A stretch of DNA of 64,000 nt. Source: Bdellovibrionales bacterium CG10_big_fil_rev_8_21_14_0_10_45_34 (GTDB lineage Bacteria; Bdellovibrionota; Bdellovibrionia; Bdellovibrionales; 1-14-0-10-45-34). The DNA is taken from NCBI GenBank assembly GCA_002778785.1, contig PEZS01000001.1, positions 87,552-151,551 on the forward strand, in the 5' to 3' direction. This document shows positions 1-64,000 of the stretch, piece after piece. Each line of letters opens with the position of its first letter. The stretch's first letter is position 1. The position numbers and the translations under genes were made by a program. The notes beneath the pieces were generated by a model that was given only the letters and a program-made list of their open reading frames with translations, was not told the DNA's origin and made no database searches.

Positions 1-75
1 CGCCGGTGTGACTCCATCGCCGGTGTGACTCCATCGCCGGTGTGACTCCATCGCCGGTGTGACTCCATCGCCGGT
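1..75. repeat. 17-bp tandem repeat array, left-truncated
   Basis: Four complete head-to-tail copies of a 17-nt unit (CGCCGGTGTGACTCCAT) occupy positions 1-68, followed by a partial fifth copy (CGCCGGTG). The array probably continues upstream of the window. The copies are identical and there are no spacers, so this is not a CRISPR array. It lies upstream of a secreted nuclease gene. It may be a replication-slippage array or a cluster of protein-binding sites. Confidence 0.9.
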
Positions 76-154
76 GCCAGATTGGTCTAGAAAATGCGAC
101 CCAATCGTTAAAATCGCTTGGTTACTACTGCTCAGTTGTTAGGCTTAAAACCCA

Positions 155-640
155 ATGCCAATGAGATTCTATTCCTATTTACTTTTTGTACTGATTTTCT
201 TTTTACTCAAGGGAGTCCCTGTGCTCGCGGTAGATGTATCGCCTTCTTGCGATCACACTCCCACCACTTTTAGCTGCGTGAAGTACAAGAAGAATTACGA
301 CGGCGATACCGTAACCTTTGATATACCGAATGTTCACCCTTTGATTGGTAAAAGTGTATCGGTTCGTGTAGCCGGAATTGATGCTCCAGAGAAAAAAGGA
401 AAGAAACCGTGTGAGATGGAAAAGGCTAGAGACGCCCAGCGTTTGGTAGAAAATCTACTAAAAAACGCCAGACATATTGAGCTTAAAAACGTCAAGCGAG
501 ACAAATATTTTCGGATTCTGGCAGAGGTTTTGTTTGACGGAAAGTCCCTCGGTGACACATTGATTAAAAACAAGTTGGCTTACGAGTATGACGGCGGCAG
601 AAAACCATCATCAGTCGATTGGTGCCGTACACAAAATTAA
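155..640 (+). CDS. Secreted staphylococcal-nuclease-like (thermonuclease) protein
   Basis: This 161-residue protein opens with a hydrophobic signal sequence (about residues 5-26), so it should be exported. The rest is an SNase fold. DGDTVTF at 49-55, RVAGIDAPE at 71-79 and KRDKYFRILAEV around 114-125 supply the family's active residues: Arg71, Asp76 and Glu79, with Arg120 as the second arginine. These match the Ca2+-dependent phosphodiesterase site of the family. Cys31, Cys41, Cys86 and Cys157 could form disulfides after export. A second ATG six bases downstream (161) is an equally good start. It stands alone, convergent with the next gene. A role in extracellular or periplasmic DNA/RNA breakdown is inferred. 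Confidence 0.85.
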   Translation: MPMRFYSYLLFVLIFFLLKGVPVLAVDVSPSCDHTPTTFSCVKYKKNYDGDTVTFDIPNVHPLIGKSVSVRVAGIDAPEKKGKKPCEMEKARDAQRLVENLLKNARHIELKNVKRDKYFRILAEVLFDGKSLGDTLIKNKLAYEYDGGRKPSSVDWCRTQN

Positions 641-684
641 TCCAGCTTGCGCGCACATCCAAGTCAATGGTGAAAGCTACGTCG

Positions 685-708
685 AAAACTACCCCGCCGC
701 CGGGGTAG
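685..708 (-). terminator. Intrinsic terminator for the minus-strand gene at 722-1225
   Basis: Arms CTACCCCG (689-696) and CGGGGTAG (701-708) form a perfect 8-bp stem with a 4-nt loop. On the minus strand four T follow at once (685-688). It lies between two convergent genes and may also slow plus-strand transcription. Confidence 0.7.
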
Positions 709-721
709 AGACCTTAAAACT

Positions 722-1225
722 TCAAAACTGAATTGACCCGACATTGAAGTGGCACACCATTGGTTGGTTTTTCACGAAGTTGACTTTGGGTTTTCCATCT
801 TCCGTCTTAAGAATCTCTAGATACCCGCTAATTGAGATTGTCCCCTCGTTCGATGTCACAGGAGTGCGAGATTTTAGGTAAAAGTAAAGCATCAAGCTTT
901 TAGATCTATCGACAATGATTTCAATATTCGCTGGCCTTCCACTCTCGGTGACCACTTCGATTGGCTGCACATCGGCATACTCGTTCAATAACTCTTCTGT
1001 CTTAGTCAACACTGATCCTGATTCTGATTTCTTAAAAGTCTTCTTTTCGACAATAATTTTACCCTTTTCGACCATGCTGGCTGGCGCTGTCACTCTCAGA
1101 TAGAGACTAGTAAACGTAGTCTCATCAAAAGTAGCTTCTTGAAGCGCGCATCCATAAGTGTCTTTAGTGTTGCCATAGGCGCTCCCACCAACCATCAATG
1201 ACAAAAGTAGTGCTAGAAATTTCAA
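722..1225 (-). CDS. Exported protein of unknown function
   Basis: A protein of 167 residues. The N-terminus (MKFLALLLSLMVGGSAYG) is a classical signal peptide, and the rest has the alternating hydrophobic/polar pattern of beta strands. One Cys near the mature N-terminus and one near the C-terminus (MVCHF) could pair. I recognise no family. The start is TTG at 1225, chosen because a strong Shine-Dalgarno GGGAGG sits about 6 nt upstream. It is monocistronic, with its own terminator at 685-708. Confidence 0.7.
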   Translation of the reverse strand: MKFLALLLSLMVGGSAYGNTKDTYGCALQEATFDETTFTSLYLRVTAPASMVEKGKIIVEKKTFKKSESGSVLTKTEELLNEYADVQPIEVVTESGRPANIEIIVDRSKSLMLYFYLKSRTPVTSNEGTISISGYLEILKTEDGKPKVNFVKNQPMVCHFNVGSIQF

Positions 1226-1377
1226 ATTACCTCCCAGGTTAAGTTTATCACCGGCCCATGCTAAATTGACGATGCATCTCGGGACGGTAGTGAGTTCAAT
1301 ACTCGCGTGCGGATTCTACCAGAATTAGCGCCTGTGCGTAAGGGGAATGACTAGATGAAAAAAAATTCACAAAAAAA

Positions 1378-1454
<77 letters not shown>

Positions 1455-1554
1455 ATGTAGACTGAATACGTGAGCTCGAAAAATTAACCTAAGCCGTCGA
1501 TTTTGTAAAGCAAAGCTTAATCCAGGCAATGGGTAGTCAGAGACGCCGAAAGAG

Positions 1555-3264
1555 CTAGGCTGCGTTAGCGTTAGCATGAGTCGACAGCATTTTCATGGCT
1601 TCAGCGACCTTCTGAGCCACTGCCTCTACGTCTTCCAGTTTAGATCTATTGGCCTTTAGGGCGTAGGTGATTCCTAGGAGCATACCAATCAAGTTTTCAC
1701 CATCCAGAATCGGTACGATACTCATATGATCTGGCATTTTTCCTTCGTTCCAATGGTCGAAAAACTGATGGGTGATCTTATTTTCGACTAAATAGCCATG
1801 ATACGGAGTTTGAGTTTCAAAGACGATCCTAAATGGGCTCGGTTCCTTGACGCTGACGAGCTTTTGAGCTGCTTTCGCGGGTTTCCATCTTTCGTCCCAT
1901 GCCCAAATTTGAAGTTGGCCATTGATGAGTTTTAAGAACATCGTGCGCGACAAAAACTCTCGCATGTTTGCTAGGGCATAGTAAGCTAGCTTTGCCTCCT
2001 CAGTGACGGTTTCAACGCCAGGTGGATCAAAGCTCTCATCAATTTTAATCTCTCCTAACGCACTACTTTCGATAACCTGAGATGGTGGTCTTGCAATAGC
2101 AGGGTTTAATGTTGCAACAACAGGCGCGTTTATCACAAATGATTTTGTCACAGTGACTTCATTGTCTGACATCGCATTTGTGATCCCTGTTTTCTCTGGC
2201 ACTTGTGGCTCTGCAGGTGGTGTCGCAGGCGTCGCTTCCAATTTAATCGAAGGCTTTGTTCGATCAGAGTCTACGCCATGAGGCTCTGCTGGCTGCGTGG
2301 CATGGGGCGCTTTCAGAGTAATTGAGGGCTTTGTGCTTTCAGAATCTACGCTCGACGGCTCTTTGGCTTTGGTGGATTTCAGTTTAACCTGTGTAACCTC
2401 TTCGTCGGTCAACATGTTGGGAACTTTTGTTTTGTCACCAATCTCGTTAGGGTAGGCCGCTATCTCGATAGGTCTGATTTCTGATTTCTTTATCGGAGGA
2501 GGCGTTCTCTCATCCTTAAACCCAGTGATGGTGCCAAAATCAATATCACCAAAGTCTTCAATTGGTCTTTCGACTATTCCGGTAGGGGAGTCAGCAAATT
2601 CCTCGTCCTCCTCTGTGCGCGAACTAGTTGTCAGCGGTGCAGACAAATCAAGACCTTGCGGTGTCTTGCTTTTTTCGACCTTTGCTTCGTCGATATCAAG
2701 GCCTTCAGGGGATTCGGATTTTGCAATCGCACTTTCATCAAAGTTAAGCCCCTCAGGAGTCGATTCTTTTGCAATCGCACTTTCATCAAAGTTAAGCCCC
2801 TCGGGAGTCGATTCTTTTGCAATCGCACTTTCATCTAAGCTTAAACCTTCTGGCGAAGTACTAACCACCGAGGTGCGTTCATGCGCTTTTTGTTCCCATT
2901 CAAATAGCTGGGTAGGTGGGGCGAGTACTAGTTGATAGGGTTGGGGTGGCTGCTCTAACTCAATCGGGGCAAGGCAAGCGACGAATAGAGTGCCGTCCCA
3001 TTCTGCAACCGGCAGAGACCCTTTGGGCCACAGTCCGGTATGCCTCAGCCAAAGCTCCTTCGGCGGGCTCTTTTGAAAAAATTCCTCGGTGAGGGTAGGC
3101 AGCAGATACTCCGACTGAGCCCACTTGAGGTACTCAGCAGAATCAATTTTCTTTTCCTTAAGACACCAATAAGTAAGTGAGTTTGCCGAACCTTTTTCAG
3201 AATTCCATGCTGAAATATGCTCTTCAACTCTAAAAAATTGGGCCCATTTAGCCACATCGTCCAT
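1555..3264 (-). CDS. Large repeat-containing cytoplasmic protein with C-terminal GAF-like region
   Basis: About 569 residues with no signal peptide. Residues 1-125 form a globular domain rich in Trp and Leu. Residues about 133-205 hold five degenerate 16-residue repeats of the type (S/T)PEGLxxDESAIAKE. A long acidic, proline-rich linker follows. The last ~140 residues (LSRTMFLKLINGQLQIWAW through SIVPILDGENLIGMLLG) look like a GAF/PAS-type sensor module. The overall plan suggests a gliding, polarity or signalling scaffold, but no function can be assigned. ATG at 3264 is preferred over the adjacent GTG at 3267. No strong Shine-Dalgarno is visible. It is divergent from the cysteine desulfurase gene. 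Confidence 0.75.
   Translation of the reverse strand: MDDVAKWAQFFRVEEHISAWNSEKGSANSLTYWCLKEKKIDSAEYLKWAQSEYLLPTLTEEFFQKSPPKELWLRHTGLWPKGSLPVAEWDGTLFVACLAPIELEQPPQPYQLVLAPPTQLFEWEQKAHERTSVVSTSPEGLSLDESAIAKESTPEGLNFDESAIAKESTPEGLNFDESAIAKSESPEGLDIDEAKVEKSKTPQGLDLSAPLTTSSRTEEDEEFADSPTGIVERPIEDFGDIDFGTITGFKDERTPPPIKKSEIRPIEIAAYPNEIGDKTKVPNMLTDEEVTQVKLKSTKAKEPSSVDSESTKPSITLKAPHATQPAEPHGVDSDRTKPSIKLEATPATPPAEPQVPEKTGITNAMSDNEVTVTKSFVINAPVVATLNPAIARPPSQVIESSALGEIKIDESFDPPGVETVTEEAKLAYYALANMREFLSRTMFLKLINGQLQIWAWDERWKPAKAAQKLVSVKEPSPFRIVFETQTPYHGYLVENKITHQFFDHWNEGKMPDHMSIVPILDGENLIGMLLGITYALKANRSKLEDVEAVAQKVAEAMKMLSTHANANAA
2719..2862. repeat. 48-bp tandem repeat inside a coding region
   Basis: Three near-identical 48-bp units begin at 2719, 2767 and 2815, each starting TTTTGCAATCGCAC. 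They encode the best-conserved 16-residue repeats of the gene at 1555-3264. The first two units are almost identical at DNA level, which implies recent duplication or gene conversion. Copy number may vary between strains. Confidence 0.85.
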
Positions 3265-3342
3265 CACTTTTTATTTCGGATGAAAATCCCTAAAACCGAA
3301 GCATATTGTGGGGTTTAACGTATTGTGCTAGATTCGGCCCCA

Positions 3343-4545
3343 ATGAACCATCCTACACACCCAATCTATCTCGATCACAACTCCACAACACCGCCGAACG
3401 ACCAGGTGGTAGCGAGACTAAAGGAGTGGTCTGGTTTGTGGGCAAATCCAAGTTCCGCACACAGCTTAGCAAGAGGGCCTAAATCCGCACTGACTTCTGT
3501 GCGCCGACAAATCGCTGGTTGGTTGAACGTTGCACCGATAGAAATTGTTTTTACTTCAGGAGGTAGCGAAGGAAACTCCGCTATAATCAAAGGAGTTTTT
3601 GAGTCTCTCAAACAAAAAGGTTCTCGCAATCGGTATGTGTTTTCAGAGGTCGAGCACCCTAGCATTGTTCGAAGCGCTGACTGGCTAAAAAAACAAGGAG
3701 CCGAAGTCGAGTGGATTCCGTGTAATCGAGATGGACTACTTGATTTGGAGTTCTACGAGAGTGTTCTAAAAAAAGAAGACGTGGCTCTCGTCTCCGTCAT
3801 GTTTGCAAACAATGAAACCGGCAGCATCTTTCCTATAAAAAAAATGGCAGCCAAGGCGCATAAACACGGCGCTTTGTTTCACACAGATGCTGTGCAAATT
3901 GCTGGCAAGGTTCGCTTTGATTTTGGCAATCTCAATGTCGATTACGCGACATTCGCAGGGCACAAGTTTTATGCGCTCAAAGGCGCTGGGTGGACATACA
4001 TTAAAAAAAATGTGCCGTATTCAAGTTTGATCATCGGTGGCGGGCAAGAGCGATCTCGCCGCGCAGGCACTGAAAATCTGCTAGCAATAGCTTCAATTGG
4101 CGAAATGATCACCCAGCTTGAAACAAACTTAGATAAACATATTTCACATATGTCCTCACTGCGAGATGAAATGGAAGAACTGGTTGAAAAGCTTTTACCA
4201 GAGGTAAAGATCACCGGTGCAGGTGCCCCTAGACTCTCAAATACGAGCAATTTTGTTATAGATGGCATGGATGGAGACACATTACTTATGCGACTCGATT
4301 TGCGGGGATATTGCGTGAGCACAGGGTCTGCATGCAGTTCGGGAGCTCAAGAGCCCTCAAGGGTACTAAGAGCAATGGGGCTAAGTCATAGAGAAGCCAA
4401 TGCATCTGTTCGCGTGAGCATAGGTTGGGGCACAACTCGAGAACAGATTCACAATTTTTGCCATGAACTGCAGGATGCCGTTCAAAGTATTCGTGAGAGT
4501 CAAACCCATGCGACGGGTTCGCGATCCGACTTGGTGCAGTTATGA
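3343..4545 (+). CDS. Cysteine desulfurase (NifS/IscS family)
   Basis: This is a PLP enzyme of about 400 residues that takes sulfur from L-cysteine as a persulfide for transfer to acceptors. Visible landmarks are the [10 protein letters not shown] start, EHPSI, ANNETG, HTDAVQ, the PLP-lysine motif [14 protein letters not shown] (Lys about 208), RAGTENL, and the catalytic-cysteine loop STGSACSSG (Cys about 331). ATG at 3343 is preferred to an upstream GTG at 3325, because the conserved YLDHN begins right after it. The stop overlaps the mnmA start by 4 nt (ATGA), so the two are translationally coupled. The desulfurase therefore probably supplies sulfur for tRNA 2-thiolation by MnmA. No Fe-S scaffold genes adjoin, so a wider IscS role is possible but unproven. 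Confidence 0.93.
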
Positions 4546-5651
4546 AAGAAGTTATGGCAGCAAAAAAGCCTCGAGTATTAGTAGCAATGAGTGGTGGAGT
4601 AGATAGCTCCGTCGCCGCCGCTTTATTGATCGAGCAAGGTTACGATGTCGTCGGCATCACCATGCAAGTTTGGGATTACTCGAAAGATGCCTGTAGCCTT
4701 GAAGAGGGTAAAGGAACCTGCTGCTCTAGTGAAGACGTCGAAGACGCCCGCGCTGTTGCAGATCGCCTAGGATTTCCTTTTTATGTTATGAACTGTGAAG
4801 CCAAGTTTAAGGCTTTTGTGATTGATCCATTTGTAGACAGCTATTTGAATGGAAAGACGCCTGTACCATGCGTAAACTGCAATACATTTTTGAAGTTCGA
4901 TCACCTTTTTCAAAAGATGAAAGAGCTTGATTGTGATTACTTGGCTACTGGGCACTACGCTCGGATCGTCGAAAAGAATGGGAAGTACTCCATTGTAACA
5001 AGTGAAGATCGCTGGAAGGATCAAACTTATTTTCTTTTTACGATGTCCCAAGAGCGGATCTCAAAACTGATGTTTCCGATTGGGCACCTCACGAAACCGC
5101 GAGTTCGCGAAATTGCAGAGCAGCATCAACTTTTAAACTCTCAGAAGAAAGACTCAACCGGCATTTGTTTTATTAGTTCAAAGGGGCATGGTGCATTTAT
5201 AGAACAACACGTCCCAGCGGATTTGCTCAAGCCCGGCTACATCAGGCGGCTGTCGAATCAAGAGGTGTTAGGAGAGCATAAAGGAATTCACCAATTCACG
5301 CTTGGCCAGAGACGCGGCTTAGGGCTCGATCACCACGAAACTCTTTTTGTCGTAAAGATCGATCCAGCCACAAACACAGTTTGGGTGGGCGAAGAAAAGG
5401 ATCTTATGCGGGGCAGTCTCGTGATCGAGAAAACTAATTGGCTGGGTAGTGTAGAAGACGGTGAAAAACTAAGTGTAAAAATTAGGTATCTGCATACAGG
5501 CTCTTTAGCCACCGTGCGAAAGTTGAACGTTAGCAGTGAAGAAAAGTATGTTGTCGACTTTGATGAACCGCAAAGGGCAATTACGCCGGGGCAAGCCGCT
5601 GTATTCTATCGAGGAGACGAGCTGCTTGGGGGCGGCTGGATAGTAGAGTAA
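4542..5651 (+). CDS. mnmA: tRNA-specific 2-thiouridylase MnmA
   Basis: 369 residues. It forms 2-thiouridine at the wobble position of tRNA-Lys, -Glu and -Gln using ATP and persulfide sulfur. The PP-loop SGGVDSS lies at residues 17-23. The catalytic cysteines are in PCVNCN (Cys113) and STGICF (Cys209). The motifs TGHYAR and DQTYFLF and the C-terminal beta-barrel region with LGQRRGLG are all present. Length and motif order match the family. The start overlaps the desulfurase stop by 4 nt, which links the sulfur donor to this thiolase. MtaB, another tRNA-modifying enzyme, follows 74 nt downstream. Confidence 0.97.
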
Positions 5652-5684
5652 ATGTTGAATAAACTATTGAATAAACTGACGAGA

Positions 5685-5701
5685 ATATTGCTAAGCAATA
5701 T
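5685..5701. other. Small inverted repeat between mnmA and mtaB
   Basis: ATATTGC-TAA-GCAATAT is a perfect 7-bp stem with a 3-nt loop in the 74-nt gap. It is AT-rich and has no T-tract, so it is more likely a weak mRNA hairpin or protein site than a terminator. Just upstream, TTGAATAAACT is repeated twice (5655-5677). Confidence 0.5.
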
Positions 5702-5725
5702 AAAGTCATCACCGGCGAGAGAGTT

Positions 5726-7033
5726 GTGAGTTTGATTAGCTTTCACACACATGGTTGTAAGGTAAATACCTACGACACCGGCCTATTAGAAAACCAACTA
5801 AATGATGTAGCGACTTCGGACGCGCACGTTCATGTTATTAATTCGTGTGCGGTGACAGCGCAGGCGACTTTGGATGTTGTCAAGCAAGCAAGGCGTCTTA
5901 AAAGAAAGCAGCCAGATTCGAAAGTGGTAGTGACAGGTTGTTCTGCACAGGTCGATCATCAAATTCTTTTGGATGCACCAGAGATCGACATAGTAGTTGC
6001 GAACTCCCACAAACCTCACCTGAGAGAAATTTTGCAAGATCATCTATCGGCTAAAGAGAGTTCTCGCTCCTACATAGATGATATATTTAAAAATGAAACG
6101 TTGGGCGAGGGCGGCGGTCTTGAAAGTGCTCATACAAGGGCCTATTTAAAGATACAAGATGGATGCAATAGTTTTTGTACGTTTTGTGTAATCCCTTTTG
6201 CGAGAGGACGAAGTCGATCTCTAAGTGTGAAAGAGCTGTGCGAAAGAGCGAATTCTCTTTACCAGCAGGGCGCCCGTGAAATTGTACTTACAGGTGTTCA
6301 CGTTGGCGACTACGAAAATACAAATGGCGAAAGTAAAGTTGTTTTAGAAGATTTAGTGTCTGAGATGTTAAAAAGGACTGAGGTGCCTCGCTACCGAATA
6401 TCCAGTTTGGAGCCCATAGAGCTGACAGATCGTCTTTTAGATCTTTATTCTGACGAGAGATTATGTCCGCACTTTCATATGAGTATTCAAAGTGCATCTA
6501 CCAAGGTTCTTCACGAGATGAAGAGAAAATATACAGCCGAAGATGTAAAGAGCGCGTTGACGCGAATACGTCAGAAGCTTCCGAGTGCCTACATAGGAAT
6601 GGACGTCATCGCGGGCTTCCCCGGGGAGACGGATGAGGAGTTTTTAGAGACGTGTGAGAATCTTCGATCGACTCCCTGGACGCGGATCCATGTGTTCCCG
6701 TACAGCGAAAGATCTCGCACTAAGGCGGCTCAGAGAGAGGATCAGATTCCAGTGGCAACACGAATGAGTCGCGCCGAAGCATTACGAGAGTTAAGTCATC
6801 AGAGAGCATTTGAAGAAGCTGAAAGGCAGATTGGACTAGTAAAGCGGGCCCTAGTACTGAGAAATAACAAAGAGCGCGGCAGAGCGTTAACGAGGGATTA
6901 CTGGAATTTGGAAATTGATCAGAACGACCTTAGCGTGAACGAGGAGTTAGAGTTTAGGATCGTCGCAATCAGCGACCGTTCCGTTCACAATGGGCCGATT
7001 TTAAAAGCAGAAGTGGTCTGTGCGAGCTGTTAG
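5726..7033 (+). CDS. mtaB: tRNA (t6A37) methylthiotransferase MtaB
   Basis: A 435-residue radical-SAM methylthiotransferase that converts t6A37 to ms2t6A in tRNAs reading ANN codons. The N-terminal cluster cysteines are Cys11 (HTHGCKVN), Cys41 (NSCAVT) and Cys72 (TGCSAQ). The radical-SAM cluster is Cys147-x3-Cys151-x2-Cys154 (CNSFCTFC). The GCKVN motif and the short C-terminal TRAM-like tail favour MtaB over MiaB or RimO. The start is GTG at 5726 behind a purine-rich GGCGAGAGAG. It sits in a translation-related block with mnmA upstream and rnc downstream. Confidence 0.92.
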   Translation: MSLISFHTHGCKVNTYDTGLLENQLNDVATSDAHVHVINSCAVTAQATLDVVKQARRLKRKQPDSKVVVTGCSAQVDHQILLDAPEIDIVVANSHKPHLREILQDHLSAKESSRSYIDDIFKNETLGEGGGLESAHTRAYLKIQDGCNSFCTFCVIPFARGRSRSLSVKELCERANSLYQQGAREIVLTGVHVGDYENTNGESKVVLEDLVSEMLKRTEVPRYRISSLEPIELTDRLLDLYSDERLCPHFHMSIQSASTKVLHEMKRKYTAEDVKSALTRIRQKLPSAYIGMDVIAGFPGETDEEFLETCENLRSTPWTRIHVFPYSERSRTKAAQREDQIPVATRMSRAEALRELSHQRAFEEAERQIGLVKRALVLRNNKERGRALTRDYWNLEIDQNDLSVNEELEFRIVAISDRSVHNGPILKAEVVCASC

Positions 7034-7057
7034 TTTTTAACCGTTGGAGTTTGTCTA

Positions 7058-7747
7058 TTGGACATCACATTTTCTGAAGTTCAAAAGAAATTGGGTTATA
7101 CATTCAGCGAGCCTGCACTCCTTGATGTGGCATTGACTCACAAGAGCTTTCGACATTTGAATGGGCTCTCCTACGATAACGAAAAGTTAGAGTTTCTTGG
7201 CGATGTGGTATTAGCTTTGGTTGTCAGCGAGACTCTTATGAAAGCATTGCCAGATGTAGATGAAGGGCATTTGACGAAGCGCAGAGCTAGCCTTGTCAAC
7301 CAATCGGTGCTAGCGGCCGTCGCTGAAGAGCAAGGGTTTGTAGATCACTTGCGGGTGCAGCAGGATGGCTTTCAGTCCTCTAAAAGGATTGAGGCCTGCA
7401 TGGTTGAGGCGATTTTGGGTGCAATATACTTAGATGGTGGGTTAGCACCGTGTAGAAGTGTTGTAGAAAAGTGGTTGTCCAATAGAATATCCGATGCCTC
7501 TCATGAACCATTTGAAGAAGACTTCAAATCTAGGCTTCAAGAGATTGTGCAAAAGCAGCATAAGATGCCACCGACCTATCGTTTAGTTGCAGAAACCGGA
7601 CCCCAGCACGATCGACTGTTCGAAGTAGAGCTGGCTCTTCCAGAAGGAGGAGTGTTTCGCGGAGTTGGAAAAAGTAAAAAGAAGGCAGAACACGAAGCGG
7701 CTCAAGCGGCGCTGCGTGAGCAAGCTGTGAAAAAGGAAGCAAAATGA
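7058..7747 (+). CDS. rnc: Ribonuclease III
   Basis: 229 residues. It cleaves double-stranded RNA in rRNA processing and mRNA turnover. The signature NEKLEFLGDV (41-50) contributes the catalytic acidic residues, and MVEAILGAIYLDGG (about 115-128) the second set. A dsRNA-binding domain fills the last ~75 residues (DFKSRLQEIVQK through KSKKKAEHEAAQAAL). The start is TTG at 7058 with TTGGAG about 9 nt upstream. The stop overlaps the era ATG by 4 nt, the conserved rnc-era arrangement. Confidence 0.96.
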   Translation: MDITFSEVQKKLGYTFSEPALLDVALTHKSFRHLNGLSYDNEKLEFLGDVVLALVVSETLMKALPDVDEGHLTKRRASLVNQSVLAAVAEEQGFVDHLRVQQDGFQSSKRIEACMVEAILGAIYLDGGLAPCRSVVEKWLSNRISDASHEPFEEDFKSRLQEIVQKQHKMPPTYRLVAETGPQHDRLFEVELALPEGGVFRGVGKSKKKAEHEAAQAALREQAVKKEAK

Positions 7748-8631
7748 AAAGATACGGCGCCATTTCAATAATCGGCGAGCCCAACGTAGGAAAAAGCACT
7801 CTTATCAATGCATTGGTCGGAGAAAAAGTAAGTGCAGTTACGCACAAAGCTCAGACAACCAGAGCTCGGTCTTACGGTCTCATGTCGTCAGAAGAAGATC
7901 AGGTTCTTATAGTTGATACCCCAGGGTTCAATAAGCGCCCCGGCGGCTTAAACCACTTCTTGCATGAAGAAATCTTATCTTCAGTTCATGGAGTCGATGT
8001 TGTCGTCGGACTTTTGAGTTTTTCGTCGGCCAAAGAAGAGAAGATTTTACCGACACTCAATTTACTCGAAAGCCTTTCAAATCCCTATGTTTTATTGGTC
8101 AACAAATTTGATCAGCAGAATGAGGCTTCAGCGAGATTTTGGTCTGAGTTTGAGAAGAATCACAAAAATTTAGAATACATTAGTGCGCTTAAAAACCCCG
8201 TAGGCGTGAAGACGAAACTACTCAGGTTAATTGAACCCTATTTGCATGCCGTTGACGAACATCCTTACGGTCAAGATGAATATACGTTGAATCCGCTGAA
8301 GATGATGGCTTCAGAGCTTATCAGAGAGACTTGTATGGAGTGGCTCCATAAAGAGATACCTTACGAACTTGCCGTCAGAGTGCTCAGGCTAGAAGATAAA
8401 AAAAGCTTAACTGCCATCGATGCTCAAATACTTGTGACACTTGAAAGACATCGCCCCATTGTTTTAGGCCGAGGGGGGCAAATGATTAAAAAAATAGGCA
8501 CTCAATCTCGAAAGAAAATTGAAGCTTTGGTGGGTCGAAAATTGCTTTTAAATCTTCAGGTAAAAGTCGAGCCTAACTGGTTTCTTGATGAGCGCACTCG
8601 CAGAGAGGTGGGTTTTGGAAGCATCGTCTAA
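7744..8631 (+). CDS. era: GTPase Era
   Basis: 295 residues. This GTPase binds 16S rRNA and the maturing 30S subunit. G1 is GEPNVGKST (11-19), G3 is DTPGF and G4 is NKFD. The C-terminal KH domain shows GRGGQMIKKIGTQSRKKIE followed by VKVEPNW. Length is normal. It is translationally coupled to rnc (4-nt ATGA overlap), and its last 17 nt overlap der. Confidence 0.97.
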   Translation: MKRYGAISIIGEPNVGKSTLINALVGEKVSAVTHKAQTTRARSYGLMSSEEDQVLIVDTPGFNKRPGGLNHFLHEEILSSVHGVDVVVGLLSFSSAKEEKILPTLNLLESLSNPYVLLVNKFDQQNEASARFWSEFEKNHKNLEYISALKNPVGVKTKLLRLIEPYLHAVDEHPYGQDEYTLNPLKMMASELIRETCMEWLHKEIPYELAVRVLRLEDKKSLTAIDAQILVTLERHRPIVLGRGGQMIKKIGTQSRKKIEALVGRKLLLNLQVKVEPNWFLDERTRREVGFGSIV

Positions 8632-9952
8632 AAGTCAATCAGCTAAAATAGCCATTATTGGCAGACCTAATGTTGGCAAATCATCGCTATTCAATTATCT
8701 CGTCGGGCGAAGAGAGGCTCTTGTTAAGAATCAGCCGGGTGTAACAAGAGACATCCACCGGGGAGAGTGCCTCTGGCGGGGCCGAACTATTGAAATCTGG
8801 GACACCGGGGGGGTCAGTGATGAGGGAACCCTTTTAAGTGATCATATTCGAGAGCAGATTGAGCAACTACTGCCTCAAGTGGATTCGGTAATTGCTATGT
8901 TTGATGGCCGTGCTGGTTTGTGTATTGAAGACAGTATTATTTTTAGGATAGCTAAAGAATCTGGATTGCCCGTGCTGTATCTGGTTAACAAAATTGATCA
9001 AAACGATATGACTGAAGACCTGCTTGCCGACTTTTATGAGTTTGGCGTCGATCTGCTTGCGGCAAGTATCGAGCAGCGTTTGGGTGTCGATCAAATAATG
9101 GATTGGATCGATGTAACTCTGCCAGATAAAAGTCAGCTTGAACAAACGCGAAATTTTAGTTTGTCTATCGTAGGTAAGCCAAACGTTGGTAAAAGTAGTC
9201 TTTTCAATGAGCTCTGTGGTTTAAAGCGAGCCGCAGTTGAAGACCAGCCCGGCACCACGACAGACGTGAACGTGATACCTATTAAGATCAACGAGATAGA
9301 AATTGATCTGATCGACACCGCCGGAGTTAGGCGCCCGTCAAAAGTAGAAGATCACCTTGAGAAACTCTCTGCGATGAGATCCGAAGAGGCCATTGCAAAA
9401 TCACGGTTGGTAATGATTGTCGTCGATGCTTTGGTGGGGCCCACTGGGCAGGACGCCAGACTCTGTGAACATGCCATTGAGGCGAACACGGCCGTTTTGT
9501 TGGTGGTTAACAAGATGGATCTTCTTTACGAAGCGGGCAAAACAAAAAAAGACATTATCGAAGAAATCGAAAAGGTGTTCCATTTTTTTGAAGATATACC
9601 CTATGTATTTTTGAGTGTGAAAAATAGAAGCGGAATTGGCGATTTAAAAGAGATGATTGTAAGCCTCAAAGAAAAATTGGAGCGACGGATACCTACGCCA
9701 GAGCTCAATGATTTTTTCGTACGTGTTATACGAAAGGCTCCGGCACCCGTTCATCGTAGTAAAGATGTGAAGTTCTACTACCTCACACAAACGAATCAGC
9801 TCCCACCTAGCTTTATCGCTTTTGTTAATTACCCAGAGGGAGTAACACCCTCATATCGGCGATTTTTGGCAAAACAAATCAAATCAGCATTTCATTTGGA
9901 GTCCGTACCAGTTCGAATTTTTGCTATGAAGAAAGGTGGAAGAGAACTTTGA
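8615..9952 (+). CDS. der: Double-domain ribosome-assembly GTPase Der (EngA)
   Basis: About 445 residues with two tandem G domains and a KH-like C-terminus, for 50S assembly. Domain 1 shows GRPNVGKSS, DTGG and NKID; domain 2 shows GKPNVGKSS, DTAGVRRPSK and NKMD; the end PVRIF is typical. TTG at 8615 is chosen because GAGAGGTGG lies immediately upstream and the conserved AKIAIIGRPNVGK then starts 12 residues in. Earlier in-frame TTG/ATG codons (8585, 8588) lie deep inside era without a better ribosome site. The last 4 nt (TTGA) overlap the next gene. Confidence 0.95.
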   Translation: MEASSKSQSAKIAIIGRPNVGKSSLFNYLVGRREALVKNQPGVTRDIHRGECLWRGRTIEIWDTGGVSDEGTLLSDHIREQIEQLLPQVDSVIAMFDGRAGLCIEDSIIFRIAKESGLPVLYLVNKIDQNDMTEDLLADFYEFGVDLLAASIEQRLGVDQIMDWIDVTLPDKSQLEQTRNFSLSIVGKPNVGKSSLFNELCGLKRAAVEDQPGTTTDVNVIPIKINEIEIDLIDTAGVRRPSKVEDHLEKLSAMRSEEAIAKSRLVMIVVDALVGPTGQDARLCEHAIEANTAVLLVVNKMDLLYEAGKTKKDIIEEIEKVFHFFEDIPYVFLSVKNRSGIGDLKEMIVSLKEKLERRIPTPELNDFFVRVIRKAPAPVHRSKDVKFYYLTQTNQLPPSFIAFVNYPEGVTPSYRRFLAKQIKSAFHLESVPVRIFAMKKGGREL

Positions 9953-11406
9953 ATAATTCTCTTTCGCGGCGGCAGCGGTATCGTTTCTATTTGATGGCTC
10001 TTGTCACGTCGATTGGAATCGGAAACCTTTGGCGATTCCCTTATGCAGTGGCAGCTAAAGGAGGCGGGGGCTTACTTATATATCTGGCACTCACACTCTT
10101 CATAGGTCTTCCTATACTTATCGGAGAGTTGCTCGTAGGTAGAATGGTCCTTGCGAAGGAGCCCGAAAGCGAAATGTGGAGACGTTCATCGGCGCGTGAG
10201 GATGACGGCGATCAAAAGTTGAATTGGCTACGCAGTCGGTATACCCAAATCTTGCATCAAAGTTTGCGAGTCTGCTCACTCTTGGTTGGAGTTCTCTACG
10301 CTATTGTCAGTAGCTGGGTGCTTTTTATAACTATCCAGTATGGGCGGGCCTTTTTGATTGATTCCGCTGTGCAAGTGGACCTAGCCTTTCGAGACTTTCA
10401 GGCCAGCCTTCTCGCAAGAGTGCTCTACGTTATGCTTCACATTGTTATTTGTGGACTTGTGCTATATCACGACCGAAAGCGGAGCTTCGAGCGTCGTTTA
10501 ACTTGGGTCATGCCGTTGTTTGGTGTGCTGTGTATTTACATACTTGTACGTGCGCTCTCGCTACCCGGAATGCCAGATGCACTGAAGTTCTTGTTTTATC
10601 CGGACTTTCGAAGTTTTGAATTGTCTTGGATATTCGAAATCATCGGGCAGGTTGCCTTTAGTCTGAGCCTTGGAATGGGGACAATGGTGTTAGTGGGAGG
10701 ACTCCTCGAAAAAGATGATCAAGTCGGGTCGGAGGGCTTTAGGATTTCTATTACAGATACGATTGTCTCCATTGGGGCAAGTCTGCTGATTTTGCCTGTC
10801 GTGTTTTCGGTGGGTAACATCCCTACTGGCTCTTCTTTGGTGGTTTTCGAAACCGTTCCGATTCTTCTCAGCCAATCCTTCTTTGGTAAAGGTCTGGGCC
10901 TTTTGTTCTTTTTGATTTTGTATCTCACCACGGTGGCAGGGAGTGTTGCGTTGATCCGGGCCGGTTTGGTGAAATGGAACCTGAGCTCCAGCGTAGAGCG
11001 CAGCACCTACGAGCCAGATTTGGCAAGTAATCTTCCGCTCAGGTTTTTGTGGAAACGTGTAACGAGCGACTGGGGAACAGGTCTTTTCTTTGTGAGCCAG
11101 ATCATATTGGCGTTAGGCTTGTTACTAGTTATTACTTTGCCAAACCCTCGAGCTGCGGCAATCGCCTTTAGAGCAGCTGATATCGTGATAATTGATTGGC
11201 TTTTGCCGCTCATGGTCTTTTTTATGTCTCTCTTTTTGGGATGGATCGTGCCTCGTGATGAATTAGAAAAGCGATTTGTTGATCCCTCAGAAAGAACGAC
11301 TCACCTGATGTTTACCTATTGGCGATTGCTTGTGCGATGGGGAATCCCAATTGTACTATTCATTGGCTTGGCAATGAACCTCTCTTTTCAGATAAAAGCC
11401 CCATAG
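9949..11406 (+). CDS. Na+-dependent symporter of the NSS/SNF family
   Basis: 485 residues with 11-12 predicted membrane helices. The TM1 signature (IGIGNLWRFPYAVAAKGGGG, about residues 21-40) is the family's Na+/substrate-binding segment and identifies a neurotransmitter:sodium symporter-type carrier. TM6 keeps SLSLGMGTMV. Bacterial members usually import amino acids; the substrate here is unknown. The TTG start at 9949 overlaps the der stop by 4 nt, behind AAGGTGGAAGAGAA. This gives translational coupling to an otherwise GTPase-encoding block. Confidence 0.9.
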   Translation: MNNSLSRRQRYRFYLMALVTSIGIGNLWRFPYAVAAKGGGGLLIYLALTLFIGLPILIGELLVGRMVLAKEPESEMWRRSSAREDDGDQKLNWLRSRYTQILHQSLRVCSLLVGVLYAIVSSWVLFITIQYGRAFLIDSAVQVDLAFRDFQASLLARVLYVMLHIVICGLVLYHDRKRSFERRLTWVMPLFGVLCIYILVRALSLPGMPDALKFLFYPDFRSFELSWIFEIIGQVAFSLSLGMGTMVLVGGLLEKDDQVGSEGFRISITDTIVSIGASLLILPVVFSVGNIPTGSSLVVFETVPILLSQSFFGKGLGLLFFLILYLTTVAGSVALIRAGLVKWNLSSSVERSTYEPDLASNLPLRFLWKRVTSDWGTGLFFVSQIILALGLLLVITLPNPRAAAIAFRAADIVIIDWLLPLMVFFMSLFLGWIVPRDELEKRFVDPSERTTHLMFTYWRLLVRWGIPIVLFIGLAMNLSFQIKAP

Positions 11407-11493
11407 CCAGTGACACCATTTAAGCGTTGAGTCCTGCACAAACTTCAGAATTTACGGTTGTCTTTTTACCGATACCTACCATAGACTTTGAAT

Positions 11494-12300
11494 ATGGCTT
11501 TAACTGTGTATTTTAAAATCCTTAGTTCTTTAAAATCTAGAGTATGTCTTCTAGCGATGTTTGTTGTGATGTCTTGGCATCCCGCAAATGTTTTCGGATC
11601 TACGTCAACATGGAACACTGAGAGCTGGATACACAACGCTGCCGACGCACGACCTTTTTTGGTTGGACAAGTTGAGAACGAGTCGGGTGACGGTTATGAT
11701 CCATTTTCGGATTTCAGTGATTTTGAAGATGCTTCCGAAGAAGAGGCCGATGTAAACTTCTTCAGAAATGGTAGATTTTTTTCGTTGGGCTTGCTTGGAG
11801 GTTATCGAGTTTTCACCTCTGTTCTCGGTGAAATATATCAACCAGCTCCCTACTTCGGCCTTTTCATGAATTTCTTTTTTGATTTAAGGTTCGCGCTGCA
11901 GCTCGCCTATTTGACTGGCGATCACAACTACAGTGTACAAGGCCTAGCGGGCACGGTGACAATTCAGAATATCAATGTAGGTGCTAAATACTTTCTGAAC
12001 ACGCAGAACGTCACTCGTGGTCTTGCCCTGTTCAATCCTTATCTGTTGATTGGACTAGCGCAAGTATACCGCATTCAGCGGGTAACCGGGTCTCAGGGTA
12101 CATCTAGAGACGCCGCATTGGCGTTTGAAGGTGGACTGGGGTCAGAGTTCCCATTGATGCAAGGTAAAATGTTTTGCGGAATTGAAGCTACCTATCAGTA
12201 CGTAAACTTTCCTGATGAGGGCAATCCAATAGGCGGTACAAACGTGTACCCACAAGGCGATATCGTTCGCTTCTTGGCAAGTCTCGGTATTAATTTTTAG
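11494..12300 (+). CDS. Outer-membrane beta-barrel protein
   Basis: About 268 residues. A long signal region (to about residue 35) ends near NVFGS. An acidic stretch follows (DPFSDFSDFEDASEEEADV). The remaining ~185 residues alternate in the manner of an OmpA/OprF-type 8-strand barrel and end with a terminal phenylalanine (LGINF), as outer-membrane proteins do. ATG at 11494 is preferred to the TTG at 11488. Function is unknown. The acidic segment could bind Ca2+ or form a periplasmic linker. It is convergent with the patatin gene. Confidence 0.75.
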   Translation: MALTVYFKILSSLKSRVCLLAMFVVMSWHPANVFGSTSTWNTESWIHNAADARPFLVGQVENESGDGYDPFSDFSDFEDASEEEADVNFFRNGRFFSLGLLGGYRVFTSVLGEIYQPAPYFGLFMNFFFDLRFALQLAYLTGDHNYSVQGLAGTVTIQNINVGAKYFLNTQNVTRGLALFNPYLLIGLAQVYRIQRVTGSQGTSRDAALAFEGGLGSEFPLMQGKMFCGIEATYQYVNFPDEGNPIGGTNVYPQGDIVRFLASLGINF

Positions 12301-12311
12301 GTTAACATAGG

Positions 12312-13472
12312 TTAAGTTGCTTGAGTGAGCCAGTGCTGGATGGCGGCTTTGTCTTTACGGACGTCATTGTAACCAAGATCCAGCAATTCACGGGTGAAAG
12401 TTTTTTCAAACAGAATATAGCTTGCAAGCTCGCTCGTCTCCTCTTTGCTTCCGAGACCGGCTAACAAGAATTCCACCGTGGTCGGAAAGTGTGAGAGATT
12501 TCTTTCTACTACGAGCTTCGCGATATCATGACTTGGCCGAATGACTTGAAAGTCCACGAGAGTGTAATCAGATCTGTCAGTCACCAAATCAGACTTTATG
12601 GCAGATAGCATTTCGTTAATGTGATGAATTCTCTCGATATCGACATCAAGAGTATCAAAAAAAAGTGCATTGAGAATTTGGCCTGAAATCCGGGCAATGC
12701 CTGGTGGTTGATCAAGACCGATACCGGAGAGCTCGTGCGGGCCCCTTACGCCGATAACGAGTAGCTTTTTAGCTCCCATATGAATGAGTGGAGATACCGG
12801 AGATAAGTTTCTGAAAGATCCGTCGGCGCAGTACTCGCCTTCGACTTTAACAGTAGGGAAGAGAACTGGGATGGCGCAGCTGGCTAGTACCTTTTGCTCG
12901 TCAATCTTTGTGTGCTGGGAACATCGGCGTCGTTTTTGCCAGCCGATTTCGGGGGGAGCAATGATGTACGAAACAGTCTTACCTTCTGAGTAATTGTAGG
13001 CCGAGACAGAGAATCCTCGAAACAGTTGTGCCTCAAAGTTTTTATGAATCTGATGAAAATCTATGTTTTCTTTAAGGTATTGTTTAAGTGGCTCGGTATC
13101 TAAAAGAAAGTTGGCGCGCGACTTAGAAAACTTTCCACCAAAGGAGAGATCCTTAATCCATTTTACACTATTTCTGCCTAGCGAGACGGCATCCGTTTTG
13201 TAAACCTTTGACGGCGTGATTGTGTTCCACAAGTCGACAAGTCGCTGGGCTTGCTCAAGCAAGCTCGCCTTTGCACTGGCCATAAAGCAAGTATTAATAG
13301 CGCCAGCGCTAACTCCGGACCAATAGGATATCGGGTTCTTCGGAAAGCCGAGGCTCTCTATGATTTCAGCAACAGCAAGAAGGGCTCCTGCTTGGTAGCT
13401 GCCCCGCGCGCCGCCGCCGGTTAGACTAATTCCGAGCACTGGTTCGTCGGGGCTCGCACTATTTGGTTTCAT
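12312..13472 (-). CDS. Patatin-like phospholipase
   Basis: A 386-residue Ser-Asp dyad lipid acyl hydrolase. The oxyanion hole is GGGARG (19-24). The nucleophile elbow is GVSAG with Ser55, and the catalytic Asp lies in ADGSFRN (about residue 219; the common form is DGG/A). No signal peptide is seen, so it is cytoplasmic or a secreted effector without a Sec signal. The C-terminal ~120 residues (DVDIERIHHINEML and following) match the longer bacterial patatin subgroup. It is a single gene. Confidence 0.9.
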   Translation of the reverse strand: MKPNSASPDEPVLGISLTGGGARGSYQAGALLAVAEIIESLGFPKNPISYWSGVSAGAINTCFMASAKASLLEQAQRLVDLWNTITPSKVYKTDAVSLGRNSVKWIKDLSFGGKFSKSRANFLLDTEPLKQYLKENIDFHQIHKNFEAQLFRGFSVSAYNYSEGKTVSYIIAPPEIGWQKRRRCSQHTKIDEQKVLASCAIPVLFPTVKVEGEYCADGSFRNLSPVSPLIHMGAKKLLVIGVRGPHELSGIGLDQPPGIARISGQILNALFFDTLDVDIERIHHINEMLSAIKSDLVTDRSDYTLVDFQVIRPSHDIAKLVVERNLSHFPTTVEFLLAGLGSKEETSELASYILFEKTFTRELLDLGYNDVRKDKAAIQHWLTQAT

Positions 13473-13527
13473 GTTTTTTTTGCACTCGGTGTTTCGTCAA
13501 ATGGAGATACCTTTAATCGAACTTAAT

Positions 13528-14082
13528 CTAGAAGTAAAAAATCATTCCTGCGTTGAGAGGATGATGCGCAATAGTGCGAAATCGCACTTCACTAGAAATG
13601 GATACCACTCCAAATCCGGCTTCAAAGGTTAAGCCGAGATTTTCAAGTCCTGAAAAGAAAAACTCAGCTCCAAATGTTGCCATCAGCTCGTACCCAGATT
13701 CATTAGTGGTTGAGACTTTTTGGCTGATAAGGCCGCCGCCCCCGCCCATATAGAAATTCATGTTGGGCTCTTCAAATACAATGCGCCTTATTTGAACAAG
13801 TAAGCCAAACTTAGAGTTTGTGTCGCCTGAGTCTATTCCGAGTGCTGCAGACAGCCCAATCTCACGGCTGGGGTAATACTGAGTTTTTACAGATGGAACG
13901 TTATTGTAGAGTTGATTCGAATACCCGATGCCTAAGCGGCTCGTCATATCTTTAGCGAAGGCCGCCGTTCCTGAACTCAAAGATATTAGCATTACCAGAA
14001 GGAGCCCGCGAAGTAGACTCAAAGATAACGGATTTGATAAAAGGAAATAGCGAATGAGAGTTCTCAACGAACCTTGTCCCAT
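13528..14082 (-). CDS. Small outer-membrane beta-barrel protein
   Basis: 184 residues. An unusually long N-terminal segment (about 43 residues with a hydrophobic LLRGLLLVMLISLSSG core) looks like a signal peptide ending at AFA. The mature part has glycine-rich strands (YMGGGGGLI) and a C-terminal FYF, consistent with an 8-strand barrel. No specific family is recognised. Start is ATG at 14082. It is divergent from tRNA-Ala. Confidence 0.7.
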   Translation of the reverse strand: MGQGSLRTLIRYFLLSNPLSLSLLRGLLLVMLISLSSGTAAFAKDMTSRLGIGYSNQLYNNVPSVKTQYYPSREIGLSAALGIDSGDTNSKFGLLVQIRRIVFEEPNMNFYMGGGGGLISQKVSTTNESGYELMATFGAEFFFSGLENLGLTFEAGFGVVSISSEVRFRTIAHHPLNAGMIFYF

Positions 14083-14232
14083 ATTTTGCTCCTGCTCAAG
14101 TTGCCTAGCTCTTATGTTATTGTGTCAGAACTATCTATTCTCTACTTAAGATCAAATCGCTAACTGCTTAAATTTTCAAGATTTTTCTTGCAATAGGAGG
14201 CAATTTTGGCAGATTGTCTACCTTCAGGCCAT

Positions 14233-14308
14233 GGGCGTGTAGCTCAGTTGGGAGAGCGGAAGCATGGCATGTTTCAGGTCGCAGGTTCGATCCCTGTCAC
14301 GTCCACCA
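14233..14308 (+). tRNA. tRNA-Ala (anticodon GGC)
   Basis: A complete cloverleaf: acceptor GGGCGTG/CACGTCC, D-arm GCTCAGTTGGGAGAGC, anticodon stem GAAGC/GTTTC with loop ATGGCAT (anticodon GGC), T-arm GCAGG-TTCGATC-CCTGT, and encoded CCA. The last 12 nt are also the 3' end of an antisense ORF (14297-15067). The 3' half of a tRNA is a common integration site, which fits the rearranged genes next door. Confidence 0.95.
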
Positions 14309-15067
14309 ATTTCCACAATAGGCAACTTTTGGAACGAAAGACTGCCAGTTGGCCGGAACTTCTGATTTTGATGGTTTTAGTTTTGGTTTAGGAAAGGCTT
14401 CAGGGAGATCCCCCGAAGCCTTTTTTGTTTGAATTGATGGATTTGAACGGGCCGATTCGGCCAAATAATAGAAACCTTCGAGCCGGTCATCCTTCAAAAA
14501 GATGACATCGAATAATCCCCTGAGCAGCCTTTTTTTCAAAGCCTCGCTGGACTTAGCAAGTCCCTTTTTGAACTTTACTAAACGCTCTTCGATTCCTTGA
14601 ACGGCCACATTTGTATCCACTGAATCGGATCTTCTTGTCTGAAGATCTTCAAATAGCTCGACGATTTTCTTTCTATCAAGCGCCAACTTATCGAGCCTCT
14701 CGCTTGCCAATCGCGCAGCGTTCTGACTGATGGTATTTTGCATTTGGAACTTAAATACAGATTCAATTTCAAGTTCAACTGCAGCTACTTTCTTTTCAAC
14801 CCTCGCAATTTCCCGATCTAGATCTTTACCATTGTCTTTTAGAGACGATTGAATTGTTTTTTCGAGCGCCTTAAAATGGCCGGATCGCCAAACCACTTCG
14901 TCGTCATGCTTGTCCTGATGGTTCTGCCTATTCTCTTTTGACACAAACGGCTTTCTCGCAAAAAAACCCAATTTCTTAACCCCAATTTGAGTTACGGTTG
15001 ATCCAGCAATCGAAGCACGCGAAAATTTTCCGGTGGGTATTGAATCCACGTCTTTACGTTTTGTCAT
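14297..15067 (-). CDS. Chimeric ORF: ABC1-kinase-like N-terminus joined to recombinase-like coiled-coil C-terminus
   Basis: 256 codons. Residues 1 to about 60 (SIPTGKFSRASIAGS, then QIGVKKLGFFARKPF) resemble the leader of AarF/ABC1 (UbiB-like) kinases. The kinase core that should follow is missing. From about residue 62 (WRSGHFKALEKTIQ) the protein becomes a long charged coiled coil with the Leu/Arg/Glu spacing seen at the C-termini of large serine recombinases. It ends inside tRNA-Ala and passes antisense through a terminator. The start overlaps the TetR remnant by 4 nt (ATGA), as in genuine tetR-ABC1 operons. I read it as a fusion left by integration or deletion; whether it is expressed is unknown. 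Both domain assignments are from pattern memory. Confidence 0.45.
   Translation of the reverse strand: MTKRKDVDSIPTGKFSRASIAGSTVTQIGVKKLGFFARKPFVSKENRQNHQDKHDDEVVWRSGHFKALEKTIQSSLKDNGKDLDREIARVEKKVAAVELEIESVFKFQMQNTISQNAARLASERLDKLALDRKKIVELFEDLQTRRSDSVDTNVAVQGIEERLVKFKKGLAKSSEALKKRLLRGLFDVIFLKDDRLEGFYYLAESARSNPSIQTKKASGDLPEAFPKPKLKPSKSEVPANWQSFVPKVAYCGNWWT
14393..14426 (+). terminator. Rho-independent terminator downstream of tRNA-Ala
   Basis: AAAGGCTTC (14393-14401) pairs with GAAGCCTTT (14415-14423). The loop contains a second GGG/CCC pairing, and six T follow (14421-14426). It is well placed to end tRNA-Ala transcription. It lies inside the antisense ORF at 14297-15067, which argues that the far C-terminus of that ORF was acquired secondarily. 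Confidence 0.8.
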
Positions 15068-15435
15068 AACTTACGTACTCCTTTCTTTTTTTGAGCGGGC
15101 TCAGGTTTCTTTTCCATAAACTGACGTTTTAATTTCGTGAGATCAAAATTGCGCTCTGAAGCAGGCCTTATTTTAGATAAGATATGCTCACGCACCATGT
15201 ATTGGACAAGGTCCACACCTTTATTTAAAAGGTTACTTTTGAGCATGGCTATAATGAGGCCCAAAGTCATGTCGATCAACTGAGTTGTGCTAGTTGTATT
15301 TACCGATTCATCTTTAAGCCAATAATAGGTAACCCCTATTGAGTAATCCCAGAAAAGTTCGTAAAGAAATGTTTTAAAGGGTGGTTCCTCAAATTCTCCG
15401 ACCTCGACAGCTTGAACGTGAGCAGAAAGCCACTT
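15064..15435 (-). pseudogene. TetR-family regulator, C-terminal remnant (5' end lost)
   Basis: The reading frame is open from about 15500 to 15064 without a convincing start. The part encoding FKTFLYELFWDYSIGVTYYW, then WLKDESVNTTSTTQLIDM and LNKGVDLVQYMVREHIL, looks like a TetR ligand-binding domain. The DNA-binding half is absent. Upstream the frame runs antisense into the histidine-kinase fragment, so the break is near 15435. A shorter start (TTG 15279 or ATG 15270) would give about 70 residues. Its 3' end overlaps the next ORF by 4 nt, preserving the original operon layout. Confidence 0.55.
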
Positions 15436-16353
15436 ATGAACGGAGCCCTCAGGCAGATCAGCTCGATAGTTGATGATCTTATCATGAAATATAAGGAGCA
15501 GTCAAAGGGAGCTACTGTTCCTGCGTTGAAACCGGCAGATTTGCATGAGCTGGTTTTTCAAACCGTCGCAGATAAGAGGATCGAGCATCAAGCGGAGTTA
15601 AAAGTAACTGTGATCGGCAACCCAGCCATGTATATGGGCAAAGTGGATCCGACGGGATTTACACGCGTATTCTCAAATATTCTAAACAATGCGGTAGAAG
15701 CCTCGGCGGGTATGTCAGAATGCATCGAGGTCACTCTTAGGACTGAACATTCAAACATGAAAATTGATGTCCGAGACGGTGGCCCTGGCATCAGTTCCGA
15801 TTTGCTGCCACGCTTTGGTAAGGAACCGTTGGATCCTAAGCACTCCGACGGACTCGGAATCGGATTATTTCACGCGTTTCAAACCGTTCACGAATGGGAC
15901 GGACGGATTCGGATTCAGTCGGAAGTCGGCACGGGTACTACGGTATCAATCTTAATTCCGCTCTGCGAGACTTCAACCTCTGAAGTTTCAAATGTCGGTG
16001 TTCAAAGTACAACGCCCGAACTGGCCCTTATCGAAGATAATGACTACATTCGGAAACTTTGGTCGCTAGATGCCAAGGCAGCGAATATGCAAATTGTAAC
16101 TTTTAAATCGGCTTCGGACTTTATCGAGGCCAACATCGCCAAGTGGGTACCGGTCTACATTGATCAGAATCTCGGGCACGAAGATACCGGCCTCGTCGTC
16201 GCTGCGGACCTGAATCAGATCGGGTATCAAAATTTACATCTGGCTACAGCAGACCTAGATTTAAAAGATTTCGAACTACCAAATTACATTAAATCAATTC
16301 AGGGCAAACAATTTCCCGCACCGAGTTTATTTGTCTCTGGTAGTCGTGATTGA
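15436..16353 (+). CDS. 5'-truncated hybrid histidine kinase: ATPase domain plus receiver-like domain
   Basis: About 305 residues from ATG 15436. It starts in the dimerisation helix region (GALRQISSIVDDL), and no sensor domain or phospho-accepting His is present. The HATPase is intact: N-box NILNNAVEAS, G1 DGGPGIS, G2 GLGIGLFHA and GTGTTV. After a linker, a receiver-like domain follows: ALIEDNDYIRKLW, then VYIDQNLG carrying the probable phospho-Asp. The reading frame opens further upstream but there runs antisense to the TetR remnant. The sensor and H-box were probably lost at the junction near 15.43 kb. It may be non-functional. Confidence 0.7.
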   Translation: MNGALRQISSIVDDLIMKYKEQSKGATVPALKPADLHELVFQTVADKRIEHQAELKVTVIGNPAMYMGKVDPTGFTRVFSNILNNAVEASAGMSECIEVTLRTEHSNMKIDVRDGGPGISSDLLPRFGKEPLDPKHSDGLGIGLFHAFQTVHEWDGRIRIQSEVGTGTTVSILIPLCETSTSEVSNVGVQSTTPELALIEDNDYIRKLWSLDAKAANMQIVTFKSASDFIEANIAKWVPVYIDQNLGHEDTGLVVAADLNQIGYQNLHLATADLDLKDFELPNYIKSIQGKQFPAPSLFVSGSRD

Positions 16354-16608
16354 TTTTTCCATCAACTTACCCAGACTCTCTAAAAGTTGTTGAGCAAATG
16401 TTTCAGATGCTTTGCTAGTAAGAAGCTCAGGGATCACTTGCTTTCGCAACCACATCCGCCGGCGCCCCACACAAAGCGTGAAGGCCCGAATTAATAGCTA
16501 AGTTACAATCTTAACTTTTGTACGGCAAGTAAGCTGCTGAATTCAATGACCCTTTATGCCTGGCCAGTGTCCCAAATAGATCCAATTACCGAAAATATTT
16601 TGCATTAT

Positions 16609-16622
16609 GGACCACTTGGTCC
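16609..16622. promoter_or_regulatory. TetR operator O1 upstream of tetR
   Basis: GGACCA-CT-TGGTCC, a perfect 6-bp dyad, lies 12 nt before the tetR start and abuts a TATACT-like -10 element (16623-16628). The same architecture (GGACC-n4-GGTCC) recurs at 17240-17253, so it is the likely autoregulatory site. The rest of 16354-16608 holds no gene I can support; a 43-codon minus-strand frame there has no recognisable product. Confidence 0.7.
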
Positions 16623-16634
16623 TATACTATTTTT

Positions 16635-17222
16635 ATGACTGTCGGAAGACCCGTGGAATTTGACAAAGAAAAGGTACTTAACGCGGCGATGAGCGCGTTC
16701 TGGTCCCAAGGCTTCGAGGGGACGTCATTGCAGGAGTTGTTGCAGGTCACTGGGCTTTCAAAAAGCAGTCTGTATCAAGCCTTCGGGGACAAAGAGGACC
16801 TGTTTCTTTTATGCTTGGACCAGTACACTTCTAGCACAAAGGACAAGTTACTGGCTCAGCTAAGCTTAAGTGATTCTGGTTTATACTTTATCAAACAGGT
16901 TTTGCTTTCGGCTGCGGATGAGGCAAAATCTCGTTCTTTACCCAAGGGCTGTATGATTATGAATACAGCTACCGAGTTTGCTCAAAATAATCCTGTGGTA
17001 TCTAAATATGTTAACAAAGGAATCGAAGCCTTTAAATTTGTGTTTCTAACTGCCCTGAAAAAAGCGGTGGCTCAACGAGAGATTCCCGAAAACTCAAATT
17101 TGGATCAAATGGCCGCGTTTGTTGTAAGCAGCATGAGCGGAATTAAGTCGATGGTAAAAGCCGGCGCACACAAGAGAGATATTGAGAATCTTGTCAAATT
17201 TGTCATGAAGTCTATGAATTAG
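16635..17222 (+). CDS. TetR/AcrR family transcriptional repressor
   Basis: 195 residues. The N-terminal DNA-binding domain reads GRPVEFDKEKVLNAAMSAFW, then GFEGTSLQELLQVTGLSKSSLY and QAFGDKEDLF, a textbook TetR helix-turn-helix. The C-terminal half (about 60-195) is the ligand domain. CMIMNTATEFA with its Cys suggests the YxaF/LmrA-like group, which often senses quinones or electrophiles. It is likely autoregulated through O1 and controls the downstream AhpD-like/glutaredoxin pair through O2 (17240-17253). Confidence 0.92.
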   Translation: MTVGRPVEFDKEKVLNAAMSAFWSQGFEGTSLQELLQVTGLSKSSLYQAFGDKEDLFLLCLDQYTSSTKDKLLAQLSLSDSGLYFIKQVLLSAADEAKSRSLPKGCMIMNTATEFAQNNPVVSKYVNKGIEAFKFVFLTALKKAVAQREIPENSNLDQMAAFVVSSMSGIKSMVKAGAHKRDIENLVKFVMKSMN

Positions 17223-17239
17223 TTTTTTTGACCAATTCG

Positions 17240-17253
17240 GGACCGAACGGTCC
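17240..17253. promoter_or_regulatory. TetR operator O2 upstream of the AhpD-like gene
   Basis: GGACCG-AA-CGGTCC, a perfect 6-bp dyad with the same arm core and spacing as O1 at 16609-16622. It sits in the 136-bp gap before the AhpD-like gene, which marks that gene and the following glutaredoxin as probable targets of the adjacent TetR. Confidence 0.7.
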
Positions 17254-17358
17254 ATAACAAAGATAGGAGGGACCGGCACTCAGTGGATTGGCTTTCGAAA
17301 AATAGTTCTTTTAGTAGAGCCTTGAGCAATAAACATTTACGAACCAAAGGAGAAGAAA

Positions 17359-17910
17359 ATGGGTAACTTAAAACTTACAAAGAAAGAAGAGGCAAAACCT
17401 CAGGCAGCGGAAATCTTAGGTAGCATTGAAAAGAAGTACGGCTTTATACCGAATCTGATGTCCGTATTGGCCGACTCGCCTGCGACCCTACAAGCTTACG
17501 TGCAATTGTCTGAGTTGGTATCCAAGTCGGCTTTTAACCCCGAAGAACAACAAGCCATACTACTTGCGACTAGCTACGAAAATGGTTGCGATTACTGCGT
17601 GGCTGCACACTCAATGATGTCCGTCAAAATGGCGGGAATGGCTTCCGAGAAGTTAAATGCCATTCGCTCTGGCGAACCTATTCAAGATGCCAAACTCAAC
17701 GAACTCGTAACGTTTACAAGAGAAGTCGTTTCTAAACGCGGCATGGTAAAAAGCGAGTCAGTTTCTAGGTTCATTTCAGCAGGGTTTACGAACCAGCATG
17801 TTCTCGAGGTTCTCCTTGGCGTCGCGATGAAAACGCTAAGTAACTATGCTAACCATTTGGCAGAAACGCCCCTTGATCCAGCATTCGCCGAATTTAAATG
17901 GAAAAAATAG
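17359..17910 (+). CDS. AhpD-like / carboxymuconolactone decarboxylase-family protein
   Basis: 183 residues of all-helical AhpD fold. The redox motif EnGCDYCVAAHS (CxxC plus His, about residues 74-86) matches AhpD-type peroxidase-related disulfide reductases rather than the true decarboxylase. Such proteins reduce peroxides or electrophiles with a thiol partner. A strong AAAGGAGAAGAAA ribosome site precedes the ATG. Glutaredoxin is next, a plausible electron donor, and a TetR operator lies upstream. An electrophile- or peroxide-response module is inferred. Confidence 0.88.
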   Translation: MGNLKLTKKEEAKPQAAEILGSIEKKYGFIPNLMSVLADSPATLQAYVQLSELVSKSAFNPEEQQAILLATSYENGCDYCVAAHSMMSVKMAGMASEKLNAIRSGEPIQDAKLNELVTFTREVVSKRGMVKSESVSRFISAGFTNQHVLEVLLGVAMKTLSNYANHLAETPLDPAFAEFKWKK

Positions 17911-17940
17911 CCAACGGCAGTTTATAAAGGAGTGGCTCCA

Positions 17941-18192
17941 GTGAAATCTAATATTAGAATTTATTCGACCAAAACATGTCCTTATTGCGTGAAGGCGAAA
18001 ACTTTTCTTTCAAGGGAAGGATTTACTTTTGAGGAAGTGGATCTCACAGATCGCCCCGACGAAATCGAGAAAATTAAGACTCGCACAGGGCATCGGACCG
18101 TGCCTTTGATTTTCGTGGATGAGAAATTTGTGGGCGGCTATACGGACATGATGTCTCAGATTCAGTCAGGAGATTTAGTACTACAAAGGTAA
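17941..18192 (+). CDS. Glutaredoxin (GrxC type)
   Basis: 83 residues with the dithiol active site TCPYC near the N-terminus, the cis-Pro motif TVPLIF and the glutathione-binding GGYTDM. These are all hallmarks of class I glutaredoxin. GTG at 17941 is selected because AAAGGAG (17926-17932) sits 8 nt upstream; the earlier GTG at 17932 would overlap that ribosome site. It starts 30 nt after the AhpD-like stop, so the two should be co-transcribed. Confidence 0.92.
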   Translation: MKSNIRIYSTKTCPYCVKAKTFLSREGFTFEEVDLTDRPDEIEKIKTRTGHRTVPLIFVDEKFVGGYTDMMSQIQSGDLVLQR

Positions 18193-18198
18193 TACAGT

Positions 18199-18225
18199 GG
18201 GCGACCTCGACAGGAGAGGTCGCTC
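18199..18225. terminator. Hairpin between convergent glutaredoxin and bufC-like genes
   Basis: GCGACCTC (18201-18208) pairs perfectly with GAGGTCGC (18216-18223) around a 7-nt loop and can extend by two pairs. There is no T-tract on either strand, so any termination would be weak or factor-assisted. Its position between convergent genes still suits a bidirectional terminator. Confidence 0.5.
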
Positions 18226-18249
18226 AAAGACTGGATTTACAAGCTTCCT

Positions 18250-19023
18250 CTAGCGAAGCTCGAGTATGTCAAGTTGCCTTATGGTCGAAAATAACTCTTG
18301 AACTCGTTCAGCCCCAATTTGGCTATCAAGTTTGAGAACGGCTTCAATTGAATTTTCCAGACTATTTCCGTTTGATAGGTTTTCAAAAAGACAAAACTCA
18401 TCACTCGCCAGCTTTCTAACAGTAACTTGTGACAGATGCTTATAAATGAGGAGCCGTGTCTCTTGGTGAATGTCTAAATTCAAAGCGTCAGCTGAGTTGG
18501 CGCGCATCTTCCAGATCTCGTAAACAGCGTAGTTGCTTTCGAATATGCGCGCGGATTTCGAAAGACGAAACAAATGTGCACCTGGCTCAGCCACAACTTT
18601 TGACCAATCAACTTTATTAGGAAAAATATTTGGACTATGAAAGACGTCTTTGAATGTCCACTCAAAGCGAGCGAGGTCATGCACAAAAGGCACGTCGTTG
18701 GCGAGAGAGTGGGATTCTACGTATTCTGGAAACGACTGTCCGTAGTTGGACAAATCGTAGACACGGGAGGGGGTTGCATGGATGAAACTTTGGCATAACT
18801 CAAAGAACGCATCGTCTCCCAAAACCCACCAAGTCGCCTCGAACGTTTCACCCAACGATTCTGTGAGTCGGGCAAAGTAGCCTTTACGGTAAATTTCGAT
18901 GCATTTCTCTGGAGTCATGTCAGAAATCGGAATCACTGATTCCAATATTTCTGAACTCGATTGAGTCACCCCATCAGAAAACTTACTTTGAATCGCCTTG
19001 ATCAAATCTTTACCTGAATTCAA
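18250..19023 (-). CDS. DUF2063 protein, bufferin-maturation partner (BufC-like)
   Basis: 257 residues. The N-terminal DUF2063 domain shows IYRKGYFARLTESLGETFEA, WWVLGDDAFF, SRVYDLSNYGQSFPEY and DLARFEW, the usual family landmarks. This protein accompanies DUF692/MNIO enzymes, probably as a precursor-recognition partner. The start is TTG at 19023. The 14-nt overlap with the upstream maturase gene implies coupled translation and complex formation. It is the last gene of the run that begins at the PiT permease. No metal site is seen in it. Confidence 0.85.
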   Translation of the reverse strand: MNSGKDLIKAIQSKFSDGVTQSSSEILESVIPISDMTPEKCIEIYRKGYFARLTESLGETFEATWWVLGDDAFFELCQSFIHATPSRVYDLSNYGQSFPEYVESHSLANDVPFVHDLARFEWTFKDVFHSPNIFPNKVDWSKVVAEPGAHLFRLSKSARIFESNYAVYEIWKMRANSADALNLDIHQETRLLIYKHLSQVTVRKLASDEFCLFENLSNGNSLENSIEAVLKLDSQIGAERVQELFSTIRQLDILELR

Positions 19024-19861
19024 TGGGACCTACTGCATTTTCGCATTTTTGAATTATACTCGTCGCCTTATCAACTTCTGCCTCAAATTTATCAAAACCA
19101 GGAATGTCTTGATCCCATTCGATTAGGGTCGGCGCACTTGCGCCTCGTCGCAAGACACTTTCATAAAGTTGCCAGACTTTTTCCGGCACAGACGTTGAAT
19201 GCGTATCAAAGAGGAAGCCCTCTTCTTGGGATGGACCGGCCAGATGAATTTGGCCAATTAACTTCACCGGAATTCGATCTGTAAATACCTGAGCATCGAA
19301 TCCATGGTTAACTGAGTTGACGTATATGTTATTTAGATCTAACAAAAGCTTGCAACCTGAGCGATTGCATAAATCTATCATAAAAACTGCTTCATCCATG
19401 TCGCTCTCCCTGAACCTTAGATAATAAGAGATATTTTCAAGAAGAATGGGGCGACCCAGAATATTTTGGACCTGGTCTACATTTTCAACAATGAGTTCGA
19501 GCGACGCCTTGTTGAACGGAATCGGAAGGAGATCGTGCATTTGACCTGATGGGGATTGGCCCCAGCACAAATGGTCGGATACGATGAACGGGTCGACGCG
19601 TTCGACGAGTCTTTTGAGCTGCTTAACATAGGCTGCATCAATCCCATGAGCCGAACCAATAGAAAGTGCAACTCCATGCAGAGCGATCGGATAATCCTCA
19701 CGCATCCGCAAGAGCATTTCGAGAGGGCGACCTTCGGAATTCATATAGTTCTCGGAAATAGCCTCAAACCAAGAGGGACTTAAATCGGGCTTTCCTTCGA
19801 GATATGGATAATGAGTGGGGCGAAGCCCCACTCCAACTGAAAAAACGTCTCGGCTGTTCAT
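19010..19861 (-). CDS. DUF692 / MNIO-family multinuclear iron oxidative enzyme (BufB-like)
   Basis: 283 residues with a TIM-barrel fold. Family enzymes use two or three iron ions to oxidise cysteine or other residues in ribosomal peptides, and bufferin maturases make Cys-derived heterocycles. Candidate ligands are visible in ALHGVALSIGS, VSDHLCWG, LLENISYY, LLDLNNIYVN, GQIHLAG, DTHS and IEWDQDIP. ATG at 19861 is preferred: it overlaps the precursor stop by 1 nt (TAATG) and leads straight into FSVGVGLRPTHY. Its substrate is presumably the two Cys-rich precursors encoded just upstream. Confidence 0.9.
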   Translation of the reverse strand: MNSRDVFSVGVGLRPTHYPYLEGKPDLSPSWFEAISENYMNSEGRPLEMLLRMREDYPIALHGVALSIGSAHGIDAAYVKQLKRLVERVDPFIVSDHLCWGQSPSGQMHDLLPIPFNKASLELIVENVDQVQNILGRPILLENISYYLRFRESDMDEAVFMIDLCNRSGCKLLLDLNNIYVNSVNHGFDAQVFTDRIPVKLIGQIHLAGPSQEEGFLFDTHSTSVPEKVWQLYESVLRRGASAPTLIEWDQDIPGFDKFEAEVDKATSIIQKCENAVGPIEFR

Positions 19862-20124
19862 TACATGCTTGCAGCTTTGAATTGGCCTTTTAGTTTCTTG
19901 CATTCAGCTTCAGTTTTGGTCACCCATCCTTTGCCTTTACAAGAATTTTTTCCTGCACATGAATGGCCCGTACCCCCGCACTCGCCTTTACCTTTGCAAC
20001 TATTGACACCATGACATTCACCTTTTGCGACTTCAGTTCCACTTGCGACAGCTTGATTAGCCGAGCCGCCTGCGAGAATGAGTCCAGCAAGTGCTGCACC
20101 TAACATTATATTTTTTTGCTTCAC
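19861..20124 (-). CDS. Bufferin-type Cys-rich precursor peptide, Sec-exported
   Basis: 87 residues with a Sec signal peptide (MKQKNIMLGAALAGLILAGG) that likely ends near AVAS. The mature part has six Cys (37, 43, 49, 56, 62, 75) in the pattern GECHG-NSC-GECGG-HSCAGKNSC. The GEC(H/G)G blocks resemble the EGKCG-like modification sites of bufferins, exported copper-binding RiPPs. Start is GTG at 20124 behind AAAGGGGAAAAAG. It is immediately followed by its maturase gene. Copper is the known ligand for studied bufferins; here arsenic or another thiophilic ion is also possible given the neighbours. Confidence 0.85.
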   Translation of the reverse strand: MKQKNIMLGAALAGLILAGGSANQAVASGTEVAKGECHGVNSCKGKGECGGTGHSCAGKNSCKGKGWVTKTEAECKKLKGQFKAASM

Positions 20125-20142
20125 CTTTTTCCCCTTTGGTTT

Positions 20143-20168
20143 TTCGATACGGAAATTTCCGTATCGAA
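20143..20168. promoter_or_regulatory. 26-bp perfect palindrome between the two bufferin precursor genes
   Basis: TTCGATACGGAAA followed by its exact reverse complement, with no spacer. Neither strand carries a T-tract, so it is not a standard terminator. It could be an operator for the downstream bufABC group, or an RNA hairpin that sets the ratio of the two precursors. A half-site (TTCGATAC) also occurs at 28867-28874, in the divergent promoter region upstream of the arsenic locus. Confidence 0.65.
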
Positions 20169-20171
20169 TTG

Positions 20172-20432
20172 TTACATCATCGACCCTTTAAAAGTTCCAC
20201 CCTTTTGAGAGCAATCTGACTTACTGAGTTTAACCCAGCCCTGACCTTTGCATGAATTTTTGCCAGCGCAAGAGTGCCCGGCTCCACCGCATTCTCCTTG
20301 AGCTTTGCAACTATTAATGCCATGGCATTCTCCCATAGCTACCTCTCCTTGATTTTTCTGCGTGCTAGAGCACCCGCTAGTTGCTACGAGACCGGCGAGT
20401 GCCGCTGCCACGAGAAGCGTTTTGTTGTTCAT
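20172..20432 (-). CDS. Second bufferin-type Cys-rich precursor, possible lipoprotein
   Basis: 86 residues from ATG 20432, selected for the GGAGG ribosome site 6-7 nt upstream. It is a paralog of the next gene, with the same GECHG-NSC-GECGG-HSCAGKNSC core (Cys 36, 42, 48, 55, 61, 74). It differs in its signal: LAGLVATSGCSS ends in a Cys (21) at the right place for a lipobox, although Thr at -3 is unusual. If lipidated, it would be membrane-anchored while its paralog is free in the periplasm. A 26-bp palindrome separates the two. Confidence 0.8.
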   Translation of the reverse strand: MNNKTLLVAAALAGLVATSGCSSTQKNQGEVAMGECHGINSCKAQGECGGAGHSCAGKNSCKGQGWVKLSKSDCSQKGGTFKGSMM

Positions 20433-20482
20433 TCTTTTCCTCCGTTGTTCTGTAGAGTTGATTTCCAACTCATTTGTTTTAA

Positions 20483-21085
20483 TTATTTAGCTTTTTCAGA
20501 TTTCTGAAGGATTGCTTCGCCTTCGAGCAGAATGTTGACGTCATCGGCGATCATCACGCCGCCTTGATCCAAGGACTTATTCCATTTCAGACCAAAGTCC
20601 TTTCGATTTACCTTCGATGTCGCCTCAAACGCAATTCGCTGATTTCCCCATGGATCAGTAGTTTTCCCATTAAAAGTAACTGCCAGAGTGGTTGGTTTGG
20701 TTACACCATGGATGGTTAGGTCACCTTTGACTTCAGTTGGTTTCTTTCCGTTATAAGTTACGCTCTTTCCCACGAAAATCAGAGAGGGAAACTTTTCAAC
20801 GTCAAAAAAGTCAGCACTTTTAAGATGTTTATCTCGGTCAGGCTCATTGGTGTCGATCGAGGCCGCGTCGATCTTAACTTTGAGATCCTCCACCTTGCCG
20901 GTTTTTTCGTCAAAGTTGAATTCGCCTTCGAATTTATTAAATCGACCAGAGACCGTCGATATGACGAGGTGCTTGATTTTGAAACCCACCTGCGTATGGG
21001 ACTCATCCAATTTGTACGATTCAGCCAAAGACATCTGCGGGATGAACAATTGAATCGAAATTATAGCTGCTAATATTTTAATCAC
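20483..21085 (-). CDS. YceI-family periplasmic lipocalin-like protein
   Basis: About 200 residues. A signal peptide (IKILAAIISIQLFIPQMSLA) is followed by the YceI fold: YKLDESHTQVGFKIKHL, GRFNKFEGEFNFDE, SADFFDVEKFPSLIF, GDLTIHGVTKP and FEATSKVNRKDFGL. YceI proteins bind polyisoprenoid lipids and are induced by acid or osmotic stress. GTG at 21085 is chosen because AAAGGAG lies 8-9 nt upstream and it begins right before the signal peptide; longer versions would add about 38 unlikely residues. It sits between arsC and the bufferin genes, with 50 nt to the first precursor. Confidence 0.88.
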   Translation of the reverse strand: MIKILAAIISIQLFIPQMSLAESYKLDESHTQVGFKIKHLVISTVSGRFNKFEGEFNFDEKTGKVEDLKVKIDAASIDTNEPDRDKHLKSADFFDVEKFPSLIFVGKSVTYNGKKPTEVKGDLTIHGVTKPTTLAVTFNGKTTDPWGNQRIAFEATSKVNRKDFGLKWNKSLDQGGVMIADDVNILLEGEAILQKSEKAK

Positions 21086-21198
21086 GAGGAATCTCCTTTG
21101 AGTTGCCAGTCCTCGATAAGTGAGACCAATCCGCCAAATCTTACACCCGAATAAAAATATTTCTAGCCGCTGCGCCGAATTCTCCTTTTGACACACCA

Positions 21199-21618
21199 TT
21201 AAAGGCTTAAAGCTAGACTTTCCAGCAGCGGGGCAAGGTCATTTCTCGTCTTTCTAAAACTTTCCAACCGCGACTCAACCGTGCCCTCTTCGGCCGCCGG
21301 ATCTACAAGTGGCCAATGGAGTCGCTTAGCAGACGAAGGCAGAGTTGCAGGACAAACTTCGTCTGCACACAATGTAACTACATGGGTCAGATTCTCTTGA
21401 AATGCCATTGGGAGGTCATGGATTGCTTTCGAGTAGTGATTTGAAATATCGATTCCGACCTCGTTCATGACCTGAACTGCGAGCGGGTTTAATTTCTTTG
21501 GTATCGATCCCGCACTATTTACTTCGGCCTTGCCTCGAAGGATAACTTTTGCGAGTCCTTCGGCTATTTGGCTTCTGGCCGAATTCGCCACACAGAGAAA
21601 CAGAACTTTATTTTGCAT
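21199..21618 (-). CDS. arsC: Arsenate reductase, low-molecular-weight phosphatase type (ArsC)
   Basis: 139 residues. The P-loop CVANSARS (Cys9, Arg15) and the redox pair Cys84/Cys89 (VTLCADEVCP) match thioredoxin-coupled ArsC, which reduces arsenate to arsenite through a three-cysteine relay. The C-terminal WPLVDPAAEEG motif is typical. ATG at 21618 overlaps the preceding gene by 11 nt. It would supply arsenite to the ArsM/ArsS enzymes encoded upstream. No arsR regulator is visible in the locus. Confidence 0.92.
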   Translation of the reverse strand: MQNKVLFLCVANSARSQIAEGLAKVILRGKAEVNSAGSIPKKLNPLAVQVMNEVGIDISNHYSKAIHDLPMAFQENLTHVVTLCADEVCPATLPSSAKRLHWPLVDPAAEEGTVESRLESFRKTRNDLAPLLESLALSL

Positions 21619-22267
21619 TTTGATCTGCTTTCCTAACGTCTAGGGAATTGATCAATACGTCGAATGCTGACTTCGTATCGTCCCCATCAATACTTATCCA
21701 GATTGCGAGCACTGCGATTGGGACCTTAAAAGTGTAATTGTAATTAAAGTGCCCTTTTTCAGTTACGCTATCAATAAAGGTTTCATGTATGAACTCAGAC
21801 ATTGGATGAACTCTCTCGGTGCCAACTTGATGGACATCCTGGGTGATGTTAAAAAAAAGAATTTTATCTATCCCTTCTCCTTCTGGCGCAAGGCTGAAGA
21901 GACGGCGCACCCAATCCTTCGCGACTAACTTCTGGAAACCACCTAATTTGTTTTTGCCAGAAACAACAAAACCTACTCGCAACGGAAAATCATCAAACCC
22001 TTTATCGCCTTGCCTTGAAGGATCACCTAATTTGGGGAGGCCTCTAAACTCACCCGAAATTTTAAAACCTTCAAGCCGAGCTTTTTCTTTGAATGGAAAT
22101 ATAAGCGGACTCGCAGAGCTATTAACTTTCACGAGGACTCCGCGCTCCGAAAAATTGACCTCATTCTTTGAAATCGAAGAGTAGGATTGCAGACTCCAGT
22201 TCTCTGGAGTCTGAATTGGAATTAACATCGCGGCGAACATAAGCTTTCTCGAAATTGATAGATTCAT
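21608..22267 (-). CDS. Secreted protein of unknown function in the arsenosugar locus (possibly DUF3047-like)
   Basis: About 219 residues. ATG at 22267 gives a 4-nt ATGA overlap with the upstream glycosyltransferase and a signal-like start (SISRKLMFAAMLIPIQ). The mature part has FDDFPLRVGFVVSGK, DWVRRLFSLAPEGEG and AIWISIDGDDT, with an overall beta-rich pattern that recalls DUF3047 proteins; this match is uncertain. Tight coupling on both sides places it inside the arsenic pathway. It might bind or export an arsenical or carbohydrate product. Confidence 0.6.
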   Translation of the reverse strand: MNLSISRKLMFAAMLIPIQTPENWSLQSYSSISKNEVNFSERGVLVKVNSSASPLIFPFKEKARLEGFKISGEFRGLPKLGDPSRQGDKGFDDFPLRVGFVVSGKNKLGGFQKLVAKDWVRRLFSLAPEGEGIDKILFFNITQDVHQVGTERVHPMSEFIHETFIDSVTEKGHFNYNYTFKVPIAVLAIWISIDGDDTKSAFDVLINSLDVRKADQNAK

Positions 22268-22941
22268 AATTTCAAAGATTTGACCCAATTGATAAGTTCG
22301 ACCTGAGCCGGTATGAGCTCCCTGACTTCGAAACCGTTCGATTGATATATAAGTAGATCCTCTTTTTCATCAACATCAAAATTCGAATCGACTAATCGAA
22401 CTTTACAATACATCGACAGGCCGGCCTTGAGTTGGTTAGCGGTTTGGTCAGTGCTGTAAGCAACACTTTTCCACACCTCCGAAGGCAGAGGGACTCCGCT
22501 TCCGAAGAAGTAGAATCCCCCGTCGCGAGTTTCACCCACAATCGCGCTATCGGAGGCATAAAATTCAGTCGTAGAAATATACCGAGAGAGGTCTTTAAGA
22601 CGAAGGTGAGGTGAGTCAGCGCCTATAAAACAAACGAAAGAATATTTCTGCCTCAGAGACTCATAGGCTGCCGCAAGTCTGTCACCCAGACCGCCGGACG
22701 ATTGAGGCATTGTCTTCATCCCCCGCCAAAACTCGGAAGTTAATCCCTCTGGTTCGGCAACGGCCCAAAGCACATCAACACCATCCATTTGGTGTTGAAG
22801 TTTCTTGGTCAAAGATTCAGTAGCGAGCACCGAAAGGCTGTAGAAGAGGTTTGCATTTTCAGGACCGATACCGGCAGCTAGCCTCGTTTTGACATTGGAT
22901 ATCCCTGGTGTCTTTACAAAAACGACTATGACACCCTTCAT
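22264..22941 (-). CDS. DUF2064 glycosyltransferase, arsenosugar type (TIGR04282-like)
   Basis: About 225 residues with a GT-A fold. VVFVKTPGISNVKTRLA is the nucleotide-sugar-binding start of the CofC/DUF2064 group; IGADSPHL provides the metal-binding Asp; GETRDGGFYFFG is the family's acceptor motif. Proteins of this type accompany ArsM and ArsS in arsenosugar clusters and are thought to add or transfer the glycerol or sugar aglycone. ATG at 22941 forms a 4-nt overlap with the neighbouring glycosyltransferase gene, so the two are coupled. Confidence 0.85.
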   Translation of the reverse strand: MKGVIVVFVKTPGISNVKTRLAAGIGPENANLFYSLSVLATESLTKKLQHQMDGVDVLWAVAEPEGLTSEFWRGMKTMPQSSGGLGDRLAAAYESLRQKYSFVCFIGADSPHLRLKDLSRYISTTEFYASDSAIVGETRDGGFYFFGSGVPLPSEVWKSVAYSTDQTANQLKAGLSMYCKVRLVDSNFDVDEKEDLLIYQSNGFEVRELIPAQVELINWVKSLKL

Positions 22942-23636
22942 GGATTTTCCTTCGTTCGAATGATCTTCCATATCTCTGGCAATGCTTGCCTGACGGTTAG
23001 AATCAAGTGACTAGATGTAGTCTTCGACCAACCTTCGCTTCGATACTTTCGCGCACTTGTGTAGATGAAGGAACCAACGTTTCGAATTTTAATTTTGTTT
23101 CTGTGGGCTTTCCAAACCAAAAGATGATCTTCACCGTATGGAGCTTCTTCATTAAAACCTCCCAATTCCTGAAAGACGCTTTTCTTCATAAAAAAAGCCT
23201 GATCGCCAAAGGGTATTTTTAGGACCTGCGAGCGAAACCATACTCCTACGGTATTAACTGCCATCTGACGAGGTCCATCGGCCAAAAATTTTAAACTGAA
23301 AAAGTGAATATCATCCAGATCAAGTGACTCAATGTTTTTTAGTTTGGCAAAGGCCCCCATTGGAATCCGTGAATCACAATGCAAAAACCAAAGGTATCCG
23401 TAGGCCGATACCTTTACGGCGGCATTCATTTGCCGAGCGCGTCCCATTGAATTTTCGACAAACCGGGTGCGAAAGACAACCTTCTTATCCGTAAATGCAG
23501 ATTCAATTTCAGCGATCTGTCTTTTTCCTGTGGAGAAAACGACTTCATCATTGGACGAAAGGAATGAAAGATCGTCTATTAGATTTCGCCAACTTTCATC
23601 ATTTTCACCAATAGGAATGATCACCGATATGCCCAA
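22938..23636 (-). CDS. Family 2 glycosyltransferase, arsenosugar type (TIGR04283-like)
   Basis: About 232 residues with a GT2 fold. ISVIIPIGEND starts the domain. RARQMNAAVKVS and WFLHCDSRIP (DxD-like) fit nucleotide-sugar binding, and PFGDQAFFMKK and GGFNEEAPYGEDH are typical of the TIGR04283 group. The start is TTG at 23636, behind GAGGGAG, 5 nt after the MTA phosphorylase stop. An upstream in-frame extension of 34 codons lies inside the previous gene and is rejected. A related protein is encoded at 46355-47110. Confidence 0.83.
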   Translation of the reverse strand: MGISVIIPIGENDESWRNLIDDLSFLSSNDEVVFSTGKRQIAEIESAFTDKKVVFRTRFVENSMGRARQMNAAVKVSAYGYLWFLHCDSRIPMGAFAKLKNIESLDLDDIHFFSLKFLADGPRQMAVNTVGVWFRSQVLKIPFGDQAFFMKKSVFQELGGFNEEAPYGEDHLLVWKAHRNKIKIRNVGSFIYTSARKYRSEGWSKTTSSHLILTVRQALPEIWKIIRTKENP

Positions 23637-23641
23637 GTCTC

Positions 23642-24487
23642 TTACTCCCTCAAAAAATCTAAAATGTGTTTTTGATCCGGACCCAGTTCGCTCACTTTGG
23701 TCATTACTGCAAATGCAAGAGACGATCGGCACTCGCAAGGAATGGGTTCTTGGTTCAACTGAGTCAAATGGCCAACCACCGATTGAACTTTGGTAATATT
23801 TTTTCTGTAGAGATCCATAACTTTCGCTGCCGTTGCATGTTCCGTTGGATCTTCAAGCCAACAGTCGTAGTCAGTGACAACAGCCACCGTGGCGTAACAG
23901 AGTTGGGCTTCTCGAGCCAAAAAAGCTTCAGGGACATTTGTCATCCCCACAATGTCCGCCCCATTTGATTTTAAAAAGAGACTCTCCGCACGCGTACCTA
24001 ATCTTGGACCTTCCACGCAGGCATAAGTCTTATTTTTGTGAAGTTCGAAATTTAAATTCTTTGCACTGGTTAAAATTCGATAACTGAGATTCTGGCACAC
24101 TGGATTTGCAGTAGAAATATGGACGACAAGGCCACTGCCAAAAAACGTTCCTACTCGTTTCCCTTTTGTCCAATCCAAATATTGATCCGGCAGAGCAAGG
24201 TCTCCCGGTCGAATATCTTGTTGGAGACTGCCAACCGCCGAAACACTTAGGATTTCGCGGACTCCAGCTGACTTCAGACCCCAAATATTCGCTCTAAAAT
24301 TTATCTCTGAGGGCGTGATGCTATGGTTGAGCCCGTGCCTAGCAAGAAAAGCGATCTTTTGACCGTTAATGAGTCCAACGGAAATTTTTGAAGATGGTTT
24401 TCCAAACGGAGTCTCGATATCAAGAGTATCGACTATCTCGAGACCCTCAATTTGGTAAAAACCTGATCCTCCAATGATACCTAACAT
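23642..24487 (-). CDS. mtnP: Purine nucleoside phosphorylase of the MTA phosphorylase type
   Basis: 281 residues. GIIGGSGFYQIEG, ARHGLNHSITPSEINFRAN, SAVGSLQQDIRPGDLALP, DQYLDWTKGKR and GMTNVPEAFLAREAQLCYA are the landmarks of S-methyl-5'-thioadenosine phosphorylase. In this setting the enzyme may instead cleave adenine from the 5'-deoxyadenosyl arsenical made by ArsS, leaving a ribosyl arsenical for glycosylation. That is an inference from context, and a normal methylthioadenosine salvage role is equally compatible. It starts 9 nt after arsM, with TAGGAG upstream. Confidence 0.88.
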   Translation of the reverse strand: MLGIIGGSGFYQIEGLEIVDTLDIETPFGKPSSKISVGLINGQKIAFLARHGLNHSITPSEINFRANIWGLKSAGVREILSVSAVGSLQQDIRPGDLALPDQYLDWTKGKRVGTFFGSGLVVHISTANPVCQNLSYRILTSAKNLNFELHKNKTYACVEGPRLGTRAESLFLKSNGADIVGMTNVPEAFLAREAQLCYATVAVVTDYDCWLEDPTEHATAAKVMDLYRKNITKVQSVVGHLTQLNQEPIPCECRSSLAFAVMTKVSELGPDQKHILDFLRE

Positions 24488-24496
24488 AGTTAGCTC

Positions 24497-25549
24497 CTAG
24501 CAGCAGGCGCCGACGGCGCTATCGCTCCCGGTAGAAGTTGTCGATGGCCCGCAATCAAATAGTCCGAAGTGGGTGCCCGTATCTCCAATAATTCGAAAGT
24601 ATTGAGCGTAACGAGTGTCTTTCAGCATTGACGCTGTATTACTGCATACCGCAATCGCTTTTCCTTTTTCAAAGGTATGGTGGTCATCAAGAACAAAGGC
24701 ATTAGGGCTGTTTTGTATACCGCCCAAATAGGTCGCGATTTGACCGAAGTCTTCGCAGCGATCTTCAAGTTGCAATTTGAAAGCGCGAACCGAAATCGAA
24801 TAGAAATCGATCATTCCAGCGAGCTTTTGAATTTCAGCATTGTTAAGGGAAATTCGCGTGCGTGAAGTCACCCTATAGTCGGGGCAGTTTAATTCTAAGA
24901 GCATTCTTCGGAAGTCCTCAGTGTACATGGCTCCCCCAAGGCACTCCCCAACGAGTGTTGCGTCTTCCGTCAGTTCTTTGGGAATCCGTCTTCCTGAGAA
25001 AACATCGGAAAAGTAAAGTTCTCCTCCTGGTTTTAAAACGCGAAAAATTTCAGAGAATACTCGCTTTTTGTTGGGCGATAGATTGATGACGCAATTAGAA
25101 ACCACCACGTCAATTGACTCTGATTTTATGCCGGCACCTTCAAGGTCCTCGATATAGCCTTTGATAAAAGTAACGTTGGGTTCGTTGTATCCGAATTGCT
25201 GTGTGTGATAATCCAGATGTTTTTTTGCTACAGCAATTTGTTCTTCTGTCATATCTACGCCAATCACTCGGCCTCGAGGGCCGACGAGCTTAGAAAGCAG
25301 AAAGCAGTCGCGTCCGGTGCCACTGCCAAGATCTAGAACTGTTTTTCCTTCAAGAGCGTGTGGAATTGGTGAGCCACACCCGTAAAATTTATCTTTTACT
25401 TCATCATGAATTTCTTTGAGAATCTCGCGCAAGTGGAGCGGCATACTGTCGGCCGTACAGCATGCGCTTGTTTTTAAGTCCTCACTCGATTTTAAGATTT
25501 TCCCATAATACTCTTTTACACTTTCAAGGCCCTGATTGTTCGTACTCAT
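24497..25549 (-). CDS. arsM: Arsenite S-adenosylmethionine methyltransferase ArsM
   Basis: 350 residues. The SAM-binding motif VLDLGSGTGRDCFLLSKLVG lies at 71-90. The four conserved arsenic-binding cysteines appear as Cys30 (SACC), Cys58 (YGCGSP), Cys153 (SNCVINL) and Cys203 (GECLGGA). The C-terminus ends in GACC, a common ArsM tail. The enzyme methylates As(III) up to dimethyl and trimethyl forms. It is flanked by ArsS-linked genes: 1 nt separates it from the membrane-protein stop upstream and 9 nt from mtnP downstream. Dimethylarsenite would be the substrate for ArsS. Confidence 0.95.
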   Translation of the reverse strand: MSTNNQGLESVKEYYGKILKSSEDLKTSACCTADSMPLHLREILKEIHDEVKDKFYGCGSPIPHALEGKTVLDLGSGTGRDCFLLSKLVGPRGRVIGVDMTEEQIAVAKKHLDYHTQQFGYNEPNVTFIKGYIEDLEGAGIKSESIDVVVSNCVINLSPNKKRVFSEIFRVLKPGGELYFSDVFSGRRIPKELTEDATLVGECLGGAMYTEDFRRMLLELNCPDYRVTSRTRISLNNAEIQKLAGMIDFYSISVRAFKLQLEDRCEDFGQIATYLGGIQNSPNAFVLDDHHTFEKGKAIAVCSNTASMLKDTRYAQYFRIIGDTGTHFGLFDCGPSTTSTGSDSAVGACC

Positions 25550-25550
25550 A

Positions 25551-26693
25551 TTAAGTTACCTCCTTCAAGTTAAGCGCACTTTGCAGCTCGCGCTGGCGAC
25601 TGACGCGCCAAATTCTCTGATCCAGAAAAAAGTGATGTCCGACAATTCCAAAGTAAATCACTATGGCCCAAAGATGTCCCTGTTTTTGGATCCATTCTCC
25701 GCTCGGCGACGTCCAATCGCCAAGATTCCAGACAATCCACGCGAATCCGGCTCCTGCGATCCAGCAGGCCATAAGGTAATTGAAAGGCTTTCGATGGATA
25801 AGACCGACTAGCGGGCCCGAGTCCTTTTTAGAGGCACGCCTGTTTCCAAACACCCAAACAATCGCTAAATATTGAATATTGTGAAAGAGCGAGTTCATCA
25901 CCGCAATCATCATAAACATTTGAGCGCCATTCTGAGCCTGCTGAAAAAAAGGCTCTCTTGGTGCAATCCAGTAAAACATTGTGGCATAAAAAATCAGGCA
26001 GCCTAGTGTGTATGCGATATGCATAGGAAAACGCTCTTTATTACCGGCACGCGTAGAAAAGTAGAGCTTCGCGATAAAGAAGAGAGCGATCACGCTAATA
26101 ACAGGAGTTAAACTGGCCACGGTCGATAAAAAGTGACCGTATCCTATCAAGGCGCTTGGAAATGCTAGCGCCAATTTAAATTTCAGCAAGAAAAATATTT
26201 GCGGTGGGACTACTGCCAAATAAATCGAATTCAAGATTGAGTTTCGGATGGCAATATTTCCATCGTGCGACTTTCTAAGATAAATTGAAACAAAACCAAA
26301 GTGTTGTCTGGCGTTGTGATAGAGACTCCAGCAAAAAAGGCCAAACCCGTAGAGTTCAAGAGGCGCTGTCGAATTCATTCTCATGTTGAGAAACGCAGCA
26401 AACATTGGTGCTACAACGAAAATAAGTGATCCGAACAAGAGCGGTTTATTCTCGCTAAAAAATGACCGATCCATGTAAGTCCGTGTCCATGTCGAAAAAA
26501 AGTGGGCTCCCTCAAAAAAAATAATCCAGATCCAAAACAAGATAGGCAACAGCCAAGGGACTGCCCAAACAGTGACTGGAAGAGCCAATGTCAGTGCGGC
26601 GCCTCCGAGGATGAGACTGTAGTCAAAGCCCTTTGATACAAACCATTTTGATTCGGTCGGCACAGATTCAACAGCGACTCCGGCGATATTCAT
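25551..26693 (-). CDS. Polytopic membrane protein with conserved-looking His motifs, arsenosugar locus
   Basis: About 380 residues from ATG 26693, which forms a 4-nt ATGA overlap with arsS. Roughly 8-9 hydrophobic segments are visible. Several His-rich stretches sit at segment ends: EGAHFFSTWTRTYMDR, YHNARQHFGF, SLFHNIQY and GHHFFLDQRIW. The spacing is reminiscent of membrane di-metal enzymes (desaturase/hydroxylase-like) but matches no family I can name. Because it is locked between arsS and arsM, it probably acts on or transports an arsenical intermediate, possibly at a lipid or membrane step. Confidence 0.75.
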   Translation of the reverse strand: MNIAGVAVESVPTESKWFVSKGFDYSLILGGAALTLALPVTVWAVPWLLPILFWIWIIFFEGAHFFSTWTRTYMDRSFFSENKPLLFGSLIFVVAPMFAAFLNMRMNSTAPLELYGFGLFCWSLYHNARQHFGFVSIYLRKSHDGNIAIRNSILNSIYLAVVPPQIFFLLKFKLALAFPSALIGYGHFLSTVASLTPVISVIALFFIAKLYFSTRAGNKERFPMHIAYTLGCLIFYATMFYWIAPREPFFQQAQNGAQMFMMIAVMNSLFHNIQYLAIVWVFGNRRASKKDSGPLVGLIHRKPFNYLMACWIAGAGFAWIVWNLGDWTSPSGEWIQKQGHLWAIVIYFGIVGHHFFLDQRIWRVSRQRELQSALNLKEVT

Positions 26694-27646
26694 ACAAGTG
26701 CTCCTCCGCAAGAACTCCCTGCGCCCGCGGTACAAGCGTAGCAATGATCTGCGACAGTAATTCGGTTGTTCTCGAAGTTATCAAATGAATGGATATCCCA
26801 GATGCCGGTTCTCCCACTTCCAAGGGGTAGCTCGAGCATCTGGTTGAAGTCGCAATCGAAGAGTTCGCCGTTCCAGCTTACTGAGATTAGATTTTTACAC
26901 ATGACCCCAGTTAAAGCCTTGGAGTTAAAGCTGTTCGCGAGAAGATCCATGTACTGCTCAAGTCTTTTGGACTTTTCTAGATCAACTAGAAATCGCTTAA
27001 TAGGCATGTTGGTGATTGTGAAAAGATGATTGAATTCAATTCCAAATAATTCTCTGAGTTCTTTTTTGTAATCGATCTCAAGCTTCTGTTGAGATGGAGG
27101 TAGAGAAGGGCCTGTTGGGTTGTAGACGAGGTCTAGATTCAAGTTTGAATCTAATTTGCCGTAACCGAGATTATTTAGAATCCTAAGCGCTTCGATGCTC
27201 TTATTAAACACGCCAGCTCCTCTCTGTCGTTCGACATTCTCTTTTGAGTAGCACGGAAGCGAGGCGACGATATGCACATGGTTTTCTTTTAGGAACTGAG
27301 CTGTGTCTTGTTGATCTTTCTCGAATAAAATTGTTAGATTGCACCGATCGATCACTTTCTTATTTAAATTTCTTGCGGCAATCACAAGTTTTCGAAAATA
27401 TGGGTTTAATTCAGGCGCTCCACCGGTGATGTCAACCGTTTCAATTGTTTTTGAAGCGGCCAACAACTCAATGACTCGATCTACAGTTTTTTCATCCATG
27501 TTTTCGGTTCGAAGGGGGCTCGATTCGACATGGCAGTGATGGCACGCCTGATTACAGCGACGTCCAATGTTCACTTGCAAAATTTGAACGCTTGATCGCT
27601 TCAGCGTTAGGCCGTGTTTTTCTAAGGTAGAGGTGAATGACTGCAT
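26690..27646 (-). CDS. arsS: Arsenosugar biosynthesis radical SAM protein ArsS
   Basis: 318 residues from ATG 27646. The radical-SAM cluster motif is Cys31-x3-Cys35-x2-Cys38 (CNQACHHCH). The C-terminal half carries more cysteines in CKNL, DCDFNQ and the tail CYACTAGAGSSCGGA, the expected auxiliary-cluster tail. In some relatives this region carries selenocysteine; here Cys codons are used throughout. The enzyme transfers a 5'-deoxyadenosyl group to dimethylarsenite. Its ATG overlaps the PiT stop by 1 nt (TAATG) and its stop overlaps the next gene by 4 nt. An upstream extension of 49 codons lies within the permease gene and is rejected. Confidence 0.93.
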   Translation of the reverse strand: MQSFTSTLEKHGLTLKRSSVQILQVNIGRRCNQACHHCHVESSPLRTENMDEKTVDRVIELLAASKTIETVDITGGAPELNPYFRKLVIAARNLNKKVIDRCNLTILFEKDQQDTAQFLKENHVHIVASLPCYSKENVERQRGAGVFNKSIEALRILNNLGYGKLDSNLNLDLVYNPTGPSLPPSQQKLEIDYKKELRELFGIEFNHLFTITNMPIKRFLVDLEKSKRLEQYMDLLANSFNSKALTGVMCKNLISVSWNGELFDCDFNQMLELPLGSGRTGIWDIHSFDNFENNRITVADHCYACTAGAGSSCGGALV

Positions 27647-28772
27647 TAGAGAACTCCTCGTAAAAAGTAGAATCCTATAAATCCGAGGGCGCCTGCAACC
27701 GGCAAAGTGATCACCCACGCTAATAGAATTCTTACGATTGCACCCCAGTGGGCTTGCTTCGTAACAGCTCCAATTCCAAAAAGGGCTCCACACGACACGT
27801 GGGTCGTAGAGACGGGCAAGCCAAAGTTAGATGCGCCGATGACGATAGCACTTGTCACCAAATTGGCCGTAAAACCCTGGCCGTCATTCATTGACGTGAT
27901 TTGATGTGACATCGTTTCAGCGATTCGGCGAGCAAAGAAGATTCCGCCGGCCGCCATCGCGAGCGATACGACCACGATCGAGGGCAAGGGGGTCATAAAG
28001 CTTCCAACGATTAAAATGGCCGCAATCTTTGGAGTGTCATTCATGCCTCTTGCAAAGCCTACAAGACCGGCGCTCAGGAAGTGGGCTGTATCTAGCAACG
28101 ATTTCGCGCTGACATCCCAAATTTTTCCAACATACCGCTCTTCGCAGCTAACGGTCGTACCGATCGATATTGTTGGAGTCATTGAGATCTGTACCATTGC
28201 TGCAGACGAACCCGGTAGAGTGCCTGGTGGCGCCGCCATGAGAACCTCATTTCCAACACATAAACAGCTCTCTCTCATTATGCCCATTCTTTTCCGCGAA
28301 TAACTAAGAATGGGATAAAGGACAACCGTGCCCGCAATCGCAATGAAGGGGCTCAAAATGAGGGGAAGTACGAAAGCGGAATTCAATTGCGCAAAATTAA
28401 CGCCTTCTGAAGATGCCAGAAGGCCGGTCCCCACGAGAGCTCCGGTTAAAGCATGTGTAGTTGAAATCGGAAACCCTAGCCGAGTTGCCAGTATCACAGT
28501 CGAAGCGGCAGCAAATGCTACCGACAAAGAAAAGGAAGTTAGCTGAGCAACTTGATCGGGCACGAGGCCCTTTCCAGAAAAATTAACCATAAGCTTCTGC
28601 GCGAAAAAAAAGCCGCTAAAGAACCAAGAAAAGTGGTCAAAGTGGCCCAGGTCAGTGCGATTTTATATGATGCCGTTCGACTTCCAAAAAGGGTCGCCAC
28701 CCCTTTAAAATTATCATTGGCGCCATTGGAAACTGCCAGAAAGACTCCGACAGCCAAGATCATAAATATCAT
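27646..28772 (-). pseudogene. PiT-family inorganic phosphate/arsenate permease, split by a -1 shift in a T8 run
   Basis: The first segment (28772 to about 28604) encodes the PiT start: LAVSNGANDNFKGVATLFGS, with the family's GANDN motif. The second (28590-27646) supplies the rest, including FPISTTHALTGALVG, the middle loop and the repeated GARGMNDTPK and LPVSTTHVSCG motifs. The two frames join at a homopolymer of eight T on the coding strand (28604-28611). Nine T would restore AAFFFAQKLMVNFSG. This may be a true mutation, an assembly error, or transcriptional or ribosomal slippage. It heads the arsenic operon and would import phosphate with arsenate. AAGGAGC precedes the ATG at 28772. Confidence 0.8.
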
Positions 28773-28916
28773 ATTGGTCTAGCTCCTTCAAACTCCTCAA
28801 AATTAAAGGCAGTTCATCATCTATCTGTGACCGAGGAGATCGATTTCTTACAAAAAAAGTAATTTATTCGATACTTCTGCCACTCATAGCTGAAAGTTCA
28901 AAAGGGATGGCATCAA

Positions 28917-29396
28917 ATGAGCAATATCAAAGACGACATTTTCGAGAAAATTAAGAGTGAAAGAGGAGGTCTAGCTTCGATACATTTAGCCTTTTCGGAG
29001 TTTACTCAGGGCGTCGCTGCGCACTACGATTTCTATAAGTCCATAATGCTAAACGAAGGTCTCCCTCTTGGAAGATCAGACCGAGAATTTCTGGCCGTTG
29101 AAACCAGTCGATTGAATCAGTGTCCCTATTGTGTCGCACATCACGCGGAGGCTCTAAAGCACAGCGGGTCCGAACCTGCAGGGGGAAAACTCGAGATTCT
29201 AAAAGCACTGGCGCACACAATGACTTTGGAGCCATGGAAATCATCCCCTCTTTTTACCCAGTTTATCGCTCAGGGATTTTCACAGGCCCAATGGCAGCAT
29301 GCCGTAATGGTCGTATCCTACTTTAACTTCGTAAATCGGTGCGCCCATGCAATGAATCTAGAAATAGAACCGGACTTCAAGGACACCTGTCGCTGA
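28917..29396 (+). CDS. AhpD-like peroxidase-related protein
   Basis: 159 residues. The AhpD redox motif CPYCVAHHAEAL (about residues 64-75) sits in an all-helical carboxymuconolactone-decarboxylase fold. It is divergent from the PiT/arsenic operon across a 144-bp gap that must hold both promoters. It overlaps the next convergent gene by 20 nt. It likely works with a thiol donor in detoxifying peroxides or electrophiles. It differs clearly in sequence from the AhpD-like proteins at 17359 and 34678. Confidence 0.82.
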   Translation: MSNIKDDIFEKIKSERGGLASIHLAFSEFTQGVAAHYDFYKSIMLNEGLPLGRSDREFLAVETSRLNQCPYCVAHHAEALKHSGSEPAGGKLEILKALAHTMTLEPWKSSPLFTQFIAQGFSQAQWQHAVMVVSYFNFVNRCAHAMNLEIEPDFKDTCR

Positions 29397-29637
29397 TGCC
29401 CTTGCGATTTGAAAGTCTGAGTCGCAATCCAATCGCCGTCAAACATATGACGAACCCGATCCAAGGTGGGAGTATAGTGAGTAAAAAGCCACCGAGACTG
29501 AGTGTCGAGAGAACTAGAATTAGAAATAGGCGCCAGTGAATTTCAATGGAAGCTAAATGCACTCCCATTCCGCTGAAGTTTATCGCCAGCGACACGAGAT
29601 ATCCCCCGACAAATAGGATGGGCCAATACTTTTTCAC
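29377..29637 (-). CDS. Small membrane protein of unknown function
   Basis: 86 residues with three hydrophobic segments (about 5-27, 36-55 and 57-75) and a basic C-terminal tail (RLRLSNRKG). Start is ATG at 29637. It lies 28 nt downstream of the TVP38-oxidoreductase stop on the same strand and may be co-transcribed with it. It overlaps the 3' end of the convergent AhpD-like gene by 20 nt. No family is recognised. Confidence 0.55.
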   Translation of the reverse strand: MKKYWPILFVGGYLVSLAINFSGMGVHLASIEIHWRLFLILVLSTLSLGGFLLTILPPWIGFVICLTAIGLRLRLSNRKGISDRCP

Positions 29638-29665
29638 GACTCAGGAAATTCGACGAAGAGCCATG

Positions 29666-31804
29666 CTAATTCCGCCTCCAGCTATGAAACCGAGAAAGCC
29701 ATTTCAACGCGATTTGCGGAGCATTTTGTTTCTTCCAGACACCTGCTACGTATTTGTTAGCTTCTGCAAACGTGGGATAAATGTGAATGGTTCCCAGAAT
29801 TTTGTTGAGTCCCAATCCGTGCTTCATTGCGGTAACAAATTCTGAAATTATGTCGCCCGCGTGGTCGCCCACAATTGTCACGCCCAATATTTTGTCTGAT
29901 CCGAGCTTTGTGAGAACTCGAACAAAACCATGGGCTTCGCTTTCTGCAATAGCGCGATCAAGGTCATCAATGCCATAGTGAGAGATCTCATATGATATGC
30001 CTTTTTCTTTGGCTTCGATTTCATTGAGGCCAACTCGAGCCACCTCGGGATCTGTAAAGGTACACCAAGGGATGACTCGATAATCGACTTTATAAGTTTT
30101 AAACGGGCTAAATAATGCGTTCACTGCCACGTACCACGCCTGGTGGGCCGCCGTATGAGTGAATTGATAAGGCCCGGTGACATCGCCGCAAACAAAAATA
30201 TTGGGATAATTCGTCGTTCGCATGTAATCGTCAGCTACGACAGTTCCGCGATTGGAGATTTCAATATTCAGTTTTTCGAGACCGAACCCGGTGACATTGG
30301 CTTTTCGGCCAAGCGCGACCAGTATTTCGTCAAACGGAATTTCTACCTCGCGTCCTTCGAATTCACATACTAATATTTTTTTTGCAGAATCGACCCGCAG
30401 AGCCTTGTGACCTGTACGAACCGAAATATTCTCTTTGCTAAATTTATCTGACACATGTTGAGAAACCATTTCGTCTTCACGAGACAAAATGCGGGAAGAC
30501 ATTTCGACTAAAGTCACCTTTGACCCGAAGCGCGCAAAACTCTGCGCAAGTTCGCAACCGATGGGACCTCCTCCCAGAACGATTAAACGTTCCGGAAGCT
30601 CGCGAATATTCCAGATATTATCACTGGTCAAAAACGAAATCTCCGAAAGACCTGGGATAGAAGGAACAAGTGGCGAGGCTCCGGTTGCGACAACGATATT
30701 TTTGGTGGTGAGTACTTTACCATTCACTTCAACTTCATATGGCGATTTTATCTTTGCTGCTCCGATAATGCAGTCGACACCAAGGCCCGCGTAGCGCTCC
30801 ACAGAATCGTGGGGCTCGATATCTTTTATGACATTCTGAACTCGCTCCATCACTTTGCTAAAATCAAAAGTGGGGTTATGCCTGTCTAAGCCAAATTCCT
30901 CTGCACGCTTAAAATAACTTAAAATTTTTGCCGACCGAATCAGCGCCTTGCTGGGAACACAGCCGGTATTGAGGCAGTCGCCCCCCATCTTATGCTTTTC
31001 AATGAGAGCCACCTTAGCTTTTACGGCTGCGGCAATATAAGATGAAACAAGTCCCGCTGAGCCCCCACCGATCACGATCATGTTATAGTCAAATTTGCTT
31101 GGGCGTTTAAAATTTTTGAGATGTTTTCTAGACTTGATAAATCCGATCACGGATTTTGAGACAAATGGAAGCACGCCTATTAGAGCAAACGAAATCAGAA
31201 GCCCTGGAGAGAGAATCCCTCGTAGAGAGGTGATTTCAGCAAGCTCGGTGCCGGCATTAACGTAAACAGCAGTGCCAGCAAGCATACCTAATTGGCTCAC
31301 AAAAAAGTACGTCGCTGTTTTTATGGAAGTGAGTCCCATCACCAGATTAATTAAGAAAAATGGAAATACGGGAACTAAGCGCAATGTGAAGAGATAGAAT
31401 GCTCCCTCTTTTTTAACACCGGCGTTAATACTTTGAAGCCGATCCCCGAAGCGCCTTTCAACAAAATCCTTAAAAAGAAAGCGTGACGCAAGAAAGGCAA
31501 GTGTCGCACCGACAGTGCTAGCAAAGGAGACAATGACGGTGCCTATCCAAAAGCCAAACAGCATACCTCCAGCTAAAGTTAAAACGGTGGCGCCGGGAAG
31601 CGAAAGACCCGTAGCCAACACATAAATAAGAAAATAAATTCCAATTGTTTGCCAGGGATTTGCTTGAAAATAAAGTTCAAGCAAATCCTTCTTTGACTTC
31701 AAGGTTTCGATTGTCAGCAGTTGATCAAGATTTTGCGATTTCGCGAAAAGGAGCAGGCCCAGTGCCACAGCAATAAACCCAACCTTTAGAACAACTTTTT
31801 TCAT
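29666..31804 (-). CDS. Fusion of TVP38/TMEM64 membrane domain and MerA-like FAD disulfide oxidoreductase
   Basis: 712 residues from ATG 31804, with AAAGGATG upstream. Residues 1 to about 225 form a TVP38/DedA-type membrane domain (LPGATVLTLAGGMLFG, LRLVPVFPFFLINLVMG). From residue 240 a group I pyridine nucleotide-disulfide oxidoreductase follows: FAD motif IVIGGGSAGL, redox pair GGDCLNTGCVPSKA (Cys277/Cys282), NAD motif VLGGGPIGCELAQ and the dimerisation domain ending IHIYPTFAEA. The C-terminal vicinal Cys pair of mercuric reductase is absent, so Hg(II) reduction is not assured. A membrane-tethered reductase for metal- or quinone-type substrates is inferred. Upstream lies a 36-bp palindrome shared with the divergent gene. 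Confidence 0.9.
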   Translation of the reverse strand: MKKVVLKVGFIAVALGLLLFAKSQNLDQLLTIETLKSKKDLLELYFQANPWQTIGIYFLIYVLATGLSLPGATVLTLAGGMLFGFWIGTVIVSFASTVGATLAFLASRFLFKDFVERRFGDRLQSINAGVKKEGAFYLFTLRLVPVFPFFLINLVMGLTSIKTATYFFVSQLGMLAGTAVYVNAGTELAEITSLRGILSPGLLISFALIGVLPFVSKSVIGFIKSRKHLKNFKRPSKFDYNMIVIGGGSAGLVSSYIAAAVKAKVALIEKHKMGGDCLNTGCVPSKALIRSAKILSYFKRAEEFGLDRHNPTFDFSKVMERVQNVIKDIEPHDSVERYAGLGVDCIIGAAKIKSPYEVEVNGKVLTTKNIVVATGASPLVPSIPGLSEISFLTSDNIWNIRELPERLIVLGGGPIGCELAQSFARFGSKVTLVEMSSRILSREDEMVSQHVSDKFSKENISVRTGHKALRVDSAKKILVCEFEGREVEIPFDEILVALGRKANVTGFGLEKLNIEISNRGTVVADDYMRTTNYPNIFVCGDVTGPYQFTHTAAHQAWYVAVNALFSPFKTYKVDYRVIPWCTFTDPEVARVGLNEIEAKEKGISYEISHYGIDDLDRAIAESEAHGFVRVLTKLGSDKILGVTIVGDHAGDIISEFVTAMKHGLGLNKILGTIHIYPTFAEANKYVAGVWKKQNAPQIALKWLSRFHSWRRN

Positions 31805-31861
31805 TTTAAAGCATCCTTTCGCAGCAATTTTTCTTACACATCTGTAAGTGGCGCTCAGGCC

Positions 31862-31897
31862 CATTTTATTACAGTTAAATTTAACTGTAATAAAATG
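31862..31897. promoter_or_regulatory. 36-bp perfect palindrome in a divergent promoter region
   Basis: CATTTTATTACAGTTAAA is followed directly by its exact reverse complement. It lies 57 bp from the TVP38-oxidoreductase start and 50 bp from the DUF547 start, so it could control both. The AT-rich TTACAG-TTAAATTTAA-CTGTAA core has the form of a dimer- or tetramer-binding operator. A terminator is unlikely because both flanking genes read away from it. Confidence 0.7.
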
Positions 31898-31947
31898 CCT
31901 CCCCCAACCACTTACTTGCGTAGGCATGTCAGTTCAAAGGAGTGTAT

Positions 31948-32856
31948 ATGCATCTAAACCACAAACAAATAGCTTCAGTCCTTGGGTTCCTGCTCTGCTT
32001 CGCCGCGGCGGGATCAGATGTCTTTGCGAGCGGAACTGAGGAGCCTGTTTATGTCCCATCTGCGCGCTCCATTAACCATGACCATGCGGCCTGGACCAAG
32101 GTCCTTAGCAGGTATGTTACCGTCGAGGGCGGGACTAGTGTGGTCGACTACAAAAGACTCAAAGCCAACCAGCGAGAGTTGGATTCTTACATTGAAACAC
32201 TTCAGTCTGTAGCCGGCACGGAGTTTAGGGAATTTTCTGGTGACCAGAGACTGGCATTTCTCATTAACGCGTATAATGCCTTTACCCTTCGACTTATCCT
32301 AAACAATTATCCCGATAAGATGACGAAGACAGAGACCAAAATAGTTGATGGGAAAGATCAAACCATCTCGATCCGCTCAATACGAAATATTCCCGTTTCG
32401 CGAGGATTTTCGAATTTGGGAGCATCGCCATGGAAAGACAAATTCTTTAAGCTATTTTCCGACGAGCACAGTCTGGATGAGATTGAGCACGAGATGATTC
32501 GCGCTAAGTTCAATGAGCCCAGAATACATTTTGCGGTAGTGTGTGCCTCAATAGGTTGCCCGATGTTAAGACCTGAGGCCTATGTGGCTGATCGCCTGAA
32601 AGATCAGCTAGAGGATGCAACGATCTCCTTTTTAAAACTAAGACCAGGGCATCGCTTTGACCCCCAAACGAAAACACTATACCTATCTTCTATTTTCGAC
32701 TGGTACGGAAAGGATTTCGAAAAGACCGGAGGCACCGTCAAAGACTTTGTTGCACAAAGAATGGCTTCTAATCCTGACGAAGCAAATCTGATCAAAAGTA
32801 GCGACACTAAAATCAAGTTTCTCGACTACGATTGGTCACTCAACGAAAAAAAATGA
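31948..32856 (+). CDS. DUF547 secreted protein
   Basis: 302 residues. A signal peptide (QIASVLGFLLCFAAAGSDVFA) is followed by the DUF547 domain: FLINAYNAFTLRLILNNYP, SIRNIPVSRGFS, HFAVVCASIGCPMLRPEAY and SIFDWYGKDF. DUF547 proteins adopt a papain/transglutaminase-like fold and occur near TVP38/DedA and mercuric reductase-like genes. That association is seen here too, since the TVP38-oxidoreductase is divergent across a palindromic operator. ATG at 31948 sits 5 nt after AAAGGAG; the GTG at 31942 overlaps that site and is rejected. Confidence 0.87.
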   Translation: MHLNHKQIASVLGFLLCFAAAGSDVFASGTEEPVYVPSARSINHDHAAWTKVLSRYVTVEGGTSVVDYKRLKANQRELDSYIETLQSVAGTEFREFSGDQRLAFLINAYNAFTLRLILNNYPDKMTKTETKIVDGKDQTISIRSIRNIPVSRGFSNLGASPWKDKFFKLFSDEHSLDEIEHEMIRAKFNEPRIHFAVVCASIGCPMLRPEAYVADRLKDQLEDATISFLKLRPGHRFDPQTKTLYLSSIFDWYGKDFEKTGGTVKDFVAQRMASNPDEANLIKSSDTKIKFLDYDWSLNEKK

Positions 32857-32938
32857 ATCACGCTGTAAGAAAATTGCAAAAATCTCCACTTATTGATGTG
32901 CGGATTGTATCCCACAAAACTTCAATGAGGAGGATTTT

Positions 32939-33355
32939 ATGAAGCGTCTTTTAGCAGTATTAACGTTGGTGCTCGGAGTTGGCGCACATGCGGATGGATT
33001 TAAAATTGGCCTGGGCGGATATTGCCCAGTTGGATTTGTAAAAGCCGGAAAGAGCGTATTTGGAGATCCAAAATTTGCATCTGAATATGAAGGCACGACG
33101 TTTTACAATTCAAGTGCCGATGCTAAAAAAATGTTCGACAAGGACCCAGCTAGCTTTGTTGGTGCAATCAAGTACAAAGGATTCTGCGCGACGGGCCTAG
33201 CCATGAGCAAAAAGCTAGAAAGTGATCCGTCGATTTTTTCAAGAATAGATGGAAGCATTTATTTTTTTAGCAGCAAAGAAGCTAAGACAATGTTCGACAA
33301 AGACCCGAAGAAGTTCATTGGTCAAGCGAATGCGGAATGGGCGAAATTACAATAA
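32939..33355 (+). CDS. Secreted protein with two tandem YHS-like domains
   Basis: 138 residues. A signal peptide (KRLLAVLTLVLGVGAHA) is followed by two copies of a ~55-residue unit. Unit 1 has GYCPVGFVKAGKSVFGDP and FYNSSADAKKMFDKDPASFV; unit 2 has GFCATGLAMSKKLESDPS and YFFSSKEAKTMFDKDPKKFI. Each unit resembles the YHS domain, often linked to copper or other metals, with one Cys per copy (GYCP, GFCA). Strong similarity between units indicates internal duplication. It lies between DUF547 and the mer-like operon. A terminator follows. Confidence 0.75.
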   Translation: MKRLLAVLTLVLGVGAHADGFKIGLGGYCPVGFVKAGKSVFGDPKFASEYEGTTFYNSSADAKKMFDKDPASFVGAIKYKGFCATGLAMSKKLESDPSIFSRIDGSIYFFSSKEAKTMFDKDPKKFIGQANAEWAKLQ

Positions 33356-33372
33356 CAAACTCTGCCGTTTAA

Positions 33373-33420
33373 GTTCATGTCCAGCGAACAAATGGACCGC
33401 TGGATATGAACCAGATTTTT
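33373..33420 (+). terminator. Strong intrinsic terminator after the YHS-like gene
   Basis: GTTCATGTCCAGCG (33373-33386) pairs with CGCTGGATATGAAC (33398-33411). This 14-bp stem has one G-T wobble and an 11-nt loop. TTTTT follows at 33416-33420. It separates the DUF547/YHS genes from the mer-like operon. Confidence 0.8.
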
Positions 33421-33532
33421 GCGATTGCTGCTCTCCCGTTCTTCCGTTCAATACTTTTTGTAGACGCTGCAATTTGTAGGCAGGCTTCATTCCGCCGAAA
33501 ACATTAGCAAAACTAGCCTGCTACGAATCTGC

Positions 33533-33564
33533 TTGAGTCTCTAGTATGGTATAGGCTGTACAAT
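33533..33564 (+). promoter_or_regulatory. MerR-type promoter with long spacer upstream of merR
   Basis: A TTGAGT -35 (33533-33538) and a TACAAT -10 (33559-33564) are separated by 20 bp. The spacer contains a partial dyad (CTCTA...TATAG). MerR activators act on promoters with 19-20 bp spacers, so this fits an autoregulated merRTP operon. The ribosome site AAGGAG follows before the merR ATG. Confidence 0.6.
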
Positions 33565-33580
33565 TTGGTAAGGAGCAGAG

Positions 33581-34015
33581 ATGGAAAAGAATAAGGAGAC
33601 AATGACTATAGGGGCACTATCCAAAATATCTGGTATTGGGATACAAACAATTCGATATTATGAGCGCAAAGGTCTGCTAAAACCCGTAACTCGAAAAAGT
33701 TCTGGGTACAGAGTTTTCAATTGGGACTCCTACAAATCGCTTCGATTTCTGAAACATGCTCAAGAGTTGGGATTTTCACTTTCCGAAATCAAAGACCTAT
33801 TACGACTTAGAGCCAATAAAAAGTCCAGCTGTGTGGATGTTCAAAGTAGAGCGAACAAACATCTCAAAGGTGTCGAGGAAAAAATTGCGCAATTAGGCAT
33901 GATACGAGAGGTACTCTCCGAGCTTATCCAAAAATGTCGATCCCGAGAGGTAGATGATGCCTGTCCGATACTAGATTGCTTTGAAAAAATGGAGGACTCT
34001 CATGGGCCTCGATAA
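33581..34015 (+). CDS. merR: MerR-family metal-responsive activator, Hg-type cysteine triad
   Basis: 144 residues. The winged HTH reads MTIGALSKISGIGIQTIRYY then ERKGLLKP. The ligand cysteines are Cys84, Cys119 and Cys128, with spacings of 35 and 9 residues that equal those of the mercury sensor of Tn501 (Cys82, 117, 126). Cys133 is extra. This supports thiophilic-ion sensing, most likely Hg(II). Its 3' end overlaps merT by 14 nt, and merT has its own GGAGG. The promoter upstream has MerR architecture. Confidence 0.88.
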   Translation: MEKNKETMTIGALSKISGIGIQTIRYYERKGLLKPVTRKSSGYRVFNWDSYKSLRFLKHAQELGFSLSEIKDLLRLRANKKSSCVDVQSRANKHLKGVEEKIAQLGMIREVLSELIQKCRSREVDDACPILDCFEKMEDSHGPR

Positions 34016-34358
34016 AATTGAGAATAAATCTGGCTGGCTTGTTGGCGGTGGAGTTCTGGCTTCAATCGTCGCCTCTATCTGTTGCATCGGTCCACTAGTG
34101 CTTACGGTATTGGGAATATCTGGAGCTGCGGCGCTTTCAAAATTTGAGACTCTTCGAATCCCAATGATTGTGTTTGTTTTGATTTCGTTTGGAATCGCTG
34201 GTTTTTCTCTTTATCAGAAAAGAAATAGTTGCGAGCAAGGTTCGATATGTGCTGATCCCAGCAAATTCAGAAGAATGGTCGCTTTTTATTGGATAGGATT
34301 GGTGATTGCGATTTTGGGAATTTCGTCCCCGCAATGGGTTGTTTTTCTTTTTTCATAG
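34002..34358 (+). CDS. merT: MerT-like mercuric ion inner-membrane transporter
   Basis: 118 residues from ATG 34002, placed 6 nt after GGAGG. Three hydrophobic helices are visible. The vicinal Cys27-Cys28 (ASICCIGPLVL) in the first helix and Cys77/Cys83 (CEQGSIC) in the loop match the two pairs of classical MerT, including the 6-residue spacing. It would pass Hg(II) from MerP into the cytoplasm. An earlier in-frame ATG at 33981 lies further inside merR and lacks a ribosome site. merP starts 9 nt downstream. Confidence 0.88.
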   Translation: MGLDKIENKSGWLVGGGVLASIVASICCIGPLVLTVLGISGAAALSKFETLRIPMIVFVLISFGIAGFSLYQKRNSCEQGSICADPSKFRRMVAFYWIGLVIAILGISSPQWVVFLFS

Positions 34359-34367
34359 GGAGCTTAG

Positions 34368-34658
34368 ATGAGATTTTTATTTTTAACGACATTGATCTTG
34401 ACGGTAATCGGAAGAACATTTGCGGCTAGCGCGCATGAGGCATGCTTTACGGTTCAAGGTATGACATGTGCCACATGTGGCCTCACCCTTAAGTCTGCGG
34501 TCAAAAAACTAAAAGGCATTCAAGAGGTAAGACCATCCGTCGAAAAGGGAGATGCAATCATTCAGTTTAACGGACAAGAGGTCAACGCTCGGGCGATCCA
34601 GAAAGCTATTGATGACGTCGGTTATAAAGCTACGCCCAAAGAATGTAAGAAAATCTAA
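34368..34658 (+). CDS. merP: MerP-like periplasmic heavy-metal-binding protein
   Basis: 96 residues: a signal peptide (to about residue 22) and one HMA domain with the metal site GMTCATC (Cys34, Cys37). It hands thiophilic metal to MerT. A further Cys26 (HEACFTV) and Cys93 (PKECKK) lie outside the classical pair. It starts 9 nt after merT and ends 19 nt before an AhpD-like gene. Confidence 0.88.
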   Translation: MRFLFLTTLILTVIGRTFAASAHEACFTVQGMTCATCGLTLKSAVKKLKGIQEVRPSVEKGDAIIQFNGQEVNARAIQKAIDDVGYKATPKECKKI

Positions 34659-34677
34659 GTATAGAAGGTGAATCCAA

Positions 34678-35049
34678 ATGGACTACAAAAAAATTGATCC
34701 CGCACTCGAACTTATGAAGGATTTTGGAAAAATCACCGGCGGAATACCCGGCCTGATTGATCAAATGAGACAGAAATCTATTTTTTCCGAGAGCAATGTA
34801 CCACAGAAATTCAAGATACTGACGGCAGTCGTCTGGGCAATTTCCGCGCGATGCGAGCCATGCTTCAAATATTATATTCACCATGCGATCAAAACTGGCG
34901 CGACAGAAGCGGAGCTCGGTGAGTTTTTAGCCATCGCCTCTACTATGGGTGGATGTGTTGGTGAAATGTGGGCACTTAAGGCGTACAAGGCGTTCAAGGA
35001 ATACAGTGGAGACTCTTCCTCTAACGAGGCCCCTTCCTGCTGCGATTAG
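34678..35049 (+). CDS. AhpD-like (CMD family) protein in the mer operon
   Basis: 123 residues. The helical CMD fold carries ISARCEPCFKYYIHHA, a CxxC followed by His as in AhpD. An acidic, Ser-rich tail ends in SCCD, a vicinal Cys pair that could bind Hg(II) or pass it on. It takes the place where merA often sits. Function in the operon is unknown; a thiol-disulfide or metal-relay role is inferred. It starts 19 nt after merP, so co-transcription is likely. Confidence 0.8.
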   Translation: MDYKKIDPALELMKDFGKITGGIPGLIDQMRQKSIFSESNVPQKFKILTAVVWAISARCEPCFKYYIHHAIKTGATEAELGEFLAIASTMGGCVGEMWALKAYKAFKEYSGDSSSNEAPSCCD

Positions 35050-35273
35050 CGGGCGTAGTCGAATCATTTGAAAGAGTCGGAATTGTAGATAGAAGCATGC
35101 GGGTCCGAATCGTATCCCCTTGATTCTTAGAATCATTAATGTGCGCATGAGCCTGGTTCTCGAAAAAATGTCTGTCACTGGACCGCTCAGCAGGGGTGTT
35201 TCACAAGCGACGTACTGCGATTTAAGATTTTTGTTGTATGATCTAAGACGAGGCAGTTTGCGGGGGGACAAAA

Positions 35274-35519
35274 ATGAAAGATCGATATTGGGACCACGTC
35301 TATCTGAAAAAGAAAGAAAATGAAGTAAGTTGGTTTCAGGAGAATCCTAAAACGTCCATTGATTTAATCCAAGAGTTTGGCCTTCGTTCTTCAGACAAAA
35401 TTATTGACATTGATGGCGGCGATTCTCGTCTCGTAGACAATCTGTTCACTCCAAAGGGCGTTACCCAAAGCTTCGTTTACTGTGGCTTTCTCGAGTTGTT
35501 CGTGCCGATGAAGAGTTAA
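35274..35519 (+). pseudogene. Class I SAM methyltransferase, N-terminal remnant
   Basis: The first ~57 residues (RYWDHVYLKKKENEVSWFQE then IIDIDGGDSRLVDNL) match the start of small SAM-dependent methyltransferases with the NEVSWFQ motif and motif I. The protein then runs into unrelated sequence and stops at residue 81, losing the rest of the Rossmann fold. A GGGGG ribosome site is retained. The 3' part was apparently deleted, or the gene was broken by the neighbouring operon's arrival. The 224 bp upstream (35050-35273) hold no gene I can support. Confidence 0.65.
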
Positions 35520-35543
35520 AGGCATGAGTAGGCCGAAAGACTC

Positions 35544-36614
35544 CTATTTTTGCTTTCGATCCCAGTAACAGATGTTTTGTGCATCCTTTAACGAAGCGGT
35601 CTCTAGCAGCGTGAGACAGGACCTGAGAAGTCCGGTCTTCCATTCCAGCTCGGGAGAGATTGGAAGTTGCGAAATGTACACCAACCTTCGGATCACTTCC
35701 ACAGCAGCAAAACGAAAAATCAAAGAGCGCTCTATTTTGGCATGGACGCAAATGCAAGAATCAATATGCGCCAACAAAGATACTAACGTCGCTGTCGCTT
35801 GCCCTGCCAGCATTGCGTGGGCCAAAAGAACCCCGTAGTCCCATTCCGCACGGCCAAAGAAACAAAACTCAGAATCCAAGACAACTATCTTTGACTCATT
35901 CCCAGATCCCACCTTCACCCAACTGCGCGGGTAAAAGTCGCCATGGACGAGCGTTGGCGCATCCTGAAAATAGACGGAGCCTAAAGCTAAAGCTATTTCC
36001 GAGTACGGTTTTTTAGCCATCCCATCAAAGACAACTTTTGAAAATCCGGGCGTCATTTTATCAAGCATCGACCAATATGGTGTGTCGGTGAAAGGCAATT
36101 CAAAAATGTATCGGTGGTTAAGCTCTCGCATAGCCAGGTTAAATGGCACCTCTGAGATTTCTTGATCCAGATCGTGAAGTCGCGCTAGGTAACTCAGAAG
36201 TGTTCCAATTTCTTCCGGCGTAAATTCGCGATGAAGGTAGATGAGCTCGAAATCTTGACACTGACCAAGATCTTCCATCCACACGATCTTTCTGTCGTCA
36301 TCCACATGCAGAATCGTTGGTGATTGCCGTTCCAAAATTGCATTGCGACTCACATTTTTAAAATAGAAGGCTTCTGCTAAGATACGATTTGTGTCTGCAG
36401 GAATGTCTGGGAAAAAGGCACAAAAGGGAGGCGACTGCTTGGCGACAATAGCGGTGCCCCGGTTCCCCCGCACGCGCAAAGTGACATTCATAAATCCCGG
36501 TCCAGCTGGTTCAACACTCACAGCAGTACCCAAGTGGTCCAGAAGCCCGACCTTATCAATCTCAGCTGTCCATTTTTCAAGTGGCCAGGACCGTATCAAG
36601 TCTATCGGATTCAC
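35544..36614 (-). CDS. Small-molecule kinase of the APH/methylthioribose-kinase-like group
   Basis: 356 residues with a protein-kinase-like fold. NVTLRVRG and AIVAKQSPPF form the nucleotide-binding lobe. VHGDFYPRSW is the catalytic loop (Asp as base) and VVLDSEFCFFG (Asp) the metal-binding step; the FCFFGRAEWD sequence recalls 5-methylthioribose kinase and relatives. It may phosphorylate a sugar or nucleoside-derived alcohol. GTG at 36614 overlaps the ABC ATPase stop by 4 nt (GTGA), making this the last gene of the ynj-like operon. Confidence 0.82.
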   Translation of the reverse strand: MNPIDLIRSWPLEKWTAEIDKVGLLDHLGTAVSVEPAGPGFMNVTLRVRGNRGTAIVAKQSPPFCAFFPDIPADTNRILAEAFYFKNVSRNAILERQSPTILHVDDDRKIVWMEDLGQCQDFELIYLHREFTPEEIGTLLSYLARLHDLDQEISEVPFNLAMRELNHRYIFELPFTDTPYWSMLDKMTPGFSKVVFDGMAKKPYSEIALALGSVYFQDAPTLVHGDFYPRSWVKVGSGNESKIVVLDSEFCFFGRAEWDYGVLLAHAMLAGQATATLVSLLAHIDSCICVHAKIERSLIFRFAAVEVIRRLVYISQLPISPELEWKTGLLRSCLTLLETASLKDAQNICYWDRKQK

Positions 36615-37282
36615 CGCAGGATATCCTTCGAATCGGAAAGAAGACCCACCGTGATCCTTTTGCTCTCTGCTGGCAGATCAGTCATTTCGTGTGTGACAAG
36701 GAGACAAGGCAACTCTTGGTCCCTCACACATTGAAAAACAAAAGCTCGAAACTCTAATCGAAGCAAGGGATCGAGCTTTGCAAAGGGTTCATCCAGCAAC
36801 AACGCTCGCGGATTGCTGAGCAGTGTTCGAAGAAGACTCACGCGTGATCGTTGCCCACCAGACAGAGAGGTGGGCCGTCGATCGACATACCCTTCAAGGT
36901 CAGCCTTCTTCAGCATTTCGCGTACCCGATGCAGACGAGTTGCACGCGGTTCGTGTCCTTGCATTCCAAATAGCAGATTTTCGCCAACCGACATATTTGG
37001 AAATAAAAGATCGTCTTGAAACATGAGTCCGAGCTTTCGCTCTTGAGGTGACTGCTTATCCAGTCGAATGCGGGTCTCGTCATCCTTACCTATCCAGATT
37101 TCCCCAGAAGCGCTAAACTTTGGATCTAAAACTCCCGCGCAATAGCTGAGAAGGCTGCTTTTGCCTGAACCGCTGGGACCTAAAACGCCCAACACTTCAC
37201 CGTTAGCTATTGTAAGTCTTTCGATCTGAACCAAAATCCGCAGTGGACTTGCGATCGATATATTCTTTAGAATCATCGGCAT
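36611..37282 (-). CDS. ABC transporter ATP-binding protein (YnjD-like)
   Basis: 223 residues: Walker A GPSGSGKSS, Q-loop MFQDDLLFPNMSV, signature LSGGQRSRVSLLRTLLSNP, Walker B ALLLDEPF and switch His VTHEM. The sequence belongs to the spermidine/thiamine/Fe3+ importer class. ATG at 37282 is chosen because GGAGGG lies 6 nt upstream. It overlaps the permease by 10 nt and the kinase by 4 nt. It energises import by the YnjB/YnjC-like subunits. Confidence 0.93.
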   Translation of the reverse strand: MPMILKNISIASPLRILVQIERLTIANGEVLGVLGPSGSGKSSLLSYCAGVLDPKFSASGEIWIGKDDETRIRLDKQSPQERKLGLMFQDDLLFPNMSVGENLLFGMQGHEPRATRLHRVREMLKKADLEGYVDRRPTSLSGGQRSRVSLLRTLLSNPRALLLDEPFAKLDPLLRLEFRAFVFQCVRDQELPCLLVTHEMTDLPAESKRITVGLLSDSKDILR

Positions 37283-38919
37283 GTCGATCCCTCCGGCCTT
37301 TGAGAAAATAGCGAGCAAAATAGAAATACTGCTGCGGGGAGCATGGCATTGGCTAAACCATAAACCGCAACCCAACGCCGGTTTCCACTGCTGAGCGATG
37401 CGACAGTCTCGGTGGCCAAGGTCGTCCAATCTCCACCACCGAGCATGATTGTCGGTAAAAATTGCGAGACACTCACTGCAAAGCCCACAGCAAACGCCGC
37501 AGCGATGGAACCTTTCAGCAACGGTACGCGGATTTTCAATAAAAATACGGTTTTACTTTTACCTAGGGACGCAGCCACCAGAGCAAGCCTCGGATCCACT
37601 TGATGAAAAGCCTGCTGGAGTACCAGAAATACATAGGGAAAGACAAAAAGCATATGGCCCAGAAATACCGCAATGGAGGGATGATAGATTCCAACACGCG
37701 AAAGCATCGAGTCTAACCCAATGACAGCGATTAAAGCCGGGAAGACAAGCATAAGAAAAACTGCGGTCGTCGCGATCTTGGTGTGTGCTCGAGAATCAAA
37801 TTCAATCCAAAGAAGAACAGTAGCAATCGACGCAAGAGCAGAGCTGACGGCAAGTCCTAAAGTCTGAATCAAAGTGCCTCTCATGCTGGAAACTCCCTCA
37901 CGCGCAAACTCCAAGGTCCAAGCAGGAGGTATCGGCTGATCAATCGTCCAGCTGTCTCCAAAAACCCAAAGCACCAAGGCCACGACAGACAGGATCAACG
38001 TAAATAAAATAAATAAAAGCATGGGTGACAGCGGAAGTGGGCGCTTTCCAATTTTGCCTTTACTCAAGAGCCAGCTTTTGAACCGGCCTAAACTCCAAAG
38101 CGCCCCTTCCCATCCGAAAACTCCGAGAGCGACCAAAGCTAACAACATCAGTGCTCCGCCAGACACTAAAGCCTGCGTCGACTCTCCGGGGTCCTTGATC
38201 CAATCCCACAATACGAGCGCGAATACAGGGGGGTTCGTAGGGCCAAGGACCACCGCGACATCAACGACACAGATTGAATACCCTAGGACAGCCCAAATTG
38301 CGTATCGCAGTCCATGCAGCACCTGCGGCCATTCGACCCACCACCAACTCGTCCAATTTGATCGGCCCAAACTATTGACGATCTTTCTTGATGCTCCCAC
38401 TGAATCTACCAGCGGAAGTCCCACATAAATTAAAAACAGAGACTCCTTCATGCCAAGAAAAAGACTTAACGTCCATGCTCCGACATCATGATCCAATTGA
38501 AAGGCATACTCTCTGCCGGGAAACAGGGAGCCCAAAACACGCACGAGCCAACCGCTATCTCCCACAAGTAGTAATAGCCCTGTTGCGAGTGAAAGGTGAG
38601 GAATGGAAATCAACGTTCCCAAAGCCCCAGTCGTCCACCAAGAATGTTGAGATCGAGATTTCGCGAGCCGAAACCAGCCCAGTGCCATACCAGTCAATAG
38701 GATTGCGAGCGCCGTACTGACCCAACCAACTTTCAACGTCAGGACCGCAGCGCCCATCGTGTAATTTGAAAAGAGGTCAGCCAGAGCACCTGTTCCGGAG
38801 GACGACGGCGATCCTAGAAATGCTCCAAGCATGCTGAACGCAGCAGGAATAAAAAACAGAATCAGAACAAAAATCCTCGAGACCCAAATCAACCCGCGAC
38901 TCCGTATCGTCTTTGCCAT
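37273..38919 (-). CDS. Double-length ABC permease (YnjC-like)
   Basis: 548 residues with about 12 hydrophobic helices in two halves. Each half is a binding-protein-dependent permease unit, as in ThiP and YnjC. EAA-like loops are visible near SVGASRKIVNSLGRSNWTSW in the first half and VAASLGKSKTVFLLKIRVPL in the second. The fused form needs no separate second permease. ATG at 38919 lies 31 nt inside the upstream binding-protein gene. Confidence 0.88.
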   Translation of the reverse strand: MAKTIRSRGLIWVSRIFVLILFFIPAAFSMLGAFLGSPSSSGTGALADLFSNYTMGAAVLTLKVGWVSTALAILLTGMALGWFRLAKSRSQHSWWTTGALGTLISIPHLSLATGLLLLVGDSGWLVRVLGSLFPGREYAFQLDHDVGAWTLSLFLGMKESLFLIYVGLPLVDSVGASRKIVNSLGRSNWTSWWWVEWPQVLHGLRYAIWAVLGYSICVVDVAVVLGPTNPPVFALVLWDWIKDPGESTQALVSGGALMLLALVALGVFGWEGALWSLGRFKSWLLSKGKIGKRPLPLSPMLLFILFTLILSVVALVLWVFGDSWTIDQPIPPAWTLEFAREGVSSMRGTLIQTLGLAVSSALASIATVLLWIEFDSRAHTKIATTAVFLMLVFPALIAVIGLDSMLSRVGIYHPSIAVFLGHMLFVFPYVFLVLQQAFHQVDPRLALVAASLGKSKTVFLLKIRVPLLKGSIAAAFAVGFAVSVSQFLPTIMLGGGDWTTLATETVASLSSGNRRWVAVYGLANAMLPAAVFLFCSLFSQRPEGSTCR

Positions 38920-40025
38920 TCGCGTTCAATATACTCCATCCAGCAGGCATGAGGTTCGTTTTGCGCGGGGCCACGCAAAGACAAAGCCGGAAGTTTTATG
39001 CCCTGAGGTACTTTTGCAGAGTCCAACACTGTAGGGTCGCCCCAATTTGCCACGTCAGCCTTTCGAACCTGTGCTTCTGGCGAAGTCAGATGGTTGATCC
39101 ACTGAAGCGCAGCCTGCTGCTTTTGCGAGTTAAATGGTATCGCTAAAAAATGAACATTAGCGATACCACCTTTTTTAAAAGTCGTCGCATAGGCGCCCGC
39201 GGGAAGTTCTTTTTTCAGAATCAATCCATCCACTTCAAGAGGATTGAAGCTCATTGACATCAGAAGCTGCTGGTCCATCAGCATTTGATGTAAAACTTGA
39301 GTGGAAGCGGGGAAGGTCTGAGCCTTCCGCCAAAGAAAGGGGTGCAGCTCGTCCAGAAATTTCCACAAAGGGGCGGAAGCACTCGACGTGGTATCCGGAG
39401 TACACGCCTTTTGGAGGTTGCTGGATGTAGAAAGCTCCAAGAGGAGCTGCTTTAGAAATGTTGTGCCATGAAATTGCGGGGGCCTGACATAGGTGATTCG
39501 ACCAGGGTTGGCCTTTGCATATGCCAAAAGCTCTGTCGCCGTCTGCGGCGCCAGAGGCGTTCGCTTGCGATCCCAGATAAACACGAATTGGGCGCGTCCC
39601 CAGGGAACTTCAAATCCTTCGGTGACGGTAGAGAAATCGTTCAAAAACTGCGGGTCAGTCAAATTCATGTACTTTCGATTTTCAATCTTGGAGAGGAGCG
39701 GACCTGCCAGCAGGCCACTCTTTTTCATGGTCGCAAAATTTTCGCCGTTGAGCCAAACAACATCAATAGTACCCTTCGTCAGATTGCCTGAAGCTTTGTC
39801 CGACTGCACCTTTTTGATAACTGGCGGTAAGTCGTCAATCTTGATGTGCTGGACTTCAATACCCATCAATTTTTTAAAAGCTTCCGCTTCCGCTGCAATG
39901 TAGCGATTGATGCGCGGATCGCCACCCCATGCATGGAACTGAATCTTGACTGCGTCAGCTTCGAGTTGGTGGTTTATAAAAAACAAGGCCATAAGGACAA
40001 AAGTAAAGATACGAAGCACTCTCAT
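38889..40025 (-). CDS. ABC transporter substrate-binding protein (YnjB-like)
   Basis: 378 residues. Signal peptide (RVLRIFTFVLMALFFINHQ), then a family 1-type binding protein: IQFHAWGGDPRINRYIAAEA, IDVVWLNGENFATMK, GFEVPWGRAQFVFIWD and ITYVRPPQFHGTTFLKQ. WGGD and WLNGENFA are characteristic of YnjB. ATG at 40025 is preferred: AAGGG lies 6 nt upstream and the signal peptide begins here. The substrate of the YnjBCD system is not established, so the ligand should be read from context. Confidence 0.88.
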   Translation of the reverse strand: MRVLRIFTFVLMALFFINHQLEADAVKIQFHAWGGDPRINRYIAAEAEAFKKLMGIEVQHIKIDDLPPVIKKVQSDKASGNLTKGTIDVVWLNGENFATMKKSGLLAGPLLSKIENRKYMNLTDPQFLNDFSTVTEGFEVPWGRAQFVFIWDRKRTPLAPQTATELLAYAKANPGRITYVRPPQFHGTTFLKQLLLELSTSSNLQKACTPDTTSSASAPLWKFLDELHPFLWRKAQTFPASTQVLHQMLMDQQLLMSMSFNPLEVDGLILKKELPAGAYATTFKKGGIANVHFLAIPFNSQKQQAALQWINHLTSPEAQVRKADVANWGDPTVLDSAKVPQGIKLPALSLRGPAQNEPHACWMEYIEREWQRRYGVAG

Positions 40026-40066
40026 AATTAACCCTTCACTGCGGCGACCTTGCTCTCTGGAGCAAT

Positions 40067-41188
40067 TCATTTCAATCTCGAAACCAGGACGTCAATAAAA
40101 GTTCTGTCCACACGCTCACAATATCTATCGGTTCCCGTACTCTGCGTGGAATTAAACTGTGCCTCCAAGAAGAGTTTGGTTCTGAACGGAACCCTCGGAA
40201 AAGTATCGTCTGACCTCTTCACAAGTTTTGTCCTGATATTGTCACTACAGGAAAAAAATTGCGGATGACTGATGTATCCAACAAGAAGCGTGTCGAAAGG
40301 GATAAAACCGTCGAGTCCGGTAAAGAGTTTCCAAAGACGAATCCATGTTTTACTTTTTTGGAAAAGCCAAGGGCCCGCAAAGTGACCTGTTCGTAGGTTC
40401 GCCAAGATCGTGTCATTTATCAAACTTTCTCGCATCGCCTCGGTCGGAATCATTGTTATTGGAATTTTCTGCTCTAAAATAAATCGGACCGACTCAACAT
40501 CGTTATCAATATTTGTATCGGGTAAAATAACATTGTGAGGTCCAAGTCGCACGGGACTATTTGGTTTTCTCCCAGCCATTACCACTAGCTCTTCGATCTG
40601 TGGCCGAAGGCTCGGATTAAGTCGAATGGCAGTTGCGATGTTTGTGAGCGGACCCAATGCCAAAATCCGTAACCTCTCGCGAGACAATGCGGAACTCAAA
40701 GCATCCGATGCTTCCGTTGCCGTTCCAAATTGTTTCGGCGATCCCGCACCCTTCCATACCCTAAAAGTCATTGGAGAAAATCGACGAATGATGTCCATTG
40801 CGATCTGGTATTGCTTGCTGATATTTGCAATATTGCCATGAACAAGACTCACTCCAACGATCGATATTTCTGGCGACCTCATTGCTTGAATCAGAGCGTA
40901 TCCATCGTCGACATCTTTTCCCGGTTCTCCGATGGAAAGATCAGAGTCGATCCAAATCCGCGTTTCTGAGTACGCAATACTGACAAAAAGCTGCGGGAGT
41001 AGCACAAAACAGAGTGTCCAAAGTGCAATAGATTTACGACTCAAAATTCCCCCTACATAATTTAGTCCATTTGCTTGTCCAATTATATTAATCTTGGCGA
41101 GACAAAACGACCAAGAAATTTCTTTCCTCGATTCCGAAAACGCCCACGAAATAAAAACGATCAGAATGAAACCGACCAGTCCAATCAT
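40067..41188 (-). CDS. Nucleoside hydrolase family protein, exported or membrane-anchored
   Basis: 373 residues from ATG 41188, which overlaps the upstream phosphatidyltransferase stop by 4 nt. A second candidate start is TTG 41044 behind GTAGGGGGAATT. It would place a clean signal peptide (SIALWTLCFVLLPQLFVSIA) at the N-terminus and give about 325 residues. The catalytic Asp cluster is GKDVDDGYAL; LALGPLTNIATA and LPDTNIDNDVESVRF are the other IUNH motifs. Family members hydrolyse ribonucleosides to base and ribose. Periplasmic location suggests it works on imported or exported nucleosides or analogues. Confidence 0.82.
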   Translation of the reverse strand: MIGLVGFILIVFISWAFSESRKEISWSFCLAKINIIGQANGLNYVGGILSRKSIALWTLCFVLLPQLFVSIAYSETRIWIDSDLSIGEPGKDVDDGYALIQAMRSPEISIVGVSLVHGNIANISKQYQIAMDIIRRFSPMTFRVWKGAGSPKQFGTATEASDALSSALSRERLRILALGPLTNIATAIRLNPSLRPQIEELVVMAGRKPNSPVRLGPHNVILPDTNIDNDVESVRFILEQKIPITMIPTEAMRESLINDTILANLRTGHFAGPWLFQKSKTWIRLWKLFTGLDGFIPFDTLLVGYISHPQFFSCSDNIRTKLVKRSDDTFPRVPFRTKLFLEAQFNSTQSTGTDRYCERVDRTFIDVLVSRLK

Positions 41189-41787
41189 TGTTTTAACTCC
41201 TTAAAGGCCAAAGCGACTCGAGCTATGACCGTAAAGATAAGAATCGCTATCCATACCTTCACCGAAGTTCCGATGTACTGCGGTGCCAAGAGAAAAATTG
41301 AATAGGCGATTCCTGTTTCTCCACCCTCAGCGAGCCCAGCCCCAAGTTTTAGACCACGATTGTCGTTTTCGGTGAGTCCAAGTTCCTTTTCCAACGAGCC
41401 AAGTGCAAGAGCACCTGTAATACAAAGAACATACAATCCCATGACCAGGATCCACTCTCCGTGCAAATTAGGAAAGGCGATCGAAAAGCCAAAAATCATT
41501 GCCGAGTAGGAAGCCATATCACATACGATGTCGAGAAATGCACCCAGAGGAGTTGCCTGCTGGGTCGCACGAGCATAGATACCGTCTGTACCATCTAGTA
41601 AGCGACTTAACCACCAGCCGATAAGGGCCGACGTGAACTCGCCTCTAGAAATTAGCCAGGCCGAAACAAGAGCGATGCTCAATGATCCGACCGAAATCAT
41701 ATTTGGCGTAAGCCCAAGAAAGGAGTAAAATCGTATTAGCTTTGTCGTATAAGCTGGCAGACCGGCGCGAAACCAGTTGTCTATCAT
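41185..41787 (-). CDS. CDP-alcohol phosphatidyltransferase (YnjF-like)
   Basis: 200 residues with about six membrane helices. The signature DGTDGIYARATQQATPLGAF followed by LDIVCD fits DG-x2-AR-x8-G-x3-D-x3-D of the CDP-alcohol phosphotransferase family, with all metal-binding Asp present. It joins a CDP-activated group (such as CDP-diacylglycerol) to an alcohol acceptor. The alcohol is unknown. It overlaps both neighbours by 4 nt (ATGA). E. coli YnjF, in the ynjABCDEF region, is the closest contextual parallel. Confidence 0.9.
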   Translation of the reverse strand: MIDNWFRAGLPAYTTKLIRFYSFLGLTPNMISVGSLSIALVSAWLISRGEFTSALIGWWLSRLLDGTDGIYARATQQATPLGAFLDIVCDMASYSAMIFGFSIAFPNLHGEWILVMGLYVLCITGALALGSLEKELGLTENDNRGLKLGAGLAEGGETGIAYSIFLLAPQYIGTSVKVWIAILIFTVIARVALAFKELKQ

Positions 41788-42914
41788 TTGATGTCCTTTT
41801 CTAAATTGAACGATTTCATGTAGCTGTTGTCTATATAGTTCTTGAGGAGAAGTGCCATTTTTCCGGCGATAAAGTGTTTCCCAAAGATAGCGTGTGCGGA
41901 GCTTGGTCCACTCAGTAAAATATTGAGTTGAGCTTTCGGTGGTACATAGGGTTTAAGATCGGATATCGCGCCCAATCCGTGTCTCAAATTGAACGCCATA
42001 AGGCGCCCCTGCTGTACAGCAGTGACTCCCGAACGAGGCAAGAACTTGCTCGGCTCGAAGGTCGTGCAATCGCCTGCAGCGAAAACGTTAGAATGAGCTC
42101 TCAGGAAACTGTCCACCACTACAAACCCAGAAGAGTCCCGTTGGATGTTAGAGATGTCGATGGATGGTGGTGATTTCATGGGCAGAATGGGAAAGAGAAA
42201 GTCATAACGAAATGCAGATTTTTCGCCTTGAAAAATGAGGTGACGATCCTTTGTTTCAACCACATCGTGATCGAAATGAACTTCGACTCCTGCCTGTTGT
42301 AATGAGCGCAATAGCGAAAGAGATACTTTTGATTCGTAGTTTTTGGCGAGGGCCATGTCGCGAGTAAAGAGATGCACGCGACTTCGATTCGCGCCATTCT
42401 TCTTCAAACGTAGGTTGAGGGCCGTGGCTACTTCAATTGAAGCAGCTCCACCACCAACCACTGCGAATAAGAGCTCTCGACACGAAGAACATTCCCTTTG
42501 TACCTCTCGCCACTTTTCAACAAATGAAGTGATAGGTTTTACGTAAACGGATCTCACTTCTGATTCTGGATCCGTCGACAGTTTTGTCGGGACTCCCCCT
42601 ACATTGAGAAACAGATAGTCGAACTCAAATGTAGTCCCGTCGCTAGCCAAAAGAATTTTCTTATCAGGGTCAATTTTTAGAACCATTGCTTGGACAAATG
42701 TAATCTTATTTAGTTTGCAGAGTCTCTCTAAGTCTATCGCTAAATCTTTGCTCTGAAGCTCGCCCAAAATAAATCGTGGAAGTAAGCCTGAATAAAAAGT
42801 GTTCTTTTCCGGAGAGATGAGAGTATAAGTGGCGTCGCGTCCATGTTGTGTGGACAGAGATTTAATGACCTCAAGATTAGCGTGTCCTGCCCCGACAAAA
42901 ATTATCTTTTTCAT
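41784..42914 (-). CDS. FAD-dependent oxidoreductase similar to the SelD N-terminal / NDH-2 domain
   Basis: 376 residues. The FAD motif is KIIFVGAGHANLEVI, and SPEKNTFYSGLLPRFILG, IDLERLCKLNKITFV and VFAAGDCTTF follow. GHA at the nucleotide site and FYSGLLP match the flavoprotein domain fused to selenophosphate synthetase in many bacteria, here alone. No SelD catalytic part is present. ATG 42914 leaves a 13-nt gap from the rhodanese gene; a longer in-frame start overlaps that gene and lacks support. It may oxidise or reduce a sulfur, selenium or quinone species together with the upstream rhodanese. Confidence 0.83.
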   Translation of the reverse strand: MKKIIFVGAGHANLEVIKSLSTQHGRDATYTLISPEKNTFYSGLLPRFILGELQSKDLAIDLERLCKLNKITFVQAMVLKIDPDKKILLASDGTTFEFDYLFLNVGGVPTKLSTDPESEVRSVYVKPITSFVEKWREVQRECSSCRELLFAVVGGGAASIEVATALNLRLKKNGANRSRVHLFTRDMALAKNYESKVSLSLLRSLQQAGVEVHFDHDVVETKDRHLIFQGEKSAFRYDFLFPILPMKSPPSIDISNIQRDSSGFVVVDSFLRAHSNVFAAGDCTTFEPSKFLPRSGVTAVQQGRLMAFNLRHGLGAISDLKPYVPPKAQLNILLSGPSSAHAIFGKHFIAGKMALLLKNYIDNSYMKSFNLEKDIK

Positions 42915-42927
42915 AAAGTGCCCCAGT

Positions 42928-43479
42928 CTACCATATTGCTTTCCAATCGTGAGGAAGGAGATTCCACTCTGCCCCATAAATATGGGCAACTTTTACTGGC
43001 TTTCCTTGAGACCAAAGCTGCTTTCCGGAATGAGCCCAAAGCAAAATTCCGCCCCTTAAACTAAATGCATTAAATCCCTTTCGACGGAGATCGATAGCTG
43101 CTAACCCACTACGATAGCCGATAGTGCAGTAAACAATTATTTCATTGTTTTTATATTTTTCGGATTGTTGCTCGAATTCTGCCACAGAGATCGAGTTTTC
43201 TATTCTGGAAGTATCCATTTCTTTCTCAGTTCGGACATCCAAAATTGTGACTTTTGTAGAAATCAAGTTGACCTGATCCGCCTCCACGCTTGGAATTTCT
43301 CCCAACGCCTTCTGATAATCGGACAACATATTATTAATAAGATTTCTTTTTTCGACGTCGGATTGAGGCGTCTGACTAATGCCCATGAAATGGCCCAATG
43401 AATGACCAAATGTTCTCCACACCACAGTCGCGAAGATCAATAAAACCAAGGAAATCCATATAGCTCTCCTCTTTGTCAT
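42928..43479 (-). CDS. Membrane-anchored single-domain rhodanese
   Basis: 183 residues. An N-terminal anchor (AIWISLVLLIFATVVWRTF) is followed by a rhodanese domain with VTILDVRTEKEMD and the active-site loop VYCTIGYRSG (persulfide-forming Cys). The C-terminal extension (AHIYGAEWNLLPHDWKAIW) is unusual for rhodaneses. ATG at 43479 overlaps the cyclase stop by 4 nt. A periplasm-facing sulfurtransferase parallels YnjE of the E. coli ynj cluster, though the architecture is different. Confidence 0.85.
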   Translation of the reverse strand: MTKRRAIWISLVLLIFATVVWRTFGHSLGHFMGISQTPQSDVEKRNLINNMLSDYQKALGEIPSVEADQVNLISTKVTILDVRTEKEMDTSRIENSISVAEFEQQSEKYKNNEIIVYCTIGYRSGLAAIDLRRKGFNAFSLRGGILLWAHSGKQLWSQGKPVKVAHIYGAEWNLLPHDWKAIW

Positions 43480-44798
43480 GCTGAATCCTTCCGAGGCGCC
43501 TTGTGATAGCCGATTCCTACTAAATCGATTGAATGCGGAATTCCCGAGATATTTTCATTTGGTAAGGAAATGGCGGCTTCAGTAGGCGCAAATCCTTGTG
43601 TAATCGCGATTTCCATAAGCTTGCTCGTGACAAGAGCCCTGTATCCCGATGATTTGGTGTGCTTCTCCACTTTGGCGCTTAAATTGACAGCCTCGCCAAT
43701 AACAGTAATTTCCATGCGGTCTTCGTGGCCAATCACGCCAAAAATCACTTCGCCCAGTGCCACAGCGATTCCAAAATCGAAGGATCTACCTTCTTTGGAC
43801 ATCTCGGCCCGCCAAATATCAAGACGTCTATAGATACCTTCAAGGGCAAGCATTGCATCTTTTGCGAATGATTGGCTGGTCGCTACCGCTCCAAAATGGG
43901 CTAGGACTCCGTCTCCCATATACTTATCGACGCTGCCGTTATTTTTGAATATTTCGGCAGCGACGATGCGCTGATATTGTCCCAGGTAACCGACAACTTC
44001 TTCTGCAGAAATTTCATAGGAGAGCTTTGAAAAGCCCCGGAGATCAATCATCATCGTTGCTGCCGTACGTTTAGATCCCTGGCCCGGAGAGATTTCTCGA
44101 TCATGGCCTGACATTGACTGAAACGCCGCCTTACCCACAAGTCGCTCCATAGTCAAAAATCGAGACGATTGTTCAGCAAAGTTTGTAAGCAATTTCTTCT
44201 TCCTGTAGACGGCTAAAGCGCAAACGAAAGTGACTACTGCTAGGACAAATATTTTTTCTAACTCCGCCCCAACTAGAACTCGATCTGGAAGCAGGTACTC
44301 GGAAAACTTGCGCGTAATTATGATGTCCTTTTGTGAAACGGAATAGACGAGAACAAGCAACCAACAGAAGCTGGAGAGCAGGCTAACAAAGACTATTTTA
44401 ATAAAGTTGTACGACAGACAACGCACGCAAATGAGGAAGAAAAAATAGAGGAATGTCGGAGCATGCAAACTAAGAGGCACTGGGCGTCCATACTGAATGT
44501 GGAAGAGAAAAATGAGCGTAGTGAGCACAAAAACGTCGAGTGCGAGAAATATGTATGACAGGCTCGGGGTAGATTTTCGGTTCGCAGTGACAAAGTAACG
44601 TAACGCAAGCCAAGGTATGTAGAACGAAAGCAGAATTTTTACCGGCTCGAAACAAACTTCCGATGACCTAGAAAATCCTTTTGGGGTGAGGAGATATAAA
44701 CACAAAGCTAAAATTGCGAGTGCCAATTGGGCGACCGCTGCAAGTTTCTCAGCCTTCAGCTCTTCTACTATGATAAACCGTTCTATTTTTGTCTTCAC
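43476..44798 (-). CDS. Membrane class III adenylate/guanylate cyclase
   Basis: 440 residues. The N-terminal half has about 6-7 hydrophobic helices (residues 15-200) and no other sensor domain. The C-terminal cyclase domain shows MIDLRGFS and DKYMGDGVLAHFG, which supply the two metal-binding Asp. The usual VNLAARLE motif reads VNLSAKVE, so the transition-state Arg is replaced by Lys or shifted; activity may be altered. GTG at 44798 overlaps the glycosyltransferase stop by 4 nt, embedding a second-messenger enzyme in the ynj-like operon. Confidence 0.85.
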   Translation of the reverse strand: MKTKIERFIIVEELKAEKLAAVAQLALAILALCLYLLTPKGFSRSSEVCFEPVKILLSFYIPWLALRYFVTANRKSTPSLSYIFLALDVFVLTTLIFLFHIQYGRPVPLSLHAPTFLYFFFLICVRCLSYNFIKIVFVSLLSSFCWLLVLVYSVSQKDIIITRKFSEYLLPDRVLVGAELEKIFVLAVVTFVCALAVYRKKKLLTNFAEQSSRFLTMERLVGKAAFQSMSGHDREISPGQGSKRTAATMMIDLRGFSKLSYEISAEEVVGYLGQYQRIVAAEIFKNNGSVDKYMGDGVLAHFGAVATSQSFAKDAMLALEGIYRRLDIWRAEMSKEGRSFDFGIAVALGEVIFGVIGHEDRMEITVIGEAVNLSAKVEKHTKSSGYRALVTSKLMEIAITQGFAPTEAAISLPNENISGIPHSIDLVGIGYHKAPRKDSA

Positions 44799-46183
44799 TG
44801 AGCGTCCTCTAAAGATATTGCATGCGGAAATCGCTTCTGTTCGATTCTCTTAGAATACAGCCACCAAACCCAAAATCCGAAAAATACTGCGTACTCAATT
44901 GTTCGAAACCATGGTGCCAATTCTGGCGTCCAGTGCCATGAGTAGGCCGCAACGACAAGGTACGAGAAAACGAGCCACGGGGTATGCCCTGTGAATATCG
45001 ATAGTGGAAGAACCCAAAGCACGTACCAAGCATTCACCACAGGAGAAAGTAGTAGAAGAGTTCCGATGAGTCCTAGCGATGATTTTGGAATTTCTTTTGG
45101 ATCCTTGCCGCCTTTGAATTGCCATACGCTGTAGAAGAGGAAAGCGACGCCAAGCGCGACCTTTGTTACAAAACGGTTATCCAATGAACTACTCAGATGA
45201 ACACCGGTCAAACTCAATGATGATATGAGGTAGTCTACGACCACGGTAGCAACCTGAAAAATGCCCGCATTGAATTTCCAATATTGCGCAAATGTATGAG
45301 TCCCAGAAAATATATCTGGGCTAGTCAGAAGAAAAGGAGCGTAGAGACCAAGCAAAATTGAGAAATAAAGTGCTAGATGAGATTTCCATTTCTCATCTGA
45401 GCGAGCAATCAACGGTACCAACACAATCGGAAACAGCTTTACAGAAGTCGCGAGTGATAGTGCTGCCCAACCTAACTTCATCCGCCTGACCCAAAAAAAA
45501 TACAAGGTTGTTGTCAATAACAACACCACGAGAGCATCGAGGTGAATCGAGTTCGCAATTTCTTTGATCACCAGAGGATTAAGCAAATAGAGAAAACTCA
45601 GACTGGGGCTTTTTCCTGCGGAGATTAGCCATTTGTAAAGTACAAACCAGGTCGCAAGGTCGCAGCCTAGTAAGAATACTTTCAATGCAATTACTGAGTC
45701 TGAAAACAGTAAATGAAGACCGGCAAATGTTAGAACTGCGCCTGGGGGGTATATCGTCTTGATATCACCCCATTGAATATTCTGTCGGTACTGCACCGAG
45801 AGCCCATCAAGTGCGGGGTCCTCGGGCGCAAAGGTGTAGGGGTTAAAACCGCTTGCCAGTACGCGACCATCCCACAGATATCTCCAGAAGTCGTTTTCTA
45901 GAATTGGAGGCGAAAAGGAAACAACAACTCGGGAGGCGACCCCAATAAAGATAAGTATCCAGGGAAATTTGTTTCTAGGACTCGGAAGCAGCCTCGCAAT
46001 CCAGAAAAAAACACAGAATTGGACTGAAAACAGAATCGCTAGCCCAACAAACTCGTGAGTCCAATTTCCGACAAAGAAATAGCCAAGCGAAGATACAAGT
46101 AGGATTATTGGTGCGATGCTTCCAAGCGCCCTATGTTCAAAAATAATTGTTACTCCCTGTAAGAATTTAGGCCTAGCGCCCAC
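44795..46183 (-). CDS. Polytopic GT-C-type glycosyltransferase (DUF2029/GT87-like)
   Basis: 462 residues with about 11 hydrophobic segments. Landmarks are ENDFWRYLWDGRVLASGFNP then YTFAPEDP, the periplasmic Asp-containing loop of polyprenol-sugar mannosyltransferase-like enzymes, followed by TIYPPGAVLTFA and SVKLFPIVLVPLIA. Enzymes of this class use a lipid-linked sugar on the outer face of the inner membrane. The GTG start at 46183 is the first in frame but has weak support. It is the first gene of the ten-gene operon, divergent from another glycosyltransferase across ~170 bp. Confidence 0.8.
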   Translation of the reverse strand: MGARPKFLQGVTIIFEHRALGSIAPIILLVSSLGYFFVGNWTHEFVGLAILFSVQFCVFFWIARLLPSPRNKFPWILIFIGVASRVVVSFSPPILENDFWRYLWDGRVLASGFNPYTFAPEDPALDGLSVQYRQNIQWGDIKTIYPPGAVLTFAGLHLLFSDSVIALKVFLLGCDLATWFVLYKWLISAGKSPSLSFLYLLNPLVIKEIANSIHLDALVVLLLTTTLYFFWVRRMKLGWAALSLATSVKLFPIVLVPLIARSDEKWKSHLALYFSILLGLYAPFLLTSPDIFSGTHTFAQYWKFNAGIFQVATVVVDYLISSLSLTGVHLSSSLDNRFVTKVALGVAFLFYSVWQFKGGKDPKEIPKSSLGLIGTLLLLSPVVNAWYVLWVLPLSIFTGHTPWLVFSYLVVAAYSWHWTPELAPWFRTIEYAVFFGFWVWWLYSKRIEQKRFPHAISLEDAQ

Positions 46184-46354
46184 TTATTGTCGAAACACCG
46201 AATTACCGTACGTTTGTAAGTGTCTCCTAAGGGGGAAATCTTACAGAGGCGAGCAAAAATATTAGCATTTGCGGAGCCTTGATCGTTCAGTCCAAGAAAC
46301 CTTGAGTCCACAGGGCCGGGCATAGGTCGCCCGGTGATCTCGAGAAGGGAAAAA

Positions 46355-47110
46355 GTGAAACCTACAGAGCGCCAATCGAGAATCTCCCATACTTTCTCAA
46401 TTGTCGTACCCATTTTGAATGAGCGCGAAATCATTCAATCCACACTCGATTATCTTTGGCTGATCAGTGCTGAGCTAAGTGCGGCAACCAAAGACAATTG
46501 GGAGTTTGTTATTGTCGATGCCGGAAGTGCCGACGGAACTGGGGAAATACTCAGGAGCGTTCAAGCACCACCGAATTGGATACTCGTCCAGGGCAATATC
46601 GAGAAACCTTCTGTAGGAAAAACAGTTTCTCTCGGAATTTCAAAGGCATCGGGCTCCATCCTACTCATTTTGCCCTGTGACTGTCGATTGGGAATTGAGG
46701 CGCTTCTTGAAGTTGACGACCTTGCCCGCAGAAAAAATGTGATTTGCGGAGGTTTTCCGAAAACCTATGAACCGAGCTCTTCGCTTCTGAAAACCTATCA
46801 AGCGGTTCAGAACGTTGTTCGACTTAGAATGTTTCGACATGTCGTATGGACGAACGGTATCTTTTTTTCGAGAAGTCTCATCAACAAGAAGGTATTTCCA
46901 GTCTTAGGGTTTCTAGAGGACATTTTGCTTTCCGATCAACTGCGCAATCATCAGAACTGGAGCCTCTTGAAAAGCAGAATTTGGGTGTCTTCTCGCCGCT
47001 ACTTTAAGCGCTCACAATTGAAAAGAATGTCATTGAATATCTTGATTCTAATTACATATAGGCTCAAATTTATGTCAGAAATTCAGCTTAGAGCAATTTA
47101 CTACAAATAA
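46355..47110 (+). CDS. Family 2 glycosyltransferase similar to the arsenosugar TIGR04283 group
   Basis: 251 residues with a GT2 domain: FSIVVPILNEREIIQ, VIVDAGSADGTGEIL and LLILPCDCRLG at the DxD position. The C-terminal GFLEDILLSDQLRNH and SSRRYFKR resemble the TIGR04283 tail. GTG at 46355 follows GAAGGGA by 4-5 nt; a GTG at 46334 is an alternative. It diverges from the ynj-like operon, and MarR follows 15 nt downstream. Its acceptor is unknown. Similarity to the gene at 22938-23636 suggests a shared type of chemistry. Confidence 0.8.
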   Translation: MKPTERQSRISHTFSIVVPILNEREIIQSTLDYLWLISAELSAATKDNWEFVIVDAGSADGTGEILRSVQAPPNWILVQGNIEKPSVGKTVSLGISKASGSILLILPCDCRLGIEALLEVDDLARRKNVICGGFPKTYEPSSSLLKTYQAVQNVVRLRMFRHVVWTNGIFFSRSLINKKVFPVLGFLEDILLSDQLRNHQNWSLLKSRIWVSSRRYFKRSQLKRMSLNILILITYRLKFMSEIQLRAIYYK

Positions 47111-47125
47111 GTTAGAGACAAGGTG

Positions 47126-47620
47126 ATGCCGAAGTTACCCAAGACAAAGAAAAATATCGAAGTGTGCGAGCGGTTTAAGGAGCCAAAATCGTCATTTGTG
47201 CAATTGATGACCGCCCCTCAGGTGAAGAGCTGGCGCGCATTACTAGGGGCTTTTCAGTACGTCTTTTCTAATCTGGAGAAAGGCCTGACTTCAGAAGGCT
47301 ATTCAATGTCTCGGTTTCAAATTCTCCTCACCCTGTATTTTGACGGACCGCATTCAGCGATTAATATTTCGCGCAAACTATTGGTAACGAGAGGAAATGT
47401 GTCGACGTTTCTCAAGCGTCTTTTGGCGGACGGACTCGTTGAGGCCTCTGACCGGTCAAAATCAGGTAAACGGCCATTGTTTTGCCTGACCGATAAGGGC
47501 ATCGAAATCTTCGAATCCGTTTTTCCAAGACACATTGATCGCGTGAAGTCTCTAATGCCCAAACTGGATGCTTCGGTAATCGAAACTTTGTCTCAAATCC
47601 CCAGGGATTCGAAGAATTAA
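47126..47620 (+). CDS. MarR-family transcriptional regulator
   Basis: 164 residues. The winged-helix region is SRFQILLTLYFDGPHSAINI then SRKLLVTRGNVSTFLKRLL, with wing DGLVEASDRSKSGKRPLF, the MarR pattern. Helical dimerisation regions flank it. It starts 15 nt after the glycosyltransferase; GTG 47123 is an alternative start. It probably controls one or both of the divergent glycosyltransferase transcripts. Confidence 0.88.
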   Translation: MPKLPKTKKNIEVCERFKEPKSSFVQLMTAPQVKSWRALLGAFQYVFSNLEKGLTSEGYSMSRFQILLTLYFDGPHSAINISRKLLVTRGNVSTFLKRLLADGLVEASDRSKSGKRPLFCLTDKGIEIFESVFPRHIDRVKSLMPKLDASVIETLSQIPRDSKN

Positions 47621-47685
47621 TTCCTTGCAAGAACGCGGTGAGGCGTCTTAAAGGTTTATATGTAAACATTTGAGGGCGCTCGAAT

Positions 47686-48285
47686 ATGGCTATTCAACAG
47701 GAACAAAATTTTAGTGCACCGGAATTCTTCGCTCATTTGATAAAACGAGACAAAAGCGCAATTGAAAAGGTCGTGCGCGCATATACGGAACACCTTTACC
47801 GTGGAGCACTCGGTCTTGGCTTTAGCCCAGACGCAGCGGCTGAAGTTGTTCAGAGTGTTTGGGTCACTTTTTTTGAAGTCGTCTCAAACTTTGAAGGTCG
47901 CTCTCACATCCGAACATTTATATTCGGGATTCTTTATAATAAAGCCTCTGAGATGCGAAAAGACCAGGGGCGCTACGATGATAGCGACCCCATTGAAGAA
48001 GTCTTAGATCGCCGATTTGATTCAAACGGACATTGGCTTCGCCCACCAGTCGATCCCGAACAATTTATGATCACAAGCCAGACCATGGAGTTGATAAATA
48101 GCTGCATTGACCGTCTTCCGGTGAGTCAGCGTATGGCCTTTTGCCTTAAAGAAATCGATGATCACGGTAGTAAAGATATTTGTAATATTCTTGGTGTTTC
48201 CGTCACTAACCTTGGAGTGCTCTTGTTTCGCGCGAAAAATCGCTTAAGGGAGTGTATCGAGTCAAAGGGGCCCAAGCAGGCTTAG
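47686..48285 (+). CDS. ECF-type RNA polymerase sigma factor
   Basis: 199 residues. Sigma region 2 (YTEHLYRGALGLGFSPDAAA then EVVQSVWVTFFEVVSNFEGR) and region 4 (CIDRLPVSQRMAFCLKEIDD then ICNILGVSVTNLGVLLFRAK) are clear. The next gene, 20 nt on, encodes a zinc anti-sigma factor, so this sigma is held inactive until a signal arrives. Likely targets are itself and the DoxX operon. Confidence 0.92.
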   Translation: MAIQQEQNFSAPEFFAHLIKRDKSAIEKVVRAYTEHLYRGALGLGFSPDAAAEVVQSVWVTFFEVVSNFEGRSHIRTFIFGILYNKASEMRKDQGRYDDSDPIEEVLDRRFDSNGHWLRPPVDPEQFMITSQTMELINSCIDRLPVSQRMAFCLKEIDDHGSKDICNILGVSVTNLGVLLFRAKNRLRECIESKGPKQA

Positions 48286-48305
48286 ATGCCTAAAGGATAT
48301 GGCAA

Positions 48306-48560
48306 ATGCTTAAGTGTAAGGAAATTGTAAGAATCCTGAGCTCTGACGAACCCTTGTCGTTCTTAAGAAAAGCAGAGCTAAAAATGCATCTTGCTATGTG
48401 CGGGAATTGCTCTCGCTATGCAAAACACCTGAACATTATGCAGATTTCATTCATAAACCTATTTAAGCAGAAAACCGCAGTCGGCCAAAGTGAGGTTAAG
48501 CAATTGGAAGACAAAGTTCTTCATAATTTTCGCGCCCCGAATAGAAAGGGAGATCACTAA
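48306..48560 (+). CDS. ZAS-type zinc anti-sigma factor
   Basis: 84 residues. The His-x3-Cys-x2-Cys motif (KMHLAMCGNCSRY) is the zinc-binding anti-sigma domain. A further Cys4 is near the start. There is no membrane segment, so the protein is soluble and may sense redox state through its zinc cysteines. It is directly downstream of its cognate sigma gene and ends where the DoxX gene begins. Confidence 0.88.
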   Translation: MLKCKEIVRILSSDEPLSFLRKAELKMHLAMCGNCSRYAKHLNIMQISFINLFKQKTAVGQSEVKQLEDKVLHNFRAPNRKGDH

Positions 48561-48977
48561 ATGATGGATTCATCTTTGAGCTTTCGATTGCGCCTAAGTC
48601 TCTTCTCTTTAAGACTCGGAGTCTTTGTCGTCATGTTTTTCTGGACCTTGGATAAACTTATTAGACCCGAACATGCGTCTCAGGTTTTTGAGAATTTCTA
48701 TTCGCTGGGCGGCTTGGAACAACATGCAATGAAAGTCATTGGAATTTTAGAGATGATTCTGCTGGCTGGCTTTTTGGTCGGAATCAAAAAGCGCTTCACC
48801 TATGGCGCGGTACTAATTCTCCATGCCGTTTCGACATTTTCTTCTTACAAACAGTATTTCGCGCCATTTGATAAAGGCAATCTCCTGTTTTTTGCCGCTT
48901 GGCCGATGCTCGCAGCATGTTTAGCCATTTATCTTTTGCGGGAAGAGGATAATCTCTTCACGTTGGCTCGTCGGTAA
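48561..48977 (+). CDS. DoxX-family membrane protein
   Basis: 138 residues with four hydrophobic helices (about 15-35, 57-75, 80-98 and 108-124). LRLGVFVVMFFWTLDKLIRP and LEMILLAGFLVGIKKRFTYG are DoxX-like. These proteins are linked to redox stress and cofactor chemistry. The ATG directly abuts the anti-sigma stop, so it belongs to the same transcript and is a likely regulon member. Confidence 0.8.
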   Translation: MMDSSLSFRLRLSLFSLRLGVFVVMFFWTLDKLIRPEHASQVFENFYSLGGLEQHAMKVIGILEMILLAGFLVGIKKRFTYGAVLILHAVSTFSSYKQYFAPFDKGNLLFFAAWPMLAACLAIYLLREEDNLFTLARR

Positions 48978-48995
48978 TTTCGACAGGAGCACTTA

Positions 48996-49382
48996 GTGTT
49001 TCAATTCATGAAGAAAATATTCACAATGCCGTTTCCATGGAATCTTTGGGTGATGGTTCTTGGAGTCGTAAATCTCGCTGGCGGTATTTACTTTTTCGAT
49101 TCGCTCGAGGGAAAGTTAGCTCTGATCTCAATCCTTGGAGCGATGGTCATAATGCAGGTTATTTTCTCTAAATTTGGTTTCGTTCGACTATTAGGTCTTG
49201 GGCACATTATTTTTTGGGTCCCGTTTGTTTCGTGGTGCGTTTTTCGTATCCTCGAATGGAACAGTCTCGGTTTCAATTTTCGAATCTGGTTATGTGCAGT
49301 GATTATGCTCAACTCAATTTCGCTGGCAATCGACTTTGTTGATGTTTGGAGATATCATCGGGGCGAGAGAGCAGAAATGTGA
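48996..49382 (+). CDS. Small polytopic membrane protein of unknown function
   Basis: 128 residues with four hydrophobic segments (about 15-35, 42-58, 66-88 and 97-115) and the C-terminus VWRYHRGERAEM. It is 18 nt after the DoxX gene and presumably in the ECF sigma operon. Its last ~60 bp are duplicated 1.66 kb downstream (from 50982). The GTG of the first residue can be replaced by ATG at 49008. Confidence 0.7.
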   Translation: MFQFMKKIFTMPFPWNLWVMVLGVVNLAGGIYFFDSLEGKLALISILGAMVIMQVIFSKFGFVRLLGLGHIIFWVPFVSWCVFRILEWNSLGFNFRIWLCAVIMLNSISLAIDFVDVWRYHRGERAEM

Positions 49383-49511
49383 GTTGAAACTATGACCTCC
49401 CAAATAACCTCAAGACTCCAGTATAAATATGAATTTCACGGACGAGTATGGAAGCATAAAAGGTGACTGGTTCTTCGTAACTTTGCCACGAAGTCTTCTT
49501 TAAAGATTCGC
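49318..49511. repeat. Left copy of a ~195-bp imperfect direct repeat
   Basis: This segment covers the 3' end of the membrane-protein gene and the start of a decayed DUF1905 gene. It matches 50982-51180 closely (for example TTTGTTGATGTTTGGAGATA and CTTTGCCACGAAGTCTT occur in both). The two copies flank the flavodoxin-family gene, so a tandem duplication with later decay is likely. Confidence 0.85.
49392..49505 (+). pseudogene. Decayed DUF1905 gene copy
   Basis: ATG at 49392 opens a frame encoding 24 residues of DUF1905-like sequence (YKYEFHGRVWKHK), which stops at TGA 49464. Homology to the intact gene at 51056 continues past the stop out of frame, after loss of ~10 bp (the GGACACGGTGG region). 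The remaining sequence to 49682 holds no gene I can support. Confidence 0.8.
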
Positions 49512-49682
49512 CAGCAGGGTGTCAATTTGCCTCATATTCCAATCTCAACACCATCTCGAGTTTTTTCTTTATCGCTTTGTCAGTATGGGGCAACGTTTTG
49601 CCACAAGATTCTAGGCTGGCCTTGTATTTGCTATGTGGAGGCCATATGAAGCGATTCCCGCATTCTGAAAAGGAAATAATTC

Positions 49683-50750
49683 ATGACGCCAATTGCTGAA
49701 AATGAAGGAGGTCGCTCAGATCAACATCCGCTTCGAGTCCTGGTTCTCTCAGGCTCGGGTCGACGCCAGTACAATTGCCCTGGGGTTGATTCGAAATCAA
49801 GAAGTCTCATGTTGAGAATGAAAGATCGACTTCCCAAAGAATGGAAAATAGATATTGAGGATTTGGGAAACGTTTATGGCCGTGCGCGAATACAGAGCTG
49901 CAACGCGTGCGTATCTACGTCCATGGCTCTTTGTGTTTGGCCGTGTAACTGCTATGAGCCTAATAATAAAAAAGAGCCCGATCTCATGTGGGATCTCGAC
50001 TTATATTCTCGCCTTGATCTTGCAGACGCCTGGGCAATCATAGGCCCTGTGAATTGGTATGGTCCGACAAGTAATCTCAAGCTTATGTTTGATCGACTTG
50101 TCTGCATGAGTGGAGGAAATCCCCGAGAAGATTTAATAAATCATAAGAACCCTGAGCTAGCTATGACACTTGAACATAGGCCTGAGTGGAAAGAACTCAG
50201 TCTCAATCACCTGGAGGGCCGGACCGCTGGAATTTTTTGTTACGGCGACGGGGGCGGTGATGAACTGGATACAAGTGGCAGACCTAAAATTTTGCGTCAC
50301 CCTGAGTATTTCAATTCTAATGAAGAGCCCTTCGAAAATGTTCGAGATGCCTATGCCCCCTTAGTTTGGCAGTGTCGATATGGCGGCGTGGAGGTCCCGG
50401 ACCACCTATGGAAATATAAAGAATTTGGTCGAGAAAAAAAGTATAGTGATAACCAAGCAGAGCATATGGTTTTAGAACCGAGCGTTTATGAGAGTTTCGA
50501 TTCATGGACCGATGAGTTTGGAAGTTTTGTTCTTCAAAAGGGAAAAGTCCAACCTGGTAAATTTAGGGCCCACGGTTATAAAGCTCCAAGTCATATGTGG
50601 GCGGACATTAAACTTAAATGGCGGGCTATTCGAATGAGTCTGGGCAAATCCATTGCTGATTCATCTCCCGGAAGGCAAGAGCTTATGAACCTCAATCGGG
50701 ATGCGCGGTTTAATACAAAGCGCGGTGAAAGTGAGAACGTTGAACTATAG
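49683..50750 (+). CDS. Flavodoxin-fold NAD(P)H-dependent FMN oxidoreductase family protein
   Basis: 355 residues. VLVLSGSGRRQYNCPGVDSK is the FMN phosphate loop. CNACVSTSMALCVWPCNCY is a Cys-rich segment common in iron-sulfur-flavoprotein-like reductases; GPVNWYGPTSNLKLMFDRL is the isoalloxazine loop. The C-terminal ~130 residues extend beyond the standard NADPH-dependent FMN reductase fold. AAAGGA precedes the ATG. It is flanked by direct repeats. It may reduce quinones, nitro compounds or metals. Confidence 0.85.
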   Translation: MTPIAENEGGRSDQHPLRVLVLSGSGRRQYNCPGVDSKSRSLMLRMKDRLPKEWKIDIEDLGNVYGRARIQSCNACVSTSMALCVWPCNCYEPNNKKEPDLMWDLDLYSRLDLADAWAIIGPVNWYGPTSNLKLMFDRLVCMSGGNPREDLINHKNPELAMTLEHRPEWKELSLNHLEGRTAGIFCYGDGGGDELDTSGRPKILRHPEYFNSNEEPFENVRDAYAPLVWQCRYGGVEVPDHLWKYKEFGREKKYSDNQAEHMVLEPSVYESFDSWTDEFGSFVLQKGKVQPGKFRAHGYKAPSHMWADIKLKWRAIRMSLGKSIADSSPGRQELMNLNRDARFNTKRGESENVEL

Positions 50751-50954
50751 GTGGCAATTGTAAGGAGCGAAAATTACTTTGAGTATCTCTGCCGGGAACG
50801 CGAAGGACGTCCCCAACCGCGATTGGATTTAAAACTCCGAACGGATTCGAAGAGGAGTTCAACTAACCGTCGCGGTATGAGAGAAATTTCGAGTGGTCAG
50901 AAAACCCGGGCGCAAGAAAAATTGGCACAAGTCGGGAACGAATTTAATTTTTGA
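50751..50954 (+). CDS. Short basic ORF of doubtful status
   Basis: 67 codons with a GTG start directly abutting the flavoprotein stop and no clear ribosome site. The product is very basic and low in hydrophobic residues. The part GMREISSGQKTRAQEKLAQV looks helical. It may be a real co-translated small protein or a chance frame. No family is recognised. Confidence 0.3.
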   Translation: MAIVRSENYFEYLCREREGRPQPRLDLKLRTDSKRSSTNRRGMREISSGQKTRAQEKLAQVGNEFNF

Positions 50955-50981
50955 GCCCTACCGAACCGCTGGATTAAGCGT

Positions 50982-51180
50982 TTTCGCTGGCAATCTACTT
51001 TGTTGATGTTTGGAGATATCGACGAGGCGAGAGAGCAGAAATGTGATTTGAGATTATGACTTCCAAGATAACTTCAGGGCCCTATTCTAAATATAAATTT
51101 CGCGGACATGTGTGGAAGCATAAGGGACACGGTGGCTGGTTCTTCGTAACTTTGCCACGAAGTCTTTCTTTAAAGATTCG
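50982..51180. repeat. Right copy of the ~195-bp imperfect direct repeat
   Basis: It corresponds to 49318-49511. The first ~60 bp are a non-coding echo of the 3' end of the membrane-protein gene at 48996-49382. The rest is the start of the intact DUF1905 gene. Substitutions and one ~10-bp indel separate the copies. Confidence 0.85.
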
Positions 51181-51391
51181 CAAAGATCACGGCTTGTCAG
51201 AAGAGGGCTGGGGACGATTGAAAGCCACGGCGAAACTCGGCAAAACAAGTTGGGCCACAGCAATCTGGTATGACTCAAAAGTACAAAGTTACCTTCTGCC
51301 GCTGAAAGCGAGCGTAAGAAGGTTTGAAGGCATTGAATCCAAGGCCATTGTATCTCTAGAGTTGAAATTCGAAATGGCGGATCGGCAATGA
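51056..51391 (+). CDS. DUF1905 domain protein
   Basis: 111 residues. YKFRGHVWKHKGHGGWFFVT then LPRSLSLKIRK and TSWATAIWYDSKVQSYLLPL match the small beta-rich DUF1905 domain, often next to YdeI/OmdA-type or SRPBCC genes. It is the intact version of the decayed copy at 49392. Function is unknown. A remnant of an SRPBCC gene follows. Confidence 0.8.
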   Translation: MTSKITSGPYSKYKFRGHVWKHKGHGGWFFVTLPRSLSLKIRKDHGLSEEGWGRLKATAKLGKTSWATAIWYDSKVQSYLLPLKASVRRFEGIESKAIVSLELKFEMADRQ

Positions 51392-51424
51392 GCTCTTGGC
51401 CACTGCGGTAAATTCCCGCGACTG

Positions 51425-51606
51425 GTTTCAGAAGCTGAGGTAGAGCTTAAAGGTGGAATTTTGGGTAGAGCCTTCGAGCCACTCATATCCTTGATGATAA
51501 AGCGAATGGCTCCACGTGCCCTTTTTCATTTAAGTTCCTTGTGGAAAACGGAAAGCCATTTCGTGGAGCAAAACCAGATCTTGGTAAAAGTTCACAGGTT
51601 TGTTAG
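51425..51606 (+). pseudogene. SRPBCC-family C-terminal remnant with frameshift
   Basis: A frame encoding SEAEVELKGGILGRAFEPLI then SLMIKRMAPRALFHL is continued, after a 1-nt shift near 51530, by KFLVENGKPFRGAKPDLGKS and a stop at 51604-51606. FxxLVENGxP is a typical SRPBCC (polyketide cyclase-like) ending. The N-terminal half is missing. An intact SRPBCC gene lies at 52176-52682. Confidence 0.6.
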
Positions 51607-51627
51607 AAAAGTACTACAACGTGAATT

Positions 51628-51933
51628 CTACTGATTGGCATTTTTCTCTTTAAAATAGAAATACAGCGGCAGTGCACAGGAAAGGCCAACCGCGAGATTG
51701 AGAACTACGAATGGCCACCTAAGTGGCACTTTATTGTCATTCGAGTAAATAAAAATCCAGAACACCAGGGAACTGAGCAGCACATCCGATGAGAATCCCG
51801 CTGCAGCCCCATTTGCAAATAATGCCTGAGCAAAGCTCCCCAATCCAAATCCGACTTTCCTGAAATGATCCCAGAAAAACCAATAAGGAATGACTGCTCC
51901 AAGAAAACTTAACGTCAAATAGGCTTTTTTCAT
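51628..51933 (-). CDS. DUF2834 membrane protein
   Basis: 101 residues with three hydrophobic segments. FLGAVIPYWFFWDHF, FAQALFANGAAAGFSSDVLL and AVGLSCALPLYFYFKEK are the DUF2834 pattern. It is the last of three co-directional genes downstream of tetR (52736-53323), all likely under the operator at 52704-52717. Function is unknown. Confidence 0.8.
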   Translation of the reverse strand: MKKAYLTLSFLGAVIPYWFFWDHFRKVGFGLGSFAQALFANGAAAGFSSDVLLSSLVFWIFIYSNDNKVPLRWPFVVLNLAVGLSCALPLYFYFKEKNANQ

Positions 51934-51942
51934 GCGTCTCTC

Positions 51943-52182
51943 CTATCGGCCATTGCCGGACTTATTTTCTAACGGACATGTTGAATACCCAAGCATGTAG
52001 TAAATTGAGCAACTTCCTAGAATGGAAGTGATAAAGAGCATCCCCGTAACCACTCCCAGTCCGATCGCAATTCCCTCAGAAATGCTTCCATAGAAGTACA
52101 TGGCCGTAACGATAGGCAGAGGCAGCGCTCTAAGAAGTCGATCAATTTTTCCAACATTTTTCGTGCTTAGTATTTTCAACAT
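51943..52182 (-). CDS. DUF2892 (YgaP-like) small membrane protein
   Basis: 79 residues. NVGKIDRLLRALPLPIVTAM, GMLFITSILGSCSIYYMLG and STCPLE match DUF2892, the membrane part of YgaP-type proteins, with Cys in the usual C-x2-Y and STCP positions. It overlaps the SRPBCC gene by 7 nt and precedes DUF2834 by 9 nt. YgaP relatives carry a rhodanese domain, absent here. Confidence 0.82.
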   Translation of the reverse strand: MLKILSTKNVGKIDRLLRALPLPIVTAMYFYGSISEGIAIGLGVVTGMLFITSILGSCSIYYMLGYSTCPLENKSGNGR

Positions 52183-52682
52183 AACTTACCTCCAAAATTA
52201 TTAATTAGATTCCTCACTGCCGGTTTCATCATTTTGTCTCGCATGTACCATCTGATGATCGATGCCAAGGGCCAAAAGGGAACTTGATAGTATTGTCGCC
52301 AAACGACGAGTGATCCGTACTCTGCAGCGTCAACCGTAAATGATCCGAAATGATTTCTGATTGGCATTTTCAGAGTCGAACGTGAAAGGTCGGCATGGTA
52401 CGAATATTTTTGATCTTGAACATACTCGACAATTTCCTCAGTTAATATCTTTCCATCAATCGCGCACTCACGTTCTGAACACGCGCCGATCTGACTTGGA
52501 CCATTCTCTGAATTCGCGTGATTCCATTTTACCTCGTGAACATGAGAAAACCATTTTGGGATATCAATGGTTACGAGATCGAACGTCTTGCTTCTGGACA
52601 ATTCCGTTAGGAATTTGACTTCAATCTGAAGCGGTGACCGCTTCAAATAGGCTCGCACTTCTGACTTTTCCGGTTTTGACAT
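52176..52682 (-). CDS. SRPBCC-family protein
   Basis: 168 residues. A START/Bet v1-like cavity protein is suggested by FDLVTIDIPKWFSHVHEVKW, GPSQIGACSERECAIDG and YSYHADLSRSTLKMPIRNHF. It may bind a hydrophobic ligand. It is the first gene after the operator at 52704-52717 and probably the main target of the adjacent TetR. It overlaps the next gene by 7 nt. Confidence 0.8.
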   Translation of the reverse strand: MSKPEKSEVRAYLKRSPLQIEVKFLTELSRSKTFDLVTIDIPKWFSHVHEVKWNHANSENGPSQIGACSERECAIDGKILTEEIVEYVQDQKYSYHADLSRSTLKMPIRNHFGSFTVDAAEYGSLVVWRQYYQVPFWPLASIIRWYMRDKMMKPAVRNLINNFGGKLC

Positions 52683-52699
52683 ATTTCCTCTTTCTCTAG

Positions 52700-52721
52700 T
52701 TAAGGAACGATCATTCCTTAA
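52700..52721. promoter_or_regulatory. TetR operator upstream of the SRPBCC operon
   Basis: TTAAGGAA-CGATCA-TTCCTTAA, an 8-bp perfect dyad, lies 17 nt before the SRPBCC start. Its 14-bp core GGAACGATCATTCC is repeated exactly at 53336-53349, upstream of the tetR gene. Confidence 0.75.
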
Positions 52722-52735
52722 TTGGTTAAATTTTT

Positions 52736-53323
52736 TTAGCTCAAATTATCCACTATTTTTAAAACACCAGTAATATAGTTCTTAACAACGCCTTCAGAGA
52801 CGCCCGCTCTTAAGAGCGAATTTATCGCGAACACGCTTCCTAGAAAAAAATGAGCCTGTTCTAAAATCTGAGTTTCGGATCTGCAATTCCGAAGCTGAGC
52901 ATTTGTGAGTGCATCAACAAAATAGGATTCGATTTTTGAAATTGATGAATTCACGATTTTAGCTGCACCTCTATCAATCTTCGCTATCTCCATGGCACTA
53001 AAACACATTAAACAGCCGTACTTCGCCATCGGATGATCGAGGAGATGAAGAAATTGTTCAAAAAAGGAGCGAATAGCACCGAGATCAGCATTCTGTTGCC
53101 TCAAAGCGCGCGTGTTTACATCAATGACCTGAGAAATGTAAAGTTCCAGGCTCTTTTTCAAGAGGTTATTCTTGCCCCCGAAGACATTGTAAAGACCTGA
53201 ACGCTGAACCTTGGTCGCCTGAACCAAGTCCTCAACAGAAGTGCCGGAGGCACCTTTCTTCCAAAAGAGGAGCATGGCCTTTTCTAAGGCTTTGTCCGGT
53301 TCAAATTCGAGATTTCGCGCCAT
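52736..53323 (-). CDS. TetR/AcrR family transcriptional repressor
   Basis: 195 residues. The HTH (ALEKAMLLFWKKGASGTSVE then DLVQATKVQRSGLYNVFGGK) and the C-terminal ligand domain with KYGCLMCFSAME are of the same subgroup as the repressor at 16635. Its own operator (53336-53349) lies 13 bp upstream and an identical one precedes the downstream SRPBCC-DUF2892-DUF2834 genes. Negative autoregulation and control of that operon are inferred. Confidence 0.92.
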   Translation of the reverse strand: MARNLEFEPDKALEKAMLLFWKKGASGTSVEDLVQATKVQRSGLYNVFGGKNNLLKKSLELYISQVIDVNTRALRQQNADLGAIRSFFEQFLHLLDHPMAKYGCLMCFSAMEIAKIDRGAAKIVNSSISKIESYFVDALTNAQLRNCRSETQILEQAHFFLGSVFAINSLLRAGVSEGVVKNYITGVLKIVDNLS

Positions 53324-53335
53324 ACATCCTTTCGG

Positions 53336-53349
53336 GAACGATCATTCCT
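53336..53349. promoter_or_regulatory. TetR operator upstream of tetR (52736-53323)
   Basis: GGAACGATCATTCC, identical over 14 bp to the core of the operator at 52700-52721. It starts 13 bp upstream of the tetR ATG, so bound repressor would block its own promoter. Confidence 0.75.
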
Positions 53350-53431
53350 ATAAACAGAATAATGGATAACCACAGATATGTCAAGTTAGCAGGTGTTCGA
53401 TATGGAAAGTGCGCTGCCTCTCATGCACGTC

Positions 53432-53644
53432 TCAGTATGATTCGTAATTTGAGCTATGGTTAATGAGATTTTTTTTGCTTGAAGCGGGTAACAGTAAAGC
53501 TTTGCCCCAACTAGCGGACTGGCTGTGCTTCAATAACTTAAGTTGTGCGACTTGGACTTGGCGAATGATATTTGGCAGAAGACCAGTTGATGCGGCCAGG
53601 ATTGCCAAAAGCGCGGCTACTTGAATTGCTCTATTTAATCCCAT
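53432..53644 (-). CDS. Small exported protein of unknown function
   Basis: 70 residues from ATG 53644. A signal-like segment (LNRAIQVAALLAILAASTG) is followed by LLPNIIRQVQVAQLKLLKHS and a basic tail. It overlaps the upstream recombinase-like ORF by 14 nt, so the two may be co-transcribed. No family is assigned. Confidence 0.5.
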   Translation of the reverse strand: MGLNRAIQVAALLAILAASTGLLPNIIRQVQVAQLKLLKHSQSASWGKALLLPASSKKNLINHSSNYESY

Positions 53645-54230
53645 TAGTAATTCCCTTTTCTGCCTCATGGCGTTTTAAAATTTGTTTCACGACTTCATGT
53701 TTCCAACTTTTGCCGAACCGAGTGGAAATTTTGTGCTCATTCAATGTTCGAGCGATGGATCGAAACGAATGTCCCCCTTGCCACATTCTCCACATATCGA
53801 GGACCGTTTGACGTTCACGCGCGTCCACAACAAGTTTTCCATCCAGGTAGCAATAGCCAAAAGGAGTGTTTCCGGCGCGCATGACATTTGGTGAGTTTGA
53901 AATTGGTTCGTGGTTTCTACGGAAAGATCGTATGGCGGTGCCGCCCTCTATAAGGGTCTTGCGAACCGTTCCTTTTGGCATTCCGGTCCGTTTTGATATC
54001 TCCCCAAGTGAGAGCCCGGACTCGTAAAACGCGGTCAATTTCTCAATCTTGTTGACCTTATAGGAGAACGGGAGTTCAATGATTTCGTGAGGTTGAGAGA
54101 GTTGCCTATTGTCGGACTTGCTCCACCAAGTACCACAACAAGGTCCTGACCGGACACATAGGTTACAGATTGTACCGAAGACATAGGTAACACTTTCGCG
54201 CCGAAGGGGTTTTCGCCGGCTTCGACGCAA
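53631..54230 (-). CDS. HTH protein with a recombinase-type DNA-binding domain, no catalytic domain
   Basis: The meaningful part is about residues 50-199. An HTH (IEKLTAFYESGLSLGEISKR then TGMPKGTVRK) is followed by a region like the Recombinase domain of large serine recombinases (AGNTPFGYCYLDGKLVVDAR, GGHSFRSIARTLNEHKISTR, WKHEVVKQILKR). The serine resolvase domain is absent. No clear start codon precedes the domain, and the upstream codons run into IS481 remnant sequence. The 5' end was probably replaced by the IS. It could be a remnant, or a stand-alone DNA-binding protein. Confidence 0.55.
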   Translation of the reverse strand: MRRSRRKPLRRESVTYVFGTICNLCVRSGPCCGTWWSKSDNRQLSQPHEIIELPFSYKVNKIEKLTAFYESGLSLGEISKRTGMPKGTVRKTLIEGGTAIRSFRRNHEPISNSPNVMRAGNTPFGYCYLDGKLVVDARERQTVLDMWRMWQGGHSFRSIARTLNEHKISTRFGKSWKHEVVKQILKRHEAEKGITNGIK

Positions 54231-54550
54231 TTTGATTCGTCATCAAAGTATCCCAAGTCATAATCCATAAAACTCACCATCCAGATCCTATCATCAACTT
54301 GCCTCACGCCGACACTTTGACCAGCAAAGACTCGACTAAAATTAATTTTTCGTCTGCCCACGCAGATTCGACCACATTGAGTGACCGTGATCGTCTTGTC
54401 GCGAAGTGGATATTCAACATCTGGAAGGGTCTCGGTAGGATCTTTCGGAGGCCCCATACCGATCGTTTGGATATTGCATTTCGAGATCCGGGTGCGGGCG
54501 CTCGTACCTGTATTCCTGCTTAAAAACTTCAAATTTCTCCTGCTGCTGCA
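54145..54550 (-). mobile_element. IS481-family insertion sequence remnant (transposase C-terminus and one end)
   Basis: On the minus strand, EKFEVFKQEYRYERPHPDLE then MQYPNDRY gives way after a frameshift to LPDVEYPLRDKTITVTQCGR, RRKINFSRVFAGQSVGV, WMVSFMDYDLGYFDDES and NPFGAKVLPMS. This is the C-terminal end of an IS481-type transposase. The catalytic DDE core is missing. Sequence after it (GACACATAGGTTACA, about 54152-54166) resembles IS481 terminal repeats. The element is non-autonomous and inactive. Confidence 0.75.
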
Positions 54551-54702
54551 AGAGATTTTGACCCCGGCTTTGTTGAGTTTTTTAGTGTATAGTTCGTGGC
54601 GATACAAGACAGCATTTTTATCTATTTTAACTATTCATAAATCTTTCGTATTATAGTTCATGTGGTGGTAGGGAGCTAATCACCTAACCTACGGAGGTTA
54701 AA

Positions 54703-54810
54703 ATGCTGACTTCAAAACGAGCGACCTTACAGCCACTACTTGAATCTGAGAAAGGCATCCACCTTACTGTGTTTATCTCTGTTTTTGGTCCTTGGGCTTT
54801 AGCTATTTGA
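54703..54810 (+). pseudogene. 35-residue leader fragment, possibly of a baeRF-type protein
   Basis: A strong ACGGAGGTTAAA ribosome site precedes an ATG encoding KRATLQPLLESEKGIHLTVF then ISVFGPWALAI and a stop. The opening (LLESEKGIHLT) resembles N-termini of bacterial release-factor-like (baeRF) proteins, but everything after about residue 25 is unrelated. It is probably the 5' end of a gene truncated by the rearrangements around the IS481 remnant. It might still be translated as a short peptide. Confidence 0.45.
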
Positions 54811-54867
54811 TAAGTTCAAACTAGAGCGAACGGTCCGTCACTTAAGAGCAAATGGAGATTTTTGCCC

Positions 54868-56310
54868 ATGAAAATAAAAACTGCACTTACAGTTTTCACA
54901 GCGCTCATTCTGGCGGTATTCGCCGGTATGGCAATTTTGTTGATAAGTACTTCAGATCTGCTTGTGCTAGAGGCAGCGAACCTTGCGCGCGCGGGAGAAA
55001 GCATTCGGGTATCAAAAGAAATTAAGAGTCATCTGTTGATCTACAATAGAAACGTTTTTCTTTACGCGCTCCACAAAGACCCCTCCCGACTGGAGATTAG
55101 CAAAGTACACCAAACCGCATTAGTTAACCTTATGGTGAGCTCAGACCAACTTGTAGATAACGAAAAAGAATCTGTGATGCTGAAAGAGGTAAAGGAAAAA
55201 ATAGCCGATTATTTCAGAGCAAAAGATGAGAGTCAAAATTCCGATTTATCACCGGTCGAAAAATATAGTAAAATTAGTGAAAAAGTAGATTCTGCCATCT
55301 CTGCTATCGACAATATAATTGAGATCAATGCTTCACAAATGCGGGACCTGGTAGCCAGCACTAGTAAGCAAAATATAGCGTCGGGGCGTATGGTGTTCAT
55401 GCTGCTTACCATTGGTAGTTTGATTCTTCTTAGCCTCGTTATTGCCACCGTCTCCGCTGTAACTCGACCTCTGGTAAACTTGAACAAACTTTTTTCGCAT
55501 TATCGTACTGGGAATGACAGTGTGCTTGCCAAATCCAAAGGCGTTAAGGAGATTCGGGAGATCGCCAACGCCTTTAATTCTATGACCGAGCGCTTAGAAA
55601 AAAGTCGCACCGACCAACTTCGTTTTATTGCCTCGATCGCTCATGATCTTCGTAACCCAATTAACGCAATGTCTATGGGTTCCCATTTACTTAGGGGCTT
55701 GTGCCAAGGAAAAGAACGAGGAGTTGCTGAAATCATCTTCCGCCAAGCAAAACACTTAGATCGCCTTGTTGGTGACCTGCTTGATACTGCCCGCATTGAG
55801 GCCGGGGAAATGGATATTGAGCTTTCCTTACAGGATATAAGTTCTTTGATCAGTGACGCAGTTGAACTATACCAAACGGATTCTGGTCTACATAAAATCT
55901 ATTTTGAAATGCCGAAAAACCCACTTATTTGCATGTGTGACCGAGGGCGCCTGTCTCAGGTAATGAACAATCTCATTTCTAACGCAATTAAGTACTCACC
56001 TAAGGGTGGAACTGTGACTATAAAAGTGCGGGAAGAGAAAACTCAGTTTGTGTTATCAATTACAGATCAAGGAATGGGGGTATGCCCAGATGATCTCAAA
56101 AACATTTTTAAACCGTTTCATAGGTCTAAAGCATCTAAGCATACTATTTTAGGTATTGGTTTGGGACTATCTACCAGCCGGCGAATCATCGAATTACACG
56201 GAGGCGAGCTAAGGGTTGAAAGTACTCTAGGCAAGGGATCCACTTTCTACGTTATCCTTCCCGCTCAAATCTCCCAGTCAGAAGGAACAAATTGGAGCGC
56301 GGGCGTTTAA
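54868..56310 (+). CDS. Sensor histidine kinase with HAMP domain
   Basis: 480 residues. Two membrane helices (about 5-27 and 174-200) flank a helical periplasmic sensor. HAMP follows (AVTRPLVNLNKLFSHY then GVKEIREIANAFNSMTERL). H-box SIAHDLRNPINAM carries the phospho-His; N-box MNNLISNAIKYS, G1 DQGMGV and G2 GIGLGLSTSR are intact. No response regulator gene adjoins. ATG at 54868 is preferred to TTG 54862. The upstream ~50 bp contain CGAACGGTCC, the right half of the TetR O2 site at 17240, probably by chance. Confidence 0.9.
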   Translation: MKIKTALTVFTALILAVFAGMAILLISTSDLLVLEAANLARAGESIRVSKEIKSHLLIYNRNVFLYALHKDPSRLEISKVHQTALVNLMVSSDQLVDNEKESVMLKEVKEKIADYFRAKDESQNSDLSPVEKYSKISEKVDSAISAIDNIIEINASQMRDLVASTSKQNIASGRMVFMLLTIGSLILLSLVIATVSAVTRPLVNLNKLFSHYRTGNDSVLAKSKGVKEIREIANAFNSMTERLEKSRTDQLRFIASIAHDLRNPINAMSMGSHLLRGLCQGKERGVAEIIFRQAKHLDRLVGDLLDTARIEAGEMDIELSLQDISSLISDAVELYQTDSGLHKIYFEMPKNPLICMCDRGRLSQVMNNLISNAIKYSPKGGTVTIKVREEKTQFVLSITDQGMGVCPDDLKNIFKPFHRSKASKHTILGIGLGLSTSRRIIELHGGELRVESTLGKGSTFYVILPAQISQSEGTNWSAGV

Positions 56311-56445
56311 TTGGAGTCGATTCATCTAGATTGCATTGATGGCCGGCTGACGTTGTTTTCTCTTTCGACCGTACTACACTTCTTTGCATAAATGGAATGC
56401 TTGCAGGCGCTTGAACAATTCCAAGTAAGAATGTCTGAAACCAGT

Positions 56446-57072
56446 TCAAAAAAATCCCTTTGTCTCAAGAAAATTAAATCCGGAGCCCGCTCCAAATGCA
56501 AGTATTCCGAAATAAATAAAACATATTGCTGTCTGCACATACGATAAAATAACGAAAAGCCCATCATCCTCAAGATGAGCCAGCGCTTGAAATGCAATCA
56601 TCCACGCGGGCAGCGCATTGGAGAGCGGAATTGGTAGAGGCAACGCAAGCAGAATAGCATTTATGATCAAGAGTGCCGCACTAATTGTCCGAAATGGTCC
56701 CTTAAACAAGAACCTCCATCGAGGATGAAGAACTGGAGTCAACTTCTCGAAAACCCTCTCAGAACTTTCCGCAATTCGACACACGGTGCGTGCGGAAATT
56801 TTCCTGTGAGCCCATCTCTTTGGTAGCCACGGCGATTTCTTCAAATAAGCGAGAACGGTCACCGCCGCAATTAAGAAACCAAAAGGCGTAGAGAGCCCGG
56901 GCAGTGGAATTGGTTGAAGGAAGGGGATGGTTAAGAAAGTAATCAAAACGTAATGACCGTCAGGGCCAAACACCTCAAAGATCTCTTTAAGGGTGGGATC
57001 TTTCGTCGTACACATTGCTTCGATCTCATCAAGATGATCGAGAAGAGGTCCGCGTACGTTATTCCTTCCCAT
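56446..57072 (-). CDS. ExoD-family membrane protein
   Basis: 208 residues with about five hydrophobic segments. GHYVLITFLTIPFLQPIPLP then GLSTPFG, and LPIPLSNALPAWMIAFQALA then HLEDDGLF, are the ExoD hallmarks. The family was first tied to exopolysaccharide production and alkaline stress; its molecular role is not defined. It is divergent from the mechanosensitive channel gene across ~266 bp. Confidence 0.85.
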   Translation of the reverse strand: MGRNNVRGPLLDHLDEIEAMCTTKDPTLKEIFEVFGPDGHYVLITFLTIPFLQPIPLPGLSTPFGFLIAAVTVLAYLKKSPWLPKRWAHRKISARTVCRIAESSERVFEKLTPVLHPRWRFLFKGPFRTISAALLIINAILLALPLPIPLSNALPAWMIAFQALAHLEDDGLFVILSYVQTAICFIYFGILAFGAGSGFNFLETKGFF

Positions 57073-57338
57073 TCAAAGTCCCTTCACGGTGCTGTGGATT
57101 TCCTGTCGAGACATCCTTGCCACCGGGTAAATTCAATCTCTTTGAGATGGATTCGGATAGCCCAAATACTTCTCGCTAAGCCGGGCATTTTGCCTCCAGT
57201 TCACCACTAAATATCGACCGAATCCAGCTATAAACAAACATGTTCTCTTATAAAAGGCCAGAACAGCCACTTCGACAGAGCCAGATGAAACTTCTGTTTC
57301 AAAGAACACTTGGACTGACAGTTGCAGCAACCGGGCAT

Positions 57339-58667
57339 ATGAATAGAACTGGGCCTTTAATTCGGGTTTTTATCTTTGCAGTTTTTTGCTCGGTGGCATT
57401 GGCTGAAGAACCACCGTCGCCTGCGGACTCTGACCCGCAGCCGATAGCTGTTGAAGAGGTCATTTCTGACAAGAAGATTCAACGTCGTCTAGCGGACATA
57501 CTTGCCGCTGTTGGTTCCTATGAGGAGGTGACAATCACGGTGGTCTCGGGCGTCGCTATTTTATCGGGTCTTGTAGAGGAAGAACGGCAGATCGAGTGGG
57601 CTAAAGACTTAGCTGGGCGCATGGATGGAGTAGTAGCTGTGCAGAATCAAATCACCAGCCGCCCAAAGGGGATATTAGACCTTGCACCCGCTCGTGAGGA
57701 GATTGAGGGATTCAGTGCGGCCTTCATGCGTCGCCTTCCGACCATTGTATTGTCTCTAACTGTGCTGGCGATTGCTATGCTGTTGTTCTTTCTGGCGTCT
57801 TTTGGATTCCGTCGAACGCTCTCGAAAAGAATTACTAGTCCGCTGCTGTTGAACGCAACAGCAAAAGTGCTTGCAGTGCCAGTATTCTTTTTAGGACTTT
57901 ATCTAGCTTTGAAAATTTCTGGCTTGGCAGGTTTGGCTTTCACAGTTTTGGGCGGTACGGGACTTTTGGGTCTCGCGCTAGGCTTGGGCCTAAAAAACAG
58001 CGTTGAAGACTACGTGGCAAGCATTCTTCTGAGTATCAAAAAACCTTTTCGTCCAAGTGATTGGGTCAGTATCGGCGAGTACGAAGGGATTGTTCAAAAG
58101 GTGACCTCGCGCTCGACTTTGATTATTGATTTCGCAGGCAATCACGTACTGATGCCAAACAGTTTGGTTTACAGGAGCACAATTTTAAACAGAACAGCGA
58201 ATGCGAAAATGCGTTGTGATTTCGTGTTTGGCCTCGATTTTTGTGATTCGATAGAGGCCGCACAAGAAGCTGTCTTGGAGTTATTGGCCGAGAGCCCGTT
58301 CGTGCTAAAGGATCCGGAACCCTGGGTTTTGGTAGATGAGCTAGGCGGTTCTGCGATCAACTTACGGGTTTACTACTGGCTCAATGTTCGTGAAGTCAGC
58401 ACTTTTAAGGTCACAAGCCATTTGCAGCTAGAGGTTAAGAATCGTCTTCTCGCAGAGGGCTTTCACTTTCCGGATGCGCAGAGAGAAATCGTATTTACCA
58501 ACCAGTTACCCATTAGACGCGATTCGACTCCGCAGAAAGGACCAGGCATCAAAGCGGTGCTGGGGGGTAAGGCCCCTCGCCTTGATGAAGTACGCGCAGA
58601 GGTTTCAGAACTCAATCGCCAGGCACGCGAGTCTGATTTGCCAGATCAAGGTGAGAATGTCCTCTGA
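57339..58667 (+). CDS. MscS-type mechanosensitive channel with N-terminal BON domain
   Basis: About 442 residues from ATG 57339. A signal peptide (LIRVFIFAVFCSVALA) is followed by a periplasmic BON domain (IQRRLADILAAVGSYEEVTI then TVVSGVAILSGLVEEE, GVVAVQNQI). Three membrane helices come next, the last being the glycine/alanine-rich pore helix (GGTGLLGLALGLGLKNSVED). The cytoplasmic beta domain has PFRPSDWVSIGEYEGIVQKV and HVLMPNSLVYRSTI. It opens under osmotic downshock. Earlier in-frame ATGs (57240, 57285) would bury the signal peptide and are less likely. Confidence 0.88.
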   Translation: MNRTGPLIRVFIFAVFCSVALAEEPPSPADSDPQPIAVEEVISDKKIQRRLADILAAVGSYEEVTITVVSGVAILSGLVEEERQIEWAKDLAGRMDGVVAVQNQITSRPKGILDLAPAREEIEGFSAAFMRRLPTIVLSLTVLAIAMLLFFLASFGFRRTLSKRITSPLLLNATAKVLAVPVFFLGLYLALKISGLAGLAFTVLGGTGLLGLALGLGLKNSVEDYVASILLSIKKPFRPSDWVSIGEYEGIVQKVTSRSTLIIDFAGNHVLMPNSLVYRSTILNRTANAKMRCDFVFGLDFCDSIEAAQEAVLELLAESPFVLKDPEPWVLVDELGGSAINLRVYYWLNVREVSTFKVTSHLQLEVKNRLLAEGFHFPDAQREIVFTNQLPIRRDSTPQKGPGIKAVLGGKAPRLDEVRAEVSELNRQARESDLPDQGENVL

Positions 58668-58719
58668 GCCAAGACATATACACGGCGAATATGACGGAAC
58701 TAAATTAAACAGTAGAAAG

Positions 58720-60219
58720 TTATGTTAACTGTTCGGTTGTTTCTAACAGATGAAGCGTTTGGTCTACAACTTCACGAATGCTAAATGGCTTCTCAAATAC
58801 AAGAGGCTTTCCAAGTTTCGCGATTTCAATTTTAATACCCGAGTCGACAAACCCTGAGATAAATACGAAGCGCGGTGAGGCCTTCGAAGCCAATCGAACT
58901 TTTTCAGCAAGCTCAATTCCGCTGAGGTGATCCATATGTATGTCGCAAATCACAGCATCATAGTCGAAGTGTTGAAGATGCGCCAATGCGACTTCGGGAT
59001 TGGTCTCAGTTTTCGCAACGTGACCTCGCCTTGCAATTTCCTCTTGAAAGAGCTCACCAATGCTCATTTCGTCATCTATAACAAAAATATCAAAATGCGT
59101 TTTTGCTTTTGATCGCTTAAGCGGAAGTCGCACTATGTACTGCATATTGGGAGTGTCGCTATCTAACAAAAGGTCGCCGCCGTTTAGCTGTAGAATCTCC
59201 TTCGAAACTTCTACTCCCACGCCGGCCTCGTTAGATTTTTCGTTGGAATCCGCAAAGATTTCTTCTCTGTTCGTTTTCTCGAGGTAGAGATTACTTTTAC
59301 TGCTATAGGAGATAATGAGATTCAAACATTCGTCGTTAATTTCTTTTGCAGAAATTTTAATCCATCGCTCTTCATGGCGTTCGAGAGCGTGGCAAGATTT
59401 CAGTAGGAGATTCACAATAGCCTGTGAGATCTCTACAGCCTCACACTCAACAAATATGTCACGATCAATCTCATGATATATCTCAATGTTGTTTTCTGAA
59501 ATAGAGTCCCTGCATTGCTCAACAGCTCTCGCGACGAGCTCAGAGAGGCTGGTGTTATGAAGTGGTCGGCGCGAAGAAAATGCGTGTCTTTCTCGAGCGC
59601 GGGCGCCTGCGGACTCAATCCGAGAAGTCATTTGTAGAATGCCATCAGCTCCTGAGGTAACCTTATCTCGGTTTACGATTTTTGCCTGAGCTGCTGTCTG
59701 GACGGCAATTGCATATCCCTGTATGGAAGAAAGTGGGTCATCGATTTCCTGTATTAGTTTGTTCGTGGCATAATTCAAAGCTGCGAGTCGAGACGTGGCG
59801 ACTTCTTGCCTCAGCTTTCGGCTAGCAAAGAGCATTTTTCGGCTACACTCGACTGAATAACGGATCGAACGCTCTAGAACCTGCGGGTAGTGGTTGTCTT
59901 TCACCAAATAGTCGCTGGCTCCGCACTCCATAACTAAACAGTCAAGAGAGAGGTTCTCTTCTTCAGCGATTACAATGACAGGTAGACTGGAGCTTCTTGC
60001 GCGCAAGTCTTTCAAAATATCTATGCAGCTTCTATTCAGCCATGAGGTACTTAAAAGCAGAATATCGCGTGGCAATCCATCTCCGCTAGCGAATGCAACG
60101 AGCTCCTCGAAAGACTTCAATTTAACGAGTTCGTAGTGTATGCCCTGTATAGAGTTTAAGGCCCGCTCAGTTATGTGTGCGCTCGCTTCGTCGTCAGCTA
60201 ACAGAGCTCTGTATTTCAT
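58720..60219 (-). CDS. Receiver - degenerate histidine kinase core - receiver protein
   Basis: About 499 residues. The first receiver-like domain has ALLADDEASAH, but the phospho-Asp site reads LLLSTSW (Ser for Asp). The middle region aligns with a kinase core (KLIQEIDDPLSSIQGYA, where HEINNPL is usual) and lacks the phospho-His. The ATPase N-box reads VNLLLKSCHAL and no DxGxG is visible, while GVGVEVSKEILQLNGGDL partly keeps G2. The C-terminal receiver is intact: VIDDE, CDIHM, FISGF and FEKPF. It is probably phosphorylated by another kinase, with the middle acting as a dimerisation scaffold. Confidence 0.8.
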   Translation of the reverse strand: MKYRALLADDEASAHITERALNSIQGIHYELVKLKSFEELVAFASGDGLPRDILLLSTSWLNRSCIDILKDLRARSSSLPVIVIAEEENLSLDCLVMECGASDYLVKDNHYPQVLERSIRYSVECSRKMLFASRKLRQEVATSRLAALNYATNKLIQEIDDPLSSIQGYAIAVQTAAQAKIVNRDKVTSGADGILQMTSRIESAGARARERHAFSSRRPLHNTSLSELVARAVEQCRDSISENNIEIYHEIDRDIFVECEAVEISQAIVNLLLKSCHALERHEERWIKISAKEINDECLNLIISYSSKSNLYLEKTNREEIFADSNEKSNEAGVGVEVSKEILQLNGGDLLLDSDTPNMQYIVRLPLKRSKAKTHFDIFVIDDEMSIGELFQEEIARRGHVAKTETNPEVALAHLQHFDYDAVICDIHMDHLSGIELAEKVRLASKASPRFVFISGFVDSGIKIEIAKLGKPLVFEKPFSIREVVDQTLHLLETTEQLT

Positions 60220-60441
60220 AATAGAAGCGGTCTCTGATTTTATCATGCGGCATTAGACTAACAGGTTTGAGAAAAAATCCAATTTGTTTAAATTGGGCTC
60301 GAAGGAATTGTGAAGGAATATCGCCATTGCTAAAAAGTTTTACAATTTTCGGCAAAATGGTTACGCCTTCAAGGTAGCGAACTCCCAGCCTAGGATATTC
60401 ATTCGGAGTGCATCCAAACCCTGAAAGTATAGCAACCTCGT

Positions 60442-61470
60442 CTATTTGGCCGCTAAGGGGTCAAAGTTAACCTTTATGATTGAATCTTGTGCGGGAATAT
60501 AGCTTCCGTGAAAAACTATGCTATTTGACTCCGAACTATACGACCAACCATTTAGTAGGTCTCTTGGAACTGGGGTGCCGTCTACCGCTACAACGATAGA
60601 TTCCTGTCGGGGCTCTCGACTTAAGTAAAACTGTGTAGAAAGTTCTGCAATGCGATTTTGAATCGCATTGAGCGTTGACGAAAAGTCATCGCATATAGAA
60701 CCCAAGATTCCGCCGGTTGCATCGATCATTTCTTTGTACCGGATACCGAGGTATCCGTACTCGTTGGCGCCAAGGCATGATTCATCAAATATCGCCATAG
60801 CGGATACACTAAACCTTCTTATCGACGGAGTGCTGCCGGTCAAGTCTGAGAGGAAAGAAACATATTGGCTTATGCTATGCAAATTGGGATTGTCGTATTC
60901 TGCTACCGCCTCCGAGGAGTCATGTGAAAAGTCGTCTTCATCACTGACAATAATGATGGCTAAAAAGGAGTTCTCGCGAACGAAACCACTATTGAGGTCA
61001 CTAGATAATGAGTAATGCATGCTCTGAAAGGCTCTTTCATCCCCAGAGCCCATAGCACCTTGTAGGACATTATCTTGAAAGATCTCAATGGCATTTTCGA
61101 ACAGAGGTGTAATTACGGAAACTGCGGGGCTTGTGGTACCGTCTTTACCCCGGAATCTTGCAGTGTCGGGATTACCCAGAAATGCACCTTTGTAGCTGTC
61201 AGTTGGCACAACTGCCAATTGAAAGTCGTACTTTTTCAATACAAACGATGAAATAAAAGACTTAAAGTTGTTCGCGAGGTTCTGTTGATCGTCTCCCATA
61301 GAACTTGAATTGTCGACAACCCATAAGATATCAAGTTTGTTTGAGACGGCTGTTGCTGACTGTCGAAACGTATTCTGCTCGGGAGCTAAAGCGTACTGTG
61401 CCCCAAACTTTGAACATGAAACCAACAAAGTGTTTAAGAGGATCAGCACCGAAAATCTGAGCCAGTTCAT
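60442..61470 (-). CDS. VWA-domain lipoprotein
   Basis: 342 residues. The N-terminus (LRFSVLILLNTLLVSCS) ends in a lipobox LVSC, so the mature protein should be lipid-anchored. The MIDAS motif DNSSSM in LDILWVVDNSSSMGDD opens a von Willebrand A domain. SDEDDFSHDSS and conserved Cys (ESCLGANEYG, SICDDF) follow. Such lipoproteins are common in Bdellovibrio-like bacteria and are suspected in adhesion or envelope complexes. It is a single gene. Confidence 0.85.
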   Translation of the reverse strand: MNWLRFSVLILLNTLLVSCSKFGAQYALAPEQNTFRQSATAVSNKLDILWVVDNSSSMGDDQQNLANNFKSFISSFVLKKYDFQLAVVPTDSYKGAFLGNPDTARFRGKDGTTSPAVSVITPLFENAIEIFQDNVLQGAMGSGDERAFQSMHYSLSSDLNSGFVRENSFLAIIIVSDEDDFSHDSSEAVAEYDNPNLHSISQYVSFLSDLTGSTPSIRRFSVSAMAIFDESCLGANEYGYLGIRYKEMIDATGGILGSICDDFSSTLNAIQNRIAELSTQFYLSREPRQESIVVAVDGTPVPRDLLNGWSYSSESNSIVFHGSYIPAQDSIIKVNFDPLAAK

Positions 61471-61897
61471 CGCTTAAGATCCAAATAATTTAGAAGTTTT
61501 ATTGAATGAACGTGCAAAAGTTTAGGCAGTACGTCACTCATCGACGTTTGGCGAGTAATCTTTAGAGGCAGTCTAAAATTGGGTCAGGACTTCTGATGTT
61601 AAAAGTTCCCGCAACAAGGCTCGTGTTGGAGCAACGATAATTAGTAGCATCTATTTTGCATAGCCGTCTCTATGAAGAAAAAGTGCCTGTCAACGGAGCT
61701 TACAGTTTTAAGCAACTTTACTGTGAAGCTCTTTGACACTTTTGGAATTGGGGCAAAAAAACCCATTCGGGTCTAGAGTCTGCCCCTTGCTTCAATTAGT
61801 ATGGCAGGCTTTTTGATGTTAAGTGGTCAGTTCACTCTCTATTTACGTTCTGACAGGCTGCCAACTCCGATGGCAGAAGAATCTGTGGTGGTAGTTA
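61471..61897. other. Intergenic region with no supported gene
   Basis: 427 bp between divergent genes. No frame longer than about 40 codons has a recognisable product. A nested inverted repeat (GGGGCA ... ACCC-ATTC-GGGT ... TGCCCC, 61750-61786) could fold into a bulged hairpin, but it matches no known RNA family. Promoters for the VWA lipoprotein and the phospholipase D gene must lie here. Confidence 0.6.
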
Positions 61898-64000
61898 ATG
61901 CATTTTGAATCAAAAATTAGACCCGGCAAGAACTGCTGGAAACAGGGCATGGCTACGCATGCAAAAATTCTTATAGACTGCGAAGCTTTTTACGAATCAC
62001 TGCATGAAGCAATCTGTCGTGCAAAGAAGAGCATTATTATTGTTGGCTGGGATATCGACAGGAGAGTGAGACTGATACGAGGTCGCAAAGAGTTCGAAAG
62101 CCCCTATCCTTCAGTTTTAGGTGAGTTGCTCGCTCACAAAGCTCGTGAGAATGCGAGCATGCTTATCTATCTGCTTAGGTGGGACTCTTCAATCATGTTT
62201 TCTTTTCAGCGGGAGATCGCAGCTCAACATTTGTGGGAGATCTCCACTCCGGAAAACGTTCACATTTGCGCAGACGACTGTATTCCTATTGGGGGTGCCC
62301 ACCACCAAAAGATCATCATTATTGACAATACACTAGCCTTCTCAGGTGGCGGCGATGTAGCAGCGGGTCGTTGGGATTCCCAAGAACACAAAATCATTGA
62401 GCCAGAGAGGCACGACGAGCGCGGCAACTACGGGCCGTTTCATGACGTTCAAATTATGCTAGAAGGGCCGATAGTCGGCGATTTGACAAAGATCGCCTGT
62501 GAACGCTGGGTGAGAGCCGCCGGTTACGAAATAAAGACGGACCAACTAAAACCAGATGAGCAGCAACATATCTCGATGGTCGACTTTTGTACTCCAGACT
62601 TTAAAGACGTGCCTGTAGCGATAGCAAGGACATCACCTGCTATCGGAGATGCGAAACGCATTGAAGAAATACTTCATATGTATCTCGATCTAATCACTTC
62701 TGCTGAAGAATTTTTGTACTTAGAAAACCAGTATTTGACCTCAAAGGACATTGCACGGCAGTTGAACCAGCAGCTGAGAAACAAGCGGAACCTCAGAGCA
62801 GCTATTGTCAGTTCGTTTGAGCCTGAGGGTATGCTCGAAGGTGAAGCTCTATGGACTGCGCGTATTGAGTTCGAAAGGATTCTCGAAGTTGGAATAAAAA
62901 AGGAACAAGTAATAATGTGTGCCCCCCTCTTTCACGTAAGTCGTGGGGAGAAGCCTTTCTATAAGCGGATTCACTCCAAAGTCATGGTAATTGATGACCA
63001 ATATTTGTGTGTGAACTCATCTAATATTACCAATCGTTCTCTTCAGCTAGATACGGAGTGTGACATAGTGCTGATTGCTGATAGCGATTCACACCGCATG
63101 GGTATTCGAAAAATTCGAAACGCCTTGATTGCAGAACACAGCGGAATCCCTGCCCAAAGAGTTCAGAAAATTATTGAGAACGGGCACCGTTTGAGAAGAC
63201 TCCTGAAAGCTAAACCATATGGACACTGGTCACTAGCAGTTCTAAAAGATCATCGCTATACCCATCAGAAGCTTGGGGGGTTCATGAATTTGATAGTAGA
63301 CCCTAAGAGGCCATTTTTGCCTAGAAGACTCATGAAACGGTTGTCCTCAAGTGGCATGCTGCGAAATCCTTCAAGGCGCAAACTAGCTATCTTTGCAGGG
63401 TCGTTTTTAGTTGTGTTGATTATTCTTTTGGTATCATTAAGTAATGCACAGTGGTTTTCAAACACGACACTTATTAGTTTTCTCGAGGGAGCCCGAGAAA
63501 TGCCAGCTTCCTTTCTTGTTGTATGCAGTCTCTACTTGATCGGAGGGCTTACTTTCTTTCCGATGACGATTCTTTCGTTAGCTACGACGGCCGTCTTTGG
63601 CGCTTTACGTGGGACCATCTACGCTATGGTGGGTGCCCTGCTGAGCGCGGCACTTCTTTTCGGTGTTGGTCATTACCTCGGATTGAGCAACATTCGAAAG
63701 TATTTTGGCGAACGCATCCGCAAGGCCACAATGAAACTAAAAAACAAAGGAGTGTTTGGGGTTGCCATGATTCGGCTTACGCCCATAGCGCCGTATAGCC
63801 TTGTAAATTTAGCGGCAGGAATAGTTTCGATCAAATTTGTGGATTTTATGTTGGGCAGCTTTATGGGCCTTTTGCCGGGATTAATCGCCAAAGGTTTGGT
63901 TGGAGATTCTCTTATGCAGGTGTTTATTAAACCCAACATTGAAGGAGTTGCGTACTTAATTTCTGGACTAGTTGTTTGGATTCTTTTAGTCGTTTTTGCG
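61898..64000 (+). CDS. Phospholipase D fused to a TVP38/DedA-type membrane domain (3' end outside window)
   Basis: 701 codons are open to the last base, without a stop. RPGKNCW and KKSIIIVGWDIDRRVRL begin the PLD fold. The two HKD motifs are HHQKIIIIDNTLAFSGGGD and HSKVMVIDDQYLCVNSSNIT, both complete. After residue ~490, a helix (LAIFAGSFLVVLIILLVSL) leads into a TVP38/SNARE-associated domain (GLTFFPMTILSLATTAVFGA, MIRLTPIAPYSLVNLAAG). It resembles PLD-TVP38 proteins that may remodel or transbilayer-move phospholipids. ATG at 61898 is chosen because RPGKNCW follows within 17 residues; ATG 61949 would remove it. Confidence 0.9.
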   Translation, partial: MHFESKIRPGKNCWKQGMATHAKILIDCEAFYESLHEAICRAKKSIIIVGWDIDRRVRLIRGRKEFESPYPSVLGELLAHKARENASMLIYLLRWDSSIMFSFQREIAAQHLWEISTPENVHICADDCIPIGGAHHQKIIIIDNTLAFSGGGDVAAGRWDSQEHKIIEPERHDERGNYGPFHDVQIMLEGPIVGDLTKIACERWVRAAGYEIKTDQLKPDEQQHISMVDFCTPDFKDVPVAIARTSPAIGDAKRIEEILHMYLDLITSAEEFLYLENQYLTSKDIARQLNQQLRNKRNLRAAIVSSFEPEGMLEGEALWTARIEFERILEVGIKKEQVIMCAPLFHVSRGEKPFYKRIHSKVMVIDDQYLCVNSSNITNRSLQLDTECDIVLIADSDSHRMGIRKIRNALIAEHSGIPAQRVQKIIENGHRLRRLLKAKPYGHWSLAVLKDHRYTHQKLGGFMNLIVDPKRPFLPRRLMKRLSSSGMLRNPSRRKLAIFAGSFLVVLIILLVSLSNAQWFSNTTLISFLEGAREMPASFLVVCSLYLIGGLTFFPMTILSLATTAVFGALRGTIYAMVGALLSAALLFGVGHYLGLSNIRKYFGERIRKATMKLKNKGVFGVAMIRLTPIAPYSLVNLAAGIVSIKFVDFMLGSFMGLLPGLIAKGLVGDSLMQVFIKPNIEGVAYLISGLVVWILLVVFA

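Follow-up and report, generated by a model that had tools for sequence, protein, structure and literature searches.

An operon of ten genes with a ynjBCD importer beside an arsenosugar-type cluster in a Bdellovibrionales genome

In the window (the whole 64,000-nucleotide stretch of DNA analysed), the ORF listing gives ten minus-strand ORFs from 46183 to 35544 arranged as one tight operon. A sequence-only reading had already described a ten-gene operon with multiple 4-nt overlaps, and both the ten ORFs and six such overlaps were confirmed (GT-C/cyclase, cyclase/rhodanese, flavoprotein/CDP-alcohol transferase, CDP-alcohol transferase/next ORF, hydrolase/YnjB and YnjD/kinase). Intergenic gaps are of about 13 nt or less, except in the stretch carrying a NupC remnant. 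Promoter and terminator scans of the operon gave nothing in excess of shuffled sequence, and the Rfam scan of the window returned two tRNAs and nothing else. The families named in that reading (YnjB, ABC permease and ATPase, PF01066, PF01156, PF00581, SelD-N-like, cyclase and MTR-kinase-like) are borne out by profile matches. All features below lie on the minus strand unless indicated.

The operon opens with a gene for a GT-C or GT87-like membrane glycosyltransferase (44795..46183). The Pfam search of the protein gave no match and the profile matches are weak and MptB-like, the GT87 annotation being that of plasmid relatives. It is followed by a membrane-anchored class III adenylate/guanylate cyclase (43476..44798; PF00211, 23.9 bits, cut-off 21.9), whose motif NLSAKVE carries a Lys in place of the usual Arg, and by a rhodanese with an N-terminal hydrophobic segment and the active site CTIGYRS (42928..43479; PF00581; NF045521, 75 bits, cut-off 145). 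This rhodanese has a single domain of 183 aa and is not YnjE, which has about 435 aa (E. coli ynjE spans 1308 nt).

The next gene encodes a SelD-N-like, TIGR03169-like FAD/NAD(P) oxidoreductase (41784..42914, start ATG 42914), scoring 234 bits against TIGR03169, under the curated cut-off of 310; its homologue in locus L114 reaches 305 bits. Homologues of this flavoprotein are found in the ArsM/ArsS islands L114, L174 and L185 and in Burkholderia glumae (L091). A selenium route, suggested by the flavoprotein and the rhodanese, was rejected on two grounds: the window ORFs that were read included no recognisable selenophosphate gene, and the flavoprotein has ArsS and ArsM genes as its island partners. 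The proposed sulfur or selenium chemistry thus receives no particular support, the neighbouring cluster pointing to arsenic.

The CDP-alcohol phosphatidyltransferase (41185..41787; PF01066) displays an intact DxxDGxxAR...GxxxDxxxD motif, with D65, D68, G69, R73, G82, D86 and D90 invariant. It groups with five sequences from the phylum in a clade separate from 27 YnjF proteins of ynjB loci (support 100/100), and is thus not the YnjF that travels with ynjBCD.

Downstream lies what remains of a NupC-type nucleoside transporter (41060..41187), an N-terminal piece joined in frame to the hydrolase that follows. About 23-28 codons of this remnant are recognisable, at 17.8 bits against PF01773 (below the cut-off); one of 5000 shuffles matched as well, and the position of the fragment is that of nupC in relatives. 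The hydrolase ORF appears to start about 48 codons too early, TTG 41044 being the likely true start. The protein is a nucleoside hydrolase of the IUNH fold with a signal peptide (40067..41044; PF01156, 95.8 bits, cut-off 34.2), and its homologues conserve the N-terminal Asp cluster D-x-D...DVDDG together with a signal-like N-terminal segment. A plasmid search with it retrieved generic relatives only, at about 26%.

Between the hydrolase and the kinase stands ynjBCD, encoding a YnjB-like solute-binding protein (38889..40070, start perhaps 40025 as read from the ORFs; NF008633, 405 bits, cut-off 203), a YnjC-like permease made of two fused halves (37273..38919) and a YnjD-like ABC ATPase (36611..37282, start read from the ORFs near 37282), the latter two identified by profile matches. 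YnjB is the sole copy among 368 sampled genomes of the phylum, the other 367 having no ynjBCD, and the GC content of the three genes is 0.49-0.505 vs 0.415-0.477 for the remaining operon genes. The three genes look acquired from outside. The database records examined give no substrate for YnjB, which belongs to a binding-protein family untypical of free sugars, a point against the arsenosugar reading preferred below. A role of ynjBCD as a general arsenic importer was discarded, ArsS being present in just 3 of 50 genomes with ynjBCD elsewhere.

The sequence-only reading regarded the operon as ynjBCDEF-like, i.e. as an extended ynj pathway orthologous to that of E. coli, with an unspecified substrate. 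Indeed, YnjB, YnjC and YnjD are real orthologues, and ynjBCD elsewhere often occurs with a CDP-alcohol transferase and a TVP38-FAD oxidoreductase, both kinds of gene being present in the window. However, the clade of the CDP-alcohol transferase and the size of the rhodanese contradict the orthology of both with YnjF and YnjE. Moreover, of 80 ynjB loci taken from other genomes (1.34 Mb), not one has a gene for the hydrolase, the kinase, the GT-C protein, the cyclase or the rhodanese, and the set is therefore not a conserved ynj pathway. Orthology of the whole operon is accordingly very improbable, and the label is valid for ynjBCD only. By that reading's own test, a conserved ynjBCD core with the other genes varying at random between relatives would count against it; the core does occur without them, but they do not vary purely at random, as they recur without ynjBCD in ArsM/ArsS islands of the phylum.

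The last gene (35544..36614) encodes a methylthioribose (MTR)-kinase-like kinase. Its match to TIGR01767 is weak (61 bits, cut-off 275), and the profile of its family matches the MTR kinase 2olc at 3.8e-25. The HGD, DxE and twin-Arg RR motifs, whose roles in MTR kinase are described (PMC2194712), are invariant in nine homologues aligned to 2olc and 2pyw; the kinase displays GPGFMN vs the MTR-kinase G-loop GxGNxN. A plasmid search with it gave no match. Choline or ethanolamine kinases were dismissed, profile searches giving no such match, as was thiamine salvage by a ThiK-like kinase under a TPP riboswitch, since Rfam detected the two tRNAs only and the profile of the kinase indicates an MTR kinase. 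MtnA (TIGR00512) has no match in this genome, whereas 4 of 14 related genomes score over the cut-off. The kinase product therefore cannot enter methionine salvage, and this route and the DHAP shunt were both rejected.

About 3 kb separates the operon from an arsenosugar-type cluster at 20.5-32.9 kb of the window. It includes the arsenosugar radical SAM enzyme ArsS, in sole copy in the genome (26690..27793; TIGR04167, 450 bits, cut-off 300), and an enzyme resembling MTA phosphorylase (MTAP-like; 23642..24487; TIGR01694, 300 bits, cut-off 274.85). An ArsM-like arsenite methyltransferase (24497..25549; NF008823, 201 bits, cut-off 263) and TIGR04283-like and TIGR04282-like glycosyltransferases (22264..23738; 159 and 110 bits, cut-offs 182 and 134) are best matches in their class, yet under the curated cut-offs. 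Another TIGR04283-like GT2 glycosyltransferase gene is divergent from the operon (46334..47110, plus strand; 103.6 bits, cut-off 182). The sequence-only reading made no mention of this cluster. Such a context is decisive for how the operon is read.

Other genomes support a link between operon genes and ArsM/ArsS islands. In G174, a single 20-kb stretch holds the hydrolase, kinase, CDP-alcohol transferase, nupC, SelD-N-like flavoprotein, TIGR04283, ArsM and radical SAM genes, the latter at just 69 bits against the ArsS profile. A 37-kb contig of G172 with ArsM and ArsS carries the cyclase (30% over 371 aa, 188 bits), a rhodanese (34%) back to back with the CDP-alcohol transferase gene, nupC, and a GT-C gene overlapping a TIGR04282-like gene; more generally, GT-C relatives adjoin TIGR04282 or DUF2064 and GT2 genes. 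In G173, the CDP-alcohol transferase gene and nupC accompany ArsS. Of the six genomes with a close homologue of the CDP-alcohol transferase, four have it within 20 kb of ArsS or ArsM, and an intact nupC adjoins it in G172, G173 and G174. Most of the 38 other ArsS loci lack operon genes, which recur in the same three islands and singly elsewhere.

These data also bear on the operon being a chance mosaic within a metal(loid)-resistance island, in which co-transcribed genes serve several unrelated processes and ynjBCD keeps its E. coli role, whatever that is. The whole ten-gene set was found in no other genome examined, just one other island has the cyclase and the rhodanese, and ynjBCD, with its distinct GC content, is foreign to the phylum sample. 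By contrast, genes from one small pool come back in separate islands, start/stop overlaps are kept despite the rebuilt order, and the co-occurrence of hydrolase and kinase is almost perfect. Such a mosaic is unlikely.

The hydrolase is present in 8 of 290 genomes and the kinase in 10, all eight hydrolase genomes having the kinase; the two genes are adjacent in G079, G174 and G352. ArsS is found in 2 of these 8 genomes vs 39 of the 282 others (p = 0.32), and, because six of its eight genomes are without ArsS, the pair shows no specificity for arsenic. General nucleoside scavenging is a serious rival, to which we assign a substantial minority probability: the pair would recover ribose or 5-modified ribose from outside nucleosides, its placement in islands being an accident of gene traffic. 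The pair also occurs in housekeeping surroundings (e.g., L113), signal-like N-termini are conserved across the hydrolase family, and NupC transporters stand beside the CDP-alcohol transferase gene in three genomes. However, the pair is found twice, in the window and in G174, inside an ArsM island with the CDP-alcohol transferase and flavoprotein genes, and its neighbours in G352 are TIGR04283-like and radical SAM genes. In addition, plain ribose would be an unexpected substrate for a carbon-1 kinase that carries MTR-kinase motifs.

The explanation preferred here, taken as a whole, is that the ten genes form a single transcription unit of at least two sources belonging to an organoarsenic (arsenosugar-type) island; it is put at somewhat below an even chance. 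The linkage is observed, the substrates and the lipid step being our inference. A 5'-modified nucleoside would reach the periplasm, most likely one of the dimethylarsinoyl-deoxyadenosine type that ArsS or a related enzyme produces, and there the exported hydrolase would remove the base. YnjBCD, which would have replaced a NupC nucleoside transporter, may import the freed modified ribose, which the MTR-kinase-like enzyme would phosphorylate on carbon 1. As MtnA is missing, this sugar-1-phosphate has no methionine-salvage route and might enter a TIGR04282/TIGR04283 glycosyl-transfer route together with what the MTAP-like enzyme makes. The flavoprotein and rhodanese could provide redox or thiol chemistry, and the cyclase, the one divergent protein on which the second-messenger control of the sequence-only reading depends, could be regulatory. 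This sequence-based proposal, that an arsenosugar-type pathway, which may include lipid attachment, receives modified ribose-1-phosphate from a nucleosidase in the periplasm, an importer and a carbon-1 kinase, is itself held tentatively. The import, base removal, phosphorylation and possible lipid attachment of the sequence-only reading are retained in it, on the basis of the hydrolase-ynjBCD-kinase order and the kinase motifs, but not their framing as an extended ynj operon.

Finally, the CDP-alcohol transferase and the GT-C protein could load a lipid carrier with the product, in the manner of cyanobacterial and algal arsenosugar phospholipids, the class to which a lipid-bound arsenoriboside would belong (PMC11009773). 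Carbon-arsenic bond formation is accounted for by ArsM and ArsS, and the arsenosugar literature surveyed names no gene between the adenosylated arsenical and lipid-bound arsenosugars. We consider rather unlikely a further reading, in which the operon and the ArsS cluster jointly encode an arsenolipid pathway: arsenoribose would be recycled or acquired by way of the periplasmic nucleosidase, the ABC importer and the carbon-1 kinase, and the lipid made by a CDP-alcohol phosphatidyltransferase dedicated to this step; if true, candidate genes for arsenosugar phospholipid synthesis would be named. The ten overlapping genes hint at a way in which a bacterium could gather a modified sugar, activate it and couple it to a lipid of its membrane. 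The nucleosidase-importer-kinase order points to a class of ligands that can be tested on YnjB, and the CDP-alcohol transferase clade is a testable candidate for lipid attachment of arsenosugars.

Compared with E. coli ydjXYZ-ynjABCDEF, the window shares YnjB, YnjC and YnjD orthologues and a nearby TVP38-domain protein (a YdjX/YdjZ relative), whereas the clade of the CDP-alcohol transferase and the size and architecture of the rhodanese differ, and five other genes are absent from the E. coli operon. Clusters for 5-deoxyribose salvage with transporters are known (PMC6079011). As in the 5-deoxyribose/DHAP shunt and methionine salvage, where a nucleosidase precedes an MTR-kinase-like carbon-1 kinase or is replaced with it by a phosphorylase, both activities are predicted here, but the nucleosidase here is an exported protein with the IUNH fold, the genome has no MtnA and no aldolase is recognised among the operon genes. 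Regarding arsenosugar biosynthesis, none of the ten genes corresponds to a recognised step, and the hydrolase, importer, kinase and CDP-alcohol transferase are missing from most ArsS loci, whereas ArsS, over its cut-off, and ArsM-, MTAP-, TIGR04283- and TIGR04282-like genes adjoin the operon, whose genes recur in such islands. Arsenosugar phospholipids, known as compounds from cyanobacteria and algae, are the kind of product to be expected if a CDP-alcohol transferase acted within an ArsS island.

The operon consists of ten minus-strand ORFs between 46183 and 35544. Neighbouring ORFs overlap or are separated by no more than about 13 nt, save at a transporter remnant before the hydrolase. In order of transcription, they encode a GT-C protein, a class III cyclase, a rhodanese, a SelD-N-like flavoprotein, a CDP-alcohol transferase, a nucleoside hydrolase, YnjB, YnjC, YnjD and a methylthioribose (MTR)-kinase-like kinase. 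Family searches bore out these assignments, several scores lying below curated cut-offs, and a promoter/terminator scan of the operon gave signals no better than chance. The cyclase (43476-44798) has Lys in place of the usual class III catalytic Arg (NLSAKVE), as does another at locus L138 (61-1242; NLVAKLE), and the activity of both is uncertain. In a radical SAM/DUF2064 cluster of Miltoncostaea, a protein annotated as GT2 (L093, 7962-9917) has a GT87/GT-C match, suggesting that GT2 and GT-C are fused in it.

The sequence-only reading had described these genes as an extended ynj-like operon. The tight packing and the families hold, as does the orthology of ynjBCD (NF008633, 405 bits), but the ynj-likeness is limited to ynjBCD because the transferase clade, the rhodanese size and the contents of ynjB loci differ. 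The CDP-alcohol transferase groups with five same-phylum sequences, apart from 27 YnjF (support 100/100), and the rhodanese, a single domain of 183 aa, is ruled out as YnjE. At 80 ynjB loci from other genomes, the recurrent neighbours are CDP-alcohol transferases, a TVP38-FAD oxidoreductase and, in some cases, a SelD-N-like flavoprotein; none of these loci carries the hydrolase, kinase, GT-C, cyclase or rhodanese. Elsewhere in the phylum, no ynjBCD was found in the sample of 368 genomes, the search of relatives returning two matches only, both weak and fragmentary, and the GC content of ynjBCD is 0.49-0.505 versus 0.415-0.477 in the remaining operon genes. A conjugative Salmonella IncC plasmid (L005, NZ_MH760469) carries ynjB with TVP38-FAD and SelD-N-like genes near IS26 and resistance genes. 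A DUF692-like and DUF2063-like pair, present in the window at 18250-19903, often adjoins ynjBCD on plasmids or in Burkholderiales, frequently with DUF2282 and DoxX, and the TVP38/TMEM64-FAD oxidoreductase fusion (29666-31927) recurs by ynjBCD in Proteobacteria and by ArsS in the window's phylum.

The main new fact is the linkage of the operon to an arsenosugar-type island 3 kb away (20.5-32.9 kb). Its single-copy ArsS scores 450 bits against TIGR04167 (cut-off 300) and a nearby MTAP-like enzyme also exceeds its cut-off, while the ArsM-, TIGR04283-, TIGR04282- and ArsC-like genes each fall below theirs; another TIGR04283-like gene is divergent from the GT-C gene opening the operon. Of 290 genomes from the phylum, 41 have ArsS, and its usual neighbours at 38 other loci are ArsM, TIGR04282/04283, TVP38-FAD, PiT, MTAP and DUF547. 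Also in this region are a protein without a Pfam family (21608-22288) recurring in 9 of 45 ArsS/ArsM-region loci, a membrane protein without Pfam or NCBIfam match between the ArsM-like gene and ArsS (25551-26744), with a homologue found only in the island of genome G174, and, between cluster and operon (33581-34358), the gene of a MerR-like regulator and, after it, that of the mercuric transport protein MerT (PF02411).

The hydrolase occurs in 8 and the kinase in 10 of 290 genomes, all eight hydrolase genomes having the kinase (hypergeometric 4e-14, relatedness ignored), and the two genes adjoin in G079, G174 and G352. A single 20-kb stretch of G174 holds NupC, the CDP-alcohol transferase, a TIGR04283-like gene, the SelD-N-like flavoprotein, a CMD protein, the hydrolase, the kinase, PiT, radical SAM, ArsM, TVP38-FAD and DUF547. 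One 37-kb contig of G172 unites genes for cyclase, CMD, GT-C, TIGR04282, rhodanese, CDP-alcohol transferase, NupC, a TIGR04283-like protein, ArsM and ArsS; the GT-C gene overlaps that for TIGR04282, and the rhodanese and transferase genes stand back to back. G173 has NupC and the transferase gene together with TIGR04283-like, ArsS and TVP38-FAD genes. In 4 of 6 genomes, window included, a close transferase homologue is no more than 20 kb from ArsS or ArsM, and TIGR04283 is found in 8/8 hydrolase-kinase genomes versus 98/282 others (p = 3e-4, relatedness ignored). Against an arsenic link, just 2 of these 8 genomes have ArsS (p = 0.32), and the operon genes are absent from most of the 38 other ArsS loci. 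The linkage of cyclase, GT-C and rhodanese to arsenic islands comes mainly from one island. We consider it fairly probable that the linkage of the operon to the arsenosugar-type island is functional. G016 has a second, divergent gene of nucleoside-hydrolase-like type (L188, 5031-5885), whose product lacks a signal peptide, next to ArsS, TIGR04282/04283-like genes and radical SAM.

An intact NupC-type gene adjoins the transferase gene in G172, G173 and G174. In the window, an ORF overlapping the 3' end of the transferase gene by 4 nt starts LVGFILIVFISWAFSESRKEISW, resembling the NupC N-terminus (LLGIIMIVIIGLVLSEKRAEISW in G173); 1 of 5000 shuffled sequences equals its score against G174 NupC, and the PF01773 match is below cut-off. 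This ORF continues into that of the hydrolase, which itself probably starts at TTG 41044, and ynjBCD lies between hydrolase and kinase. From gene order, the simplest reading is loss of a nucleoside transporter and gain of ynjBCD.

The nucleosidase and MTR-kinase-like chemistry of the sequence-only reading, unlike its framing as a ynj pathway, is consistent with the evidence, and its interpretation is supported in part. The HGD, DxE and RR motifs are invariant in the kinase family, whose profile matches MTR kinases at 4e-25 and 6e-23; the plant enzyme uses HGD to act on O1 and RR to bind the hydroxyls of the sugar (PMC2194712). A phosphorylase yields the same product as a nucleosidase plus an MTR-type kinase (PMC6079011), and an MTAP-like enzyme is encoded near ArsS in the window; in G352, MTAP lies 60 nt from ArsS. 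A search of the window's genome found no MtnA, which G352 likewise lacks; the product would therefore be unusable for methionine salvage or an MtnA-type DHAP shunt, and both fates are ruled out. That an exported nucleosidase, an importer and a C1-kinase feed an arsenosugar-type pathway, possibly with lipid attachment, is a tentative proposal that we rate somewhat below even. The adenosylated arsenical is the product of ArsS (as cited in PMC12159101), and arsenoriboside phospholipids, a known product class (PMC11009773), are lipids of a kind that a CDP-alcohol transferase might form.
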